Source of the DNA: Ryuthela nishihirai | Taxonomy: Eukaryota > Arthropoda > Arachnida > Araneae > Heptathelidae | Direction of reading: 5' to 3' | NCBI GenBank assembly: GCA_038380435.1 | Contig: JAWZYU010000027.1 | Coordinates: 1,237,156 to 1,301,155, forward strand | DNA length: 64,000 nt | Part shown: piece by piece, positions 1 to 64,000 of the stretch | How the letters are laid out: each line of letters begins with the position of its first letter | Numbering within the stretch: position 1 is the stretch's first letter | The notes under the pieces: model-generated | Seen by the model: only the letters and a program-made list of their open reading frames with translations | What the model was told of the DNA's origin: nothing | The model's database searches: none | Position numbers and translations under genes: made by a program

Positions 1-993
1 TTGACTGGTTTTTTAATTCTAAAGCTCACTTGTTTATCTGACTCAATACAATTGGCAAAAAGACTGGACTTTTATTAAAGTATATGGCACAGGGGAAAAA
101 TGGAAAAACATTTTTTGTTCAGAAAAAGTCTTTTTATTCATATGCATTAAAATTATTTCTGTTATTAATTTTTTAAAATAAATTTTTATTTGCCTTTGCC
201 AGATGCATTTTTTTAGTACAAGACACTAGAAAAGTCCTATTAAAATAAAACTAGTCATCTTTTTGTTAAATATTTATTTTAAAAAAAAAATCCAGAACCA
301 AATGCTAATTTGGCATATAACATGCCTTTCATTAGTTATTTGGAAAAAAAAAAGCTCAAAAGTTATTTTTTTTTTGGTTGAACATAGGGAGAAAATAGTT
401 TGGCCCCTGGATGTAAACCACTTTTTCAAACAGAACACTAGAAGGGTTAAATATTAAAAGAATATTGTCTAAAATTGAAATTTAGAATAAATTTGATTGA
501 GATCTGTGACATTTCTCCTATAACATTTTTCTGTAAAAAACTTATTTTCAAAGTTAGAGAGCTTTGAATGTTGTTTCCCATTCGTATAACATGGAGGTAT
601 CCCAGTATGTTTGATAACAGTGTATTTTCTCATCCATATTCTTTGAAAAGTTAATTTCTGATTGTCAGGAGCATGAGCGCTTTAAAGAGAGAGTAATCAT
701 TGTCTGTACCATGGATAATTGCAACTAGTTTTTCACTCATAAGAATTGAAAAAGACATAATTTAGTTCTTACTACACATTTTTGCATATATAATTGCTAG
801 TGCCCTTATTACATTGGCACCCCTAGGCAGGTGTGCAGTGTCCTTTATGGGAAATCCATCCCTGCTGATATGCTGCATGCATTGCTTTTGCAGCTGTTTT
901 TTGGATGTTAAATTTGCAAAATTAAGAGGTATAAAAGGCCATTTAAATTCACAGAGGTTTGAAATTACAGAGGTTCAGATGATGAACTTAGTA
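1..993. other. AT-rich sequence, no gene seen
   Basis: The sequence is AT-rich with homopolymer runs. The short open frames show no recognisable motif. It ends where similarity to the 5' end of the LINE family begins. Confidence 0.6.
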
Positions 994-2737
994 AATGGTA
1001 GTAAGGTAGTCACTGAAAGGAGAGCTATGCATCAATCCCCTGTGATGATGCATAGAACCAGCCAGGATTAGCACTTAATATCCGACCACACCTTCTTGTG
1101 GTTTGGACCGTTAGTACCTTTCAAAAGAGACACTCTCGTGGAAGGGAATGGAAGGGCTGTCAGATCAGTGTGGCCTACTGATCTGGACTACCATGGCTAC
1201 TTTTCTTTTTTTCCACCCTGCTGAGGAGTGGTCAACCACACAGGATCCTGGTCCTGACAATATATACTAACCTGAACAGAATAATGGCTCTGAGCTTGTT
1301 TATGGATCCCAAATTTGCTGCACTGGTGGGTTTCTGTGGAGAAAAAATCTTCTGTTGTGTTTTCTGTTTGTTTGTGGGTTGGCAGCCCTACGTGAATAGA
1401 TTCACATGATATGTTTCACCAGCTGGTGGATAATCCTGAGCAAAGGTCATTGCAGGCACCTGAACTCTTGCTTCTACTGGCATCATCAAATCCTACATTA
1501 GAGGAAGTCTTCCAGTGTAGATGGCTTAAGCCTTTAGTAGTGGGGGAATGGGTCTTTGCCCCATGCCTGCGATTAGGGGGCTGTGTGATATTGTTGGCAT
1601 TCCCTTTCTCAATAAACATAGTTTCTTTAAACATCCAACTAAACATTTTTCCTCCGTAGGTAGTTGGAATGTAAGGACTCTGCACAGAGCTTATTCTCTT
1701 GATGTCTTCACACAAGAATTCCACCGTTTTAATTTAGATATTCTCAGCTTGCAAGAAACCAGATGGACAGATAAAGGTCAGATTCTTAAAAATAATCTTA
1801 AATTTTTCAGGGAGGGAAGATAATAAGCATCACCAAGGCATGGGTCTGCTTCTCAGCAGACACACTAGTGATGCTCTTCCACAATATGAGTGCATAAATG
1901 AAAGGTTTCTTACAGTAAAATTTCAGACTAGCATTAATGACTTGAATGTTATCTGCTGTTATGCCCCCATTGATGATGCCGACAAGGATAACAAGAATAG
2001 GTTTACAGACAACATCAGGACATTTTGAATTCCGTCAAGAAAGGAGATATTCCGTTTGTATTAGATGACTTCAATGCCAAAGTTTGTGCTGACTCTGACC
2101 TTTGGAGAGGGGTGATAGGCCCTTTTGGTATTGGTAGCTGCAATGGCCAACATTTCCTACAGGTAAGTAAACTCAATGGTTTCAGAATAACAAACTTATT
2201 ACAAACAATGGAACATACATAAGTACACATGGGTTTCACCTGATGGGCTGCATAAGAATATGATTGATTATATATTAATTAACAGAAAATGGGCTAATTC
2301 TGTTAGGAATACCAGATCATATAGGAGAGCTGCAATTGGATCTGATCATTACCTTGTTAAAAGTGTCTTTCAATTTAAACTTAAAAAGTGTTGTGCTAGG
2401 GTTAAAATATTTACCTTTAATACTGAAGCTCTGAAAGACCCAGTTATAGCTAAAACTTACCATGATAGGTTACTTAGTCATTATGACAGTCATGGTTTGC
2501 TTACTACTGAAGTTGAGGAAGAATGGGGCCATTTTAAACAAGCTTTTTTGGAAACTAAGAGTACTCCTTTAGGAAAAAAGGGGCAGAGGAGGTGCAGTGA
2601 TAAGGCACTTGAGCTTATTTCAAAAAGAAAGAAATATCCTTAATTAATACCCTGCTACTCCTAATAGAAAGCATTAGAAAGAGCTTAATAAACACATAAA
2701 AGATCAGTTAGCTGCTGATAAGAATCTTTGGCTTGAC
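994..2737 (+). pseudogene. LINE copy 1, 5' half (untranslated leader plus endonuclease), decayed
   Basis: This is the oldest of three copies of one APE-type non-LTR retrotransposon in the window. Its leader matches the 5' end of the minus-strand copy at 16,487-20,140. Coding similarity follows in broken frames: the endonuclease start (SWNVRTLHRAYSLDVF, then LDILSLQETRW) near 1,660-1,770, the ICCYAPIDD block near 1,950, and a DFNAKV block near 2,070 in which the usual G-D-F is changed to D-D-F. The conserved SDHYLVKSV stretch lies near 2,340. Frameshifts and stops prevent function. Similarity stops abruptly near 2,737 and resumes near 4,780, so about 2 kb of other DNA lies inside the copy. The family assignment (RTE-like) is an impression from motifs only. 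Confidence 0.85.
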
Positions 2738-4074
2738 CGTCAAGACCGTCTCAACTACAGGCCTGCCAAGACCGTTTCAACTACAGGCCTGCTCCAAGCT
2801 GCATATCACGTGATATGACATCAGTACCATGGGCTTACGCTTTTCAGCTGCAGACGATCAATTGCTATAGTAGCATCTGTATTAAATAATAAGGCTGTTT
2901 GTGTATGTGGCATTTTGCTAATACATTATTACAGAAAAGTATTGATTGTGTTTCAAACATTTCACTAAATAATTATAGCAAAGTGAGGAATGATAAAAAT
3001 TATAAAACAAAAAAAGAAAGCTATCAGTGTTTACAAGTAAAAATGACAAAATCTTAGAATTATCTTTTAAACATTGAAAGTATTTTATTTACTTATGTCC
3101 AACAGTGTCAGCATCATAGATGTTACAATATTTGTTTTTTTTCTCTTCACTTCTTGCTATGTGTAAGCAAAGATATTCAGACTTCATTTCCAAAGAAATA
3201 TTTTTGTGATGATAGATGTAATATCTATCAATGTTGAGTGAGTAATTCATATTACTTAGTAGGATTTCATAAATGATTACAGTATTTTTTGTTCTGTTCA
3301 TTAGACTAGTTGTTTGGGTAAATATCTTTCAGCAGCCATTTTTAAGCAAATATTAATGTGTCTTTGTCGATCTGTGAATGTGTCTCTACTGAGTCAGCAA
3401 CTGAAACAGAATAAAATATTTTTTATTGTTTATTTGCTTAGTTGTGTGAGTGACATTCACAAGCCATTTGTAATCAAATATTGATCTGATTCTAATGACT
3501 GATGCAGCATGTCTTGAAACAGTAGTTCAAAATATTGCTTAAAAGAAACTCATGGCTTATTAGAATATTTTGTTCTGTTCAGCAAAATAATAATCAAATA
3601 TTTCTTTTTATTCGAACATTTATTATTTAGTTCCCTTATTAGTGTGAAATTATTGTTTAAAAGTAATTCATAATTCTCTTTTTTGAAGTGCAAGATGGTT
3701 AAAAAGCATTAATCCTAGGGGAGATGTAAATGTTATGTAATATTTGTGTCATTTCTGTTTCGTTGGCAATTTTGTATCATAAACCTTCATTTTAATATAA
3801 AAATCAGGTAGAAAATATTTTGTATTCTCATTATAAGATGTTAAACTACATTGCAGAAGTTTTATTATTCATCTGATTTTGAATAAAATTATTGAAATAT
3901 AATTAACATTTGTACTTTAATTCTACAACTATCAGTAGTAAAAAAACTTTAAAATATTATCTTACTAAATAAAAGTAACTGAAATAAATATACCTTTTAA
4001 TTCTACAGCAATCAGCATGACTTTAAAATTTGATCTGGCAAAATTTCATTCAAAAAAATAAACTTATTTACTTT
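2738..4074. other. AT-rich insert inside LINE copy 1, no gene
   Basis: This is the left part of the block that interrupts the LINE. A roughly 23-bp motif (AAGACCGTYTCAACTACAGG core) occurs twice in direct orientation at about 2,747-2,793. The rest is AT-rich with no coding signal. Confidence 0.5.
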
Positions 4075-4553
4075 ATGAAATAATAAGCTGAAAAAAAATT
4101 ATCTTTGCCATAAATGGGATTTGAAGCTATGCCTGTTATGCTACCACTACACCACCAATGGCTAACCTTTTCTCAGCTTGTGTGACCTTATAAACTTTCC
4201 GGATTTCTTTTTTATTTGATTTGCACAGTGGTGCCATCTATCCAGGAAGTGGACAACTCTGTTGCCCCATATAGTTGGAATCAATATTTGTCACTCACAC
4301 TCATTTAACGCTATGAACATGAGTGACAAATATTGATTCCAACTATACGAGGCAACAGAGTTGTCCACTTCCCGGATAGATGGTACCACTGTGCGAATCA
4401 AATAAAAAAAAACCAGAAAGTTTATAAGGTCACACAAGCTGAGAAAAGGTTAGCCATTGGTGGTGTAGTGGTAGCATAATAAGCATGTTTCCTGGAGATA
4501 TGGGTTCGAATCCCACTCACGCAAAACCAATTTTTTTCAGCTTATTATTTCAT
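4075..4553. mobile_element. Palindromic tRNA-derived foldback element
   Basis: Two arms of about 230-240 bp are inverted copies of each other around a spacer of about 8 bp near 4,305-4,312. The outer ends read ATGAAATAATAAGCTGAAAA on one strand and its reverse complement at the other end. The right arm carries a tRNA-like block at about 4,450-4,523 with A-box-like (TGGTGTAGTGG) and B-box-like (GGTTCGAATCC) sequences and a well-paired T-arm. The acceptor stem does not pair, so it is not a functional tRNA. The left arm carries a more diverged inverted copy. It could be two head-to-head SINEs or a foldback transposon, and it sits inside LINE copy 1. Confidence 0.75.
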
Positions 4554-4779
4554 GAGTTTCACGTCTGCAGGACATATCCTGCGATTTTTTACTACTTATT
4601 TACTTTAATTCATGAGGTGTCAATTGTAAATGTTTTCGAATGACATTTGTGAAAATGAATTGAATATAAAGGAAAACAGTGAGATTTCCTAGGGTCATAC
4701 TTCAATGCGCTTTGGTGAATGCAAGCCCACTCCATTGATATCACGATTCGTTAGAGCAGGCCCGTTTCTTCATGACAGT

Positions 4780-6255
4780 CATGACTTGGCTGACAAAGCC
4801 GAGGAAGCAATTAGACAGCACAACAGCACAGCTGTAACAGATAGTTAATGTTTTGTGGGGTAGAAAACGGACAGGTATACAGGGATTAAAGAATAAATAA
4901 GATAAGGTAATAGAAGATGAGGATTCTCTCATGACTAGGTGGGCTGAGAATTTCAATGATGTCCTAAACAATGTGGTTAGTTCTACTCCCATTGTTTGTA
5001 ATGATGATGGATGCATTACTGGCTCTAATGCGGGCACTATAACACAGTCGGAAGTTATTTTGATTATTTCTAAATTTAAACTTCATAAATCCCCAGAGGT
5101 CGATGAAATTACTAAGAAAATGAGAGCTAGGAATGCTTTGGTTACCACTTGGATGACTGAAATTTTGAATATCTTTTATGATAAAGTCATGGTTCCTAAG
5201 GATTTTAACAGAGCTATTATCCCTATTTTCAAAAAAGGTGATTGCAGTTCTTGTGATAACTATAGGGGTATCAGCCTACTTTCTGTTCCAGGTCTTTGCA
5301 TGATTGTGCTTAATAGAATTAGGAATCTGATTGATAGGCAATTGCATGATGAGAAATGTGGATTCAGAAGTGGTAGAGGATGTGTGGATCAGATATTTTC
5401 ACTTAGGCAGTTTCGTGAGAAATGTGTAGAGTTTCAGAAACCTTTGGTTCCTAGCTTTGTTGATTTCAAAAAGTATTTTGACTCTGTTGATCATCATATT
5501 TTGTGGTTGATTGTGAAATCATATGGTATACCAGACAAGTTAGTTAACATAATGAAAGCTCTCTATAATAACACTGAGTCGTGTGTGAGAGTTGGTAAGG
5601 CTTGTAGCAATTGGTTTAGCATTACTTCTGGTGTTTGACAAGTATGCATTTCGTCTCCTTTTCTCTTTAGTTTGAATTGGTTATTGATTATGTTATGTGA
5701 AATTCACTGCAAGGGAAAGATTTTGGCCTTAAATGGTCTGGAGATACGAAAATTTCTGATATAGATTATGCTGATGATTTAGCCTTTTTGGCAAATGATG
5801 TTAATGAGATGAACTCTTTCATTAGAGCTGTTGATGAGACTGGTAGTAGAGTAGGTTTGGTTATAAACAGAGAGAAAACTAAAGTGATGAAAATTGGTCA
5901 GGCAGGCTGTGATTCAGTTAATTTGAATGGCTGCGGTCTTGAGCAGGTGTCACAGTAATTATCTTGGGAGCTATGTAACAGATACTGGTGCTGTGTGACA
6001 TGAGATTAACAGACAAATAGGGATTGCTGCCAGTACTTTTAAGAATCTACAGAGAGTGTGGAGAAGTAGGTGTATACACCTAAAGACTAAAATTAGGCTA
6101 CATAATAGTTTGGTTCTTTCTAAGATTAGTTATGGTAGCGAAACATGGACCCTGTGTAAGCAGAATAACAAGAAACTTGATGTCTTTAATTCTAGATTCT
6201 TAGGCAATATCTTGAGCATTAGGTGGTTTGACTTTGCAAATATGATGAGGTTAGA
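4780..6255 (+). pseudogene. LINE copy 1, 3' half (reverse transcriptase), decayed
   Basis: The copy resumes at ADKAEEA-like coding near 4,785. The longest open piece (4,931-5,638) covers reverse transcriptase fingers and palm: IPIFKKGD, NYRGISLLS, FRSGRGCVDQIFSLRQ and the FVDFKK-FDSVD region, followed by a stop in the GVRQG motif (TGA in place of CGA). The catalytic Y-A-D-D block is readable at about 5,770-5,780 in another frame. Similarity ends near 6,255 within the region equivalent to NDEVRQRS of the better copies, so the 3' tail is missing. It is dead by many frameshifts. Confidence 0.85.
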
Positions 6256-6448
6256 AGAAGGAAAATCCATTTTACATTACAATATGGTTTTTTTTTGTCT
6301 TTACCAAGAGAATTAAAATTAAAACAAACCAAAATAGATTTGGAAGGAGTTGGAGAAATATTCGAATAAAGAACACTTTTTATAATACTATAATGAACAA
6401 ATAAAAAAGGGGATAAACTTATATAAAAGATTATTTTTTCAATGAAAT

Positions 6449-7556
6449 ATATTACAAGAAAAAAAAAACTGCAACACCTGGAAGGATTAATGCCATTTTA
6501 TTGAAATGTAGGCAGCTATTAGCATACACTGAGATGTGTGATTGATTACATTATCAAAAAAAATATGGAAAATTACCACTCTACCTACCTGGTAAAGTGG
6601 TATAATAAGTATAATGTTGAACTATCCCACACAGCAATGCATTCATGAACACAGTGGGAAAAGCTATCTACAGCTCTATAATGTCCTCCTGAGGGATAGA
6701 ATGCCAAATAGCATGAAGTCCCTGTTCCATTTTAGCAACAGCATTTGTACCTCTTGGGTATTGTTGGAGCTGTTGGCCCATCATGTCCCAGATGTGTTCA
6801 ATGCATGAAAAGCCCAGCAAGCATGCTGGCCATGGTATTACCTGAAAGTTTTGCTCGGGCAGATACTGCAGACAAATTCGGGCTGTGTGGGGACAAGTGT
6901 TATCTTGCTGGTAAAAAGTTCCATGCTGCTGAACAAATGGGACAGCCACTGGCTGCAAAATGTTGGTAACATATCATTGCACAGTTTGAGATCCCCTTAT
7001 GATGGCCAGTTCTGATAGAGATGTTTGACTAATGGCACCCCACACCAAGACACCAGGTGCTGAAGCTGTGTGGCAATGTCACATGCACTGGGTGGCGTTC
7101 CTTTCCCCTGGATGACAGTGAACACATTATCTACCGTTGTACTGACCAAGACAAAAACAAGATTTATCACTAAGCATCATGGTACTCCACTCTTCATTCC
7201 AGTTCTGTCTGAGGTGACACCACTGAAGACTTGCTTGCATGTAAGCAGATGTGACGGGCAAACACAGTGCCAGACAACAGGTTCGTAAATGAAAACTGTA
7301 AAAGCTTGTTGTTTACCATCCATCTGGTAGGTATTCAACGTGTTACATGTTCCACAACATTTTGTCAACCACGGAGCTTTGGTTGCTTTTATCTGTGTTT
7401 GACTGTTCCGCACCTGCAACGTCAGCTAGTGCCTGTCTAATCATTTCGAACATCCTGCAAACCTAATCATTACCATATACTAGTCTCCCTAAATTTCATC
7501 ACATTTGCACAACTTCTTGTAAGTGTTGCATTTTTTATTTCCTATAGTGTATTTAA
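6449..7556 (-). pseudogene. Tc1-like DNA transposon, degraded
   Basis: The ends are inverted repeats: TACAAGAAAAAAAAAACTGCAACAC at the left and, inverted, CACTATAGGAAATAAAAAAT-GCAACACTTACAAG at the right. Between them, on the minus strand, 6,668-6,958 reads as the C-terminal half of a Tc1-type DDE transposase. QQDNTCPHTARICLQYL carries the second catalytic Asp, and LGFSCIEHIWDMMGQQL carries the third acidic residue (Glu), with the usual SPDLNP changed to LGFS. Further upstream pieces of the same protein (about 7,177-7,419) are frameshifted. There is no intact transposase. Confidence 0.85.
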
Positions 7557-7576
7557 GTTTACTTGTTTGGTTGATT

Positions 7577-7645
7577 TTATCTCTGAGCTGCACATTTTTG
7601 CACACAATGGGTTAAATCACAAGGACCCTGACCACTCATAGAAAG
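7577..7645 (+). repeat. SINE family B fragment
   Basis: This short match to the start of the family B repeat contains GAGCTGCACATTTTTGCACA, CAATGGGTTAAAT and CACAAGGACCC. The same order of blocks is seen at 14,548, 27,301 and (inverted) 35,531. Confidence 0.5.
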
Positions 7646-9250
7646 TCATCATCACTCTGTATTGAAGCAATCACCTGATTTAAGCTCACAAGTTTGATTT
7701 GATCTATTATGAACATATCTTTTCTTAAATTTTCAAAAATCTTCTAAAAATTAACAAAATACTATTTTTAAAAAAGGAAGATTTTGGAAGTAATTATGAA
7801 ATGTATACCTAATTTTTTGGTATATAACTGTAAAAAGTGTTATTAAAATTAATGTTACTACCATATTCATATTTTTACTTCAATAAAATTCAGGATTAAA
7901 TTCTCTTTAATTTGGTATAAAACATGACCTATTTCTGTAGATTAATTATTTATTAAAAATATTCTAAAACTGACTTTAATGGATTCTACAACAAACCTGG
8001 ACTTTTCTCACAGTATGAACACTAATGGTAAATGCATCATTTGAATGATCTTACTCATGTCTCACCTCATTTGAAGTCAACAATGAACTAGGATTGACTA
8101 AATTAGCTTGCCCTGCTCTGAATCGGAACTCACAAAATTAATGGACTTGACTGAAGCTACCAGTTTTTAAAAGAGTAAAAGCAAGGCATAAACAGTTTTA
8201 ATAATAAAAATAAACTGTATATGAAATAATGATAATATGATAATGTAAAATTTCAATGATAATACACTAAATATATTATAATTCATAACTTTGCGTCTAA
8301 TTTTATTGGCTCCCCAATCCCCACCAAAACAGTGATCTGTCGTAAATGCTAAAGTTTCAAAGTTTCAATGGGAGGGGGTGGATAATCACTTTCTGGCCTA
8401 GGGTGGTGAAGAAGGTTAATACAATCCTTTATATCATATTTATTACTCTAGCTCTGAGAGTGAATTAACAGCAAATTCAAGAAATACTAATACAAATACT
8501 TCTCAACATACTTACAGAGATGATGATGTAAATCTCATGCTAACAGAAATCAGAGCACTAAACGTCAGAAATAAAAGATATAAAAGACTTGAATTTTTCT
8601 CAAGTAAATATGAATTAATGCAAAGAATTTCATCTTATGAAAAAAAAAAATTAAATTGACTTAACCAGAAAACTAAATGATCTTGAAAATCAAAATAAGA
8701 AATTGCCTAAAAATACAATGCAAATGGATAATCAGTCATAATGATTTAGAATAGGCCTGTCTAACCTGCAGCTCATAAAACAAAAAACAATATACTAAAT
8801 CTGTATCTTTTCTCTAATTTTTTTTTACCAATTTTAAGTGCATAATTAAACAATTTTGCCAATTCATAGCACACTTTAAAAATGTATATTTTTATTTTTT
8901 CAATTATGTTTTCTTGATTTTTTATTCTTATTTCTTTCTTCCAACTTATTACTTGTTTTACCAATTTAAACTTGTTACAAATATATTTTGCTTTTAAGCT
9001 AAGAATTTTTCCTGTGGATCTTAAAAAATAATTTTTTTCTTTAGTGGTTCTTCACTTAGTTTGGGTTGAACAGGACTGATTTAGAATAATACGGAAAAAA
9101 TAAAAAATACTGAAATACATGTGTTGGAAAAAGAAGAAATTGAAAAAGTTGGTAACTAAAATGGAAAATATTGTGCAGAGTTTCAATATAAATAACATCA
9201 CATACAAATCGCTTGAAGGTGCTCAAAGACTGCTAACTAGAAACAAAAAT
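7646..9250. other. AT-rich sequence, no supported gene
   Basis: Open frames are short and of low complexity. A faint run of charged codons at about 8,470-8,740 could be the remains of a LINE ORF1-type coiled coil, but I cannot support that. Confidence 0.4.
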
Positions 9251-9570
9251 ACCGTATTTTAATGTGTATAAGGAACCCCCTGTTTTTTCATCAAAGATAT
9301 TTTTATTTTAAGATATAAAAAAAAAGAAATTTTTTATTCATCACACAAACCATAAAATTCCTCATCACTCTCATCTGATACATCACAATCAGCTACATCA
9401 ACTAGTTCATTATCATCATCATAGTCACTCTCATCAAGTTATGAAGATTTGAGTTTCGAGGAATTGAGTAATTTGTTAATATCTATAATACTATCCATGT
9501 ATAAGAAACCCCCCTATTTTTGGGACCCAATTTTTGGCAAAAAGGGGTTCCTTACACGTTAAAATACGGT
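9251..9570. mobile_element. Non-autonomous DNA transposon with perfect-ended TIRs (pogo-like derivative)
   Basis: The 320-bp element starts ACCGTATTTTAATGTGTATA and ends with the inverse (CCTTACACGTTAAAATACGGT), giving TIRs of about 28 bp with a GGAACCCC core. The interior on the minus strand still reads as an acidic peptide tail (ESDYDDDNELVDVADCD, then DESDEEFYGLCDE and a stop). That resembles the acidic C-terminus of jerky/pogo-type transposases. I infer an internal-deletion derivative of such an element. Confidence 0.7.
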
Positions 9571-9790
9571 AAAATCAAAATTATTATCAATCAGTCTACT
9601 CGACAACAGAGAAGAGATCAATGGATACAAAAAAAAAAAAAATATTGCAACTGATACTCATATAAATGATTTGGACACTTCATTCCTGAAAATCTAACCA
9701 TGATTAACTATTTTGGATAACTGAATTCTAATCGTGAACAACATAGAACTCTTTTTGAAGATAAGAGTGTTGGCAAAAAACTGAAAAAAT

Positions 9791-9980
9791 AAATAATACC
9801 TCCTCAAAAAGCTGCTTGCTACAGAGGTTTCACAAGAGCCTGCCAGCTTAATATGCCATAACAGGTCTGTGAAAATGTTAGGACCTCAACAGACACACAA
9901 CACAAATATCCATACCTTACCATGGGCTCAAACCCTGGTCCCTCTGATGAGTGGTCAAGCGGGTTAACCACTCGATCATA
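9791..9980 (-). repeat. SINE family A copy (reverse)
   Basis: Read on the minus strand it has a tRNA-like head (GAGTGGTTAACCCGCTTGAC, then GGGTTTGAGCCCATGGTAAG) followed by the family body, ending in a GCAGGCTCTTGTGAAACCTC-like block and GCAAGCAGCTTTTTGAGG. The same order is seen in the copies at 11,796, 25,029, 36,518 and 59,451. Confidence 0.75.
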
Positions 9981-10077
9981 GGATTAAAATTCAATTGTGA
10001 AAATGTTGAAAAAAAAATGCATCTAAAACAACAGGTCAACAACTTTGATGCACTGTAATCTAATAACTGTATAAGGA

Positions 10078-10490
10078 GGGTGTTCAAATAGCTCTTTATA
10101 GGTCTGTAGATTTGCACTCCTTTCTCTGAAGTTAATGAGCTAGGACTAGTTTGAAAGCTTGTCTAAATTCATCATTATGTATTAAAAGCACAGACCATAT
10201 CATCATTTCTCTCTTTGCTGGCAACATGTAAAATTCAGTCTGTGAAATCTGCATGTTATTGCTATGGAGCCTATTAAAGACAGGGAAAGATTTTACATTT
10301 TTACAAGGATACAGCTTGGGGACAACACAAAAAAAATTGTCCCGATTTATCACAAGTATTTGGGGATCATGCCTATTCATATGGCACTGTTACGGGATGA
10401 ATTTATGAGGATGGCAGAGCTTCAAAGACCTCGTGCAGGAAGACCAAAGGAAGCCGTGAATGAGAGAATCATCGCTGACTCATGAACCCA
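10078..10490 (+). pseudogene. mariner-like element, N-terminal fragment
   Basis: A GAGGGTGTTCAAATAGCTC-like terminal sequence at about 10,078 precedes an open frame (10,264-10,485) that starts MEPIKDRERFYIFTRIQLGD. It ends ELQRPRAGRPKEAVNERI, the latter being the linker motif after the mariner helix-turn-helix region. The middle of the DNA-binding domain is missing or scrambled, and the catalytic DDE/D part is absent. It is non-functional. Confidence 0.65.
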
Positions 10491-10959
10491 TTAAGGAAAA
10501 TTCACACATCACCATTTGGGTAATACATTTAGATGTGAAAACAATTATTCATCATTTAAAGCTAAGCATCAAATGGTTACCCCCAAAAACTGACATAACA
10601 GCAAAAAATATAAGCTGATATAAAAAAGAATACTAGGGATTTAAGGAATAAAAGGCCAATATAAAAAAAGGTCCCAAAATGGAAAAACTGTGACCTATTC
10701 CTTTTTTACCTCTAGCAAATATTAACTAAGCCATCAAACATTGCATTGTCTAACATTTAAATTAAGACTGAAAAATAACTTGGGAAAAATAGTTGTTTTT
10801 GTTTCAGATAACTATAAATTTTAAGTTACTACTAATATTTTTAAAACAGCTGAGCACAAAACCATCAATGTTTATTTAAATAACAGAATTTATATGGATT
10901 ATTTTTGCTCTTTATAGATCTACTGAATCAAAGGCTGAATATTTTATTGATGGACTTTT

Positions 10960-11660
10960 GAAAGACATTCTTCTGGAAATAAGAATATGGTAATAATAGG
11001 AGATAAGAATGTGAATATTTTGGGTTCACATCACACTATGCAATATATAAGGATCTTTTAGAAAGTTTAGATTTTACATATTGTATTAATAGTGTAACAA
11101 GATCGTTGTCATATTTTTATTTAGATCATCATTTGAAATTCATATACCTATGAAATCATTTATAATTAAACATGGTATCAGTGATTATTGTATGATTGCA
11201 GTGGTAAGATTCTAACAATTGGATAACAGTGGATTGCATTCCAACAAGCTATTTTTATCACCATTTGCTGATTATTAAATTTAAGGATATGGTTGGGCTG
11301 ATATTTTTAACATTTTTAATGTGATTTTGAAATGTTTATGAATAAGCTGAAAAGGTGTGAAGATACTTCAGAGATAAAATTCAAAGTAGCGAATAAAAGA
11401 AAAAAGATTAAACCATGGATAACCAATATTTTTTTTGAAATTCGAAAAAGGAAAAAAATGTTAATTTAAAATGGGAAAAAGCAACATAGTTTAGAATATA
11501 AAAGTTTCAGAGACACTGAAACAGAACAAATTAAAAAAGCTGGCAATAAGATGAAAAGAAATGGAATATTATCAATGAATTAACTAATAAAAATTTAACA
11601 CCAAGATTAATAGGATTGAATATGATAGAAAGAATTTATATATGATCCAAAATTCTTTCT
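10960..11660 (+). pseudogene. Decayed LINE of a second type, endonuclease region
   Basis: Broken frames read like the end of an APE endonuclease of the CR1/L2/jockey type. A GDKNVNILGS-like block sits near 10,995, the INSVTRSLS-like block near 11,090 and the HGISDYCMI block near 11,180. They are followed by KPWITNIFFEIRKRKK near 11,410 and WNIINELTNKN near 11,560, which resemble the linker before the reverse transcriptase. It differs from the other LINE family in the window. No RT motif survives, partly because a SINE follows at 11,796. Confidence 0.55.
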
Positions 11661-11795
11661 TGGTATTTTTAACAATTATTTTACATTTTACATGTAACAG
11701 ATTTGAAATAGGTTAAAAGTGAGGGCATGAAAATTAATAAGATTTCTAGAAGTATCCCAAATAGTATAGTTTTAGCACAGACTAATAAACAGGAG

Positions 11796-11965
11796 CTGTG
11801 GTTAACATGCTTGGCTATTGATTATAGGGACCTGGTTCAAATACCGGATAAGGTATTGATGTTTCCTTTCTTCTATTGGGGTCTCACCTTCATCACAGGT
11901 ATTTTCTATGATGTATTAAACTGACAGGCTCTTGTCAGACCTATATGGCAAGCAGCTGTTTGAGA
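11796..11965 (+). repeat. SINE family A copy
   Basis: The tRNA-like head is worn (CTGTGGTTAACATGCTTGGC, then CCTGGTTCAAATACCGG). The body ends ACTGACAGGCTCTTGTCAGA, then GCAAGCAGCTGTTTGAGAG. Confidence 0.75.
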
Positions 11966-13485
11966 GATTTTTCCATTTAAATACTTTGTTATTCTCACTA
12001 ATACTAAAGCTGCTGGTTATAATTCAAAATGCAGGCCTGAACAAATTTAATAGAGATAAATTTAACACCTAAATAATATAGAGGTCCCAGTAATTTGTGT
12101 GTGTTGTGTTTAAATTTCAGCTAAAACTGAAAAGGCCATATACAGAGCTTTGGAAGAATTAAATTCTTTCCCATACAGTCCATTCATATTTGATAAACAT
12201 GAAGTCAGTTAAACTATATTTCATCAACTTTGTTTTTAATGATATTCATCAAGCTGAATCCTTTTTCACACAAACAGTTGAAACAGGCAGAACTGTTAAA
12301 TTGTGCAACAGCTTACTTGAAATAGAAAACCTTTCAGAGTTCAAGAGAAACTTATTTAAAAGATCACTTTATTCACTTCTGAACAATTTGAATTCGTACA
12401 TCACTGGATAGTTCATTAGCAACATCTTCTTCGCATACATTTGAAACTGACAGCTGTTCAGGAGCAACCTGAAGCAATATACCACCAAAAAAAAAGTAAC
12501 ACAAAAATTTGTAAGTTTAGCATTATTTACCTCAAAAGAGAAATATATATATATACTCATGTGTAATCATTAGTTGCACTGTTACATAGGTAGTTGCAGC
12601 ATTTACTTTGTGAATCGGTACTATATCATCTGATTTAGTTTATACAATATGAATTTATCATTATGGACATTACCAGAATCTTAATCTTATATTATGGTGA
12701 TTGCACATAATGTGCATGCACTGAAATACAATAGCAATGAACTGGAAAACATAGCCCTACAATTTAAAGTGGACCATTACACTTGACTGGCTGATCAATT
12801 GAACTATTTGAGAATTTAGCTTGGGAGAAGGTGGATGCTGAGAATAAGATTTTAATAGATATCCCATTTACTAAAATATTCCACTAAACTTGAAAGGTTA
12901 AAATATTCTATATGGAATAAAAAATTTTAATTAACTGAAATTTTAGCAGAGACAAATACTGTGGGACTAAAATTATAAAAAAGATGTTGGCATTTTTATT
13001 TCTTTTAGACCAATGAGTCTTTCATACTTGAAGAAGGTTCAATATAAGCAACCCACTCTTTTTTAGAGTGGACCTGCTTTGGGTTACTTGATTTTAAAAG
13101 CTGGGAAATCTAGTTATAACCTTCCCCAACCTTAAGAGACTGAATAGTATAATTTTCTAAAGCGTTTCTAACAATTATTGTTGCCAAAACCCTCAATAAC
13201 AAACTAAAACATGTCAACAACACCCCCTAATCTCTCCTTAGATCTTTGTTGACACACAACTGCACGATTTTGCCTGGTTTAGGATGTTATGAAAGATGTC
13301 AAAAATGGCATTATAACAGTTACTACTCTATTTCCATCTTCAATGTTACACCATAAAACTTTATTTTAAGAAACCAGCAGTAAAAAAAGATTAGAAATTA
13401 TGAAACCAATCTTTAAAAGACTTTTTACAATAACGTATCTTACAGAGTAATTTTAATTATATGCACATTGTTAGCAATTACATAC
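11966..13485. other. AT-rich, intron-like sequence
   Basis: No gene was recognised. The position immediately downstream (minus strand) of a splice donor at 13,485 suggests it is the first part of a host intron. The open frame at 12,190-12,411 has no recognisable motif. Confidence 0.4.
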
Positions 13486-13848
13486 CCATATATCAGATTC
13501 ATAATTTCCCGTCTCCTTGGACGAATTTAAAAGTTCATCGAAAGAAACATTACAATTTGCCACAAACTCGTCAGGAAGAATTGCAGCATCGTGAAAAACA
13601 GTCAAGCCTATGTAGTGCGCATTATGCACTTCTGTTGCAAAAAATTCATTCCATACAGGTTTAAAGGTCTTTTGTTTTGTTGATGATCGGTCAACATGGA
13701 TTTCATCCACATCAACAGCTACATAAGGATCTATGGTCATAAGTTGCTGTTTGCCAACGACATTTGAGTGCCGAGTGGAGTATTGGGTCGGGCGTAAATC
13801 CACAGCTTCACAAACCGTTAGCTTCAACGTTCCCGTGAAGTGCGGCAT
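13486..13848 (-). CDS. Novel protein kinase C (epsilon-like), exon encoding the N-terminal C2 domain
   Basis: This exon encodes the first 121 residues of a novel-type PKC, a diacylglycerol-activated, calcium-independent kinase that works at membranes. The protein begins MPHFTGTLKLTVCEAVDLRP, the C2 start of epsilon/eta PKCs. Next comes IDPYVAVDVDEI, TKQKTFKPVWNEFF, and then IGLTVFHDAAILPDEFVANC, a hallmark of this subfamily. The exon closes with SDIW and a GTATGT donor (minus strand, GT beginning at 13,485). I chose the ATG at 13,848 because the C2 domain begins there. The frame stays open upstream to 13,926, so a longer N-terminus is possible. The remaining exons would lie further along the minus strand and are not visible in this window. 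It is the best evidence that the window is ordinary host chromosome. Confidence 0.85.
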
Positions 13849-13926
13849 TATTGGCCAAACTTCGTTTTGCACCTTTGTTACAATATACCGTCTTTCCTCA
13901 TGATTGTATTCCGAATAACTACACAA

Positions 13927-14547
13927 GACATAAAAAAAATATTATCACTACAACAATTCGCTTAACACATATCATTAATTTCGAATTTTCTTGCACATTT
14001 GAAGTCCATAGTGGTATCGCACAGTTCTCCTTGACCTGCAAATCCAGCGCTTGCGCAGTAGCCTGCGTAACCTCATGAACATTCAAAATCACAAAATTAA
14101 TAACATTGGTCAAGATCTACGAAAATCGGACCATTTTCTGCTCTACTAGGAAAAATATACAATATCATGAAATGTTTTATGGATAGACTTATTTCTCTCA
14201 ATAATTAAGTTACCGATTTAATTTTTGCGAAGCAAAAATCAAACAGCAGCAACTACTCCTTGCCTTACTAGTGATCGTTTTTGCTGTTAGATATTCTTCT
14301 GATATGTGTATCCAATAGATAATTAGGAACATTGCTTTCTTAATAGGGTGACCGTATGTCCCCATTTTCCGGGGACAGTTATTGGATTAAAATCTATGTC
14401 CCCGACACAAAAACGAAAAATCCCCGGAATACGGTTTTAGTTTTCTTTAATACTAAATTGAATGTAGCGCTTCAGCACATGTTTACTAATAGAATAGAAG
14501 TGGCAAAAATATAAAAAATTTCGTCCGCATTGATTAAAAAACTGAGG
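13927..14547. other. Upstream region of the PKC exon, no gene
   Basis: It contains no recognisable coding sequence. A short fragment at about 14,345-14,430 (GGGTGACCGTATGTCCCC with an inverted partner near GGAATACGG) looks like part of a DNA-transposon end. Confidence 0.4.
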
Positions 14548-14932
14548 CAAGGTTGGGTTGGGCTGTTTTACTTCTGAGCGGCACTTTTTTGCACACCATG
14601 GGCTAAATGGACAGGTCACATGGACCCGGAAGGCTGAGAGAAGGTTGGGAGAGGGTACCCACTGGAACAGTTGTTAGGAGACAGATGGTAGCCTCCCGTC
14701 AAGGCCATCCAGTGTGTACTTTAACGTGCATACGGTATGGCTCTCCCGTGCAGGGGACCACGGTTTAACGTTCAATCCGACGGACAGCGGCATTTCCAAA
14801 CCCATTGGTGTCCCCTACTGACCACGGGCAGGACGGGAAATTTTGCGGAGATAAATCTCAACGCTGACCCAGCTGGGACTCGAACCTGGGAACTACAGAT
14901 TACGAGCCTGGCACGTTACTGTCTGCCCCCCA
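14548..14932 (+). repeat. SINE family B copy
   Basis: This nearly full copy of a repeat of about 380 bp starts with GGTTGGGTTGGGCTGTTTTA and runs through TTGCACACCATGGGCTAAAT, GGCCATCCAGTGTGT and TATGGCTCTCCCGTGC. It ends with a region that resembles a reverse-oriented tRNA T-arm (GGGACTCGAACCTGGGAAC, then GATTACGAGCCTGGCACG). Related copies lie at 27,301-27,621 (+), 29,565-29,790 (+, partial) and 35,175-35,531 (-). Confidence 0.75.
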
Positions 14933-15485
14933 CACACACTGAGGCAAATATCAACACCTCTTATAAGGAAAGGCCAATGGACAATACTGGAAGTGATATC
15001 ACGCTAGCCTCGGTCAAGGATGGCATGCGAGATGATTTTTGTCTATAGCTAATGTAGGGGCTTGGAAACACTAAGCTCTACGAATTCCACACATATTTAT
15101 AAATGAATCATTGGTAGCGAGAGGCGACTATGTTATTATAATTATTATTTCAATTGTGTGGTCAGGGGCAGATTGGGCCGCCGGAACACCGGGCAATATC
15201 CAGTGGGACGGTCATATCTGGGCTGCTTGAAGTAACACGTTTTTCGGTTTATGAAAACTTCTCGTAAGTTTTTTGCTTATTGATATCTCTTTCCTTTTTC
15301 TTTTCATAAAACACACGCACATTTTAAATTTCCTTTCAATGAAAAAAGCTTCCTTTCAACGAAATATAATGCAGCCCATAGTTTGCCTCAGATTAGCAAT
15401 CAGAAGGTCACTCTCTTAGTAATTAAATTTCGGGGACATGAAACATTATGGCCATAAAGGAGTTGCGGAGGAGGAAAAAACAATT
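14933..15485. other. No gene seen
   Basis: Intergenic or intronic sequence with no recognisable coding or RNA feature. Confidence 0.4.
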
Positions 15486-15625
15486 ACGATAAACACTAAC
15501 AATACTGCAGACTCAAAACAAAACGATAAACACTAACAATACTGCAGTCTCAAAACAAAACGATAAACACTAACAATACTGCAGTCTCAAAACTAAACGA
15601 TAAACACTACCAATATGGCAGTCTC
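15486..15625. repeat. Minisatellite, about 37-bp unit, four copies
   Basis: The core ACGATAAACACTAACAATAC followed by TGCAGTCTCAAAAC is repeated four times head to tail. The last copy is the most diverged. Confidence 0.9.
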
Positions 15626-16059
15626 AATTGATTTTAAATGTGGGACCAGACATGGCCGTCTATATACCTACTAGGCTTGAACCACAGATTAGTTAAAACC
15701 ATTGAGGTAGTAATAATAGAGACAGGACTCTGATTCCCGTAGCTTTGACAGCCATGATCACAGACGGATGTGTCTGCCGACTGATTACGAAGACAAGAAT
15801 ACCCATGATGCCTTGCGAATTGGCTGCGAACAACGATGAAGGCTATTTAAAAATGAGTAACAAATAATTTAAATGAGGCAGAACTTTTCTGTTTTTTGTT
15901 TCAATGATGTTATTCCAATGTAGTAATTAAAACAAAATAGATTTAATTAATACACACTTATTGATTTATATCGGATGAAAAGCGAAGATGCTGGAAACTG
16001 CTTCTCTTTCAAATCGAGGTTTTGTATAAAAATTTAGAAAAAAATTCGGTATGCTCTTA

Positions 16060-16350
16060 ATATGTGATTAAAGCTCAACAAAATTGACTGTAAACCCACC
16101 TCCCACACAAACACATAAATGACATAATTGAAATTTGATGCTATGAAAAAATAAATATTTTAAACTTTTATATCAGTTAAGGCAGAAGGAATTCCAAGGT
16201 CACACACACACACACAAATGACATAATTAAAATTGCATGCAATATATATATAAAACTAATTTACATTTTCTCATTTCAACTAAGGCAGAAGGAAAAGCAA
16301 GCCTCTCACAAGCACACGACATAATTGAAATTTCACGCTATAAAAGAAAG
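16060..16350. repeat. Degenerate tandem repeat, about 100-bp unit, three copies
   Basis: The motif ACATAATTGAAATTT (or close variants) follows an ACACACA stretch, and a TTAAGGCAGAAGGAA-like block comes after it. The series occurs three times from about 16,070 to 16,350. Confidence 0.65.
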
Positions 16351-16523
16351 GAAACAAAGATGCAAACTATTTTCAGTCCAGCTGATGCAGTAGGAAATTC
16401 ATATCACTAACACAGAATATAAGAAATGAAGTTACTGCAAAGTATATTTTTGTCACTGCTTTGTAAAAATTTAGATGTTTGTTCTGATCATCATCATCAT
16501 CATCATCCTCAAGCAGCCATAGG

Positions 16524-17945
16524 CTACGGAGGTCCAACCAGACCGCGCAGTTTAATTCTCCAAGCATATCTGTCCTGAGCTACATCTGCTGCATCCGGCC
16601 ACTGCACACCAATTCTAACAAGGTCCTGTTTGACATTGTCAGCCCACCACATCCTAGGTCTCCCCCTCCTTCTGATGCCTCTAGGCACACTGTTCATAAC
16701 CCTATTCGCCAATCTATAATTATCCATACGGGCAACATGGCCAAACCAACAGTCTCTCTCTGCACAATATGCTGCTTAAAGGAGGTTGCAGACTCCTTTG
16801 CCTAACCTCATCATTAGTTACAAAGTTAAACCACCTAATACCCAAGGCACTGCGTAAGCATCTAGAATCAAAAGCATCTAGTTTCCTGTTATCTTGTTTA
16901 CACAGCGTCCAAGTTTCACTACCATAACTAACCCTAGAAAGAACCAAACTATTATACAGTCTAATTTTAGTCTTTAGGTGTATACGCCTATTTCTCCACA
17001 ATCTCCATAGATTCTTAAAAGTCCCGGCAGCAATACCTATTCGTCTGTTAATCTCATGCCGCACAGCACCAGTATCAGTTACGCTCCCAAGGTAATTAAA
17101 CTGTGACACCTGCTCAAGACTGCAACCATTCAGATTAACTGAATCACAACTTGCCTGACCAATTTTCATCACTTTAGTTTTCTCTCTGTTTATAACCAAA
17201 CCTATTGTACTACCAGTCTCATCAACAGCTCGAATGAAAGAGTTCATCTCATCAACATCATTTGCCAAAAGGGCTAAATCATCAGCATAATCTAAATCAG
17301 AAATTTTCGTATCTCCAGCCCATTTAAGGCCAAAAGCTTTCCCTTGAAGTGAATTTCGCATAACATAATCAACAACCAAACTAAAGAGAAAAGGAGACAA
17401 AATGCACCCTTGTCGAACACCAGAAGTAATGCTAAACCAATTGCTACACAAGTCTTACCAACTCTCACACACGACTCAGTGTTATTATACAGAGCTTTCA
17501 TTATGTTAACTAACTTGTCTGGTTTACCATATGATATCACAATCAACCACAAATTATGACGATCAACAGAGTCGAAAGCCTTTTTGAAATCAACAAAGCT
17601 AGCAACCAAAGGTTTCTGAAACTCTAAACATTTCTCAAGAATCTGCCTAAGTGAAAATATCTGATCTACACATCCCCTACCACTTCTGAATCCACATTGC
17701 TCATCACGCAATTGCCTGTCAACCAGATTCTTAATTCTATTAAGCACAATCATGGAAAGAACTTTACCAGGAACAGAGAGTAGGCTGATACCCCTATAGT
17801 TATCACAAGAACTGCGATCACCTTTTTTGAAAATAGGTATAATAATAGCTCTGGTAAAATCTTTAGGAACCATGCCTTTATCATAAAAGTTATTCAAAAT
17901 TTCAGTCATCCAAATGGTAACTGAAACATTCCCAGCTCTAAGCAT
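16524..17945 (-). pseudogene. LINE copy 2 reverse transcriptase and C-terminus, three open pieces
   Basis: The RT palm and fingers continue directly after the nonsense codon. The piece 17,945-17,457 has IIIPIFKKGD and FVDFKKAFDSVDRHN, where the first catalytic Asp lies. After a 2-bp frameshift, 17,451-16,740 carries GVRQGCILSPFLFSL and DYADDLALLA with both catalytic aspartates. A second frameshift near 16,765 separates the C-terminal GRPRMWWADNVKQDL region. Without these lesions the frame would match copy 3 almost throughout, so inactivation looks fairly recent. Confidence 0.85.
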
Positions 17946-19532
17946 TTACGTAGTAATTTCATCCAACCCTGGGGATTTATGAAGTTTAAGTTTAGAAATA
18001 GCCAAACTAACTTCAGATTGTGTTATAGGGTAAACATTAAAGCCAACAATGCATCTATCATCATTGCAAACAATTGGAGTAGAATTAACCACATTGTTTA
18101 GAACATCACTGAAATGCTCAGCCCACCTAGCCATGACAGAATCCTCACCTTCTATAACCTTACCTTGGTTATCCTTCAATCCCTGTATACCTGTTCGTTT
18201 TCTACCACACAAAACATTAACTATCTGGTACAGCTCTCTGCTGTTTTGCTGTCTAACTGCTTCCTCAGCTTTGTCAGCTAGGCCATCAAGCCAAAGATTC
18301 TTATCAGTAGCTAACTGATCCTTTACACGTTTATTAAGTTCTTTGTAATGCTTTCTATTAGGACTAGTAGGGTACTGATTAAGGACATTCCTGCAGTTCG
18401 TTCTTTCTGAAATAAGCTCAAGTGCCTTATCACTTAAATAATTCTGCCTCCTCTGCTCCTTTTTCTCCAAAAGAGTACTGTTAGTTTCCAAAAAAGCCTG
18501 CTTAAAATGGCCCCATTCTTCCTCAACTTCAGTATTAAGCAAACCATGACTGTCATAATGACTAAGTAACCTATCATGGTAAGCTTTAGCTATAACTGGG
18601 TGTTTCAGAGCTTCAGTATTAAAGGTACATTTTTTAACTCTAGCACAACACTTTTTAAGTTTAAGTTGCAAGACACTTTTAACAAGGTAATGGTCAGATC
18701 CAATTTCAGCTCCCCTATATGCCCTGGTATTTCTAACAGAACTAGCCCATTTGCTCTTAATTAATATATAATCAATCATATTCCTATGCAGCCCATCAGG
18801 TGAAACCCATGTGTATTTATGTATGTCGCGGTGTTTGTAATATGTGTTAGTTATTCTGAAATCATTGAGTTTACTTACCTGTAGGAGACGTTGCCCATTG
18901 CCATTGCAGCTACCAATATCAAAAGGGCCTATTACTCCTCCCCAAAGGTCAGAGTCGGTACCAACTTTGGCATTGAAGTCACCAAGAACAAGGGTAATAT
19001 CTCCTTTCTTGACAGAATTCAAAATATCCTGAAGTTGACCGTAAAACCTATCCTTCTCAACCTCATCAGAATCCTCAGTGGGGGCATAACAGCAGATAAC
19101 ATTCAAGTCTTTAATGCTTGTCTGAAATTTTGCTGTTAGAAACCTTTCATTAATGCACTCATATCCTAGAAGAGCATCACTAGCATGTCTGCTGAGCAGC
19201 AGACCCACGCCTTGGTGATGCTTTCCATCCTCCCTCCCTGTAAAGAGAAATTTAGAGTTATTTTTAAGTATCTCACCTTTACCTGTCCATTTGGTCTCTT
19301 GCAAGCCTAGAATATCTAGGTTATAGCGCTGGAATTCCTGCATGAGGACATCAAGAGAATAATCTCTATGTAATGTCCTCACGTTCCATGTTCCTGCAGA
19401 GAGAAAATGATTAGTAGGATTTTTAAAGAAATTAGGTTTATTGAGATTGGTAGGGCCAACAATATCAAACAGCCCCCTGATCGCAGGCATGGGACAAAGA
19501 CCTGTTCCTCCTCCGCTAAAGGCTGAAGTCAC
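17946..19532 (-). pseudogene. LINE copy 2 endonuclease and linker, open to a nonsense codon
   Basis: This 528-codon open segment covers the whole apurinic/apyrimidinic-type endonuclease that nicks target DNA during reverse transcription. Visible are the N-terminal TWNVRTL motif, the catalytic QETKW glutamate, the GDFNAKVG block and the C-terminal SDHYLV histidine. A linker leads towards the RT. The open frame's first codon at 19,532 is GTG. The first ATG in frame is near 19,490 (MPAIRGLFDIVG), and the upstream sequence behaves as leader. The frame ends at a single nonsense codon just before the RT fingers and continues in the same frame to about 17,457. Confidence 0.85.
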
Positions 19533-20140
19533 CGATGCTGGTAGGAACTTCAGGCACCACTTTTCAAGTGGACTTTTTCAAGAGCCACATGGCCTGCCTG
19601 AGACACATTACTCCAGTTTAGGGTTGACGATACCCAACTAGCTAAGTAAGGTTCAGGTACCTGCGATGGCCTCTGATTAGGATTATCCACCAGCTGATAT
19701 AAGGTATCCCATGCCTCTGTTCACTTAGAGCTGTCAACCCAGAAGCAAACAGAAAACACAGCGGCAGACTCCCCCTCAACAGAGGCCCACCAGTGCAGCA
19801 AGTCCAGGATCAATAATCAAGCTCAAATCCATAAACAAGTCCAGTCTAGTAGGTATAAATGGTCAGCACCAGGACCCTGTGAAGTTGACCACTCCTCAGC
19901 AGGGTTGAAAAAAAGAAAAAAGTGGCCATAGATGACCAGATCAGTAGGCCATACTGAACTATCAGCCCTCTCCTTCCGTTCCCTTCCAAAAGAGAATATC
20001 TCTTTTGAAAGGTACTAACGGCCTGCACCACGAGAAGGCGGGGTCGGACATTAGGTGCTAGAACTGGTCGGTTCTGTGCATCATCACTAGGGATTGGTAC
20101 ACAGCTCTCCTTCCAGTTTACGCCTAGCTACCTTTTACAG

Positions 20141-22699
20141 GCTGATACTGATGCCTTTTAATATTTCTGTCATTTGTGTCTCTAAATTGTGAAGTCTAAT
20201 TTTAGCGTATTATTTTGTAATGTTTCTTTTTCATATTATAAGCATGATTGCCAACTTCCACATCCAATTCCCTATTACTGATATTACTATCTAGTGATAT
20301 TAGCACCAACACACATTGAAGCCTGTGTAAAGCATTAACCTGAATTTTTTAATTAGGTATGAAATGGTTGTTGTTGAGAATATAAAGTTTTCTCCTGGAA
20401 GACATTGTTCAGTAATTTTTGCAATTGCACACACATACTGTGAGAAGAGCGAGAAATCCTCAATTTTTATATTAACCTTTCAAGTGACAAGCTGATTAAT
20501 CAGTTTCCAAAAACCCCTACAAAAAAAAACCTGCAGCATGCTTTTTAATGCTTCTCTACCATTTTTTTCCAGAATTAAATGCTCTTTCTTTTGATATGGA
20601 CTATTTTATCCATTAGTTTTTCATAAGGCTCAAAAGTTGTTGTTTCTTGAATCAAAAAAAATTGTCTCTGTAAGGGTTAATAAGTGCAGTCACAGAAGAC
20701 TGCATTCTGTCAGAGTCAATTAATGCTAATTTACATTCTATGCAAGAAATCTTTCATAATTTCTTGCTATAAAGACAGTTTATAATAACATTTTCGAATT
20801 TCAGAGAAAAGAGACACAATGACCTTCATTGCTTTACTCTGATTGCTTGATATTATCCACATATGAGAAATACCTAAAATGTCACTGGGCATTTCATTAT
20901 TCTGCCAACGATTTTAATTTAATTGAAAGCAAAACAATTGTCATTTTTCATATTAATTATCAACCAGTTAATTATTAACTGTATGTGTGCACTTTGAAAC
21001 TAAAGATAATTAGGTTATTATAGTTTCTCTCTTTTGCTCTTATAGCTTAAAAAAAAAGTTAAACATGGTCCTGGCTAAATTTGAAGTAAAAGGATATTTT
21101 GGGCCAGACAAACCAACTGTTAAAAAAATAACCTACTTGAATTTTCCAGCTATACAAAACTGAAACAAACATAAAAATTAGAGTTTGAGAAGCTATATCT
21201 GAATTTTTACATTAGCATTATTACCATAATCCCCATATCCACAATAGCATTTACCATTGAAGAGTATTTGTTTCCTAATTGACTTCTCCACAAATAAGAA
21301 AGCGAATATCATATGCTTCTGCTTACTATCAGTAAAATTTTCCATGCAGAAAACTTCAATTAATCCAGGAAGGCCATTTACAGATCTGCACCAAGTTAAA
21401 ATTGTGGAGCTATTGGGGAAGAAGTTTTTCTCTTACGAATTCATAAGCCTTTTTAAAAATAAAAAATAGAACCTCAGTTTTTAATACGCCTTTTGGAGAA
21501 TGAAAATATAACATCATGGTAAACTTATTTGCACCTCTTGGCAACAAAATTTGCCATTGCTTCTTTTAGCATTTTGCTGTGAGTTTCTGAACAGGTTTAA
21601 AGTTATATCTAGAAACACAGGCTTTGGTATCTCAATGTCATGTTGATGAGCTTTTGAGCCTTAAACAAATCTAATATTTCTTTTAAAGAAGAGGAGTCTG
21701 ATTGCTTAGCTCTTAGCTGGCAATAATATCACCATAGCATTTTCTTTTGGATTTCATTTTGCACTGACATTAACTTTCTCAAATTTTCTAGGACTCTTCC
21801 CTCTTACACAGCATGAGTGATAATTTTTATAGGCAATATCTGTTCTCATTGCAATTTCTATCATATCTTCTACAAGTGTCTCTCATTACAGGCATTTGTT
21901 ACAAATGTGAATAAAGTTGGCACAGCATCATTAATTAATCCTACTGTGACTTTTTCTGCAGCTTTATTTTTAAAACAGTAAAGTGCTGGGAACAGATAGT
22001 ACTAGCTACTGTTTAAATAGAGACAGTGGAGCTTCAACCACAATTGATAAGACTTAGCATTTGAAGTCATAAATTTTTTTATGAAATATGAAAAGCAAAT
22101 TTTCAGGCTTCATTTATCACATGTAAAATTATAAAATCCCTATTTCAGGCGTTTCGTTTGAGAAAAAGAAACAAATTGTGTTATTTTGGCAAAATAAAAA
22201 TGCAAAGCAGAAGTTTCATAAAATTAATGTTTAAGTTCAATATTTCTTTTAGAAACAAAATTCAAGAATATATTATATAAATTCCATGCTGTTTCAATCT
22301 GTAAATCACCTTCTTTTCATATGTAATTATTAGTTTCATTTATGAAAAAAATCGTGAACTACATTTGATATTATACTAGGACAGAACGGTATTTTAAAAT
22401 GCTTTATTTATTTTTAGGCCTCTCTGCTTTAACAATTTCAATTTAAAAGCATTTAACAATATTCGTAAATTACTAACCTATGAAATGTCGAATTGCTGCT
22501 TTTATAGTATTTTTCAGTAGTTAGTACACATTTGAAGTAAATGTAGGAGCGTGGTGAGAGGTTTGTTGACGCTATCCAAACACCCTCTCTCTCTCTCTGC
22601 CGCTCTGAGGAGTAGGCTTAAAATTTTGTAAATATTCATGGCGTCTGTTGCCAGTCCTCTCTCTAGTAATATTACCTCAATGGGTAAAACCATGGTTAG
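20141..22699. other. Long AT-rich stretch, no gene supported
   Basis: About 2.5 kb has only short, motif-free open frames. On the minus strand near 21,500 a few codons (KMLKEAMANFVAKRCK) look coding-like and could be a dead transposase, but no family can be named. Confidence 0.4.
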
Positions 22700-23035
22700 A
22701 ATCATGGAGGTAGGAAGATAAGAGGAGGAGCCCTAAGCACTTGAAAATGATGCTATGGCAGCCATGTTGTTCTATTCAAAACATTGATCAGTAGTTACTC
22801 ACCTATACTAATTTTTGTCGACATTTGTATTTTGGCAGCCTGTTCAGCTTACGGCTGCATGAATCGCACAGTAAAACTGAGTGTAAGTAGGCTTGATTGC
22901 AGCGGCAGACGGTTTGTTTTGAATGCAACAACATGGCTACCGCAATGCTGCGTAACCATCATTTTCCTTCCACAGGGAAAGCGCGTTAGGGCGCCTCCTT
23001 ATCTTCCTACCTCCTTGGTTAGAATCACCTCAATG
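22700..23035. repeat. Foldback (inverted-repeat) element
   Basis: The left arm at about 22,706-22,783 contains GAGGTAGGAAGATAAG, GAGCCCTAA and GCAGCCATGTTGTTCTATTC. It is matched in inverse by 22,915-23,020 (TTGAATGCAACAACATGGCT, then CTTATCTTCCTACCTC). The loop is about 130 bp. It is likely a MITE or foldback element, and no coding content was seen. Confidence 0.7.
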
Positions 23036-25028
23036 GTTAGAACCCCGAAGGGCGAAGGTGGCGCCCCCGCAACTTGTACACTGGCTGCCTAGACGCTGTC
23101 GTAGACGGAGCTCGTTTCAGAGGGCACGTGTAGTGTTCTTTTAGATGAAGACTTTAGATTAGAGAAATGATCTTACAACACCTTGAACAATACAACAGGA
23201 AATTGCAGCTTAACTTCAATAAAGATAATGTGTATTTCAAAGTTTTCTTTAGTAAAATCTCACTGTGCTTTTGGGTCTGAATATATATCATTTACACAAT
23301 GGAAATCTGTTAGCCATTCGAATAGTTTTGGGTCTGATAAGCTTGGTTAATATTTTGCTGCTCTTAAGTATATATATAATGAGTATTAAAAGTGATGAAG
23401 GTTATTATTGTTAATGTAATGTTAACTTCTTTGTAAACGGTAGTATTCTTTGAAGCTCTATTAGAAATGGTGTCTTAGGTAAAGAAATATTCTGCATAAC
23501 TAATGTTTTAATATTTAATAGATATGTTTCACTTGCTTATGAAGTTAAGGAGATAATTCTGTAGGTTGCTGCTTTTTCTTTCGTTACTGAATTGACCATG
23601 TTTTAGTCTTTTATGATTAAAAGCTGTTTCATAAAATGATTTGCTCTAAACGCTCATTTTGAAATCGTTTTCCATCGTTTGTTTCATTCCTTCAGTACCA
23701 TCCTTTCTTATTAAATATATTATTAGTTCCCATCAAAGTTACATTTTGCCTATACTTCGAAAAACAATTAATTATTATTTTTCATTTTATAATGGTAATG
23801 AAAGAACAAAAATGTGTATCATATATATATATAATATGTGGCATACAATATGTTTATAAATAGTATTTGGTCTTTCTCACAGATCTTATCTATGGCGTAT
23901 AAACTGACAGGCTCGTGTCAGATCTTTGTGGCAAGCAGCTACTTGATGGAGTATTTACTATTTCTTTTTTATTCGGCTATGGTAACATTTTTTGTAGTAA
24001 ACACTTGAATATGAACTGGTTTTGACCAGTGGTGTGCAATAAAACTTAATTTAGTATCAGCTGTTGAATCCAGAAAAAGTAAAAATGAATTTAAAATGCA
24101 TTATTTTCCTTAAGAATGCCGTTGTTTCATCTTCGGGAACCAAATAATTTCGCTATATTTCGTATATTATTACAAATTACACTTATGGGAATGTAGCATT
24201 ATAATGAAGGATTCTGGCAGAACTTATGTGCAGTTAAGTTGTGCAGCTTGCATTTTAAGCTTGAATTCTTTATGACACTATTTGATACTTTTCGAAGAAG
24301 ATTAAATTGCACTGCTATTCCTTCAGTCCAGAGTTTTCAGACAGAAATAATGCTGAAAGCTTTTCTTTCTCATTGAGACTCTGTAAACGCATGTTAAAAC
24401 ATTTTTTTCTTTTGCCTACTTCAGTTTTATTATGTTAATAGTCTATTCTTATCAATTCGTATATATTAGCTTTTATATTTTTAGACAATATTCTAAGACA
24501 ATACAATATTTCAATAACAAATAATTGCTATTAAGGATGATCCTCCTAGGTTCTATCATACAGAAATTGATCATGTACTGAAAAAGGTTGCTCTTCAATG
24601 GGGTACTCTTTTTAGTGGTTCTTTTGAATGATGTAAGTTTCATTTTGCTTTTGGTTTTTGCAAAATGAAATTTCTTAACTGCTTAACATCATGTTTAATG
24701 ACATGATGTTAAGTCATGTGCAATGTGCATGGCAAATGTCAAACCCAATTTTTTTTCCTCCCTTAGCTTTATTTAGTTTTTGGTTAAGTAGGAGAATTCC
24801 CCCTGATCTAAGCCCTGTTTTCACAAATAGAATTCTGCTACTACCATTAATTTGAAAAAGATAAATTCTGCCTTTTCTGGTTTATTATTTTATTTTAGGA
24901 AAACATGTTAGTGGCTATTGATAAGCATTAAAGCTGAGAAACTAATAGCATAAAATCATTGTTTGCTACTTGCACTTCATTTAAGTTGTAAATTTCAAAA
25001 TTTCATTTTTACTTATATAAACAATCTT
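23036..25028. other. No gene; one SINE A tail fragment inside
   Basis: The sequence is AT-rich. Only 23,869-23,960 is recognisable: it matches the 3' body of SINE family A (ACTGACAGGCTCGTGTCAGA, then GCAAGCAGCTACTTGATGG). Confidence 0.45.
23869..23960 (+). repeat. SINE family A, 3' body only
   Basis: It matches the last 90 bp or so of the family A consensus implied by the other copies. The tRNA-like head is missing. Confidence 0.7.
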
Positions 25029-25173
25029 GTGGCTGAGTGGTTAGCATGCTTAACTACTGATCTAATGGACCTGGTTTCAAGCCCTGGGTAAGGCATGCTG
25101 AGGTCACACTTCTATGGTGTGTAGACTAGCAGACTGCAATCAGACATCTGCGGCAAGCAGCTGCTTAAGAGGA
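25029..25173 (+). repeat. SINE family A copy
   Basis: The head is GTGGCTGAGTGGTTAGCATG with a worn B box (GGTTTCAAGCCC), then TAAGGCATG. The tail is GCAAGCAGCTGCTTAAGAGG. The body is shortened relative to the copy at 59,451. Confidence 0.8.
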
Positions 25174-27300
25174 TTATATATATAGATAGATAATTTATAC
25201 ATAAAATATAACATATCCATGGCAGACAATGTTTATGAAACCAATACCAAATGATGTAAGCATTGTTTTTTATGTTTGAAATATTCCTTTTTCCTCTTTT
25301 ATGGCCAGCATTTTGAAGTGGATAAAATGAGAATTTTAAAATAAAATTAAATATGTTGCAAAAGGTTTTTTTCACTGAAAATTTTAATTTTCCAAATATA
25401 TGATTAATGAGTAGTATTCATCCGTGTTTAAAATTTATCTGATATTACCATCATTTATTCTAAAGTTGATGAGCTGTTTGTAGAATGCCCTGCAAGAAAA
25501 AATAATTCTGCAACTATGATGAACTGTCAAATTATCTCAATATCCTATCCAGAGAAAATGATCTGTAGGTAAATATGGCGTATTGCTGCATGCATTTGCT
25601 CCATTTCCTGGGACTTTCTCTAAGGGAATGATTGCATCATTTTCTGGGTGTGCAACGACGGACAGTTTCAGTGGCAAACCATATGCAGTTGCGTGCCCAA
25701 TTGAATGCTGTTTGGAAGTCATACCTCACGACACAATTAACCATCAGACTGATGGAATGCTGAGATGTCTACAGACTTGTATTTCTCCCGAGGTGGGTCT
25801 ACTATTTGCTGTTGAATCTGCAATAAACGCATATACCTTGCTCTCCCCTGCTCCGTTTTTTGCACATCAACCCACATAGCGTCCATCCTGTCAGTTTCGG
25901 GCCTATACATCACTCCCTTCGCGGTGTTACGATTTCCACCTTGAGCAGTGCAGCTCTCAATTCACCTCCTTTTGCTCTCGCTATTGCTACAGATAGCAAT
26001 GTCTATATAAAATTGGAACATGATATGCACAACGGGAAATAAATAATAACAAAGACAAAAGGGCATCTATCCTTTTCAGTTCAAAGAAAATCGATGAGGC
26101 TCACTTCACCCTCACTGGTGCCATGAACACACAGAACTGTCGCTCATTGGGAGCATCACCTCTGTCTCTCCAACTCACGTATACGACAGTGTAGTGTGAT
26201 TTCACTGAAGACTTCATCACATCATAAGGTGATTCTTCTTTGAGGAGGCTACACCTAATGGTCCAGTGCGGTGGACCATAGCAGGTGCCATTACCATTCT
26301 CTTCTCCATCCTCACACGATTCCTGCCCTCCAGGCAGCATCTGGACACCACAGTGTTCATGCGAGATGTATCCCCACATGTTAGCCAGCAGGTAAAGCAG
26401 TTGCTGTGTACAACTTTTGGCAACGAGTGCTTAGTTTCTCCATACTTTCCTCAAGCCTAGCTACTAACTTCACTGGACCTGAATCCTTGAGATTTTTGGC
26501 TTTGGGGCTATCAGCACAAAGTCGAGAAAACTTGGCAAAATCTTGGGGAATTTGAAAAATTTTGAAGTGACTTGGCAAATTTAGGAGAGATGTAGAGATT
26601 AAGATTGGTTTTGTGAAATTGAGGAGAGTTGGCAAAATTAAGGGGAGTTGGAAAAATTCACACATGAGTTGCCACGATTCAGACGAGATGTAAATATTGG
26701 GTTTATTTCTGTGAAATTATGGCTAGTTGGCAAAAATGGAAGTCAAATGGGAAAATGCAGGAGAGTTGTGAAAATTGCCTCAAACCTCGCCTACCCCCCA
26801 CGGAGCGAAAATCTAGGTACGAACCAGACAGAGACATTTGTTCCTCCCCTTAACCATAGTCCCTCACTTCGCCCCAGTTCCCTCACTTCACTCACGCAGG
26901 GGCGTGAGGGTTTACTGAGTGTAACAAACGCAGGCCATGTGACTGTCTATCAAAATACAACTGGAGGTGGTCTGAGTTCCTCCTTTTCTCTCAGGAGTCG
27001 AATAGAAACAAACGTACACTGAGCTTCAGAGTCTCACTGGACAAGGCAGTCTGATGCCCTCTTCTGCTTTTCACTCGGCTGTTCAGTTCAAACTTTAATT
27101 GGCATAGTGCTTAGGGAGACAGTGACTGCCCCGCAAGGCAGACTTTGTGTACTGTGTTAGCTCTAGCTGAGGCAGTGGTCAGCATGTCTTTCTATGAGAA
27201 GGCCTGGAACAGCTAGGCGGGGCTTGTAAGCCCCTTCTCTGTCCTATGAAAAAAAAAGTCAGTCTGGCAGTCTCAGGGGATCACGTAAGTCTCGTAATTA
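25174..27300. other. No gene identified; degenerate repeats at 26,520-26,790
   Basis: Several open frames of 60-120 codons exist, including a minus-strand one at 26,101-26,379 with spaced cysteines, but none shows a family motif. From about 26,520 to 26,790 a loose tandem repeat with TTGGCAAAATT and GGAGAGTTG-like words recurs about every 85 bp. Confidence 0.4.
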
Positions 27301-27621
27301 AGGGTTGGGTTGTTTTACCTCTGAGCAGCACTTTTTGCACACAATGGGCTAAATGGCCATGTCACAAGGACCCAGGTAAAATTGGGGGAAGGAGACCCAC
27401 TGGACAGCTGTAGGAGATAGCTGGTAGCATCCTGTCTGTGCCATCCAGCAGGTTCTTTAACGTACACAGGGTATGGCTCTCCTGCACACGGGGCCACGGC
27501 TTAACATCCCATATGACGACGGCAAGTTTTGCAGAAATAAATCTCAACACTGGCCCAGCTGAGACTCAAACCTGGCAACAGATTACGAGTGGCATACAAG
27601 CAACTGAGCCATCCCTGCCCC
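27301..27621 (+). repeat. SINE family B copy
   Basis: It starts GGGTTGGGTTGTTTTACCTC and ends CTGAGCCATCCCTGCCCC. The middle shares the TATGGCTCTCCTGCACACGG block with the other family B copies. The end resembles the 5' side of a tRNA in reverse. Confidence 0.75.
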
Positions 27622-28829
27622 TACGAGAAATGGCAACAGAGGACAAATGGAATATATTTTTCGAGAAATATATCCTAACTTTTCATTTTAATGGTTTTGT
27701 TATGTTAGATTACCTTTGGTTTTTAATCAGGTCCTCAAATAGGTGTGAAAGTAAATTCTGTCTCTTAAAGTTTTTTTACGAAATAGTAAAAATGCTGCTA
27801 CTAAGCTGTGCGATAAACATAATTCTTCTGAATAGAACATCAGAAAAGAAGTTTGTGGCTTCGATGTTAAGCTTAAATTATCTTGGAGGGTAGAGGAGCT
27901 AAAAAAAGAAATCTTCTATTAGACTTTTAAAATTCTACATAAGATCAGATCGGCATCAGTCACATCGATTTCTGTCTAGAGTATAAATCGAACAATCTTC
28001 CTGTGTGAAAGATCCAGGACTATCAGATAATCAACTGCTTGTTTCGAGTAGCTTTCCACACATTCTGTCGCTCTTTCATGCCACCTTTTCGTACCATTTG
28101 CCCAGAGAGCGAAGTTCTCTCGCGAGCTCATTTAACTCTTGGAGTGGCACCCAAAAGTTCCATTAGTCGACGAATGTCGTCACGTTCTCTTGTGTGACAT
28201 TAGAGTAAAATTACTGCATTGTTAGACTAAATAAAAGATTGGTAAGAAACTGGAACAGTGTTTCTTAAAATTAATGAAAACGATATTGCGATATTTCCGC
28301 TATGTTTTCTAGACCAGATTTCGCTATTGTTAATCAGTTAAGCTCTTTTGGGAATTTTTTTAAAACCCAGTTTAAAGTTTTTCGCCTTCGATTTGCTAAT
28401 AAAAAGAGCTACATGATCAACTAAATTCAGTTAAGATTACAATAGTGATCAAATAAGTTAAACTTATATACTACAAAGTGCTAATTCTTGGAACTACACG
28501 AGTTTTTTTTTAATTTTTATACGTTAGGTCAATACTTTAGGAAAATATATTGGGCAAATAAACAAAAGTGTTGGGGAAATATAAGGATGAGAATTTATTC
28601 AGTGAATAGCACAGCAATCTCGTAATCTGATGTTAACAGGTTCTTATCTAACTCTGTGTTGAGATTTTCTCCACTAAACTCCTTTTTGCCCCTCGGGGAG
28701 GAACTTAAGCCTAATGGGTTTTCATGATCGTCCATCTTTTGCATTAGATGTTCAGCCGCTGCCTTGTTTGTGCGAGGGAGTTCAAAATGTTCTTGACATG
28801 CATCTGCAGAACAATAATCATTGCACTTA
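27622..28829. other. No gene seen
   Basis: The sequence is AT-rich with no recognised coding or repeat family. Confidence 0.4.
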
Positions 28830-29490
28830 CCACAACACTTTTATTCCCCTTTAAAATACTCCCAGCATCAATGCAACTTTCAGACATCTGCTTCATTTCT
28901 GGAACGCTTTGTTCCTGTCCTGTTGGGGAATACCTAGCCACTCTGAATGAACGCATTTCGCAAGATCTTGCACCCTGGGAAAAGGCTTCCCATCAATCAG
29001 ACTCCTCTTTTTAATTTTTTCGAAACAAAAAAAAATCGCATTTTGCAAGATTTTTTCCTGATCCCGATAGGCCATAACTTGCAGGGTTTTGTGAGCATTG
29101 CCATGAGGAAGGAGAACCCTTGACAAGCCATTTGTTGGAAACTGATCTTTTTTCTCCTTAGCCATTTCGAGCAAAGCAATGTTGGTGCGGTATTGGCCAT
29201 TTACAGTCATTTTTTCAGGTAAGATGTCCACTGCTACCACTCCTTGGCAATTGAAAACAATTGTTGACATCCTCTTCCTTGAGCGAAAGTCTTGTCGCAG
29301 AATTTGGGGACGAGGTTCATCTTCTGCAACCCAAACATAATTGTCTTTCTGGGGGCCGTATATTAATAAAAGCACGCCTCATCAGCTGTGACAATGTCTG
29401 TTAACCTTTTGGGGGCCACTAGGTTCAAACATTGCCAAGATCTCCTTGCACGAATCGACTCTACCCCTTTTTTTGAAACAAGTGTTGTAA
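28830..29490 (-). pseudogene. mariner-like transposase, degraded
   Basis: Minus-strand frames read as the catalytic half of a mariner transposase, the cut-and-paste enzyme. The first acidic motif is readable as TADEACFY before a frameshift near 29,370. An open stretch of 160 codons (29,375-28,893) follows, with DNYVWVAEDEPRP, then DILPEKMTVNGQYRTNIALL and VLLPHGNAHKTLQ. In that last motif the expected catalytic Asp of the HDNA box is Gly. After another frameshift the tail MKQMSESCIDAG is visible. Loss of the second catalytic residue plus the frameshifts make it inactive. The N-terminal helix-turn-helix was not found. Confidence 0.8.
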
Positions 29491-29564
29491 ATAGGTTGTA
29501 ATAGGTAATTTCGAAAACAGTGTTATGAATTTGTTGTGGAACGGTTGACAGCTGTCAGTAGACA

Positions 29565-29790
29565 TATCGTCACAGCTGTTAGAAGCCTACCGTCAAAGCC
29601 ATTCAGCCGTGTTCATTAAAATGCACAGGCGATGGTTCTCCCACCCACGGAGCTAAGGGTTTACGTCCCATCCGACGGATGGTGGCCTTCCCATACCCAT
29701 GGTTGTCCTCCACTGTCCGACGGCACAGTTGTGATGGTGGTGGTGGCGGAAGGTGGACCTAAATCTCGCCTCTGGCCCAGCTGGCCAGGG
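29565..29790 (+). repeat. SINE family B, partial copy
   Basis: It shares AGCCTACCGTCAAAGCCATT, ATGGTTCTCCCACC and CATCCGACGGATGGTGGCC with the other family B copies. Both ends are truncated. A GTGGTGGTGG expansion lies near 29,735. Confidence 0.65.
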
Positions 29791-30816
29791 TATAATGGTG
29801 TTTTCCATTCAGTTTTGAAATTCAGCTGCTTAGTTGTATTTTCCAGTAATTCTTGTGAGTTTTGTTTGGCATACCCATATTTTTTCAAATGCATGTTCTA
29901 CTTTTGTTGGAACAATAAGTGTCGTTTTTTCTTGTTTAACTGTATTTTACAGAAGGTGCTATAATTTGTTGTGTAATTGTACTTTCTAATTAATGGTGTG
30001 ATTTGGATTTAAGTGTATTTTCACCAGAGCCTCATTAGCCATCAAGAGTTGATAATTTCTCGATTTTAGCTCTGTTGGAGAGAACATAAGAGTAAAAGAA
30101 ATAAGGTCGTAGTTTCGACACTTTAAGTAAGAAGGAGAAATGATCAGCCCTTGATGTTGGCCGCCTCTCACTGCGTGGAAGTTGAGGTTGGATTTTGAGA
30201 TGCCCCACCTCCCACCACTCTATGCTCGTCTGTTGGTTTTTGCGACGCATAGAACCTGAAAGACAGAGAGAAGAGTCCGTTAGAACATCGGAAGGACGTT
30301 TTGCTTATTCGTATAAGGATAATATATTGCTAAACTTACAAAACATAAACTTGTAACTAGGCAAAAAGTAGGGCGAAATATAAAGCTTGGATATAACTTG
30401 TTATTAAATGCAATGTGCATGAAATCCTTATCCAATAAAGCAATAAAAAATAGAAAAAATAGAGACAAAACGAAAGTTAGGAAAAACACTAACAATGGGT
30501 TCTGTCGTAAAGTCTTAGACACCCCTTCGACAATTTTTCTTATTTCTGGAGTTCCAATGCAAAAGATGGAATTATCACTGCTGCCCTTAGCACTGCGAAA
30601 GGAGTGAAGAAAAGAAAAAAAAAGTGCGAAAAGACTTTTTTAAAGACCAGATGGTCTTTAAAAAACTTTTTGAACTTGTTCAGCTCTTTCCTCAGCCTCA
30701 ATATAATATCCTCTTTACAATATTCTCTTATTCAATTTAAATACAATTTTTACCAATGATTTTATGCCTTCCAGCCAAATACGTTAATCATCTCTGCCTA
30801 TTGACATTCATAATAC
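29791..30816. other. No gene seen; left flank of the LTR element
   Basis: The sequence is AT-rich with short open frames and no motifs. The last four bases (ATAC, 30,813-30,816) are the target duplication of the LTR retrotransposon. Confidence 0.45.
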
Positions 30817-31381
30817 TGTTGCGGATCACAAAAATGGATAGCCACTGAGCGTGAGTATTAAAAGCTATATTTCAAAACCAAATTCAATACAAGGTAAATT
30901 GTTACAAAGGAAATGATGAAAAAAGGACAAAGGATGAAGTATCTTATTAACAAATCAACTATTAACATGCACAAGTCATCAATCTTCCTGCGTAGAGCAC
31001 ACAATATCAGCTCTGTGTATTTTACTAAATACTACCTTTTACTTGATTTACCAGGTCACCCGAAGATCTTCACTCGTAAACCAATTCTCGTCCTGTGCTA
31101 ATAACTGTTCACACACTAGCCGAACAAAAAGACAGTCCGTGTAGACATTCGAAGTTAGCCATAAAAGTTCCCACTTTTATACTTCCGTGTATACACATCA
31201 AGTTACTTCTTGATACTTACGCGCACTGTCTCAGAACAGCTCACCGTCCATTTTCGAACTCTCCGACCGTTACAACACAACAACCGTTACAATACTCCAC
31301 TCTTCTTCTCCAAATTCTCCCAAAGTTCTTATTCGTTGGCTGAAACTTTGCTTTCGGTTGCCAGATTCTTCTGTCGTAACA
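30817..31381 (-). repeat. LTR (3' LTR of the minus-strand element)
   Basis: This 565-bp repeat differs from the partner LTR mainly by an extra stretch near 30,915-30,930 and by a missing ACACA-type 5-bp unit near 31,198. The last 46 or so codons of the internal open frame run into it (stop near 31,241). Confidence 0.92.
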
Positions 31382-34120
31382 CTGCCCCCTTCCTAGGTCT
31401 TGTTCGTCCCGAACAATTCTGGATTCCAAAGCTTCTTCAGTTCTTCGATGAAACATGGCCAAACGATCCACGTGAACCACCTTGCACTTTGTAGCTGGAC
31501 ATCGACGAATGCGATATACCACGTCTGTGTCAAAATGAAAGCGAATCTCATTATGACGTAGATTTCTTTTCTGACTGAAGCCTCGTCCACAAACATAATA
31601 CGTGTAAGGCCTATAGCCCTTGTGAACACGTTTATGTCTCTGCAGGGAGAAGAATCGACTAAGAGTTTTCGTGCAAAACCTGAAAAAAGTTTTCTTCTTT
31701 GTCGAAAGTTTTCTTCTTTGGATTTTTACTTCTATCAAGAGTAACAAGGAATGAAAGTCATTAGTGACATAAAATCTAGGGAGAAGTTTCATCCTCCAGT
31801 CTGACCTTTTTGTCAGTTGACTTTCCCTTAATTCAGAACTGTCGTGATGAACCTTCAGCCATATTTCACCTGATTCCATTTGATCCCCAAGGTGCTTCAC
31901 AAATATAATATCAGCTCCATAATTCTTTTTAGCTCTTCGGTCCATCTCCTCCTTCCATACTCTTGCTAGAATTGCAGCTTCTAATCCGACAACTTTACCT
32001 GTTTCTCCTGTATAAGTGAAATCAGTGATGTGTCGGGCTGCTAGCAATATTTTTTCTGTTTTACCTTCACATAGCCAGCTTGCAACATCTTCAGATACTC
32101 CTTGTTCTATTAACATGTTACGAAACTTGTTCAAAGCATTGCCGTTATGCAGAACCTTACGGACACGTGATGCTTCATCTACCCTATTATCCACAATGTT
32201 CACAAAACGCAGAAGTTCTCCTAACTCTTCGACGAGCTCTTGCAGTTCCAAGGATCCGTTACCAAGGAAACACTGAACAGCTTCCATCACTTCCAGAGAG
32301 TTGTCAACAGAGTTTTCAAGAGGTGAATCCATGTTGCTGATAACAGCTGAACAACTCAAACTCTTCATTCCACGAGCTTGTGATGCTGCAACCACTTTCT
32401 TAACTAAATCAACAGCAACATTTTCTGTACTGATGAGATCAATAGCTCCTTTTCCGAATTCAACATCATAAACCAAAGCACACACTCCTTCAGCCAGCTT
32501 TTTGGACACAATTGAGCATATCATTAGAGGAACGCTATCTATGGTAGCCATCAGATCCTTGCAGCGGTAAATCTCCTTATCTGTTGGCATCAGCTCCTCT
32601 GTCTGTCCTACGATGCAGCATCCGACGTCTTCCATCATCTGCTCGATTTTATCTTTAGTGCAGTCGACTGTGAAGCCAGGGATGGATTCCAATTTGTACA
32701 GAGTATCTCCCGTCAATTGGAGAGCACGACCGGAGATCATAGGGACCTTGAGACCTAAAGCAGCAAGTGCAGGAGCCAAGACAAGACTCACTTTGTCGCC
32801 GACACCTCCTGTACCGTATTTATCTACCATCCGATGGCGCCACTCGGGTCTCCAGCAAAACACATGACCCGAGGAGGTCATAGTTGCTGTTTCTTCGGAA
32901 TTCAGTTTCTTGGAGCTCTCATTGTAATTAGCCAGGGAAACATCAGTCATGATTGCCAAATTGTTCATTCTGGAGATCAGCGACGAGTTTTGTAACATGA
33001 TATTGTCCACTTTAGAGCTCTTGTAATCGTGATAAAACTTTTCTATATCCTTATAATCTAAATGGTTATAATGTCCAAATCTGCGCATTGACTGTTCAGA
33101 AAAGAAATTCAGCATGGTTTCGTTGAGATTGTCTGAGGGCTTTACTTCTCTCTGATCGTAACTCTGAGGCTTAGTTTCATCCAGAAAGTTAGTCTTTGAA
33201 GTACCGTCTCTGCCTGAAGCTCTTTTACTAGCATCACCTGTTATGCTTCTAAGCCATTCTTCGGAATTCCTCTTCTTTAAATCCCCACTTTCTATAAACG
33301 ATTCAAGTGTGGCTATATGCTTCGGAAAAATCTCTCCGACTTCCCCGGTAACGACGAAGGGCACTTTGTATCTATGATGAATGGACGCCTCTTCTTTACT
33401 CGGACCACTCTGCGAAACGTAAACTCTGTTTCGTTCCCCCTCATTACCACTCGTTACTCTGCCTTTGCGATAATTGTCCATGACACATTTTGCTGACGGC
33501 GAGGAATAGAATACCTTTCGTGTGGATCTCTCTTCAGATCGTGCCAGACTTGTATACCTAGGTATTTTGAAGTGCAAAGCGTACTGTATAGTCTCACAGC
33601 TCTCTGATCTGTGTGATTGTTCTTCACAGTTCCTAGACATGTCACCAGCGACATAGACACTCTGCCATGCATCACCAGTAGTTGCGTGGTCAAAGGCATT
33701 ATCTGCGCTATCTCTACGATTCTTGATTTCCAGTAGCAGATCCACATTTTTATATGCGTTGCCTTTCTCTTTTTCTTTTCCATGTTTACAATCTAACTTA
33801 ACACTATCAAGATCATCTTTTTCACTGACAAATTCAACATTTAAACTATTGCATTGTCTATTGAGTTCGGTTTTATGATCCTTGAAGTGATCAATAAACT
33901 TACCAACTTGAGAAGCCACTTCAGCTCTCATCTCAGTATTTTGTGCGGCCAGGTCACCTATTTTGTTAGCCATATCGGCTTTCAAGTCATTATTTTGACT
34001 TTTAATGTCATTCATCTGTGTAGCCATATCGGCTTTCATATCAGTCATCTGCGTAGCCGTATCGACTTTCAAGCTATTTATCAACTTTACTAATTCATCC
34101 ATACTTCTAGTTAACGGCAT
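31241..34120 (-). CDS. Chimeric 959-aa protein: Gag-like coiled coil, thymidine phosphorylase, zinc-finger relic, Pol tail
   Basis: It begins MPLTRSMDELVKLINSLK only 11 bp beyond the primer site. Residues 1-95 or so form a heptad-rich coiled coil like some Gag N-termini. Residues 96-400 are unrecognised and hydrophilic. Residues 405-757 or so match thymidine phosphorylase, which reversibly splits thymidine to thymine and deoxyribose-1-phosphate: DKYGTGGVGDKVSLVLAPAL, GLKVPMISGR, KLESIPGF, GCCIVGQTEELMP and SIVSKKLAEG. The family's N-terminal helical part, about 80 residues, is missing. The SGRGLGHTGGTLDK-type signature reads SGRALQLTGDTLYK, so the active-site His is Leu. The RDVTAT arginine is Lys. 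Residues 824-860 are a worn C2H2 finger (HKRVHKGYRPYTYYVCGRGF). Residues 870-913 resemble a gypsy integrase end (KVVHVDRLAMF). The frame is uninterrupted and intronless. Catalysis is doubtful. Confidence 0.85.
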   Translation of the reverse strand: MPLTRSMDELVKLINSLKVDTATQMTDMKADMATQMNDIKSQNNDLKADMANKIGDLAAQNTEMRAEVASQVGKFIDHFKDHKTELNRQCNSLNVEFVSEKDDLDSVKLDCKHGKEKEKGNAYKNVDLLLEIKNRRDSADNAFDHATTGDAWQSVYVAGDMSRNCEEQSHRSESCETIQYALHFKIPRYTSLARSEERSTRKVFYSSPSAKCVMDNYRKGRVTSGNEGERNRVYVSQSGPSKEEASIHHRYKVPFVVTGEVGEIFPKHIATLESFIESGDLKKRNSEEWLRSITGDASKRASGRDGTSKTNFLDETKPQSYDQREVKPSDNLNETMLNFFSEQSMRRFGHYNHLDYKDIEKFYHDYKSSKVDNIMLQNSSLISRMNNLAIMTDVSLANYNESSKKLNSEETATMTSSGHVFCWRPEWRHRMVDKYGTGGVGDKVSLVLAPALAALGLKVPMISGRALQLTGDTLYKLESIPGFTVDCTKDKIEQMMEDVGCCIVGQTEELMPTDKEIYRCKDLMATIDSVPLMICSIVSKKLAEGVCALVYDVEFGKGAIDLISTENVAVDLVKKVVAASQARGMKSLSCSAVISNMDSPLENSVDNSLEVMEAVQCFLGNGSLELQELVEELGELLRFVNIVDNRVDEASRVRKVLHNGNALNKFRNMLIEQGVSEDVASWLCEGKTEKILLAARHITDFTYTGETGKVVGLEAAILARVWKEEMDRRAKKNYGADIIFVKHLGDQMESGEIWLKVHHDSSELRESQLTKRSDWRMKLLPRFYVTNDFHSLLLLIEVKIQRRKLSTKKKTFFRFCTKTLSRFFSLQRHKRVHKGYRPYTYYVCGRGFSQKRNLRHNEIRFHFDTDVVYRIRRCPATKCKVVHVDRLAMFHRRTEEALESRIVRDEQDLGRGQCYDRRIWQPKAKFQPTNKNFGRIWRRRVEYCNGCCVVTVGEFENGR
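31382..31394 (-). other. Polypurine tract
   Basis: AGGAAGGGGGCAG on the minus strand directly abuts the 3' LTR. This is the normal position and composition for second-strand priming. Confidence 0.8.
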
Positions 34121-34130
34121 TCAATAAATT

Positions 34131-34148
34131 ATCCCACTTCTGACACCA
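34131..34148 (-). other. Primer-binding site, tRNA-Leu type
   Basis: On the minus strand it reads TGGTGTCAGAAGTGGGAT, 2 bp inside the 5' LTR. It is complementary to the CCA-bearing 3' end of leucine tRNAs of the type ending CACTTCTGACACCA. The tRNA identity rests on my knowledge of tRNA 3' ends. Confidence 0.75.
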
Positions 34149-34150
34149 AA

Positions 34151-34705
34151 TGTTGCGGATCACAAAAATGGATAGCCACTGAGCGTGAGTATTAAAAGCT
34201 ATATTTCAAAACCAAATTCAATACAAGGTAAATTGTTACAAAGGAAATATGGATGAAGTATCTTATTAACAAATCAACTATTAACATGCACAAGTCATCA
34301 ATCTTCCTGCGTAGAGCACACAATATCAGCTCTGTGTATTTTACTAAATACTACCTTTTACTTGATTTACCAGGTCACCCGAAGATCTTCACTCGTAAAC
34401 CAATTCTCGTCCTGTGCTAATAACTGTTCACACACTAGCCGAACAAAAAGACAGTCCGTGTAGACATTCGAAGTTAGCCATAAAAGTTCCCACTTTTATA
34501 CTTCCGTGTATACACAACACATCAAGTTACTTCTTGATACTTACGCGCACTGTCTCAGAACAGCTCACCGTCCATTTTCGAACTCTCCGACCGTTACAAC
34601 ACAACAACCGTTACAATACTCCACTCTTCTTCTCCAAATTCTCCCAAAGTTCTTATTCGTTGGCTGAAACTTTGCTTTCGGTTGCCAGATTCTTCTGTCG
34701 TAACA
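34151..34705 (-). repeat. LTR (5' LTR of the minus-strand element)
   Basis: This 555-bp repeat is near-identical to 30,817-31,381. Transcription on the minus strand would begin here and pass into the primer site and the open frame. Confidence 0.92.
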
Positions 34706-34709
34706 ATAC

Positions 34710-35174
34710 AAATTAGGAAAACTATGAAATCACCTTAGCAAATGCTAAAATTAAATAATTTGTTTTTCAGCAAGACATCAAAGTTCCCGAATCATTACCT
34801 TTCTTTAGATCAACCTTTCGTTGGCAAGAGAGGGGACTGCATTAGGAAGCTTGTCATTACCCTCTACAACTGGGATGTTGGATACTGGCGATTTCCAGGA
34901 TCTATCAGTGGATACTTTTTCTTCACTTTCAATCAACACTTCAACTGTAAAAGATCAAAGTATTGAATCATAGCAGAAAATAAAAAAAAAAGAGTATCAT
35001 GGTATAAAAATAGTCTGCAAAATTCTGATGCATAAGGTAAAAAGAATTGAACGCTTCCCTCTTGAAATTGTAAAATGTAAAAAAAGAGAGAGAAATTGTA
35101 ATATTAAATCTGAATATGGATAATCGAAACATACACTCAGTGTTCATTAAATTATGATCACTGCACTTCATGTT
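34710..35174. other. No gene seen
   Basis: AT-rich flank to the right of the LTR element, with no motif. Confidence 0.4.
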
Positions 35175-35531
35175 AAGGTTCGTAATCTGCAGTTTCCATG
35201 TTCGTGTCCCAGCTAAGCCAGTGTTCAGATTTATCTCCGCAACATCCCCCCCCCCCCCAGCACTGCCCACGGTCAGTAGGGGACACCGACGGGCTTGTAA
35301 AGGCCGCCGTCCGTCGGGTGGGGTGTTAAGTCGTGGCTCCGTGTGCTGGAGAGCCATACCCTGTGCATGTTAAAGACCACGCTAGATGGCCTTGACGGGA
35401 ATCTATCCTAATAGCAATTCAGTGGGTCCCCTCCCCCAACCTTCTCTTATCCTTCGGGGACCTTTTGACCTGGCCATTTAGCCCATTGTTGCAAAAAAAG
35501 TACCGCTCAGAGGTGAAACAGCCCAACCCAA
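35175..35531 (-). repeat. SINE family B copy (reverse)
   Basis: It is a reverse-complement match to the copies at 14,548 and 27,301, sharing GGAGAGCCATACCCTGTGCA, CCATTTAGCCCATTGTTGC and GAAACAGCCCAACCCAAC on the plus strand. A run of 14 C at about 35,248-35,261 lies inside. Confidence 0.8.
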
Positions 35532-35975
35532 CTTCATGATAAGGGAGCGGAAATCTAATTTGGATGCTTTATAACTTCTAAAATAAGCTTTTAATGGTAA
35601 AATATCCCTCGTGGTAAATTGCAGCATTTAAAAACTACATTTAGCTAAATCTCGATTTCCAAAATTATGCATTCATTATTTAAATAGTTACGAAAGTTTA
35701 AACATTGAACAACAGCAACGCGAGACAAGAATTTACCTAAAAAGTTTAGATCTTTTATAAATAAACATTATTTTAAATCCTTTAATAAGAAAAGTGAACA
35801 TTATAAAAGTTTATGTAATATTTTCAATCTTTCTTCAATTTTTTATAAGTTCCTTACGATTGCACTACTGATATTAATTATTCACACTGTCATAACTCTC
35901 TATATACTGAATGAATAATTGCGAAAATTGAGGTTTAGATAGATGTAGTTAAGACCTGCAGTTTATCATCAGTGA

Positions 35976-36108
35976 TGGTTAGAGAGGGCTTGGCTACTGA
36001 TCGGAGGGACCTGGGTTCGAGTCCTGGGTAAGGCATGGATGTTTCTCTGCCGAGGTGTCGTTTTCCTCACAGACTTCATTCTTCACGTCTGCTTGAGGAA
36101 TTTTTACG
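35976..36108 (+). repeat. SINE family A copy, worn 3' part
   Basis: The head is TGGTTAGAGAGGGCTTGGCT, with GGGTTCGAGTCCTGGGTAAG as B box and junction. The body is shortened (CTCACAGACTTCATTC, then TCTGCTTGAGGA). Confidence 0.7.
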
Positions 36109-36517
36109 TATGTTTAATTTTACCATAAAAAGCTTATTTTAGAAGTTATGGTGAATCGAAACTTTTGCATTGCCGTAACATGGAGAGGAATGGCCATAAT
36201 TCAATGAACACTGAGTGTATAGCAAACATCAGATTTGTCAGATCTACACTAAACCAGCCGTTCAAGACAAAAATCACATGCGATTAAGATGATCTATATA
36301 TCGATTCTACATTCTTTATATCTGCCATTCGAATTGAATCATTACAAAATACATTTTAAATATCCATTCGATCAGATATTTTATTAAGCAAGACAACATT
36401 AAACACTTAATGAAGTTTTTTTCAATAATCCGTAAGAGAAATGAAATCCGTATCTAAAGGAGATCTTTGAAGAATAAACAACTAGAGAAATTTCATTTGT
36501 GTTATTTTAATCGTCCC

Positions 36518-36695
36518 GTGGCTGAGTGGCTAGCATGCTTGGCTACTGATCAAAGGGATGTGGGTTCGAGCCCCGGGTGAAGAATGGATGTTTGCGTTAT
36601 GCCCGCCATCCTCGCAGACCTTCTACTATGGTGTATAAACTGGCAGGATCCTGTCAAACCAACGTGGCAAGCAGCTGCTTGACGGGATCTTTATT
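36518..36695 (+). repeat. SINE family A copy
   Basis: The head is GTGGCTGAGTGGCTAGCATG, the B box is in GGGTTCGAGCCCCGGG, and the body ends GCAAGCAGCTGCTTGACGGG before an A/T-rich tail. Confidence 0.85.
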
Positions 36696-37066
36696 TTTTT
36701 TATAAATGTTTAATTGCTTCTTCATTATATATAATATATATATACTAATTAATAATGTATACTCTTTTATCATTTTTCTTTCATTGCATATTCATACGCA
36801 TACAATGAAAACATTTTCACATTAATTACAATTCTTACTTAAACAAGTTTAGCTGCTTTCGGATATCTGTACGGACACTGAAACAAGTTTTAATTTTTAA
36901 CCCCTGATGTTTGAAAAGACATCGATCTTAAAGAGGAAGAGGTTGCATTGTGTCTAATGTTGCCAACTCTGGCAATAAATAATAAATGGACAGCATCACA
37001 ACGGTACAATTGCGAAATGAACTCGTAAAGAATCACGAGAAGCAAAACCATTATCAATGAACTCAC

Positions 37067-37155
37067 CAGTTTTTTCAGAACTTTTCTTTTGAAGAAAGAA
37101 TGCGACAAATAGGTTTTATCTCCGAGTCGTTGCTCGGGATCTTTCAACAGGAGCT
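37067..37155 (-). pseudogene. Ser/Thr kinase gene, C-terminal piece left of the Polinton
   Basis: Minus-strand codons read LLKDPEQRLG, then YLSHSFFKRKVLKKL. This is the end of a kinase C-lobe (the KDPxxRLG and HxFF signatures typical of AGC and related kinases). A canonical donor GTGAGT (plus 37,061-37,066) follows at once. The frame fits exactly onto the kinase piece at 53,965-55,115 when one copy of the 6-bp duplication is discounted, so this is the displaced end of the same exon. The intron that should follow would lie to the left. Confidence 0.85.
37150..37155. other. Polinton target-site duplication, left
   Basis: GGAGCT precedes the left terminus, and the same six bases follow the right terminus at 53,965-53,970. 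Six base pairs is the normal Polinton duplication length. Confidence 0.9.
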
Positions 37156-37339
37156 AGTAGTATCATCACACCCGGGGAATCCCCCTTTGCACAGTGCTTT
37201 CCCCCCTATGTCGCAATCGTCCACGTTGCCTTCTTGCCTTGGACCCCCTATGTCGCAATCGACCGGAAATTGACCTGTGCTGGGCCATGCTGCCTTCTGA
37301 ACTTTGACCCCTATGTCGCAATCGACCGGAAATTGACCC
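37156..37339 (+). repeat. Polinton left terminal inverted repeat (184 bp)
   Basis: It starts AGTAGTATCATCACACCCGG. Within it the word CCCCTATGTCGCAATCGACC (or variant) occurs three times, at about 37,209, 37,246 and 37,308; two of these are followed by GGAAATTGACC. It matches the reverse complement of 53,781-53,964 with about five or six mismatches. Confidence 0.95.
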
Positions 37340-37419
37340 CTATGTTACAACCCCCCCGGAAATTGACTCGTAATTTTCCAAGTACCTTGTAAACCCCCCC
37401 AAGGTCACGGTTCTGGCTG

Positions 37420-37426
37420 TATATAA
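37420..37426 (+). promoter_or_regulatory. TATA box of the left, plus-strand gene block
   Basis: TATATAA lies 41 bp upstream of the first ATG at 37,467, just inside the left TIR. The spacing allows a very short leader. Confidence 0.6.
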
Positions 37427-37466
37427 CCGCTGAAAAAGGTTTGACATTTATTCTGAGCCACACGTT

Positions 37467-37820
37467 ATGGACGACGACGACAACTTGGATTTTGGTCATA
37501 ATTGGACGAGTGATGTAGACTCCGGCTACGAGAGCGATCCACAACACTTTCGAACGCGTATTCGTCGATTGCTACGTCGACCTGTGATTGTGCCACCTCC
37601 TCCACCGCCACCCCCACCTCCAGCCGTCACTATTAAGATGTTGCCGCGACCTGGGATTGGTGGTCCGATGCTACGGGCTGTTGTCGTGGAGGACACTACC
37701 CCACCACCACCTACAAGACTACGTGGACCGCTGGTGATGAAGCCGCCCGAAACCTGGCCCCCGGGATTACCGCAGAACATCGTTCAGGCTCTGAGACGTA
37801 AACGACAGAGACGTCTGTAG
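37467..37820 (+). CDS. Proline-rich basic 117-aa protein of unknown function
   Basis: This is the first plus-strand gene of the Polinton. It begins MDDDDNLDFGHNWTSDVDSG, an acidic head, then a basic RIRRLLRRPV patch, a run of eleven prolines near residue 45, further PPPPTRL and a very basic tail (RRKRQRRL). It has no catalytic motif. An acidic N-terminus plus proline-rich linker plus basic tail would fit a regulatory or DNA/partner-binding protein, but that is inference. The poly-proline run lies in a CCACCTCC-rich tract that could vary in length. The short leader behind a TATA box at 37,420 supports expression. Confidence 0.6.
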   Translation: MDDDDNLDFGHNWTSDVDSGYESDPQHFRTRIRRLLRRPVIVPPPPPPPPPPAVTIKMLPRPGIGGPMLRAVVVEDTTPPPPTRLRGPLVMKPPETWPPGLPQNIVQALRRKRQRRL

Positions 37821-37874
37821 CCTGTGTGAAGACGTCAAGTGTTTTTGTCTCCAGATACTCGAACTAGTGCAACC

Positions 37875-38414
37875 ATGCAAAACATCTGTATGGTTCTAGA
37901 TCTCGACGGTTTCCATGTAAATGGTCGTTTCTTAGTGCGCGAACTTGGATATGCAACTCTGAATGGGAAATGTGGTGTCTACCGTTTCAATCTTCGGCAA
38001 CACCAACCTTTGTCAGTAAAAGACAGAAGGACAGTCAGCTACGTATCTAAATATGTGATAGGTCTACCCTTTCGTCCTCTGCTTCGTGAAAAGGTGTGGT
38101 CATTACATCACGTTCCTAACATCGTGAAATATGCTTACAAACTTGCACGTACTGAAGAAGCTACTGTGGTGGGTTACAAAGGAGGTACTGTGGAAAGAAA
38201 TCTCTTGGAACAATTAAATCTGCCCAGTGTTAATCTCGAACTTTACGGCTGCCCCAAATATTGTGATCTCCCAAAAGTTTCCGAGTTCGAGTGCGGATAT
38301 CACACCGGAGAGGACGTCCACTGCTCTTTAGCCGAAACAGCTGCTTTCTTCGGATGGATCGATCGTCGTCGAGAACATGTCCCAACAAACACTTGCTTAT
38401 CAGATCGTTCCTGA
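37875..38414 (+). CDS. RNase H-fold/exonuclease-like protein (tentative), 179 aa
   Basis: I start at the ATG at 37,875 (context GCAACCATG), because the longer frame opens with GTG at 37,839. The protein begins MQNICMVLDLDGFHVNGRF. A D-x-D next to a hydrophobic strand, a central GYKGGTVERNLLEQL and a C-terminal HCSLAETAAFFGWI fall in the order of the three acidic motifs of DEDD-type exonucleases, with several residues changed. Cysteines and histidines (YGCPKYCDLPK, CGYHTGEDVHC) could bind metal. The fold is a guess from motif order. It could equally be a nucleic-acid-binding relative without catalysis. It lies 54 bp after the proline-rich gene and 69 bp before the PC4-like gene. Confidence 0.5.
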   Translation: MQNICMVLDLDGFHVNGRFLVRELGYATLNGKCGVYRFNLRQHQPLSVKDRRTVSYVSKYVIGLPFRPLLREKVWSLHHVPNIVKYAYKLARTEEATVVGYKGGTVERNLLEQLNLPSVNLELYGCPKYCDLPKVSEFECGYHTGEDVHCSLAETAAFFGWIDRRREHVPTNTCLSDRS

Positions 38415-38444
38415 TTGGTCGTCCCAGGTGGTGCGGCTCTCTAG

Positions 38445-38451
38445 TTAAATA
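38445..38451 (+). promoter_or_regulatory. TATA-like element before the PC4-like gene
   Basis: TTAAATA lies 33 bp upstream of the ATG at 38,484, with a GTCATTG initiator-like word about 25 bp downstream of it. It suggests a separate start for this gene. Confidence 0.4.
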
Positions 38452-38483
38452 GGGAGCGAGTGCTGTGTGCGTCATTGTTCACG

Positions 38484-39278
38484 ATGCAGCCTAGCAATCC
38501 AGATGCGTGGTGTCTCGGTGAAGATGTTTACGTTGTACCTACACTGTTCAAAAATAAGTTTTCTGTGCACGTACGCCGCTACAAGAAATATGAAAATTGT
38601 GAACTCATCTACCCTACACTTGCAGGGGTTAGCCTCTCCATACCTGAATGGGAGGCTTTGTGTGCCACGGTCCCCCACATAGAGGATCAAGTGAAAATTG
38701 GCCCCGATCAACAGACATGGTACGTGACGCATGGTTTACGTGTCTACATGTATCGAACTGTGGATGGTGAACGTTGTGTCGAATTCATCAAAGAATCAGC
38801 AGACCAAAGAACTCTACAGTTCCGTGTTGTGAGACGTTGTATAACACTGAATGCTTCGCAGTGGTTCTCGCTGGCTATTCACTTAGACGAAGTGATGCGC
38901 ATTGTGCATGGCGTGTGCGGGACCCCCAAAGATCACCAACTCCGTACGGCTATTATGGAACATTCACAATTAATTCGACCTTTCCTACTGGGTCCTGTTT
39001 TCGACGATCCCGATTGTGTTTACCCGCTGCTGGTGAATATTTTTCAGCAAGAACTTATGCGTGTGATACCGTTAGATGGACTGCAACCCGAAGAAAAAAT
39101 ACCAACTATCGTAGGGTGGTCTGGTGACTTGGACATTAATGCCTTAGCAGAGGTATTTGTGGATACTGCCTGGAAACGAGGTCTGTTGAATTTTGTAGAT
39201 TCTGGTTTTGTTTGCAATCTAAAATATAACGCTATTGTCGACGAGGCAAAAAATGAAATGTATAAATTAAATAAATAA
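38484..39278 (+). CDS. Protein with two PC4-like (p15) ssDNA-binding folds, 264 aa
   Basis: I chose the ATG at 38,484 (MQPSNPDAWCLGEDVYVV) over an upstream CTG in the same frame. Residues 22-70 or so (FSVHVRRYKKYENCELIYPT, then LAGVSLSIPEWEALC) follow the PC4 pattern: two strands with basic residues, a P-T-x-x-G-V-S-L-S turn, then a helix with E-W. Residues 85-145 or so (GLRVYMYRTVDGERCVEF, then RRCITLNASQWFSLAI) repeat the pattern. PC4-family proteins bind single-stranded DNA and act in transcription or replication. In a protein-primed replicon such a protein could coat displaced strands. This is a motif-based inference. The C-terminal 110 residues are unassigned. An AATAAA overlaps the stop codon. 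Confidence 0.55.
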   Translation: MQPSNPDAWCLGEDVYVVPTLFKNKFSVHVRRYKKYENCELIYPTLAGVSLSIPEWEALCATVPHIEDQVKIGPDQQTWYVTHGLRVYMYRTVDGERCVEFIKESADQRTLQFRVVRRCITLNASQWFSLAIHLDEVMRIVHGVCGTPKDHQLRTAIMEHSQLIRPFLLGPVFDDPDCVYPLLVNIFQQELMRVIPLDGLQPEEKIPTIVGWSGDLDINALAEVFVDTAWKRGLLNFVDSGFVCNLKYNAIVDEAKNEMYKLNK

Positions 39279-39333
39279 TTGTATCCTTATATAATGTGTC
39301 TGTCTTTTCATTCAATGTCATTTTAGTCTTGGT

Positions 39334-39660
39334 ATGGATAGGAGAAAGAAGGTGTTAGCTAGTGTGGGTAGTGTAATCATGACAGTGTTAACGATAGCAG
39401 TGCTTGTATTAGAAATTGTAGCTCCTAGTAAAAATATTCAGTGTGGAGAGTCAAAAGCCTTAGACGACGAATACAAAATTCGTGTGTGTAACTTAACAGT
39501 TGACATCAGACAGTTTATAGGGGACGTTCCTACAGTGACAGGTGTTACACTTTCGCTACATCAATGGCAAAACCTGGTGGGGTACGACGTCTGGGTGCAG
39601 CAGAAAACAAAACTTTGGAGTCCCATTATTTCGACCCCGAAAGAGGATTCGGTAGTGTAA
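39334..39660 (+). CDS. Membrane-anchored small protein with a third PC4-like segment, 108 aa
   Basis: It begins MDRRKKVLASVGSVIMTVLT, so a basic start and a transmembrane helix at about residues 8-30. It continues YKIRVCNLTVDIRQFIGDVP, then TVTGVTLSLHQWQNLV, which is again the PC4-like strand-turn-helix pattern seen twice in the preceding gene. The last 97 bp overlap the integrase gene in another frame. It could be a duplicated and re-targeted derivative of the upstream gene. A membrane helix on a DNA-binding-type fold is odd, and the fold call is tentative. Confidence 0.5.
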   Translation: MDRRKKVLASVGSVIMTVLTIAVLVLEIVAPSKNIQCGESKALDDEYKIRVCNLTVDIRQFIGDVPTVTGVTLSLHQWQNLVGYDVWVQQKTKLWSPIISTPKEDSVV

Positions 39661-40628
39661 AAAAGTTAGCACAGAATACGGGACTGCCACTCAAACTCGT
39701 CCGTGAATGGTTAGAAAAGCAACCTGCCTACACGCTACATAAACCTGTTCGCAGAAAGTTCCCCCGTAACAAAGTTTACGTCACAGGGTTAGACGAACAA
39801 TGGCAAGCCGATCTCATGGTGGTGAAAAATCTAACTCGCTTCAATGACGGGTATCGCTACATATTAACAGTCATCGATGTGTTCTCGAGGTACGGGTGGG
39901 CGGTTGCCATGAAGGTTAAAACAGGGAAAGAAATGGTATTGGCTTTCAAAAAAATCCTTTCCAAGGGTCGGTCTCCAATGAATTTAAATACGGATCAGGG
40001 TACGGAATTTACCAACAGAGTGTTCCAGAAATTCCTGAAAAAGAAAGGTATTCGGTTCTTTGCCACCTACTCTGACAAAAAAGCAGCTTTGGTGGAGAGA
40101 TGGAATCGTACCCTACGCGAGAGACTGGGGAGATATTATACACGCAATAACACCTACCGCTACCTGGATGTGCTACCGCGCGTTGTACGGGGATACAATG
40201 CCACCGTTCACAGTGCACACGATATGGCTCCCAAGGACGTGACCTTACGCAATGAAGACGTTGTGTGGGTTCGACTCTATCGCAATCCGACCGTAGTAAA
40301 AGAAAAACCAGCATTTAAAGTGGGGGACACGGTTCGACTAGCCAGTGTAAAAGTACCCTTCAAGAAGGCAGGAACGCATTTGTGGACCGAAGAAATATTT
40401 ATAGTCGACAAGGTGTTACAGCGACAACCCCCTGTGTATGTCATACGGGATTCCGAGGGAGAAGTGTTGAAAGGTACATTCTATAAATCGGAACTTCAAA
40501 AAGTGACAGAACCCGAACTTTACACGGTCGAGAAAATAATCGAGCGTAAAGGTCACAAGGCACTGGTCAAATTTCGTGGTTATCCCAAACCTTCCTGGAT
40601 CCCTAAAAAATGGATAGTTTCTACCTGA
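39564..40628 (+). CDS. INT: Polinton integrase (retroviral type) with C-terminal chromodomain
   Basis: This 354-aa integrase joins the element ends to host DNA. The start MAKPGGVRRLGAAENKTLES is followed by the Polinton-type YFDPERGFGSVKKL helical region and AYTLHKPVRRKF. The DDE core is clear: QWQADLMVV (first Asp, about residue 82), LNTDQGTEF (second Asp, about residue 144) and KAALVERWNRTLRERL (Glu, about residue 179). An SH3-like segment (KPAFKVGDTVRLAS) leads to a chromodomain at about residues 315-352 (YTVEKIIERKGHKALVKFRG, then WIPKKWI), which may tether insertion to modified chromatin. The frame is intact. It overlaps the preceding gene by 97 bp and the next by 19 bp. Confidence 0.95.
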   Translation: MAKPGGVRRLGAAENKTLESHYFDPERGFGSVKKLAQNTGLPLKLVREWLEKQPAYTLHKPVRRKFPRNKVYVTGLDEQWQADLMVVKNLTRFNDGYRYILTVIDVFSRYGWAVAMKVKTGKEMVLAFKKILSKGRSPMNLNTDQGTEFTNRVFQKFLKKKGIRFFATYSDKKAALVERWNRTLRERLGRYYTRNNTYRYLDVLPRVVRGYNATVHSAHDMAPKDVTLRNEDVVWVRLYRNPTVVKEKPAFKVGDTVRLASVKVPFKKAGTHLWTEEIFIVDKVLQRQPPVYVIRDSEGEVLKGTFYKSELQKVTEPELYTVEKIIERKGHKALVKFRGYPKPSWIPKKWIVST

Positions 40629-41647
40629 CCCTACCCTCCACGGCTAGTCAGAATATTTACCCAAACAATTCGCAGACTGATTTCACGGTTCGTCTAGCAC
40701 AACCCCTAAGACTGAGTGGAAAATGGAAAGTGGGACTAGCAGAAGTTCACTTACCCGTGAGCTGGTACAATGTGGACGGTTCTAATGACACGTATGAATA
40801 TTACGCTCCCACCGAAGAATACAGGAAAATCAAACTTAAACAGGGTAAAATAACTCGAATGGAACTGTTGTCTCTCCTCACCACCCAACTTCCAAAAGAA
40901 ATAATAGTTTCCTATAACAGCGGTTACTGGGTATTCAAACCGAGTGAGGGATACGGTTTGATGTTTCCTAAAACGAATTTCGGTAAACTTCTGTGTATCG
41001 GGGAGGGTGAAGTTGACAAACCCTTCCACCAACGATTTGCCAGCAAACTTTGCAATACACCAACGTTCGACATAGATGACGAGTGTTATTTCTACGTGAT
41101 CCCTCCAGGTAGTTTCCAAGAACGAAAGGTGCCCCACGGACGATACGAAACTGCCGAATCATTATTCGATGCAATGAATCAGATGTTACCCTACAGGCTG
41201 AGAAAAGCTTACCGTTTCAAGCAACAGGCAGATCACACCGTATTGATGGATACAGACAAGTCGCATTACATTAAATTTCCTCGATCGAACCCCGGATTAG
41301 GAGACATGCTAGGAATTACTAAATTAGATATACCACTGAATAAAGTTCAGGGTGACTATCCCATCGATATGAACAGAGGAATGTATGGTATTTATTTGTA
41401 TTCAGACCTGATTGTGCCTCAGTTGTTAGGTGATACTCACGGCGAACTGTTGCGTGTCGTGAACCCCGCCGTCAGAACCAGTAATAACGAAGCCATTGTT
41501 GCAGTGTATCAGCAACCTGATTACTACCCCCTTGCAAGGAACAGTTTCGAGAGTGTGAGAATCTTCCTTCGTACCGACACCGGAGAACCTCTGCATTTTA
41601 AATTCGGTAAAGTTTTAGTCAAGTTACATTTCCGCCATGAGGGTTAA
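40610..41647 (+). CDS. mCP: Minor capsid (penton-type jelly-roll) protein
   Basis: This 345-aa protein starts MDSFYLTLPSTASQNIYPNN and continues TDFTVRLAQPLRLSGKWKVG, then LAEVHLPVSWYNV. These form the well-conserved N-terminal block of the Polinton protein identified in the literature as the minor (penton) jelly-roll capsid protein. It would sit at the vertices of an icosahedral particle. There are no breaks. The start is fixed by the conserved FYLTLPS motif at residue 4. It overlaps the integrase by 19 bp and the next gene by 11 bp, as in a tightly packed late gene block. Confidence 0.85.
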   Translation: MDSFYLTLPSTASQNIYPNNSQTDFTVRLAQPLRLSGKWKVGLAEVHLPVSWYNVDGSNDTYEYYAPTEEYRKIKLKQGKITRMELLSLLTTQLPKEIIVSYNSGYWVFKPSEGYGLMFPKTNFGKLLCIGEGEVDKPFHQRFASKLCNTPTFDIDDECYFYVIPPGSFQERKVPHGRYETAESLFDAMNQMLPYRLRKAYRFKQQADHTVLMDTDKSHYIKFPRSNPGLGDMLGITKLDIPLNKVQGDYPIDMNRGMYGIYLYSDLIVPQLLGDTHGELLRVVNPAVRTSNNEAIVAVYQQPDYYPLARNSFESVRIFLRTDTGEPLHFKFGKVLVKLHFRHEG

Positions 41648-42026
41648 ATTCGTTCCCCCTTCTGCAGATGCCTACGTGAGCTACTACAAGAGCCAAACGG
41701 GGAAGGGTGTGTTCCGTGGTCCTCGTTATCAGAGAGGCGATGGGCTAGGAAGCATCTTTGCCACTATTGGACGTTTCATCAGCCCTCTCGTACGACCTGC
41801 ACTGTCCACCCTACGTAAGGGTGGGCTACGGTTCGTTTCAGAGATGTCCCAGGGGCAAAATTTCAAATCTGCAGCCAAAGCGGGACTCCGTGAAGCGGGC
41901 GCCGACCTATTACAACGTGCCAGTTCAAAGCTGCAGGGAGGGAAAGGAATAAAACGCCGCCGTCAGCATCCCAAGGTTCATAAAGTGAAGAGACACTGTA
42001 CTGTGCAGGACGTGTTTTCATCATGA
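41637..42026 (+). CDS. Small virion-core-like protein (adenovirus pX/pVI-like), 129 aa
   Basis: The N-terminal half carries a Y-Y-K-S-Q-T-G-K-G-V-F-R-G-P turn and QRGDGLGSIFATIGRFISPL, a glycine-rich then amphipathic/hydrophobic stretch usual in the small capsid-associated protein next to Polinton capsid genes. The C-terminus is highly basic (GIKRRRQHPKVHKVKRH), suited to DNA binding. Position between minor and major capsid genes, and an ATGA overlap with the latter, support a virion role such as core packing or membrane activity. The comparison with adenovirus pX or pVI is by layout, not proven homology. Confidence 0.65.
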   Translation: MRVKFVPPSADAYVSYYKSQTGKGVFRGPRYQRGDGLGSIFATIGRFISPLVRPALSTLRKGGLRFVSEMSQGQNFKSAAKAGLREAGADLLQRASSKLQGGKGIKRRRQHPKVHKVKRHCTVQDVFSS

Positions 42027-43318
42027 GCATTCAGAAAATTCACGCTGATTCTGGCGACTGTGCCAATTCAGAACTGGACCTGTTTCTGATCCCTCCCACA
42101 GTCTCACAATTAGAAAGAGGTTGCTATGTCAATTATTTACCTGTGGCTTCCTTGGAAGGTAATGCTCCACTTGAATTCATCGTGAAAGGAACAGACGATT
42201 ACATTGATCTATCCCGATGTCACCTACGTCTCGTCTTGAAAATTGTAAAATCCGATGGTACAGCACCGTCGGAAGTGATTGCTCCCTGCAATCATTTCTT
42301 CCATGCCCTCTTCAGCCAGGTTGACGTCTTCCTCAATGATCACCTAGTGAGTGCTTCTCACACCCTGTACCCCTACAGGGCATACCTGGAGACTCTATTG
42401 AATTACGGTACCGATGCCACACGAAGCCAGCTCGGCACCTCGCTCTGGTACCTCGACACCCCCGGTAAAATGGAACTGACGAGTCGGGAGAACGAAGGAT
42501 GGCATCAGCGCAAGGGCTACGTCAAACCAACAGGTATCGAACTCATCTCGTGGATCCACGCCGACCTGTTTAATCAAGATCGTTACCTGCTCAATCAAGT
42601 CGACCTGAGACTGCGTTTATTGAGATCCAAACCCGAATTCTGTCTCGTGACAGGTGAAGCAGACCCCTCTTACAAAGTACAGATACACGAAGCTGAATTT
42701 TTCGTGCGTAAAGTCAAACTCACTTCGAGTGTCATCCTCGCACACGCTCGCCTGCTGAGTTCAGAGAGTGCCAAGTACCCTCTGCGAAGAACGGATTTAC
42801 GTATGTTTTCCATCGCTTCGGGACTGACGAGTGTGAACCGTGACAATTTATTTCTAGGACAGCTCCCCGTACGTCTGGTACTGGGTATGGTGGAAAGTAC
42901 CAGCCTGAATGGATCGTACGAAAAAAATCCCTTCAACTTCCAACATTTCGACTTAAACTACATCAGTCTTCACATTGACAGCGATCACCAGTCCTACACA
43001 CCCGACTTTGCGAATGGGCGCTATCTCCGCTGTTACCAAGGATTATTGGAAGCTGTGGATGCCTGGAAATCCGATAGTGGTATTAACTTATCACGAAAAG
43101 CCTATGGAGAAGGTTTTACATTGTTTGGATTCCAATTGACCCCCGAGCAACGTGAATGCAATCAAGTGTTTTCTTTAATAAAGAGTGGGAGTGTGAGAGT
43201 CGAATTAAAGTTTGCCAAGCCGCTACTCGCATCGGTCACTGTGATCCTGTATGCCGAATATCAGAATTTGCTGGAAATCCCATTGGATCGTAAAGTCCTG
43301 TTTGACTACAGCTCATGA
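42023..43318 (+). CDS. MCP: Major capsid protein, double jelly-roll
   Basis: This 431-aa protein begins MSIQKIHADSGDCANSELDL, with LFLIPPTVSQLERGCYVNYL and IDLSRCHLRLVLKIV as the first strands. A FFHALFSQVDVFLNDHLVS block and a PYRAYLETLLNYG helix follow; these are the conserved signature of Polinton/adintovirus major capsid proteins. The C-terminal roll is seen as FTLFGFQLTPEQ, then VRVELKFAKPLLASVTVILY. Such trimers build the shell of a T-lattice particle. The length fits the smaller Polinton capsids. It is intact, with ATGA overlaps on both sides (with the pX-like gene and the protease). Confidence 0.92.
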   Translation: MSIQKIHADSGDCANSELDLFLIPPTVSQLERGCYVNYLPVASLEGNAPLEFIVKGTDDYIDLSRCHLRLVLKIVKSDGTAPSEVIAPCNHFFHALFSQVDVFLNDHLVSASHTLYPYRAYLETLLNYGTDATRSQLGTSLWYLDTPGKMELTSRENEGWHQRKGYVKPTGIELISWIHADLFNQDRYLLNQVDLRLRLLRSKPEFCLVTGEADPSYKVQIHEAEFFVRKVKLTSSVILAHARLLSSESAKYPLRRTDLRMFSIASGLTSVNRDNLFLGQLPVRLVLGMVESTSLNGSYEKNPFNFQHFDLNYISLHIDSDHQSYTPDFANGRYLRCYQGLLEAVDAWKSDSGINLSRKAYGEGFTLFGFQLTPEQRECNQVFSLIKSGSVRVELKFAKPLLASVTVILYAEYQNLLEIPLDRKVLFDYSS

Positions 43319-43761
43319 ATACCTATCAACTAGAATCCATCCTTTCGATGTTACCCACAAGTCTCGGAGTGTTCCCCCGTGACAGACTACCTAGCAGAAT
43401 CAATCAGCCAGAAGCCTTGTTTATCTACAATACCGATCCGTCCTCCATGCCTGGATCACACTGGATAGCAGTTTACAAGAAAGGAATGCACGTGGATCAC
43501 TTTGACCCCCTAGGTACGAGTCCCGATGTCTCAATGCAAGAATACTACAGTCGACTAGGCATACGTCACGTCTTACATCCTTCGATACCTCTGCAGGACC
43601 CCCTGGGAGACACTTGCGGTGCTCACTGTCTGTATTTCCTGTTTAAAAGAGCGTGTGGTTCGACTCTTCCCACAGTACTGCATCGTGATTACACGTGTCG
43701 AGTAGACTTTAACGACTGCATGGTGTTGCGATGGCTCTCCGAACTCCTTCAAATATTATAA
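43315..43761 (+). CDS. PRO: Adenain-like cysteine protease (maturation protease)
   Basis: This 148-aa protease matches the C5/C48-type maturation protease of Polintons. The catalytic His is in PGSHWIAVYKKG, the acidic partner in DHFDPLGT, the Gln in SIPLQDPLGD and the nucleophile Cys in DTCGAHCLYFLF. It would trim capsid and core precursors during particle maturation. Length and motif spacing are typical, and no break is seen. Its end overlaps the ATPase start by 31 bp. Confidence 0.92.
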   Translation: MNTYQLESILSMLPTSLGVFPRDRLPSRINQPEALFIYNTDPSSMPGSHWIAVYKKGMHVDHFDPLGTSPDVSMQEYYSRLGIRHVLHPSIPLQDPLGDTCGAHCLYFLFKRACGSTLPTVLHRDYTCRVDFNDCMVLRWLSELLQIL

Positions 43762-44357
43762 TTGCTGCTCCTTCACAGTGTGGAAAGACGACTTTCACTC
43801 TGAAACTCATCAAAGAAGCAGCTCAAGTATTCGAACCCCCACCCCAACGTGTCGTTTACTGCTACGGTGAGTGGCAGCCTGCCTTTGAACCCTTCAAGAA
43901 AACGGTGGAATTTTATGAAGGACTACCTACGGATCTGGAATTTGATCCCCTCAGACCTACACTTCTGGTACTGGATGACTTGATGGAACAGTCTGTAGCC
44001 AGCGAACGCATATCACAATTGTTTATTCGTGGTGGTCATCATAAAAATATCACGATTGTCCTGATATTACAAAATCTGTTTTTAAAGGGAAGACATTCGA
44101 GGACTATATCGCTCAATGCTCACTACATGTTTTTATTTCGCAACTGTCGGGATGCTTCACAAATAACTCACCTGGCGAGACAAGTATACCCCCATCAATC
44201 TAAACTCCTGACGGATGCTTATAGGTTAGCTACACAAGCAACCTGTGGCTATTTGTGTGTTGACCTTCATCCCAGAACGTTAGATACTGAAAGGCTCCGT
44301 GCAAAGATTCTTCCATCAGAAGAACCCGAAATACTTTACGTTCCAAATGAAAGTTAA
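43731..44357 (+). CDS. ATP: Genome-packaging ATPase (FtsK/HerA, A32-like)
   Basis: This 208-aa ATPase opens MALRTPSNIIIAAPSQCGKT, so the Walker A P-loop (APSQCGKTTF) lies at residues 13-22 or so. Walker B is LLVLDDLM at about residues 80-87, and a sensor-type VLILQNLF follows. This is the minimal Polinton form of the motor that pumps DNA into capsids. The start chosen is the only ATG close before the P-loop. It overlaps the protease by 31 bp and the next gene by 11 bp. Confidence 0.92.
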   Translation: MALRTPSNIIIAAPSQCGKTTFTLKLIKEAAQVFEPPPQRVVYCYGEWQPAFEPFKKTVEFYEGLPTDLEFDPLRPTLLVLDDLMEQSVASERISQLFIRGGHHKNITIVLILQNLFLKGRHSRTISLNAHYMFLFRNCRDASQITHLARQVYPHQSKLLTDAYRLATQATCGYLCVDLHPRTLDTERLRAKILPSEEPEILYVPNES

Positions 44358-44670
44358 ATCTCAAGGCCCGTTCCTTCAGTGCTTGCCAAAGCTAGGGGGA
44401 AAGCAGCGTGCAGCTCTGATGAAGCACATCTCCGACCCCCAGATGTATGCTCTATGTGAAGTGTGTTCCAATTTCTTAAAAGGCAATATACCTGTCTCCC
44501 ATCGAGTATTAAAGAATTTACGCCAGCACAAGACGGTCATAAGGAGTCTAGCATCCAAACGTGCATCTTTACGCCACAAGAAGCATCTCCTGCAGCGTGG
44601 TTCAGGGTTCATTATACCACTATTGACTGCTGCCCTCCCCCTGCTGGTATCGTTATTTAGAAAAAAATGA
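44347..44670 (+). CDS. Small basic protein with C-terminal hydrophobic anchor, 107 aa
   Basis: The ATG at 44,347 lies inside the last codons of the ATPase gene. Features are GKQRAALMKHISDPQM, a Cys pair (ALCEVCSNFLKGNIPVS), a basic helix (RASLRHKKHLLQRGSGF) and a hydrophobic C-terminus (IIPLLTAALPLLVSLF). This layout recurs in small proteins after the ATPase in animal Polintons and has been compared with adenovirus core or membrane-lytic proteins. The function is inferred only. Its stop overlaps the next start (ATGA). Confidence 0.65.
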   Translation: MKVKSQGPFLQCLPKLGGKQRAALMKHISDPQMYALCEVCSNFLKGNIPVSHRVLKNLRQHKTVIRSLASKRASLRHKKHLLQRGSGFIIPLLTAALPLLVSLFRKK

Positions 44671-44951
44671 TTTCGGTGAAAGCAGTGCAGAGGAGAAACA
44701 TAAGAAAAAAAGTGTGTGATTTAGACTCAGAGATGAAGAAAATATTAGAGTCTGGTGATGCTGACGATAAGTCTGAAAAATATCTGACTGCTTTGAAAAA
44801 TTATTTGTTATTCTCAAAACAGCTTGACACTCCACAGGAAGTAAAAGTCAACATTCCCAGAAATCATATAGCTGAAGAGCGCCCCCCAAAAGACATTGCT
44901 GTTCCCATCCGACGTAAGAAAAGAAAATTATCCGAGTGGACGGCGTATTGA
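44667..44951 (+). CDS. Small charged protein, 94 aa, last gene of the plus block
   Basis: It begins MISVKAVQRRNIRKKVCDLD and contains a helical stretch (SEMKKILESGDADDKSEKYL) followed by TALKNYLLF, then a basic C-terminus (IRRKKRKLSEW). Similar short proteins with a K-x-x-x-Y-x-x-x-L-x-x-Y core occur at this position in other Polintons, to my recollection. No function can be assigned. It is immediately followed by a tandem duplication with two polyadenylation signals. Confidence 0.55.
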   Translation: MISVKAVQRRNIRKKVCDLDSEMKKILESGDADDKSEKYLTALKNYLLFSKQLDTPQEVKVNIPRNHIAEERPPKDIAVPIRRKKRKLSEWTAY

Positions 44952-45142
44952 AAATATCTGTAAAAAACTTTCCAAGACTTGTGTGCTTGAAGACTTGTGT
45001 TAAAAAACCATGTATTAAAAATCTGTATCCAATAAAAGAGAAAATATCTGTAAAAAAAAAAAAAAAAAACTTTCCAAGACTTGTGTTCTTGAAGACTTGT
45101 GTTAAAAAACCATGTATTAAAAATCTGTATCCAATAAAAGAA
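44951..45142 (+). terminator. Duplicated 3' end with two AATAAA signals
   Basis: A unit of about 90 bp (AAAATATCTGTAAAAAACTT ... CCAATAAAAGA) is repeated head to tail, the second copy beginning at 45,041 with an A-run expanded to 17. Each copy ends in AATAAA, so the plus-strand block has twin polyadenylation signals. Confidence 0.7.
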
Positions 45143-45238
45143 AGTAAAACTGATAATTTGCCTTTTGCCATTTTTATGTCTCTTCCCATTCAATGTTTTC
45201 ACACTGATAGTTCATTTTGACATCCGGAAGTGATCTGC

Positions 45239-45454
45239 ATGACTGGGCGCGGTTGTACGAGTGCTGCTACACTCGGGAGTACAGCAGAGGACGTTAGTGT
45301 CGATGGGCGGGGAAATGAGAATGCTGCTGCAGCAGCGAGACTTGGAGGGGAGCAGCGCATTGTGCAGATCACTGATAAGACTTACGGAGCACCTGAAAAA
45401 CAAAGTTACCTCGTGCTTTCTCCCACCATAGTGTCTTCCAGTTCTGAGAAATAA
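45239..45454 (+). CDS. Possible small open frame, unclassified
   Basis: A 71-codon frame from ATG at 45,239 (MTGRGCTSAATLGSTAEDVS) is followed by an ATAAAG-type sequence. There is no motif, and an overlapping open frame exists on the other strand. It may not be a gene. Confidence 0.2.
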   Translation: MTGRGCTSAATLGSTAEDVSVDGRGNENAAAAARLGGEQRIVQITDKTYGAPEKQSYLVLSPTIVSSSSEK

Positions 45455-45679
45455 AGAGACGGATTTTTTGAAACCTTTTTTATTAAAAAATTTACATGAC
45501 AGATCCACTGTTGCTTTCACATGACATAACCACTGTTGGTTTCACATATCCAATGCTGGACAGTAACATATTGTAGGTTTCAAAAATACAAGCTTCAAAA
45601 ACTGCTGACGACGCCGAGTGCAAGGTCATTACGCGTGATAAATTAAGATCCATTAAGGATATTGAAATAAAAGGCGTAC

Positions 45680-45957
45680 AGTGAAATAATAAATAAAGGT
45701 GTAATAAATAAAGATGTAATAAATAAGTTGAAAACTGTACAATGTAATAAAGGTGTAATATGAAATAAATAAGTTGAAAACTGTACAATGAAATAAATAA
45801 AGGTGTAATATAAAATAAATAAAGGTGTAATATGAAATAAGTTGAAAACTGTACAATGAAATAAATAAAGGTGTAATATGAAATAAATAAGTTGAAAACT
45901 GTACAATGAAATAAATAAAGGTGTAATATGAAATAAATAAGTTGAAAACTGTACATT
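45680..45957. repeat. AATAAA-rich minisatellite between the convergent gene blocks
   Basis: Two alternating words, AAATAAATAAAGGTGTAATA and AAATAAGTTGAAAACTGTAC, are repeated about six times up to the last base before the polymerase stop codon at 45,957-45,959. It is dense in AATAAA on the plus strand. Confidence 0.85.
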
Positions 45958-48900
45958 TACTCATCCATGAGTTGGATAAGGGTATCCAGGCCCAGGTCAT
46001 TGTAACCATAAGGTACAGTGAGAGTTGAACCCGAGCTGAGATACCGCTTATCTAGGTTAGCCTTAAACCTTTTCACCATGGGCTTATTCGTAAGTGACCC
46101 ATCCACTTTATTACGAATTACATTGAAAGGGACTTCGAAGGTCTCACTGGTTGGGGAGTTCCCTAGCACCATGGATTTCAGTAGTTCAAAATTGTATGTG
46201 CACCGGTTTTTCTTCGTGAGTGATATGCCCTTGGCGCGAAGAATTTCATCCCCGTTGCTCAGCCGAAGGGCATAACTTTTGGCTCCGGCGCTGACATAGT
46301 CAGTGATGTGTACACCGGAGCCGTACTTTGAAGAAATTTCATCTACGAGACCTCCGAGAAAGGGATGTTGTGGTGGTGTGTAGGTGTCGCGAGGAGACGT
46401 TGTATAAATTACTGAATCCGTGTCCGAGTACATTGCACGACTATCTAATTTTGATAGAAGCTCGTACAGCTTTAGTCGGGCATGACTCGTCACCATTGCG
46501 GCGAGAATCAGGCTTCCACGGGTGTTCGCTGGAGTGGCAGACTCCGCCGGCTTGTGCGTGACAAGCACGGCCTGATCACTGATAACAGCGACGTCAGTGA
46601 TGACTAGCGATGCGTCCGTCAAGAGTTCCATGTACTTGACAGGACAACTCACAATGGTCGTCTGGGTTCGACTCATGTTCTGCGCATGCTTCCCCCATGA
46701 CGAATTAAGCGAGACCTTGGAAAGTGTACGCTTAAGGTTGTTTTTTTCAACTTCCGAGGGGAGGATCCGAACCCCCTCCGCCTGGAAGAAGGCCTCACAG
46801 AAGGCTTCCTTTTGCTCCTCGGTCTGCACGTCAGGGGGAAACCCGGAGTAGCGCTGCTTCAGCCCCAGAAAAGTATCTATGTACCCAGCATAGACACCTC
46901 CCTTTTTTGTTGCGGGATCATATTGCAGGATGGTGTTAAAATGCCACACGTCATGGAATTGAAGAAGTTTGTATCCAGCACGCATCGCAGCGTAAATTTC
47001 GAACGTTGGCCAAGATCCTGTCAATGCGCGCTGGTTCACGGTGTGCTGACAAGGGGGTGCCAGCTGACCATCTGCACAGCTCCTGCAAAGGGGGAAAAGC
47101 AGCTTCCCATTACACCTGTAGGGCAGTACAGGGATGAACAAATCGTCGGGGGCTAACAGTGTGGCGTGTGCAATGCCAAAATAGTGGTCGAGGTCCGTGG
47201 CGAAATCAGAGGTGATCCGAACCGGGTGACCTTTACCGAATGGAGCCTTCTTGCAAACATAAGGGTACAGGCTGTTGTAATCAACGTAGTTAAGGCTACA
47301 TCCTAGGCCCGCCGATGCAAAGATGGAAAACACCTCCACGCGCCCTCCATAGAGGTAGTCACGGGCCCCTATACGCCTGATAGGCTCGACGGATTTATAA
47401 ATTAATGCGACGGGTGAGTTGTTGCGCATTAACTCGTCGAATTCATGCTCCCACATAATTTTGCATGTGTACCCGTTCATCAGCACTTTCAAGGTCTCAA
47501 GACGATCCATGGTCCGGGTGTTTAGCAGATCAAATGGCTTTCTCGTGCGCTGATCTATTTTTTCAGGTTTGAAACATTTCAAACAGTGATGATAGTAACA
47601 ACCTAAAAACTCGTAATAACAACGGGTACTATGGCACACGCCGTCTAATTTGTACTGCCCTATCTTATACTCACCTCCGGGTGATCGCGCAGTTTGAATT
47701 ACGATATTGTCCTTGGAAGCCTCATACTCTAACCATGCGAGAGCTTTCAAGGACTGCCGGTCGTTACTCGCCGAATACCCTTGGGCGGGACACACACCGA
47801 GGGTATTCTTTTGCAGAAACTTCCCACGGAAAATTCGAAGACAAGCACCGGCAATAGTCAGGTCACGTGCAAATGGGTCTACGCCTGTGAGATTTAAAAA
47901 TTCCTCACGGAAAGCTTGGGCGCCTCGCCGCAACAACTCTGTATCTGCCTTGCAGTAATACAGAAGCTGCTGTTGAAAATCCCAGGGTTCAAGGCTTGCT
48001 GCGGCATACCACTCGTTGAATGCTGACAGAGTTTCAGGCTCCATGTCTTCCGGCTGGAAAAAAAGCCGATCAGGGATGGGTCCTGCATACTGTAGATTTT
48101 CCTCCTTCACGAATTTAAAGGGGAAAAAGCCTTTCACCGTCTCCAAGTTGAAGGTCTTCGTGAATGATCGAAGAGGAGCCTGAATAAAGGACAACGTGTC
48201 AATGAACCTTATTTTAAGGCCAGGTAAAAAGATACCTAAAATCTTGGATCCATCGAACACGAGATCCGGTTTTAAAAATTTTCTGTACAGGTAACTAATG
48301 ATGAACATGCCGTCAAAGCCTTTCAGATTATGTGCGAGGACTGTGGCGTCCTTGAATCTTTGAACTCCGGGACGTTCTTCGGCGAGAATCCAATCCATAA
48401 AGGCGTCCGTTTCCGGGAATGAAGCATAGACCCACTCGTCGTCCACTTGGTATGTGACCACACATAGTATCGGTTTTAGCAACCCGTCGGCACACTGCAC
48501 AGTCTCTACGTCAAAGTAGAGGTAAGTCTGACCGACAGGGTCAATTTTGCAGGGCTCGACGAATTTTAAGGTGTCAACCTTGCAAACGTGCTTTTTCAGG
48601 GGATTGTACATGTTGATGCACTTAACACAGCGATGTTGCGTCTGACATGCCTTCAGCAGGTGCGCCTGAAAGCATTCAGCCCCACGCAAATACACGCAAC
48701 ACACTGTGCAAAGCAACAACTCCCCTGCGTGAACCACATCGGTTGACAGGCACCTGTTACAGGTCCCTCTGCAAACGTGCCCGTTGTTAGACCCCTTTAA
48801 ACAAATGTGACAGAACTCCTTAACCCCGAAAAACCCTGATGGTTTAGTAATCACGTCGTAATGCCCTGCACTAAACAACAAATAAAGGTTGTCCCCACCT

Positions 48901-49728
48901 TCGGGACCAATGAAGATGGGAAGGAAGGCGTCGTCAGCAGAATACACAACAATCCTGAACTGTGTCAGGTGAGCTTGGAAGAGACGTATTTCCGGGAGTC
49001 CACATGGACCCTCGGGAATACCAGCATCCAGGTGAAGTTGACGAGCTTCTTGGTGTTGTAAAGGGTAGCGGTAGTTGCTGATCTGGACGTACGTGTTCGG
49101 CAAGCCTTTATTTTTTAAGCAAAGCTCTCGTGCGACGACGAGAGCTCTTGCTAGACAGATGTTGTCGCGATTAATGATGCTTCGGATGCTACCCTTCCTG
49201 CGGGCGAAAGACTGGACATCCACGAGGCTGCGTTTTTCGGGTCCTGCACGTCTGCCAATACCTCCACCGCTGCCGACCCTATCCAGGTCAGCACAGACAA
49301 AGTCAAACTCCAGCTCGCTCCCGGGACCGAGAGACTCATTTGACTGCACTACTTTGTCGAGTGCAGCCATGAATCTCTCCCCCGTCAGGGCATTACGCCG
49401 AATAAGAGCCAAGTTGACGGGGTTTTTCAAATCCCGGGAGCGTAAACACAGCCGAACATGGCTATACTCCCCTGTGGGGACGACTTCAGCCAGCATTTTC
49501 TCGTGCAGGTCGTGTAGGACTGGAAGGAAATTATAAGGTTCCACATTCTCCATACCTCCAAGTCGCACACTCGTGGAGATGAATTCTGTCTTGAATTTTT
49601 TCGAGTTGTACCGCCGAGTGTGCGACACTGTGAAGTGGGGAGACTCTGTAGAGCTGACAGGAACGTTGGAGAATCCACTGACAGGAACGTTGGAGAATCC
49701 ACTGACAGGAACGTTGGAGAATGCGGAC
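45957..49728 (-). CDS. PolB: Protein-primed DNA polymerase B, main (fourth) exon
   Basis: This exon holds the replicase core. The frame opens at an acceptor (TTATCTTTCTAG, exon from 49,728) and has no ATG before 49,553, so either splicing from upstream exons or a start there is needed. In order are S-N-V-P-V-S-G-F repeats, then an OTU-like region (NRDNICLARAL to LYLLFSAGHYDVI), a Cys/His cluster (EFCHICLKGS, TCNRCL, CTVCC, HRCVKC), and the 3'-5' exonuclease (YLYFDVETV, LAHNLKGFDG, YYCKADTELL). Polymerase motifs follow: YLYGGR, motif A DYNSLYPYV, motif B LNSSWGKHAQN, motif C YSDTDSVIY and the late VTHK/AKSYAL region. All catalytic aspartates are present. The frame is intact for over 1,250 codons. 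With exons 1-3 the product would be 1,483 aa. Confidence 0.95.
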
Positions 49729-52390
49729 CTAGAAAGATAATTTGTTTTTCAGAATATGTAGTACTTTACAAGTTTTTATCTTAGAACAGAAAATGAAAAA
49801 CCAATATGCTTCAGTTTGCTAACTTGATCAAAAAATCTAACTAAAGTTTGAAAATTATCATTTAGAATAAAAATGACAGGGTAGAAACAAATACATTGAA
49901 CTGAACAGTGTAATAAAAGCACACTTGACTAGCTTGATCAAAAAATCTAATATTTAACTAAAGTTTGAAAATTATCGTTTAGAATAAAAAAAGTAAAATG
50001 ACTTTACATGGTAGAGAAATTTATATTGAACTGAACAGTTGTAATAAAAGCACACTTTGCTAGCTTGATCAAAAAAAAAAAAATCTAACTAAAGTTTGAA
50101 AATTATCATTTAGAATGACTTTACTAGTTAGAAACAAATATAAAAATCTATATTGAACTGAACAGTTGTAAAAAAGCACACTTGACTAGCTTGATCAAAA
50201 AAAAAAAAATCTAACTAAAGTTTGAAAATTATCGTTTAGAATAAAATGACAGGGTAGAAACAAAAAAAAAAAAATCTATATTGAACTGAACAGTTGTAAA
50301 AAAGCACACTTGACTAGCTTGATCAAAAAAAAAAAAATCTAACTAAAGTTTGAAAATTATCATTTAGAATAAAATGACTTTACTAGTTAGAAAAACAGAT
50401 ACAAATATAAAACTCTATATTGAACGTTAGTATGTGGTACAGTTGAGCGCCTTAAGGGCAACATTAAATAAAATTACATTTACCTGGTAGCGGTGGAGGT
50501 ACCAGCGGCGATAGTGAATGGTGTCCTTATGTCGGGAACACGAACGCTCGAGGGTCCGGCACCAGCGGCGATAGTGAATGGTGTCCTTATGTCGGAGGAG
50601 ACGGGAACACGAATGCTGGAGGGTCCGGTACCAGCGGCGATAGTGAATGGTGTCCTTATGCCGGTGGAGACGGGAACACGAACGCTGGAGGGTCCGGTAC
50701 CAGCGGCGATAGTGAATGGTGTCCTTATGCCGGTGGAGACGGGAACACGAACGCTGGAGGGTCCGGTACCAGCGGTGATAGTGAATGGTGTCCTTATGTT
50801 GGAGGAGACGGGAACACGAACGCTGGAGGTTCCGGCACCAGTGGAAGGGATAGACCTGGATAGATAATTTAGTCTCAGAATATGCAGTACTTTACACGTT
50901 TTTATCTTAGAACAGAAAATGAAAAACCAATATGCTTCAGTTTGCTAACTTGATCAAAAACTAAGTAACTAAAGTTTGAAAATTATCATTTAGACTAAAA
51001 TGATTTTACTAGTTAGAAAAATCTATATTGAACCGAACAGTTGTAATAAAACCACACTTGACTAGCATGAGCAGAAAACTAACTAAAGTTTGAAAATTAT
51101 CATTTAGAATAAAAAAAAAAAAGTAAAATGGTTTTACAAGGGTAGAAAACAAATACATTGAACAGTTGTAATAAAAGCATAGTTTACTAGCTTGAGCAAA
51201 AAATCTAACTAAAGTTTGAAAATTATCATTTAGAATAAAAAAAAAAAAGTAAAAATGAACAGTTATGTAATAAAAGCACACTTTACTAGCTTGCGCAAAA
51301 ATCTAAGTAAATATTTAACTAAAGTTTGAAAATTATCGTTTAGAATAAAACGACTTTACTAGTTAGAAAAACAGAAACAAATATAAAACTCTGCATTGTA
51401 CGTTAGTATGTGATACAATAGAGCACCTTAAGGACAATATTAAATAAAATTATACATTTACTTCACACTTTGCTAGCTTGATCAAAAAAATCTAACTAAA
51501 GTTTGAAAATTATCGTTTAGAATAAAATGACAGGGTAAAAACAAATATAAAACTCTATATTGTACGTTAGTAAGTGATTCAATTGAGCGCCTAAGCGCCT
51601 TATATTAAATTAAATTTCATTTACCTAGTTGCATTTGAAGGTACGACGGGGACGTAGGGATTTCCCATACCCGCTGTGACAGTGGACTGACGACGCTTCT
51701 TGAGGGAAAGTTTCGATGTCCTTTGCCTTAATTCCCTGCCTCCCTGCTGGAGTATGCAGATACGTTTCGATGATGTAGAAAGCTCCGGTGTAGGAGGTCT
51801 TTTGGCTGTCGCCTCTAGAGTGCGCACTGCCGTGAGTAGCTCTTCGAAGCAGTCGGCATCAGTGGAAGGACCAGCATCAGACCTGGATAGATAATTTAGT
51901 CTCAGAATATGCAGTACTATACATGTTTTTTTTTTTTATCTTAGAACAGTTATGTTGTAATAAAAGCACACTTTACTAGCTTGATCAAAAAATCTAATAT
52001 TTAACTAAAGTTTGAAAAATTATCGTTTTAGAATAAAATGACATGGTAGAAACAAATAAAAAAATCTATATTGAACAGTTGTAATAAAAACACGCTTGAC
52101 TAGCTTGATCAAAAAAAAAAAAAACTAACTAAAGTTTGAAAATTATCGTTTAGAATAAAAAGAAAAAGTAAAATGACTTTACAGGGTAGAGAAATCTATA
52201 TTGAACTGAACAGTTGTAATAAAAGCACACTTTGCTAGCTTGATCAAAAAAAAAAAATCTAACTAAAGTTTGAAAATTATCATTTAGAATGACTTTACTA
52301 GTTAGAAACAAATATAAAAATCTATATTGTACGTTAGTAGGTGATTCAGTTGAGCAACTTAAGGACAATATTAAATAAAATTTCATTTAC
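49729..52390 (-). repeat. Three homologous introns of PolB with internal tandem repeats
   Basis: Intron 1 is 52,390-51,883, intron 2 is 51,624-50,856 and intron 3 is 50,483-49,729. All start GTAAATG followed by an AATTTTATTTAAT-like run, then CTCAAYTG and TACTAACGTWCAATATAGA. All end CATATTCTG, then AATTATCTATCCAG or a close variant. The middle of each is a run of units of about 110 bp containing AAAATTATCRTTTAGAATAA and TTTGCTAGCTTGATCAAAAA. They are clearly copies of one intron. Confidence 0.9.
50484..50855 (-). repeat. In-frame 69-bp coding repeat of PolB exon 3
   Basis: The plus-strand words GCGATAGTGAATGGTGTCCT and CACGAACGCTGGAGG recur four to five times with a 69-bp period (the copy nearest the donor is 12 bp shorter). 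All changes keep the minus-strand frame open. Confidence 0.9.
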
Positions 52391-52440
52391 CTGGTATCAG
52401 TTGAGGATCCAGCACAGGAAAATTCTCGCATAGTGGACAT
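50484..52440 (-). CDS. PolB: PolB upstream exons 1-3 (predicted), encoding an N-terminal Ser/Thr/Pro-rich extension
   Basis: Three minus-strand exons are predicted from splice signals: exon 1, 52,440-52,391 (ATG, MSTMREFSCAGSS...); exon 2, 51,882-51,625 (258 bp); exon 3, 50,855-50,484 (372 bp). Donors are all CAG or TAG followed by GTAAATG. Acceptors are CTATCCAG, CTATCCAG and CTTTCTAG. Every junction splits an AGG codon in the same phase, and exons 2 and 3 are exact multiples of three, so all joins stay in frame. Exon 2 has a basic stretch (LSLKKRRQSTV) and GNPYVPVVPSNAT. Exon 3 is about five repeats of 23 residues (TGIRTPFTIAAGTGP-SSVRVPVS). A TATA box lies 112 bp before the ATG. The reading could be confirmed only by transcripts. 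Confidence 0.75.
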
Positions 52441-52551
52441 CTCAGGTAGAGAAGAGGATCGACGAACTAGCAGGTAGAGAAGGAGAGCGAGCAGGGTTGA
52501 CAGGTCGCAAACTGACAGATGAACACAGTGACAGTCGCTGAGAAGTCGGTG

Positions 52552-52559
52552 TTTATATA
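52552..52559 (-). promoter_or_regulatory. TATA box of the polymerase gene
   Basis: TATATAAA on the minus strand lies about 112 bp before the predicted ATG at 52,440. CA-containing initiator-like words (TCACTG, TCAGTT) occur 25-45 bp downstream. Confidence 0.6.
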
Positions 52560-52593
52560 CACCCTCCCCCACTGGACTTTGACCGTTGTGCAA

Positions 52594-53210
52594 TGTGGAT
52601 TCTAGGAATCATCTATTTTTAAACCTTATCTGTGTCAAATGCAGACACAGTGAAGCGCTGGACATTTGACCTTTTGACCCTCCAGCTGATAAAGAATTGC
52701 ACCATATCGTGTGATGTGGCGAAAGTGCTGTTGCTACTCTCCTAATAAGCGATCTGAAGGATGCTACAGGAAACGTACGATTTCCGATACACTGATAACG
52801 GACTTGGAAAACTTTTAGCCTGTTGAACGTCTATTGCAAGCTAGATCTTATATACAAGTCCTACGAACAATTTAAACAAAATTTTATTAATTTTTCTGTG
52901 AAACAGTTACTGTGTCATTCTTCTAGTAAAATACGTGAACCTTGGATCCGATGAGGCTTTTTCCCGAAATTAACGTGGAGGTACGCTAGCGACGGAATGA
53001 TTTTTTTTTTTTTCCCCGATTAAACAGATTTATTACGAGCGCTGGATGATTTTAATAAAGGTAAGTGAGAGTTTTTATTTACTAGGGGATCGATTAACGG
53101 GTTGGAAAAAATAAATACCAGAGTTTTAATAAAAGGGAATCGTTTAGCAGTCCTGGCAAAATGAACACCAAAAGATTTTTAATAGAAGTAACTTTTAATA
53201 GAAAGGGTTT
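52594..53210. other. Polinton right subterminal region, no gene
   Basis: There are no open frames of note. It presumably holds upstream control sequence for the polymerase and leads into the repeats at 53,210. Confidence 0.5.
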
Positions 53211-53700
53211 TAATTAATAAGAATACAACTTTGAGAGTTGATTTTTACAATTGAGACTTGTGTCATCTTTTTCTGCGGAATTATTCTGAGACTTGTAATC
53301 CGAGGGAAGGAGGGGCCTTAAAATATAGGTCAATCAGGGGGGTCTTTTTGGAGGTGTTTTTACAATTGAGACTTGTATCATCCTTTTTTGTGCAATTATT
53401 CTGAGGCTTGCATCAGCCGTTCCGAGGGAAGGAGGGGGGTTTAAAATATAGGCAGGGTTTAAAATATAGGTCGACCAGGGGGTTTGCAAAATGGAGGTTT
53501 TAAAATAAAAGGTTAGTCTGAAATAAAGAAAAATCGAGACTATTCGAGAAGGAGGACTTAAAATATAGCTCAACCAGGGGGTTTGCAAAATCGAGGTTTT
53601 AAAATAAAAGGTGAGTCTGAAATAACGAAAAATCGAGACTATTCGAGAAGGAGGACTTAAAATTAGAGTTAAAAACTAGATAGCACAAGGGTTTAAAAGG
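53210..53700. repeat. Polinton right subterminal tandem repeats
   Basis: Words such as TTTTACAATTGAGACTTGT, TTTAAAATATAGG, CAACCAGGGGGTTTGCAAAA and GAGACTATTCGAGAAGGAGG each recur two or more times. The same words occur in inverse orientation at 61,080-61,740 outside this element. Confidence 0.8.
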
Positions 53701-53711
53701 GGGGAGGAATT

Positions 53712-53760
53712 TTTAATTATGAATTATTAATTATGAATTATTAATTATGAATTATTAATA
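53712..53760. repeat. Short 15-bp tandem repeat next to the right TIR
   Basis: TTAATTATGAATTA is repeated three times head to tail. It is purely AT and could be easily unwound. Confidence 0.8.
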
Positions 53761-53780
53761 CCACGACAGTTGCTACGCCA

Positions 53781-53964
53781 GGGTCAATTTCCGGTCGATT
53801 GCGACATAGGGGACAAAGTTCAGAAGGCAATGTGGCCCAGCACCGGTCAATTTCCGGTCGATTGCGACATAGGGGGTCCAAGGCAAGAAGGCAACGTGGA
53901 CGATTGCGACATAGGGGGGAAAGCACTGTGCAAAGGGGGATTCCCCGGGTGTGATGATACTACT
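53781..53964 (-). repeat. Polinton right terminal inverted repeat (184 bp)
   Basis: Inverse of the left TIR, with the same three internal repeats, ending GTGTGATGATACTACT at the junction with the duplicated GGAGCT. Confidence 0.95.
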
Positions 53965-55115
53965 GGAGCTTTCTTAAAAGATCTTGTCTACTTGCATCTA
54001 AATCGAGTGGAAAGTCAGTGCGCCCTGCTGCTATTTCTCTAAATGCAAGCTTCCTGCAGGCACTGTCGTTATCCTTAAGACCGAGGAGTTTTAATTTGTA
54101 TTTACAGGGGGAAATTCCATATATTAACTGATACGCAGTCATACCTAACGATTAGTAATCGGCAGCAAATGAGTATGGTTTTGCATTCTTTTCCACACAA
54201 TGAATCTGCACTTCAGGAGCCACGTAGTATGGTGTGCCACAATAACCTTTAAATGAAGTGCCAATGGCAGACAATCCAAAATCTATAACTTTTATCTTGC
54301 ATAGATCATTAATTAAGACGTTAGCGCCTTTGATGTCTCTGTGAATAATATTTTTACCGTGAAGGTACTTCAATGCCATTCCCATCTGTCCCAGAATCAG
54401 ACGAATAACATCTGTATTGATACGAAACAGGGTAGGAAATTGCCGTAAGGTGACACTTTGGAAATGCTCAAAGAACAGAAAGTGCTTCTGCACATCTGAA
54501 GAAACTTGGTATTTCACATAATTATCATACTGGACACACAGAGGATTCTCTTTTACACTTCGAAGGATTTTAAGTTCGTTTTTTACCATCTCATCACTGC
54601 TAGTTTTCACTGAAATTACTTTTGCTGCCAGATCGATTCCCCGTTCTAAATCTCGAACTAAGTAAACGCATGCAAAGCCTCCTGCTCCTAATTGAGACAG
54701 CGATACCATTTTTGTTTCGATGTATTTAACATCAACACATCTGCTACAAATCTTTCTCCGTCTTTTTGGGTAATCAGGCAATTGTTTCAGTTTAGTTTCA
54801 TCAATTTCCTCTATTGGACATGGACAAAAGCATTCAATTCTCTCAAATATAGCTCGCTTTCTCAGGAAGCATTTAGACCGCACCACTTGGCATGCTGTTT
54901 AACACCATCGGGTCGAGAATTTTCAGCACGATTCTTTTTGCTAGGCACAAAATCACCACGATCATGAATTAGCTGTCCAGCATCTTCTATTAGTTCACTA
55001 TCATCGTCTTCATTTGTAAATGTCATGCAGCAAAACAACGATGAAATGTCGCCATTTGCTCTCTTTTTGCGAGAGAAACGGGACCTCAACCAGTCCCTCA
55101 ATCTGCAGAATGTCA
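53965..55115 (-). pseudogene. Ser/Thr protein kinase, N-terminal and catalytic part, interrupted by the Polinton
   Basis: The kinase core is clear: Gly loop LGAGGFACVYL, Lys in LAAKVISV, catalytic HRDIKGANVLI, DFGLSA, GTPYYVAPEV, and after it SLGMTAYQLIYGISPCKY. Three lesions are visible. An apparent frameshift near 54,880 separates an N-terminal segment (RLRDWLRSRFSRKKRANGD) from the kinase domain. An in-frame TAA at about 54,149-54,151 replaces the Trp of the usual D-x-W-S-x-G motif. At 53,964 the Polinton cuts the frame between codons equivalent to DLLRKL and LLKDPEQRLG. The subfamily is uncertain (AGC-like end). The presence of a splice donor after the C-terminal piece argues for a host gene. 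An acceptor-like TTCTGCAG lies near 55,105. Confidence 0.8.
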
Positions 55116-55440
55116 CTACTATGTCCCCTTTCTAAAGCATATATATCTTATGCACTTTATAACACTTTAATTGACTTTGCATTAACGAAACATATCTCAT
55201 ATCACATACTGATCACGCACATACCTCTTATCTTGTCAGAAAATCGAAATCGATTGAATCGGAGACCAGCTGGGAGCAGCAATGGTATCCCTGGCGATTG
55301 ACAAGAAAACTAATTTGTTACGATATTACGGCATTGTTACTAAGTGAAGGAATATACAGCCATATTATTCTAAACCGCTTATTTGCGTATTTCGGAAAAA
55401 AAGGAACATAAAGTCACATTATTAGAATATAGTTTCGTAA
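55116..55440. other. No gene seen
   Basis: AT-rich spacer between the kinase and LINE copy 3. Confidence 0.4.
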
Positions 55441-57819
55441 TTCAATGCCAAAGTTGGTACCGACTCTGACCTTTGGGGAGGAGTAATAGGCCCTTTTGGT
55501 ATTGGTAGCTGCAATGGCAATGGGCAACGTCTCCTACAGGTAAGTAAACTAAATGATTTCAGAATAACTAACACATATTACAAACACCGCGACATACATA
55601 AACACACATGGGTTTCACCTGATGGGCTGCATAAGAATATGATTGATTATATATTAATTAACAGCAAATGGGCTAGTTCTGTTAGAAATACCAGGGCATA
55701 TAGGGGAGCTGAAATTGGATCTGACCATTACCTTGTTAAAAGTGTCTTGCAACTTAAAGTTAAAAAGTGTTGTGCTAGGGTTAAAAAATTTACCTTTAAT
55801 ACCGAAGCTCTGAAAGACCCAGTTATAGCTAAAGCTTACCATGATAGGTTACTTAGTCATTATAACAGTCATGGTTTGCTTAATACTGAAGTTGAGGAAG
55901 AATGGGGCCATTTTAAACAGGCTTTTTTGGAAACTAACAGTACTCTTTTAGGGAAAAAGGAGCAGAGGAGGCAGAATTATTTAAGTGATAAGGCACTTGA
56001 GCTTATTTCAGAAAGAAGGAACTGCAGGAATGTCCTTAATCAGTACCCTACTAGTCCTAATAGAAAGCATTACAAAGAACTTAATAAACGTGTAAAGGAT
56101 CAGTTAGCTACTGATAAAAATCTTTGGCTTGATGGCCTTGCTGACAAAGCTGAGGAAGCAGTTAGACAGCACAACAGCAGAGAGCTGTACCAGATAGTTA
56201 ATGTTTTGTGTGGTAGAAAACAAACAGGTATACAGGGATTGAAGGATAAACAAGGCAAGGTTATAGAAGGTGAGGATTCTGTCATGGCTAGGTGGGCTGA
56301 GCATTTCAGTGATGTTCTAAACAATGTGGTTAGTTCTACTCCCATTGTTTGCAATGATGATAGATGCATTGTTGGCTTTAATGTTGGCCCTATAACACAA
56401 TCTGAAGTTAGTTTGGCTATTTCTAAACTTAAACTTCATAAATCCCCAGGGGTGGATGAAATTACTACGGAAATGCTTAGAGCTGGGAATGTTTCAGTTA
56501 CCATTTGGATGACTGAAATTTTGAATAACTTTTATGATAAAGGCATGGTTCCTAAAGATTTTACCAGAGCTATTATTATCCCTATTTTCAAAAAAGGTGA
56601 TCGCAGTTCTTGTGATAACTATAGGGGTATCAGCCTACTCTCCGTTCCAGGTAAAGTTCTTTCCATGATTGTGCTTAATAGAATTAAGAATCTGGTTGAC
56701 AGGCAATTGCGTGATGAGCAATGTGGATTCAGAAGTGGTAGGGGATGTGTAGATCAGATATTTTCACTTAGGCAGATTCTTGAGAAATGTTTAGAGTTTC
56801 AGAAACCTTTGGTTGCTAGCTTTGTTGATTTCAAAAAGGCTTTCGACTCTGTTGATCGTCATAATTTTTGGTTGATTGTGATATCATATGGTATACCAGA
56901 CAAGTTAGTTAACATAATGAAAGCTCTCTATAATAACACTGAGTCATGTGTGAGGGTTGGTAAGTCTTGTAGCAATTGGTTTAGCATTACTTCTGGTGTT
57001 CGACAAGGGTGCATTTTGTCTCCTTTTCTCTTTAGTTTGGTTGTTGATTATGTTATGCGAAATTCACTTCAAGGGAAAGCTTTTGGCCTTAAATGGGCTG
57101 GAGATACGAAAATTTCTGATTTAGATTATGCTGATGATTTAGCCCTTTTGGCAAATGATGTTGATGAGATGAACTCTTTCATTCGAACTGTTGATGAGAC
57201 TGGTAGTACAGTAGGTTTGGTTATAAACAGAAAGAAAACTAAAGTGATGAAAATTGGTCAGGCAGGTTGTGATTCAGTTAATCTGAATGGTTGCAGTCTT
57301 GAGCAGGTGTCACAGTTTAATTACCTTGGGAGCTGCGTAACTGATACTGGTGATGTGCGGCATGAGATTAACAGACGAATAGGTATTGCTGCCGGGACTT
57401 TTAAGAATCTATGGAGATTGTGGAGAAATAGGCGTATACACCTAAAGACTAAAATTAGACTGTATAATAGTTTGATTCTTTCTAGGGTTAGTTATGGTAA
57501 TGAAACTTGGACGCTGTGTAAGCAAGATAACAGGAAACTAGATGCTTTTGATTCTAGATGCTTACGCAGTATCTTGGGTATTAGGTGGTTTAACTTTGTA
57601 ACTAATGATGAGGTTAGGCAAAGGAGTCTGCAACCTCCTTTAAGCAGCATATTGTGCAGAGAGAGACTTTGCTGGTTTGGCCATGTTGCCCGTATGGATA
57701 ATTATAGATTGGCGAATAGGGTTATGAACAGTGTGCCTAGAGGCCTCAGAAGGAGGGGGAGACCTAGGATGCGGTGGGCAGACAATGTCAAACAGGACCT
57801 TGTTAGAATTGGTGTGTAG
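55441..57819 (+). pseudogene. LINE copy 3 endonuclease remnant plus reverse transcriptase
   Basis: The open frame covers the endonuclease end (GSDHYLVKSVLQ) and a complete RT. It includes IIIPIFKKGDRSSCDNYRGI, GFRSGRGCVDQIFSLRQ, FVDFKKAFDSVDRHN (first catalytic Asp), GVRQGCILSPFLFSL and DYADDLALLA (other two). The C-terminal domain follows (CWFGHVARMDNYRL, GRPRMRWADN). It ends at TAG (57,817-57,819), where copy 2 has a Gln codon, 30 or so codons before the family stop. Lacking the 5' half and an initiator, it cannot be autonomous. Confidence 0.88.
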
Positions 57820-57940
57820 TGGCCGGATGCAGCAGATGTAGCTCAGGACAGATATGCTTGGAGAATTAAACTGCGCGGTCTGGTTGGACCTCCATAGCCC
57901 ATGGCTGCTTGAGGATGATGATGATGATGATGATGATAAA
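55441..57940 (+). mobile_element. LINE copy 3, 5'-truncated, RT frame almost intact
   Basis: It starts abruptly inside the endonuclease (FNAKVGTDSDLWGG) and ends in a GAT microsatellite followed by AAAATAAATATAAATAAG. The 5' truncation is the usual result of incomplete target-primed reverse transcription. It is nearly identical to copy 2 over its whole length. Confidence 0.92.
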
Positions 57941-60698
57941 ATAAATATAAATAAGAAATAATTTTCAGACCTCTGCTTGTCACAGAGGCCTGAAGAGAGC
58001 AAAGAGATGCGTACCCAATGACTCTCTAGAAGATCGCTTGGAGTGGGGGAATCAGTTGCAAGATTCTAACAATTGGTGGTGAGGGCGATTGACCTTCAGT
58101 TTCAAAACTGGATACAGAATGACTTCATTACTTTTTACTCGTCACGAGTTTTGTGTCATCATCCGTGATTTTATTGACAACCAAATAAGGTAAACCTTTC
58201 CTTTGCATGAGTCCTGATGATTTCATAGAGGTTATGTCTGTCGTCTGCAGTAATGTAAAAAAAATTGTATTGGTTTGTGAGCAGCACACTATCGGTATAA
58301 AATTAAAGAGAAATTAAAATAATAATAATAGAAATAGTAAAGAATAATGGAAATTTTTATAGCCCCTTTTGCAAAATTAATATAAATTCATTTGGTCCCT
58401 TTATTTATTACGACACATATAAATGGATTAATAGTAATAAATAATAAAAAATAAATTTTATGGTTCCCCCCTAAAAAAGGGGAAATGTGAAAAATTTCTT
58501 TATTTCATTTTTAGTTACATGGGGAATAATTTGTTATGAAGAGCACCTATCTTACCCCTGCTTTCGATAAGGATTGCTCGATAAGGATCCTGTGGCATTG
58601 CAGAAGCTTTCATCACGCATCGCTGCCATCGGACACCATAGGGGAGGCGATATCGCAACAAGTGCTACGCCACCTGGCGGCGTTTTCACTTCACTTCCTA
58701 TTGATTTTCGCTTCACATTTCTAGGTTTCTGTGTCTATCGAAAAGCAACTGTTTTGACACCAACTGTTCCACAATTAACTTTCGAACGCGACAGAGAAGC
58801 TTAGTGATTTATGTGTCAAATGAAAGCTTGTAACCTGGGGAATGTCATAAGCTATTTAAAAATTAACTCTCCATGTTTTCTTTCCCCCTAAAAAAGGAAA
58901 AATATGAAAAATATTGTTACGCTTTTTCTCCAGAACGCGAAAACCGAAAGGAAGTGGAAGTGTTCCCCCCTAAAAAAAGGGGAAATATGAAAACGATTGT
59001 TCCTCTATATCGCCAGAACACGAGCGTTAAAAATAACAAGCTATGCATCAAAGCGTGTGATGCGGTGAGTGTCATAAATTATACAAAATTGAACCCCCCC
59101 CCCTCCCATGGTTCACCCCTAAAAAAAGGAGAAATGTGAAAACGATTATTCCGCTATTTCGGAGAGCGAAGGCCGAAACTAACAAGCTAGGCATCAAATG
59201 AAATTTTGCAAGATCGCTTCGACTGCGGGACTCGTTTGCAAGATTCTAACAATCATTGCTGCAAGCGATTGACGTTCAGTTTCGAAACTGGATGCAGAAC
59301 GATTTCATTACTTTTCAACCATCACAGGTTTTGTGTCGTCATCCTTAATTATCCACCGAATTGTTGTTTTTATTCAAAACCAAATAACGTAAACCTTTTA
59401 TTTGCATGCGTCCTGATGGACAGATTAGTGACGATGATTTAGTAGAGGTTGTGGCCGAGTGGTTAGCACGCTTGGCTTGTAATCTACGGGACGGGTTCGA
59501 GCCCCGGGTAAGGCATGGATGTGTGTGTGATTTTTCTGCTGAGGTCCTGCCATCCTCTCAGACCTTCTACTATGGCATATAAACTGACAGGCTCCTGTCA
59601 GACCTCTGTGGCAAGCAGCTGCTTGAGGGGGTATTTATTTATTTATTATATATGTCCGTCGTCTGCAGTAATGTTAAAAAATTTGCATTGGTTTGCGAGC
59701 AGCACTATCGGTATCAAATTAAGTAGTGATGGATGTGGTTTCCTCTCCACAAAGCACAAATATTATTTCGCATTTTGCCATGTGGGGAATGTTAGAGGTG
59801 AAAAGAATTCCACTTCCTTTCTTCTTCCCCCCTAAAAAAGAGGAAATATGAAACGATTGTTCCTCTATATCTTCTGAACGCATGGACATAAAATTATAAA
59901 AATATATATATATTAATAAAAAAATATGAATAAATCTCATTTTTGCGACTGTCGCAGACTTTTTCTAATTTTGACTTCCACCATTCTCCCTCCCCCCTAA
60001 AAAAAGAGGCAGATTTTCGCGTGGGGGTGCGGAACTTAACGAGTGTGACGTCCCCAATGTCATGGGCTCTCTTTAACACTGTTCCAAAGGAAGGTGGAGA
60101 AAAAAAAATGTGGTCGATGCTCATGAGTCATATCAAATGAAAGTTTATGAAAGTAGGTATTTTTAGTGACAAGCAAAAAATATAATACAAAAAATAAGAG
60201 AAGATAGGTCATCTAAATTTATTTCCCTTACCAGCTGAAAGGTCCAATCTTTCTTTGTACTTAATATGAATGGAAAGATTTCATGATCTGGATCCTTACC
60301 TGTTACGTCCTTACCATATGAGCCCTAAAAAGTAGGAAATGACATTAAAACACATCGATGGTGCAATCACTCACTGAGTTCGTATTCACTTCAAAGGAAG
60401 ATAGGGCGCCGCCAATCTCGTTTTAGGTGGGAGGGAAATGGTGGAAGACAAAATTCGAAATAGTCTACGACAGTCCTCATATGAGATTTCATTTCACACG
60501 TAACTCGTAACTGTAGGTGCTCGAGTTCGGAAGATGTAGCTGAACAATCCTTTTCATATTTCCTCTTTTTTAGCGGGAAAGGAAGCATGAGGAGGTTAGT
60601 TTTTTTTAAATAGCCTCCATATATAATAAAACAGCATCCAGTAACGTTTCGGATTTACATGGCAATTTTCAGATTCACTGATTAAAATTTTGTAACTA
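57941..60698. other. Duplicated non-coding region with recurrent C-run/A-run motif
   Basis: No gene is supported. The block 58,025-58,320 is repeated, diverged, at 59,212-59,725 (shared words GCAAGATTCTAACAAT, GATTGACSTTCAGTTTC, GTCTGCAGTAATGT). The second copy carries a SINE. A motif CCCCCCTAAAAAAGGGGAAA followed by TATGAAAACGATTGTTCC-like sequence recurs at about 58,465, 58,885, 58,965, 59,115, 59,828 and 59,992, and inverted near 60,560. Confidence 0.6.
59451..59648 (+). repeat. SINE family A, best-preserved copy
   Basis: The tRNA-like head is GTGGCCGAGTGGTTAGCACG with A box, and the B box lies in GGGTTCGAGCCCCGGG. The body contains CAGACCTTCTACTATGGCAT and ACTGACAGGCTCCTGTCAGA, then GCAAGCAGCTGCTTGAGGGG and a (TATT)n tail. 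The paralogous block at 58,025 lacks it, giving a pre-insertion comparison. Confidence 0.9.
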
Positions 60699-60952
60699 CA
60701 GTAGCTCTCACTTATCCGGTCTCGGTTCAACCGGCCTCCGATTTAACCGGTCGTTCCAAGAAGTGGAAGCAAGTCGCCGCGTGTTTTGTTTGGAGTGCAG
60801 CAGATATTTGCTTCAATATCCTCTTTGTGAATAGTACAGTGTACTGTGCGTATACAGGAGTGTGTGTTGTGAGCTATTAATTATTTGTGTGGTACAAAAT
60901 GAGTTGGTGCAAGCGTAATGTCATTACCATGGAAATGAAATTAAAAGGGCGC
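60699..60952 (+). pseudogene. pogo/Tigger-like transposon, 5' end only
   Basis: CAGTAGCTCTCACTTATCCGG resembles the terminal repeat of Tigger-type elements. About 200 bp later an ATG at 60,899 opens MSWCKRNVITMEMKLKG, matching the start of the CENP-B/jerky-type DNA-binding domain. The sequence is cut off at about 60,952 by the Polinton-derived repeat. Confidence 0.55.
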
Positions 60953-62115
60953 TATCTAGTGCCTATGAGGCTGGCGCTATCTAGTGCCTATGAGGGACAC
61001 TATTTTCCCCTGGCGCTATCTAGTGCCTATGAGGGACACTATTTTCCCAAAAAATCCTTATTTTAACTCTAATTTTAAGCCCTCTTTCTCGAATAGTCTC
61101 GATTTTCCTTTATCGATTTTTCTTTATTTCAGACCACCCAATGGTTGACTTATATTTTAAACCCTCCACTTGCAGACCCCCTGGTTGACCTATATTTTAA
61201 GCCCTACCTATATTTTAAGCCCCCTCCTTCCCTCAGATTACAAGCCTCAGAATAATTGCACAGAAAAGGATGACACAAGTCTCAATTGTAAAAACACCTC
61301 CAAAAAGACCCCCTGGTTGACCTATATTTTAAGCCCTACCTATATTTTAAGCCCCCTCCTTCCCTCGGACCGGCTGATGCACGCCTCAGAATAATTGTAC
61401 AGAAAAGGATGATTACAAGTCTCAATTGTAAAAACACCTCCAAAAAGACCCCCTGGTTGACCTATATTTTAAGCCCTACCTATATTTTAAGCCCCCTCCT
61501 TCCCTCGGACCGGCTGATGCATGCCTCAGAATAATTGTACAGAAAAGGATGATTACAAGTCTCAATTGTAAAAACACCTCCAAAAAGACCCCGGTTGACC
61601 TATATTTTAAGCCCTACCTATATTTTAAGGCCCCTCCTTCTCTCGGACCAGCTGATGCACGCCTCAGAATAATTATACAGAAAAGGATGATACAAGTTTC
61701 AATTGTAAAATCAACTCCCAAAGTTGTATTCTTATTAAACCTCCCTTCCCTTAAAAAATTAATCGGTGGTGTCCAATGCGTATTTTAGTACATCTCCTGT
61801 ATTTAAAAACTCGCTAGGTATTCATCTGAAATTTTACAAGACCACTCAACTCTTTCTGAATGACAACGGTCAGAATGCCTAATGCAGCTCTCTAAATAAA
61901 ACTTTCTTTAACAGAAAATCAACTCTCCAAGTTGTATTTTTATTAATTAAACACTCATCAAAACCACACATCCCTTCTATTAAAAGTTACCTCTATTAAA
62001 ACTTCACAAACTCACGTCCTTTTACAAGTTCCCTAGACATGTTGTATATTCTCTGTATTTATTCCTTATAATTAAACACTCATCAAAAATTCTCTCACCT
62101 TTATTAAAAAATCAC
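60953..62115 (-). mobile_element. Truncated inverted copy of the Polinton right subterminal region
   Basis: Read on the minus strand it follows the order of 53,040-53,700 of the complete element: TTTTAATAAAGG, the AATACAACTTKGAGAGTTGA block, the CAATTGAGACTTGT repeats, then the CTTAAAATTAGAGTTAAAA and CTAGATAGC words. A unit of about 130 bp (GGTTGACCTATATTTTAAGC ... ACCTCCAAAAAGACC) is expanded to about four copies. At its left edge GGCGCTATCTAGTGCCTATG occurs three times. No TIR or gene is present. Confidence 0.8.
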
Positions 62116-62159
62116 TCCATGATCGTAATAAAAAACAGTTTTCTGTAGATGGGTTTCAT

Positions 62160-62285
62160 CAAAAAAAAAAAAAAAAAAAAAAAAATCCTCCCCCTGCAGT
62201 GAGATTCGAACCGACTATCTTGGGCTCGATAGCCGGACGCACTCCAGTATGGTTTGTACTTAATGTGGCCTAGATTCGTGTCGAA
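62160..62285 (-). repeat. tRNA-like SINE fragment with poly-T/A run
   Basis: On the minus strand a B-box-like GGTTCGAATCT follows a CTATC/GATAG stem-loop, and then a run of more than 20 T starts near 62,186, as in a Pol III-type unit. The acceptor stem does not pair, so it is not a tRNA gene. Confidence 0.45.
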
Positions 62286-62737
62286 CGGGTCAGACATTTC
62301 ATATATTAACCTAGTACGTTTTTTACAACCTTCGTATTCTTTATAACTAGCTTTTTCTACGTATTTCTTATAATGAACCCGATAGTCCTTTCACATTAAC
62401 ATATGTATTTTTATAACTCACGTATTTTAAGTCCGTTTCAGTAACACTTATTTCTTTTAACTCTGTGACTGTTGGCTGTCGCTTACTAGGACTATCCACA
62501 GTAACTATTTTTAAAAGACTGGCAAGCAGAAAATGCCGATGGGTAAAAAATTAATAGAAACTGATTATACTCGTCATGATGAAAAATATTGAGGGGTAAT
62601 AGGGTTGACCTAAAAGACTCAGTGTTCGGATCCTCACCCTGGACAACGTTTCACTGACGGATGGTTAAGTCTTGTGAAATTATTCCAAACGGGGAATCAC
62701 AAGGGTTTTATTAACGAATGAATCTTGATCTGTGCTG

Positions 62738-62940
62738 CTTCCGTGTCAGGAGCACTGCCTTACATCTATATACCACTCAACTCTTTCTGAGTTTAAATTA
62801 AATAAATTTATTTAATTTTTTTATAATTTTATCTATATACCACTCAACTCTTTCTGAATTCTTTCTAATTTTTTCCGTTGTCATTCAGAAAGAGTTGAGT
62901 GGTATTCATGCTGCTTCCGTGTCAGGAGCACTGCCCACTA
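62738..62940. repeat. Mixed direct and inverted repeat cluster
   Basis: GCTGCTTCCGTGTCAGGAGC (then ACTGCC) occurs at about 62,738 and 62,910. CCACTCAACTCTTTCTGA occurs at 62,778 and 62,840, and inverted at 62,886. The latter word also occurs at 61,846 at the edge of the Polinton-derived fragment. Confidence 0.75.
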
Positions 62941-64000
62941 ACACTCTTTATCGTGGTTTTCGGACTCGATATTTTTCCAAGTCTCGAGACGGTTCTCCCA
63001 ATTCTATCCTTTACGATGCAAGGCCGTTTCAATGTACTCAATGTAGACAAACCCTTTTGAAATGACGCGTCCTAAACCTCCAAGTGCTGAGCTTATTAAA
63101 ATTAGTCTTCATCGGGTTGGTGCCGTCAGATATCTGTGTTTCCACGTAGTAATGCTACACTGAAGAAAAATCGGCTAAAAAACCGTCTTTCACATCGTTT
63201 GCGTGGGAACGTATGCCGCATCACGCTGTTGAAATCGGGTAAAAAATAACTTTTTTTTTTTGTACGCAGTAGAATGTTCAAAGTACGTTGCAGTTACTCT
63301 TGCGTAAAAACTTTAGTTCCATCATAAATGCACGTTAATGATGTAGGGGAACATTAGTTTTAGCAAATACTTCAACTATAAAAAAAAAAATTTAATGTCT
63401 TACGCACCCTTTCAACTTACCTGCACTAATCCACTGATATTTTATTTGCAGCTGGACTGATAGTCAAAATTTAGCAAATATTACAAAGAATCCGCCTAAC
63501 TAACTGTGACAACAGGAAAAAGTGTAAAAATCACATAAAAATGCACAGGGTGGGTGTAAAAATCGTTCCAAAAAGAGAACATTATAACTCGAATAGTAAG
63601 ACAGAAAAATTCAAAGAAAGTGATACATGTAACAGTCATAAATAAGGTGAAACGGGATTTTCTTTACCATACCTATTAATGCATGCCAATTAGTGTGGAA
63701 AATAAGTGATCCTAATGACTAACTGATAAATGTCCCTCTTTAACAGATGACATGCTTTCATAGCTAAAAGAGCGCGTGCTTTTATGAGACGGTAGCATTA
63801 TGTTTATTTAATCTATCTTTTAAAATCTGACAAAACCATACGTACCCGTTAGGGTACAATGTTTAAGCAGTTTTTTTTTACCAAACCGTTCACAAAAAAT
63901 GTAAGAGGTGTAACACCCTGTGTAAAATATATGTATACGACTAAATAGTCTTTAAGCAACTATTATGTAGTCACTTTATGGGTAGTATAAACTATTCTCA
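62941..64000. other. No gene seen
   Basis: About 1 kb is without recognisable coding, RNA or repeat features. Confidence 0.4.

What the first reader, a model, noticed from the sequence alone, without database searches (positions are those of the whole stretch)
30817..34705. LTR retrotransposon that has captured thymidine phosphorylase
The element has LTRs, primer site, polypurine tract and 4-bp duplication, yet its single 959-codon frame has a Gag-like start and a Pol-like end. Between them are some 350 residues of thymidine phosphorylase plus a zinc-finger relic. An uninterrupted, intronless chimeric frame bounded by near-identical LTRs implies recent capture of host mRNA by a retroelement. 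Transduction is known for oncogenic retroviruses and some plant elements. A nucleoside-metabolism enzyme in an animal LTR element would be new to me.
Basis: partly seen in the sequence, partly recalled or inferred. Interest (0 to 1): 0.88.

Follow-up and report, generated by a model that had tools for sequence, protein, structure and literature searches.

The report
Jumping gene carrying captured metabolic enzyme
A spider genome holds a large family of a mobile element in which part of a nucleotide-metabolism enzyme gene sits where the element's own shell and copying genes should be, and the hybrid protein's reading frame has been kept open although the enzyme's active site is worn away.

Summary
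Window 30817-34705 (minus strand) is an LTR retrotransposon with near-identical LTRs, a 4-bp duplication, primer site, polypurine tract and one 959-codon frame holding about 355 residues of thymidine phosphorylase (TYMP). It is no lone oddity: a 39-base TYMP word occurs 2190 times in the host genome. The host is a spider (spidroin domain).

The frame is Gag coiled coil, some 280 residues without known relatives, TYMP, a C2H2 relic and an integrase end. A sister element with the same start carries a capsid-like stretch and CCHC knuckle instead (L062, 1.4 kb read; capsid word 1045 places). TYMP thus replaced capsid and most of pol, as in gag-onc retroviruses or maize Bs1, but in an animal and in a large family.

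'Recent capture' is not supported: sampled insertions are recent (25 of 27 LTR pairs at most 0.64% apart), but TYMP is at best 48% identical to known ones and no parental gene was found. Indels keep the reading frame, residue-level constraint on TYMP is not detectable, and a catalytic arginine is lysine at 28 of 28 loci. Probably a non-autonomous element encoding a pseudoenzyme fusion.

The parts
30813..30816 (.). target-site duplication, left copy (ATAC)
   Evidence: sequence; same 4 bases at 34706-34709; 26 of 27 loci have matching 4-bp duplications
30817..31381 (-). 3' LTR (565 nt)
31382..31394 (-). polypurine tract AGGAAGGGGGCAG
   Evidence: sequence; exact in 21 of 27 loci, one change in 3, not recovered by the script in 3
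31241..34120 (-). single open reading frame, 959 codons, running through the polypurine tract into the 3' LTR
33740..34120 (-). Gag N-terminal coiled coil (residues 1 to about 127), shared with a capsid-bearing relative
   Evidence: 213 nt at 95.8% and 267 nt at 78.9% to L062
32891..33739 (-). orphan segment, residues 128-410, origin unknown
   Evidence: residues 128-404: none of 392 candidates at E<=1 in the large protein database (proteins of about 222-707 aa only); no relative in viral contigs; AlphaFold pLDDT below 50 at all but one position of residues 125-406
31823..32890 (-). captured thymidine phosphorylase, residues 411-766
31541..31699 (-). C2H2 zinc-finger relic, residues 808-860
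   Evidence: E 8.3e-13 to a zinc-finger chain; zf-H2C2_2 E 7.3e-5, below its cut-off
31457..31525 (-). integrase C-terminal remnant (Integrase_p58_C), residues 866-888
34132..34148 (-). primer-binding site TGGTGTCAGAAGTGGGA (complementary to an animal tRNA-Leu 3' end: recalled, not tested)
   Evidence: exact in 13 of 27 loci, one base different in 13, not recovered in 1
34151..34705 (-). 5' LTR (555 nt)
34706..34709 (.). target-site duplication, right copy (ATAC)
   Evidence: sequence

Best explanation
It is a member of a young, high-copy, non-autonomous Ty3/gypsy-type LTR retrotransposon family of a spider, made by transduction: during reverse transcription in a particle the polymerase switched between element RNA and cellular mRNA, so that capsid, nucleocapsid, protease, RT, RNase H and most of integrase were replaced by an orphan segment, about 355 codons of thymidine phosphorylase and a zinc-finger fragment, in frame with the Gag coiled coil (arrangement shown; switching mechanism inferred). 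It keeps its cis signals (LTRs, primer site, polypurine tract: shown) and is most likely copied and inserted by enzymes of capsid-bearing relatives with the same 5' end (relatives shown by 1.4 kb of one copy and by word counts; their RT and integrase not seen; trans-mobilisation inferred). The fusion protein's frame is kept open in replicating lineages (shown by indel lengths and few stops), so a translated product probably matters to the element in cis, for instance by joining the helper's particle through the shared coiled coil (inferred). The enzyme is probably inactive: a catalytic arginine is lysine at all 28 loci read.
For: 27 of 27 loci compared have an LTR pair and 26 of 27 a matching 4-bp duplication. 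2190 TYMP words, 2259 orphan-segment words, 1045 capsid words, 1460 gag-start/primer-site words, reversed controls 0 in each. Of 31 exact gag-start places on contig C1, 12 lie next to a listed exact TYMP word, 10 next to a listed exact capsid word, 0 next to both, 9 next to neither (both lists capped at 100 places). L062: same gag start, then capsid-like stretch (PNMA E 0.0016, below cut-off) and CCHC knuckle above cut-off. One frame of 917-1199 aa at 23 of 28 loci. Distinct indels that are multiples of 3 in 25 young copies: gag 34 of 34, orphan 3 of 3, TYMP 7 of 9, finger-integrase tail 0 of 2, LTR 4 of 31; Fisher p 2.7e-5 for orphan+TYMP against LTR. Stops seen in 2 or more copies 0 against about 5.4 expected, singletons 1 against about 6.3. 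Arg202 (human numbering) is Lys at 28 of 28 loci, His116 kept at 6 of 28. TYMP falls with chelicerates 99/97, and with spiders at a weaker 88/60.
Against: After correction for transition bias there is no sign of purifying selection on TYMP residues (omega 1.41, 95% 0.85-2.48; uncorrected pN/pS 0.74), and no segment's interval lies below 1. Parental gene not found. RT and integrase of the presumed helper were never read. The structure model of the L062 capsid stretch was too poor to use (pLDDT 42) and its only capsid-family match is below cut-off. Copies were sampled towards young ones (best hits, or exact 39-base word on C1). Word counts are not element counts: next to exact gag-start words TYMP and capsid are nearly even (12 and 10). 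Transcription and translation could not be tested.
Confidence: 0.74

Rival explanations
1. Passive cargo: the TYMP segment does nothing; the family grew because its cis signals are good, and frames are open only because the expansion is young.
For: Omega of TYMP not below 1; active site worn; very young LTR pairs; young copies were preferred in sampling.
Against: Copies differ from each other by a few percent while their LTR pairs hardly differ, so most differences arose in replicating lineages; there, indels found in two or more copies are multiples of 3 in 7 of 7 cases in orphan+TYMP and in 0 of 17 in the LTR; almost no stops. The finger-integrase tail, by contrast, is not frame-kept (0 of 2).
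Confidence: 0.3
2. Living enzyme: the element keeps thymidine phosphorylase activity to alter the nucleoside pool for reverse transcription.
For: Fold well predicted (pLDDT mostly 80-98 over the TYMP part; TM-score 0.85 by target length to human enzyme); Ser217 and Lys221 positions kept in the window copy.
Against: Arg202 to Lys at 28 of 28 loci, His116 lost at 22 of 28, Lys115 to Glu at 6 of 28, the TGGT motif changed at 28 of 28 (one further locus, L060, has it), DVK changed to DVE or DDE at 28 of 28; no recognisable N-terminal domain; omega about 1.
Confidence: 0.05
3. Ordinary host TYMP gene flanked by LTRs, or an assembly artefact.
For: None found.
Against: 2190 places; LTR pair at 27 of 27 loci compared and duplications at 26 of 27; frame fused to a Gag coiled coil shared with a capsid-bearing relative.
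Confidence: 0.01
4. Older capture in another species followed by horizontal entry of the finished element into this genome.
For: No parental gene found; at best 48% identity; no chimeric protein among the 15 hits of the whole-frame search.
Against: A capsid-bearing relative with a near-identical 5' end lives in the same genome, and its words are common there; TYMP falls with chelicerates.
Confidence: 0.15

Closest known systems
Bs1 LTR retroelement of maize (passages of the review PMC13317346)
   Same: LTR element that transduced segments of three host genes, from which a chimeric, translated gene arose
   Different: plant and other genes; here an animal, an enzyme segment fused to a Gag coiled coil, in a family with about 2190 TYMP words in one genome
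Replication-defective transducing retroviruses (passages of PMC13297096; gag-onc fusions recalled)
   Same: host coding sequence inside a retroelement at the cost of viral genes, need of a helper; gag-onc fusions (recalled) even share the Gag-host fusion
   Different: here no envelope, a nucleoside-metabolism enzyme rather than a growth gene, and amplification within a genome
LTR-mediated retrocopies of metazoans (Tan et al. 2016, not opened; known here through passages of PMC5408686)
   Same: template switching between LTR element RNA and cellular mRNA, reported for animals
   Different: those are described as retrocopies of genes; this became a large element family
Bdelloid rotifer LTR elements with enzymatic ORF3 (abstract of PMC5408684)
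   Same: animal LTR elements that acquired an enzyme gene
   Different: there gag and pol are kept and the enzyme is an additional ORF; here it replaces them and is fused to Gag

Membership tests
LTR retrotransposon, Ty3/gypsy type | long terminal repeats with TG...CA ends and short target-site duplication | tested here: met
   duplications at 26 of 27 loci; 20 of 27 ATAT
LTR retrotransposon, Ty3/gypsy type | primer-binding site and polypurine tract at the LTR edges | tested here: met
   which tRNA is recalled, not tested
LTR retrotransposon, Ty3/gypsy type | own capsid, protease, RT, RNase H, integrase | tested here: not met
   Pfam finds only an integrase C-terminal remnant; hence a non-autonomous derivative, not a full member
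LTR retrotransposon, Ty3/gypsy type | relative with same termini carrying gag-pol | tested here: inconclusive
   L062: gag start, capsid-like stretch, CCHC knuckle; pol not read
Transducing retroelement (host gene captured) | host coding sequence inside the LTRs, replacing element genes, in frame | tested here: met
Transducing retroelement (host gene captured) | parental gene with introns that the copy lacks | tested here: inconclusive
   parent not found: PF02885 gave only a bacterial trpD-like block; active-motif pattern hit only another element copy; two spider-type N-terminal queries gave nothing better than E 8.46
Thymidine phosphorylase (enzyme) | glycosyl transferase family 3 a/b domain | tested here: met
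   PF00591 104.6 bits against cut-off 27; NCBIfam thymidine phosphorylase models match below their cut-offs
Thymidine phosphorylase (enzyme) | N-terminal helical domain PF02885 | tested here: not met
   not in Pfam scan; profile test of residues 331-414 equalled or beaten by 81 of 2000 shuffles
Thymidine phosphorylase (enzyme) | catalytic His116, Arg202, Ser217, Lys221 (roles recalled; positions by alignment) | tested here: not met
   Arg202 is Lys at 28 of 28 loci, His116 kept at 6 of 28

The most novel reading that the evidence does not exclude
A metabolic enzyme fold has been turned into a structural part of a retroelement: the Gag coiled coil fused to a dead thymidine phosphorylase (a dimer in its enzyme relatives: recalled) takes the place of the capsid domain or co-assembles with the helper's particle, and this substitution gives the element an edge over its own capsid-bearing relatives (2190 against 1045 word places; only 12 against 10 next to exact gag-start words).
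Probability: 0.15. Interest if true: 0.92.

Novelty: new variant of a known kind. Interest (0 to 1): 0.72.

Why it matters
Capture of host mRNA by LTR elements is known. Here a captured enzyme segment rides in an animal element whose TYMP word occurs 2190 times in one genome, keeps its reading frame and has lost its active site. That makes testable whether a host-derived fold can stand in for, or parasitise, a Gag capsid, and how non-autonomous elements with a protein of their own fare against their helpers. It also warns annotators: many spurious 'thymidine phosphorylase-like' genes could be called in such a genome (inference).

Tried and rejected
Hidden TYMP N-terminal domain in residues 330-410: looked plausible by eye; not supported by pairwise shuffles (eight TYMPs) nor by profile (one search was the same script failing). 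The Foldseek match of the model to human TYMP over 438 alignment columns against a 448-residue chain is not taken as evidence for it, because the alignment given to the predictor contained full TYMPs. Residue-level purifying selection on TYMP: uncorrected ratio 0.74 vanished with transition bias. Structure of the L062 capsid stretch: pLDDT 42, not searched further; solved-structure searches with L062 gave only coiled coils and chance matches. Helper RT/integrase: the PF22938 search was asked four times, never answered, and dropped. Other frames of the orphan segment: only frames of 43-112 aa seen, not searched. Papers: ten searches; the two that joined thymidine phosphorylase with LTR retrotransposon, or with retrotransposon and spider, gave one fungal comparative-genomics paper and none; this speaks only for that open-licence library. 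Passages of PMC12440569 and PMC7264820 were read and not used. Host species not identified.
Full report
1. The observation. The element lies on the minus strand of the window at 30817-34705. Its LTRs are 565 and 555 nt, differ by 1 substitution in 550 aligned positions and two gaps, and are bounded by the 4-bp duplication ATAC. A primer site lies two bases inside the 5' LTR and a polypurine tract touches the 3' LTR; that the primer is a tRNA-Leu is recalled. One frame of 959 codons fills the interior and runs into the 3' LTR. Pfam and solved structures give thymidine phosphorylase at residues 411-766 (PF00591 E 8.9e-30; human enzyme E 1.3e-72), C2H2 fingers near 808-860, and an integrase C-terminal remnant at 866-888 that just reaches its cut-off. 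NCBIfam thymidine phosphorylase models also match, below their curated cut-offs.

2. Copy number and age. The host assembly (3.11 Gb, 1680 contigs) holds 2190 places matching a 39-base TYMP word with up to 3 mismatches, 0 for the reversed word, and 2259 for a 39-base word of the orphan segment. The whole-element search scored only 36 of 3772 candidates and is a lower bound. I read 28 loci in full: the window copy and the seven next best hits, and 20 stretches on contig C1 that hold the exact 39-base word. This sample leans to young copies. Of 27 loci whose LTRs were compared (the tandem array L056 left out), 14 pairs have no substitution, 25 differ by at most 0.64%, two are older (2.75% and 3.9%); 26 have matching 4-bp duplications, 20 of 27 being ATAT.

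3. Frame. 23 of 28 loci hold one open frame of 917-1199 aa that begins like the window's; the other 5 are broken. Copies differ from each other by a few percent although their LTR pairs hardly differ, so most differences arose while the lineages were replicating. In 25 young copies, distinct indels that are multiples of three number 34 of 34 in the Gag coiled coil (a repeat-rich stretch), 3 of 3 in the orphan segment, 7 of 9 in TYMP, 0 of 2 in the finger-integrase tail and 4 of 31 in the LTR; among indels found in two or more copies, orphan plus TYMP have 7 of 7 and the LTR 0 of 17 (Fisher p 2.7e-5 for all indels of orphan+TYMP against LTR; with the two older copies added 11 of 17 against 8 of 40, p 0.0019). 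Stops: 0 shared against about 5.4 expected and 1 singleton against about 6.3 (sums over four segments, 26 young copies).

4. Residues. A simple count over 28 loci gave pN/pS 0.74 for TYMP, 0.48 for the orphan segment, 0.62 for the coiled coil and 0.90 for the tail. With the transition bias measured on LTRs (kappa about 4.6), 26 young copies give 1.41 (0.85-2.48) for TYMP, 0.73 (0.43-1.48) for the orphan segment, 0.90 (0.60-1.33) for residues 1-127 and 1.59 (0.75-3.98) for the tail. So the frame is kept but no residue-level constraint is shown. Aligned to human TYMP, the catalytic Arg202 is Lys at 28 of 28 loci, His116 is kept at 6 of 28 (Asn at 18, Tyr at 4), Lys115 is Glu at 6, and the TGGT and DVK motifs are changed at 28 of 28 (which lists 58 rows; the other 30 are shorter stretches, mostly of the same copies, and also show Lys at that arginine); the roles of these residues are recalled. 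One further locus, L060, has TGGT. The TYMP fold itself is predicted with good confidence, lower at two active-site loops, and matches human TYMP.

5. Source. Nearest TYMPs are horseshoe crab and spider enzymes at 42-48% identity (named rows). In a tree of 40 rows the element falls with chelicerates (99/97) and, more weakly, with spiders (88/60), on a branch of 0.98. The host genome holds a Spidroin_N domain (E 4.6e-19; 0 of 14 control genomes, all prokaryotes), so I take it for a spider; the species is unknown. A parental gene was not found: the N-terminal family PF02885 hit only a bacterial trpD-like block, a degenerate pattern for the intact TGGTLDKLE motif hit one place, another element copy, and two spider-type N-terminal queries gave nothing better than E 8.46. 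Introns inside these stretches could hide it; the tool itself warns that an empty answer shows nothing. Residues 128-404 have no relative at E<=1 among 392 candidates of the large protein database (word-based and limited in length), and no chimeric relative appeared with the whole frame (15 proteins, TYMPs and zinc fingers only, from the 7992 candidates scored).

6. The relatives. A 58-base word spanning gag start, primer site and LTR end occurs 1460 times. Of 31 exact places on C1, 12 lie beside a listed exact TYMP word and 19 do not; five of those 19 lie beyond the listed range of the TYMP search. I read 1.4 kb of one of the 19, L062: it shares 213 nt at 95.8% with the element from the start codon, then goes on into a capsid-like stretch (PNMA family E 0.0016, below cut-off) and, in a shifted frame, a CCHC knuckle above cut-off. 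A 41-base word from its capsid stretch occurs 1045 times; 10 of the 31 gag-start places lie beside it, none beside both words, 9 beside neither. So TYMP replaced capsid and what follows, leaving a Gag N-terminus and an integrase end. Word counts suggest that the TYMP form outnumbers the capsid form, but words differ in length and conservation, and beside exact gag-start words the two are nearly even.

7. Reading. The simplest account is transduction by template switching, described for LTR elements in plants and metazoans (passages of PMC5408686; of PMC13317346), followed by trans-mobilisation by the capsid-bearing relatives. What I found no precedent for in the papers seen is the fusion to Gag with loss of capsid and pol in an animal element of such copy number, with an open frame over a worn enzyme. 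Searches that joined thymidine phosphorylase with LTR retrotransposon, or with retrotransposon and spider, gave one fungal paper and none; this covers only the held library.

8. What stays open: whether the protein is made, what it does, where the orphan segment comes from, and whether the host still has the enzyme.

Noticed in passing
window 37830-49748: Gene set that looks like a Polinton/Maverick: integrase-like (39504-40628 +), two capsid-like frames (40607-41647 +, 41984-43318 +), packaging ATPase-like (43713-44357 +), protein-primed DNA polymerase-like frame of 1263 aa (45957-49748 -); named by eye from translations.
   Followed up: no
window 54152-54898 -: Protein-kinase-like open frame of 248 aa near the Polinton-like genes, named by eye.
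   Followed up: no
window 4901-5638 +, 16720-19577 -, 55441-57819 +: LINE-type endonuclease/reverse-transcriptase frames, named by eye.
   Followed up: no
L056 (G000:C1:30085864-30095256): Tandem array of TYMP elements that seem to share LTRs; three TYMP words spaced 3427 bases apart.
   Followed up: partly
L039 (G000:C16:11097933 region): Bacterial-looking block with trpD-, trpC- and ppiD-like frames (by eye) inside the assembly: contamination or transfer.
   Followed up: partly
G000:C30:36429183-36429530: The only Spidroin_N hit lies in an open frame of 8352 aa without stops: a giant single-exon spidroin-like gene.
   Followed up: no
window 33740-34120 and homologous parts of other copies: Gag coiled coil varies in length between copies by multiples of three (36 of 36 distinct indels in 27 copies), part of the spread of frame lengths from 917 to 1199 aa.
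   Followed up: partly
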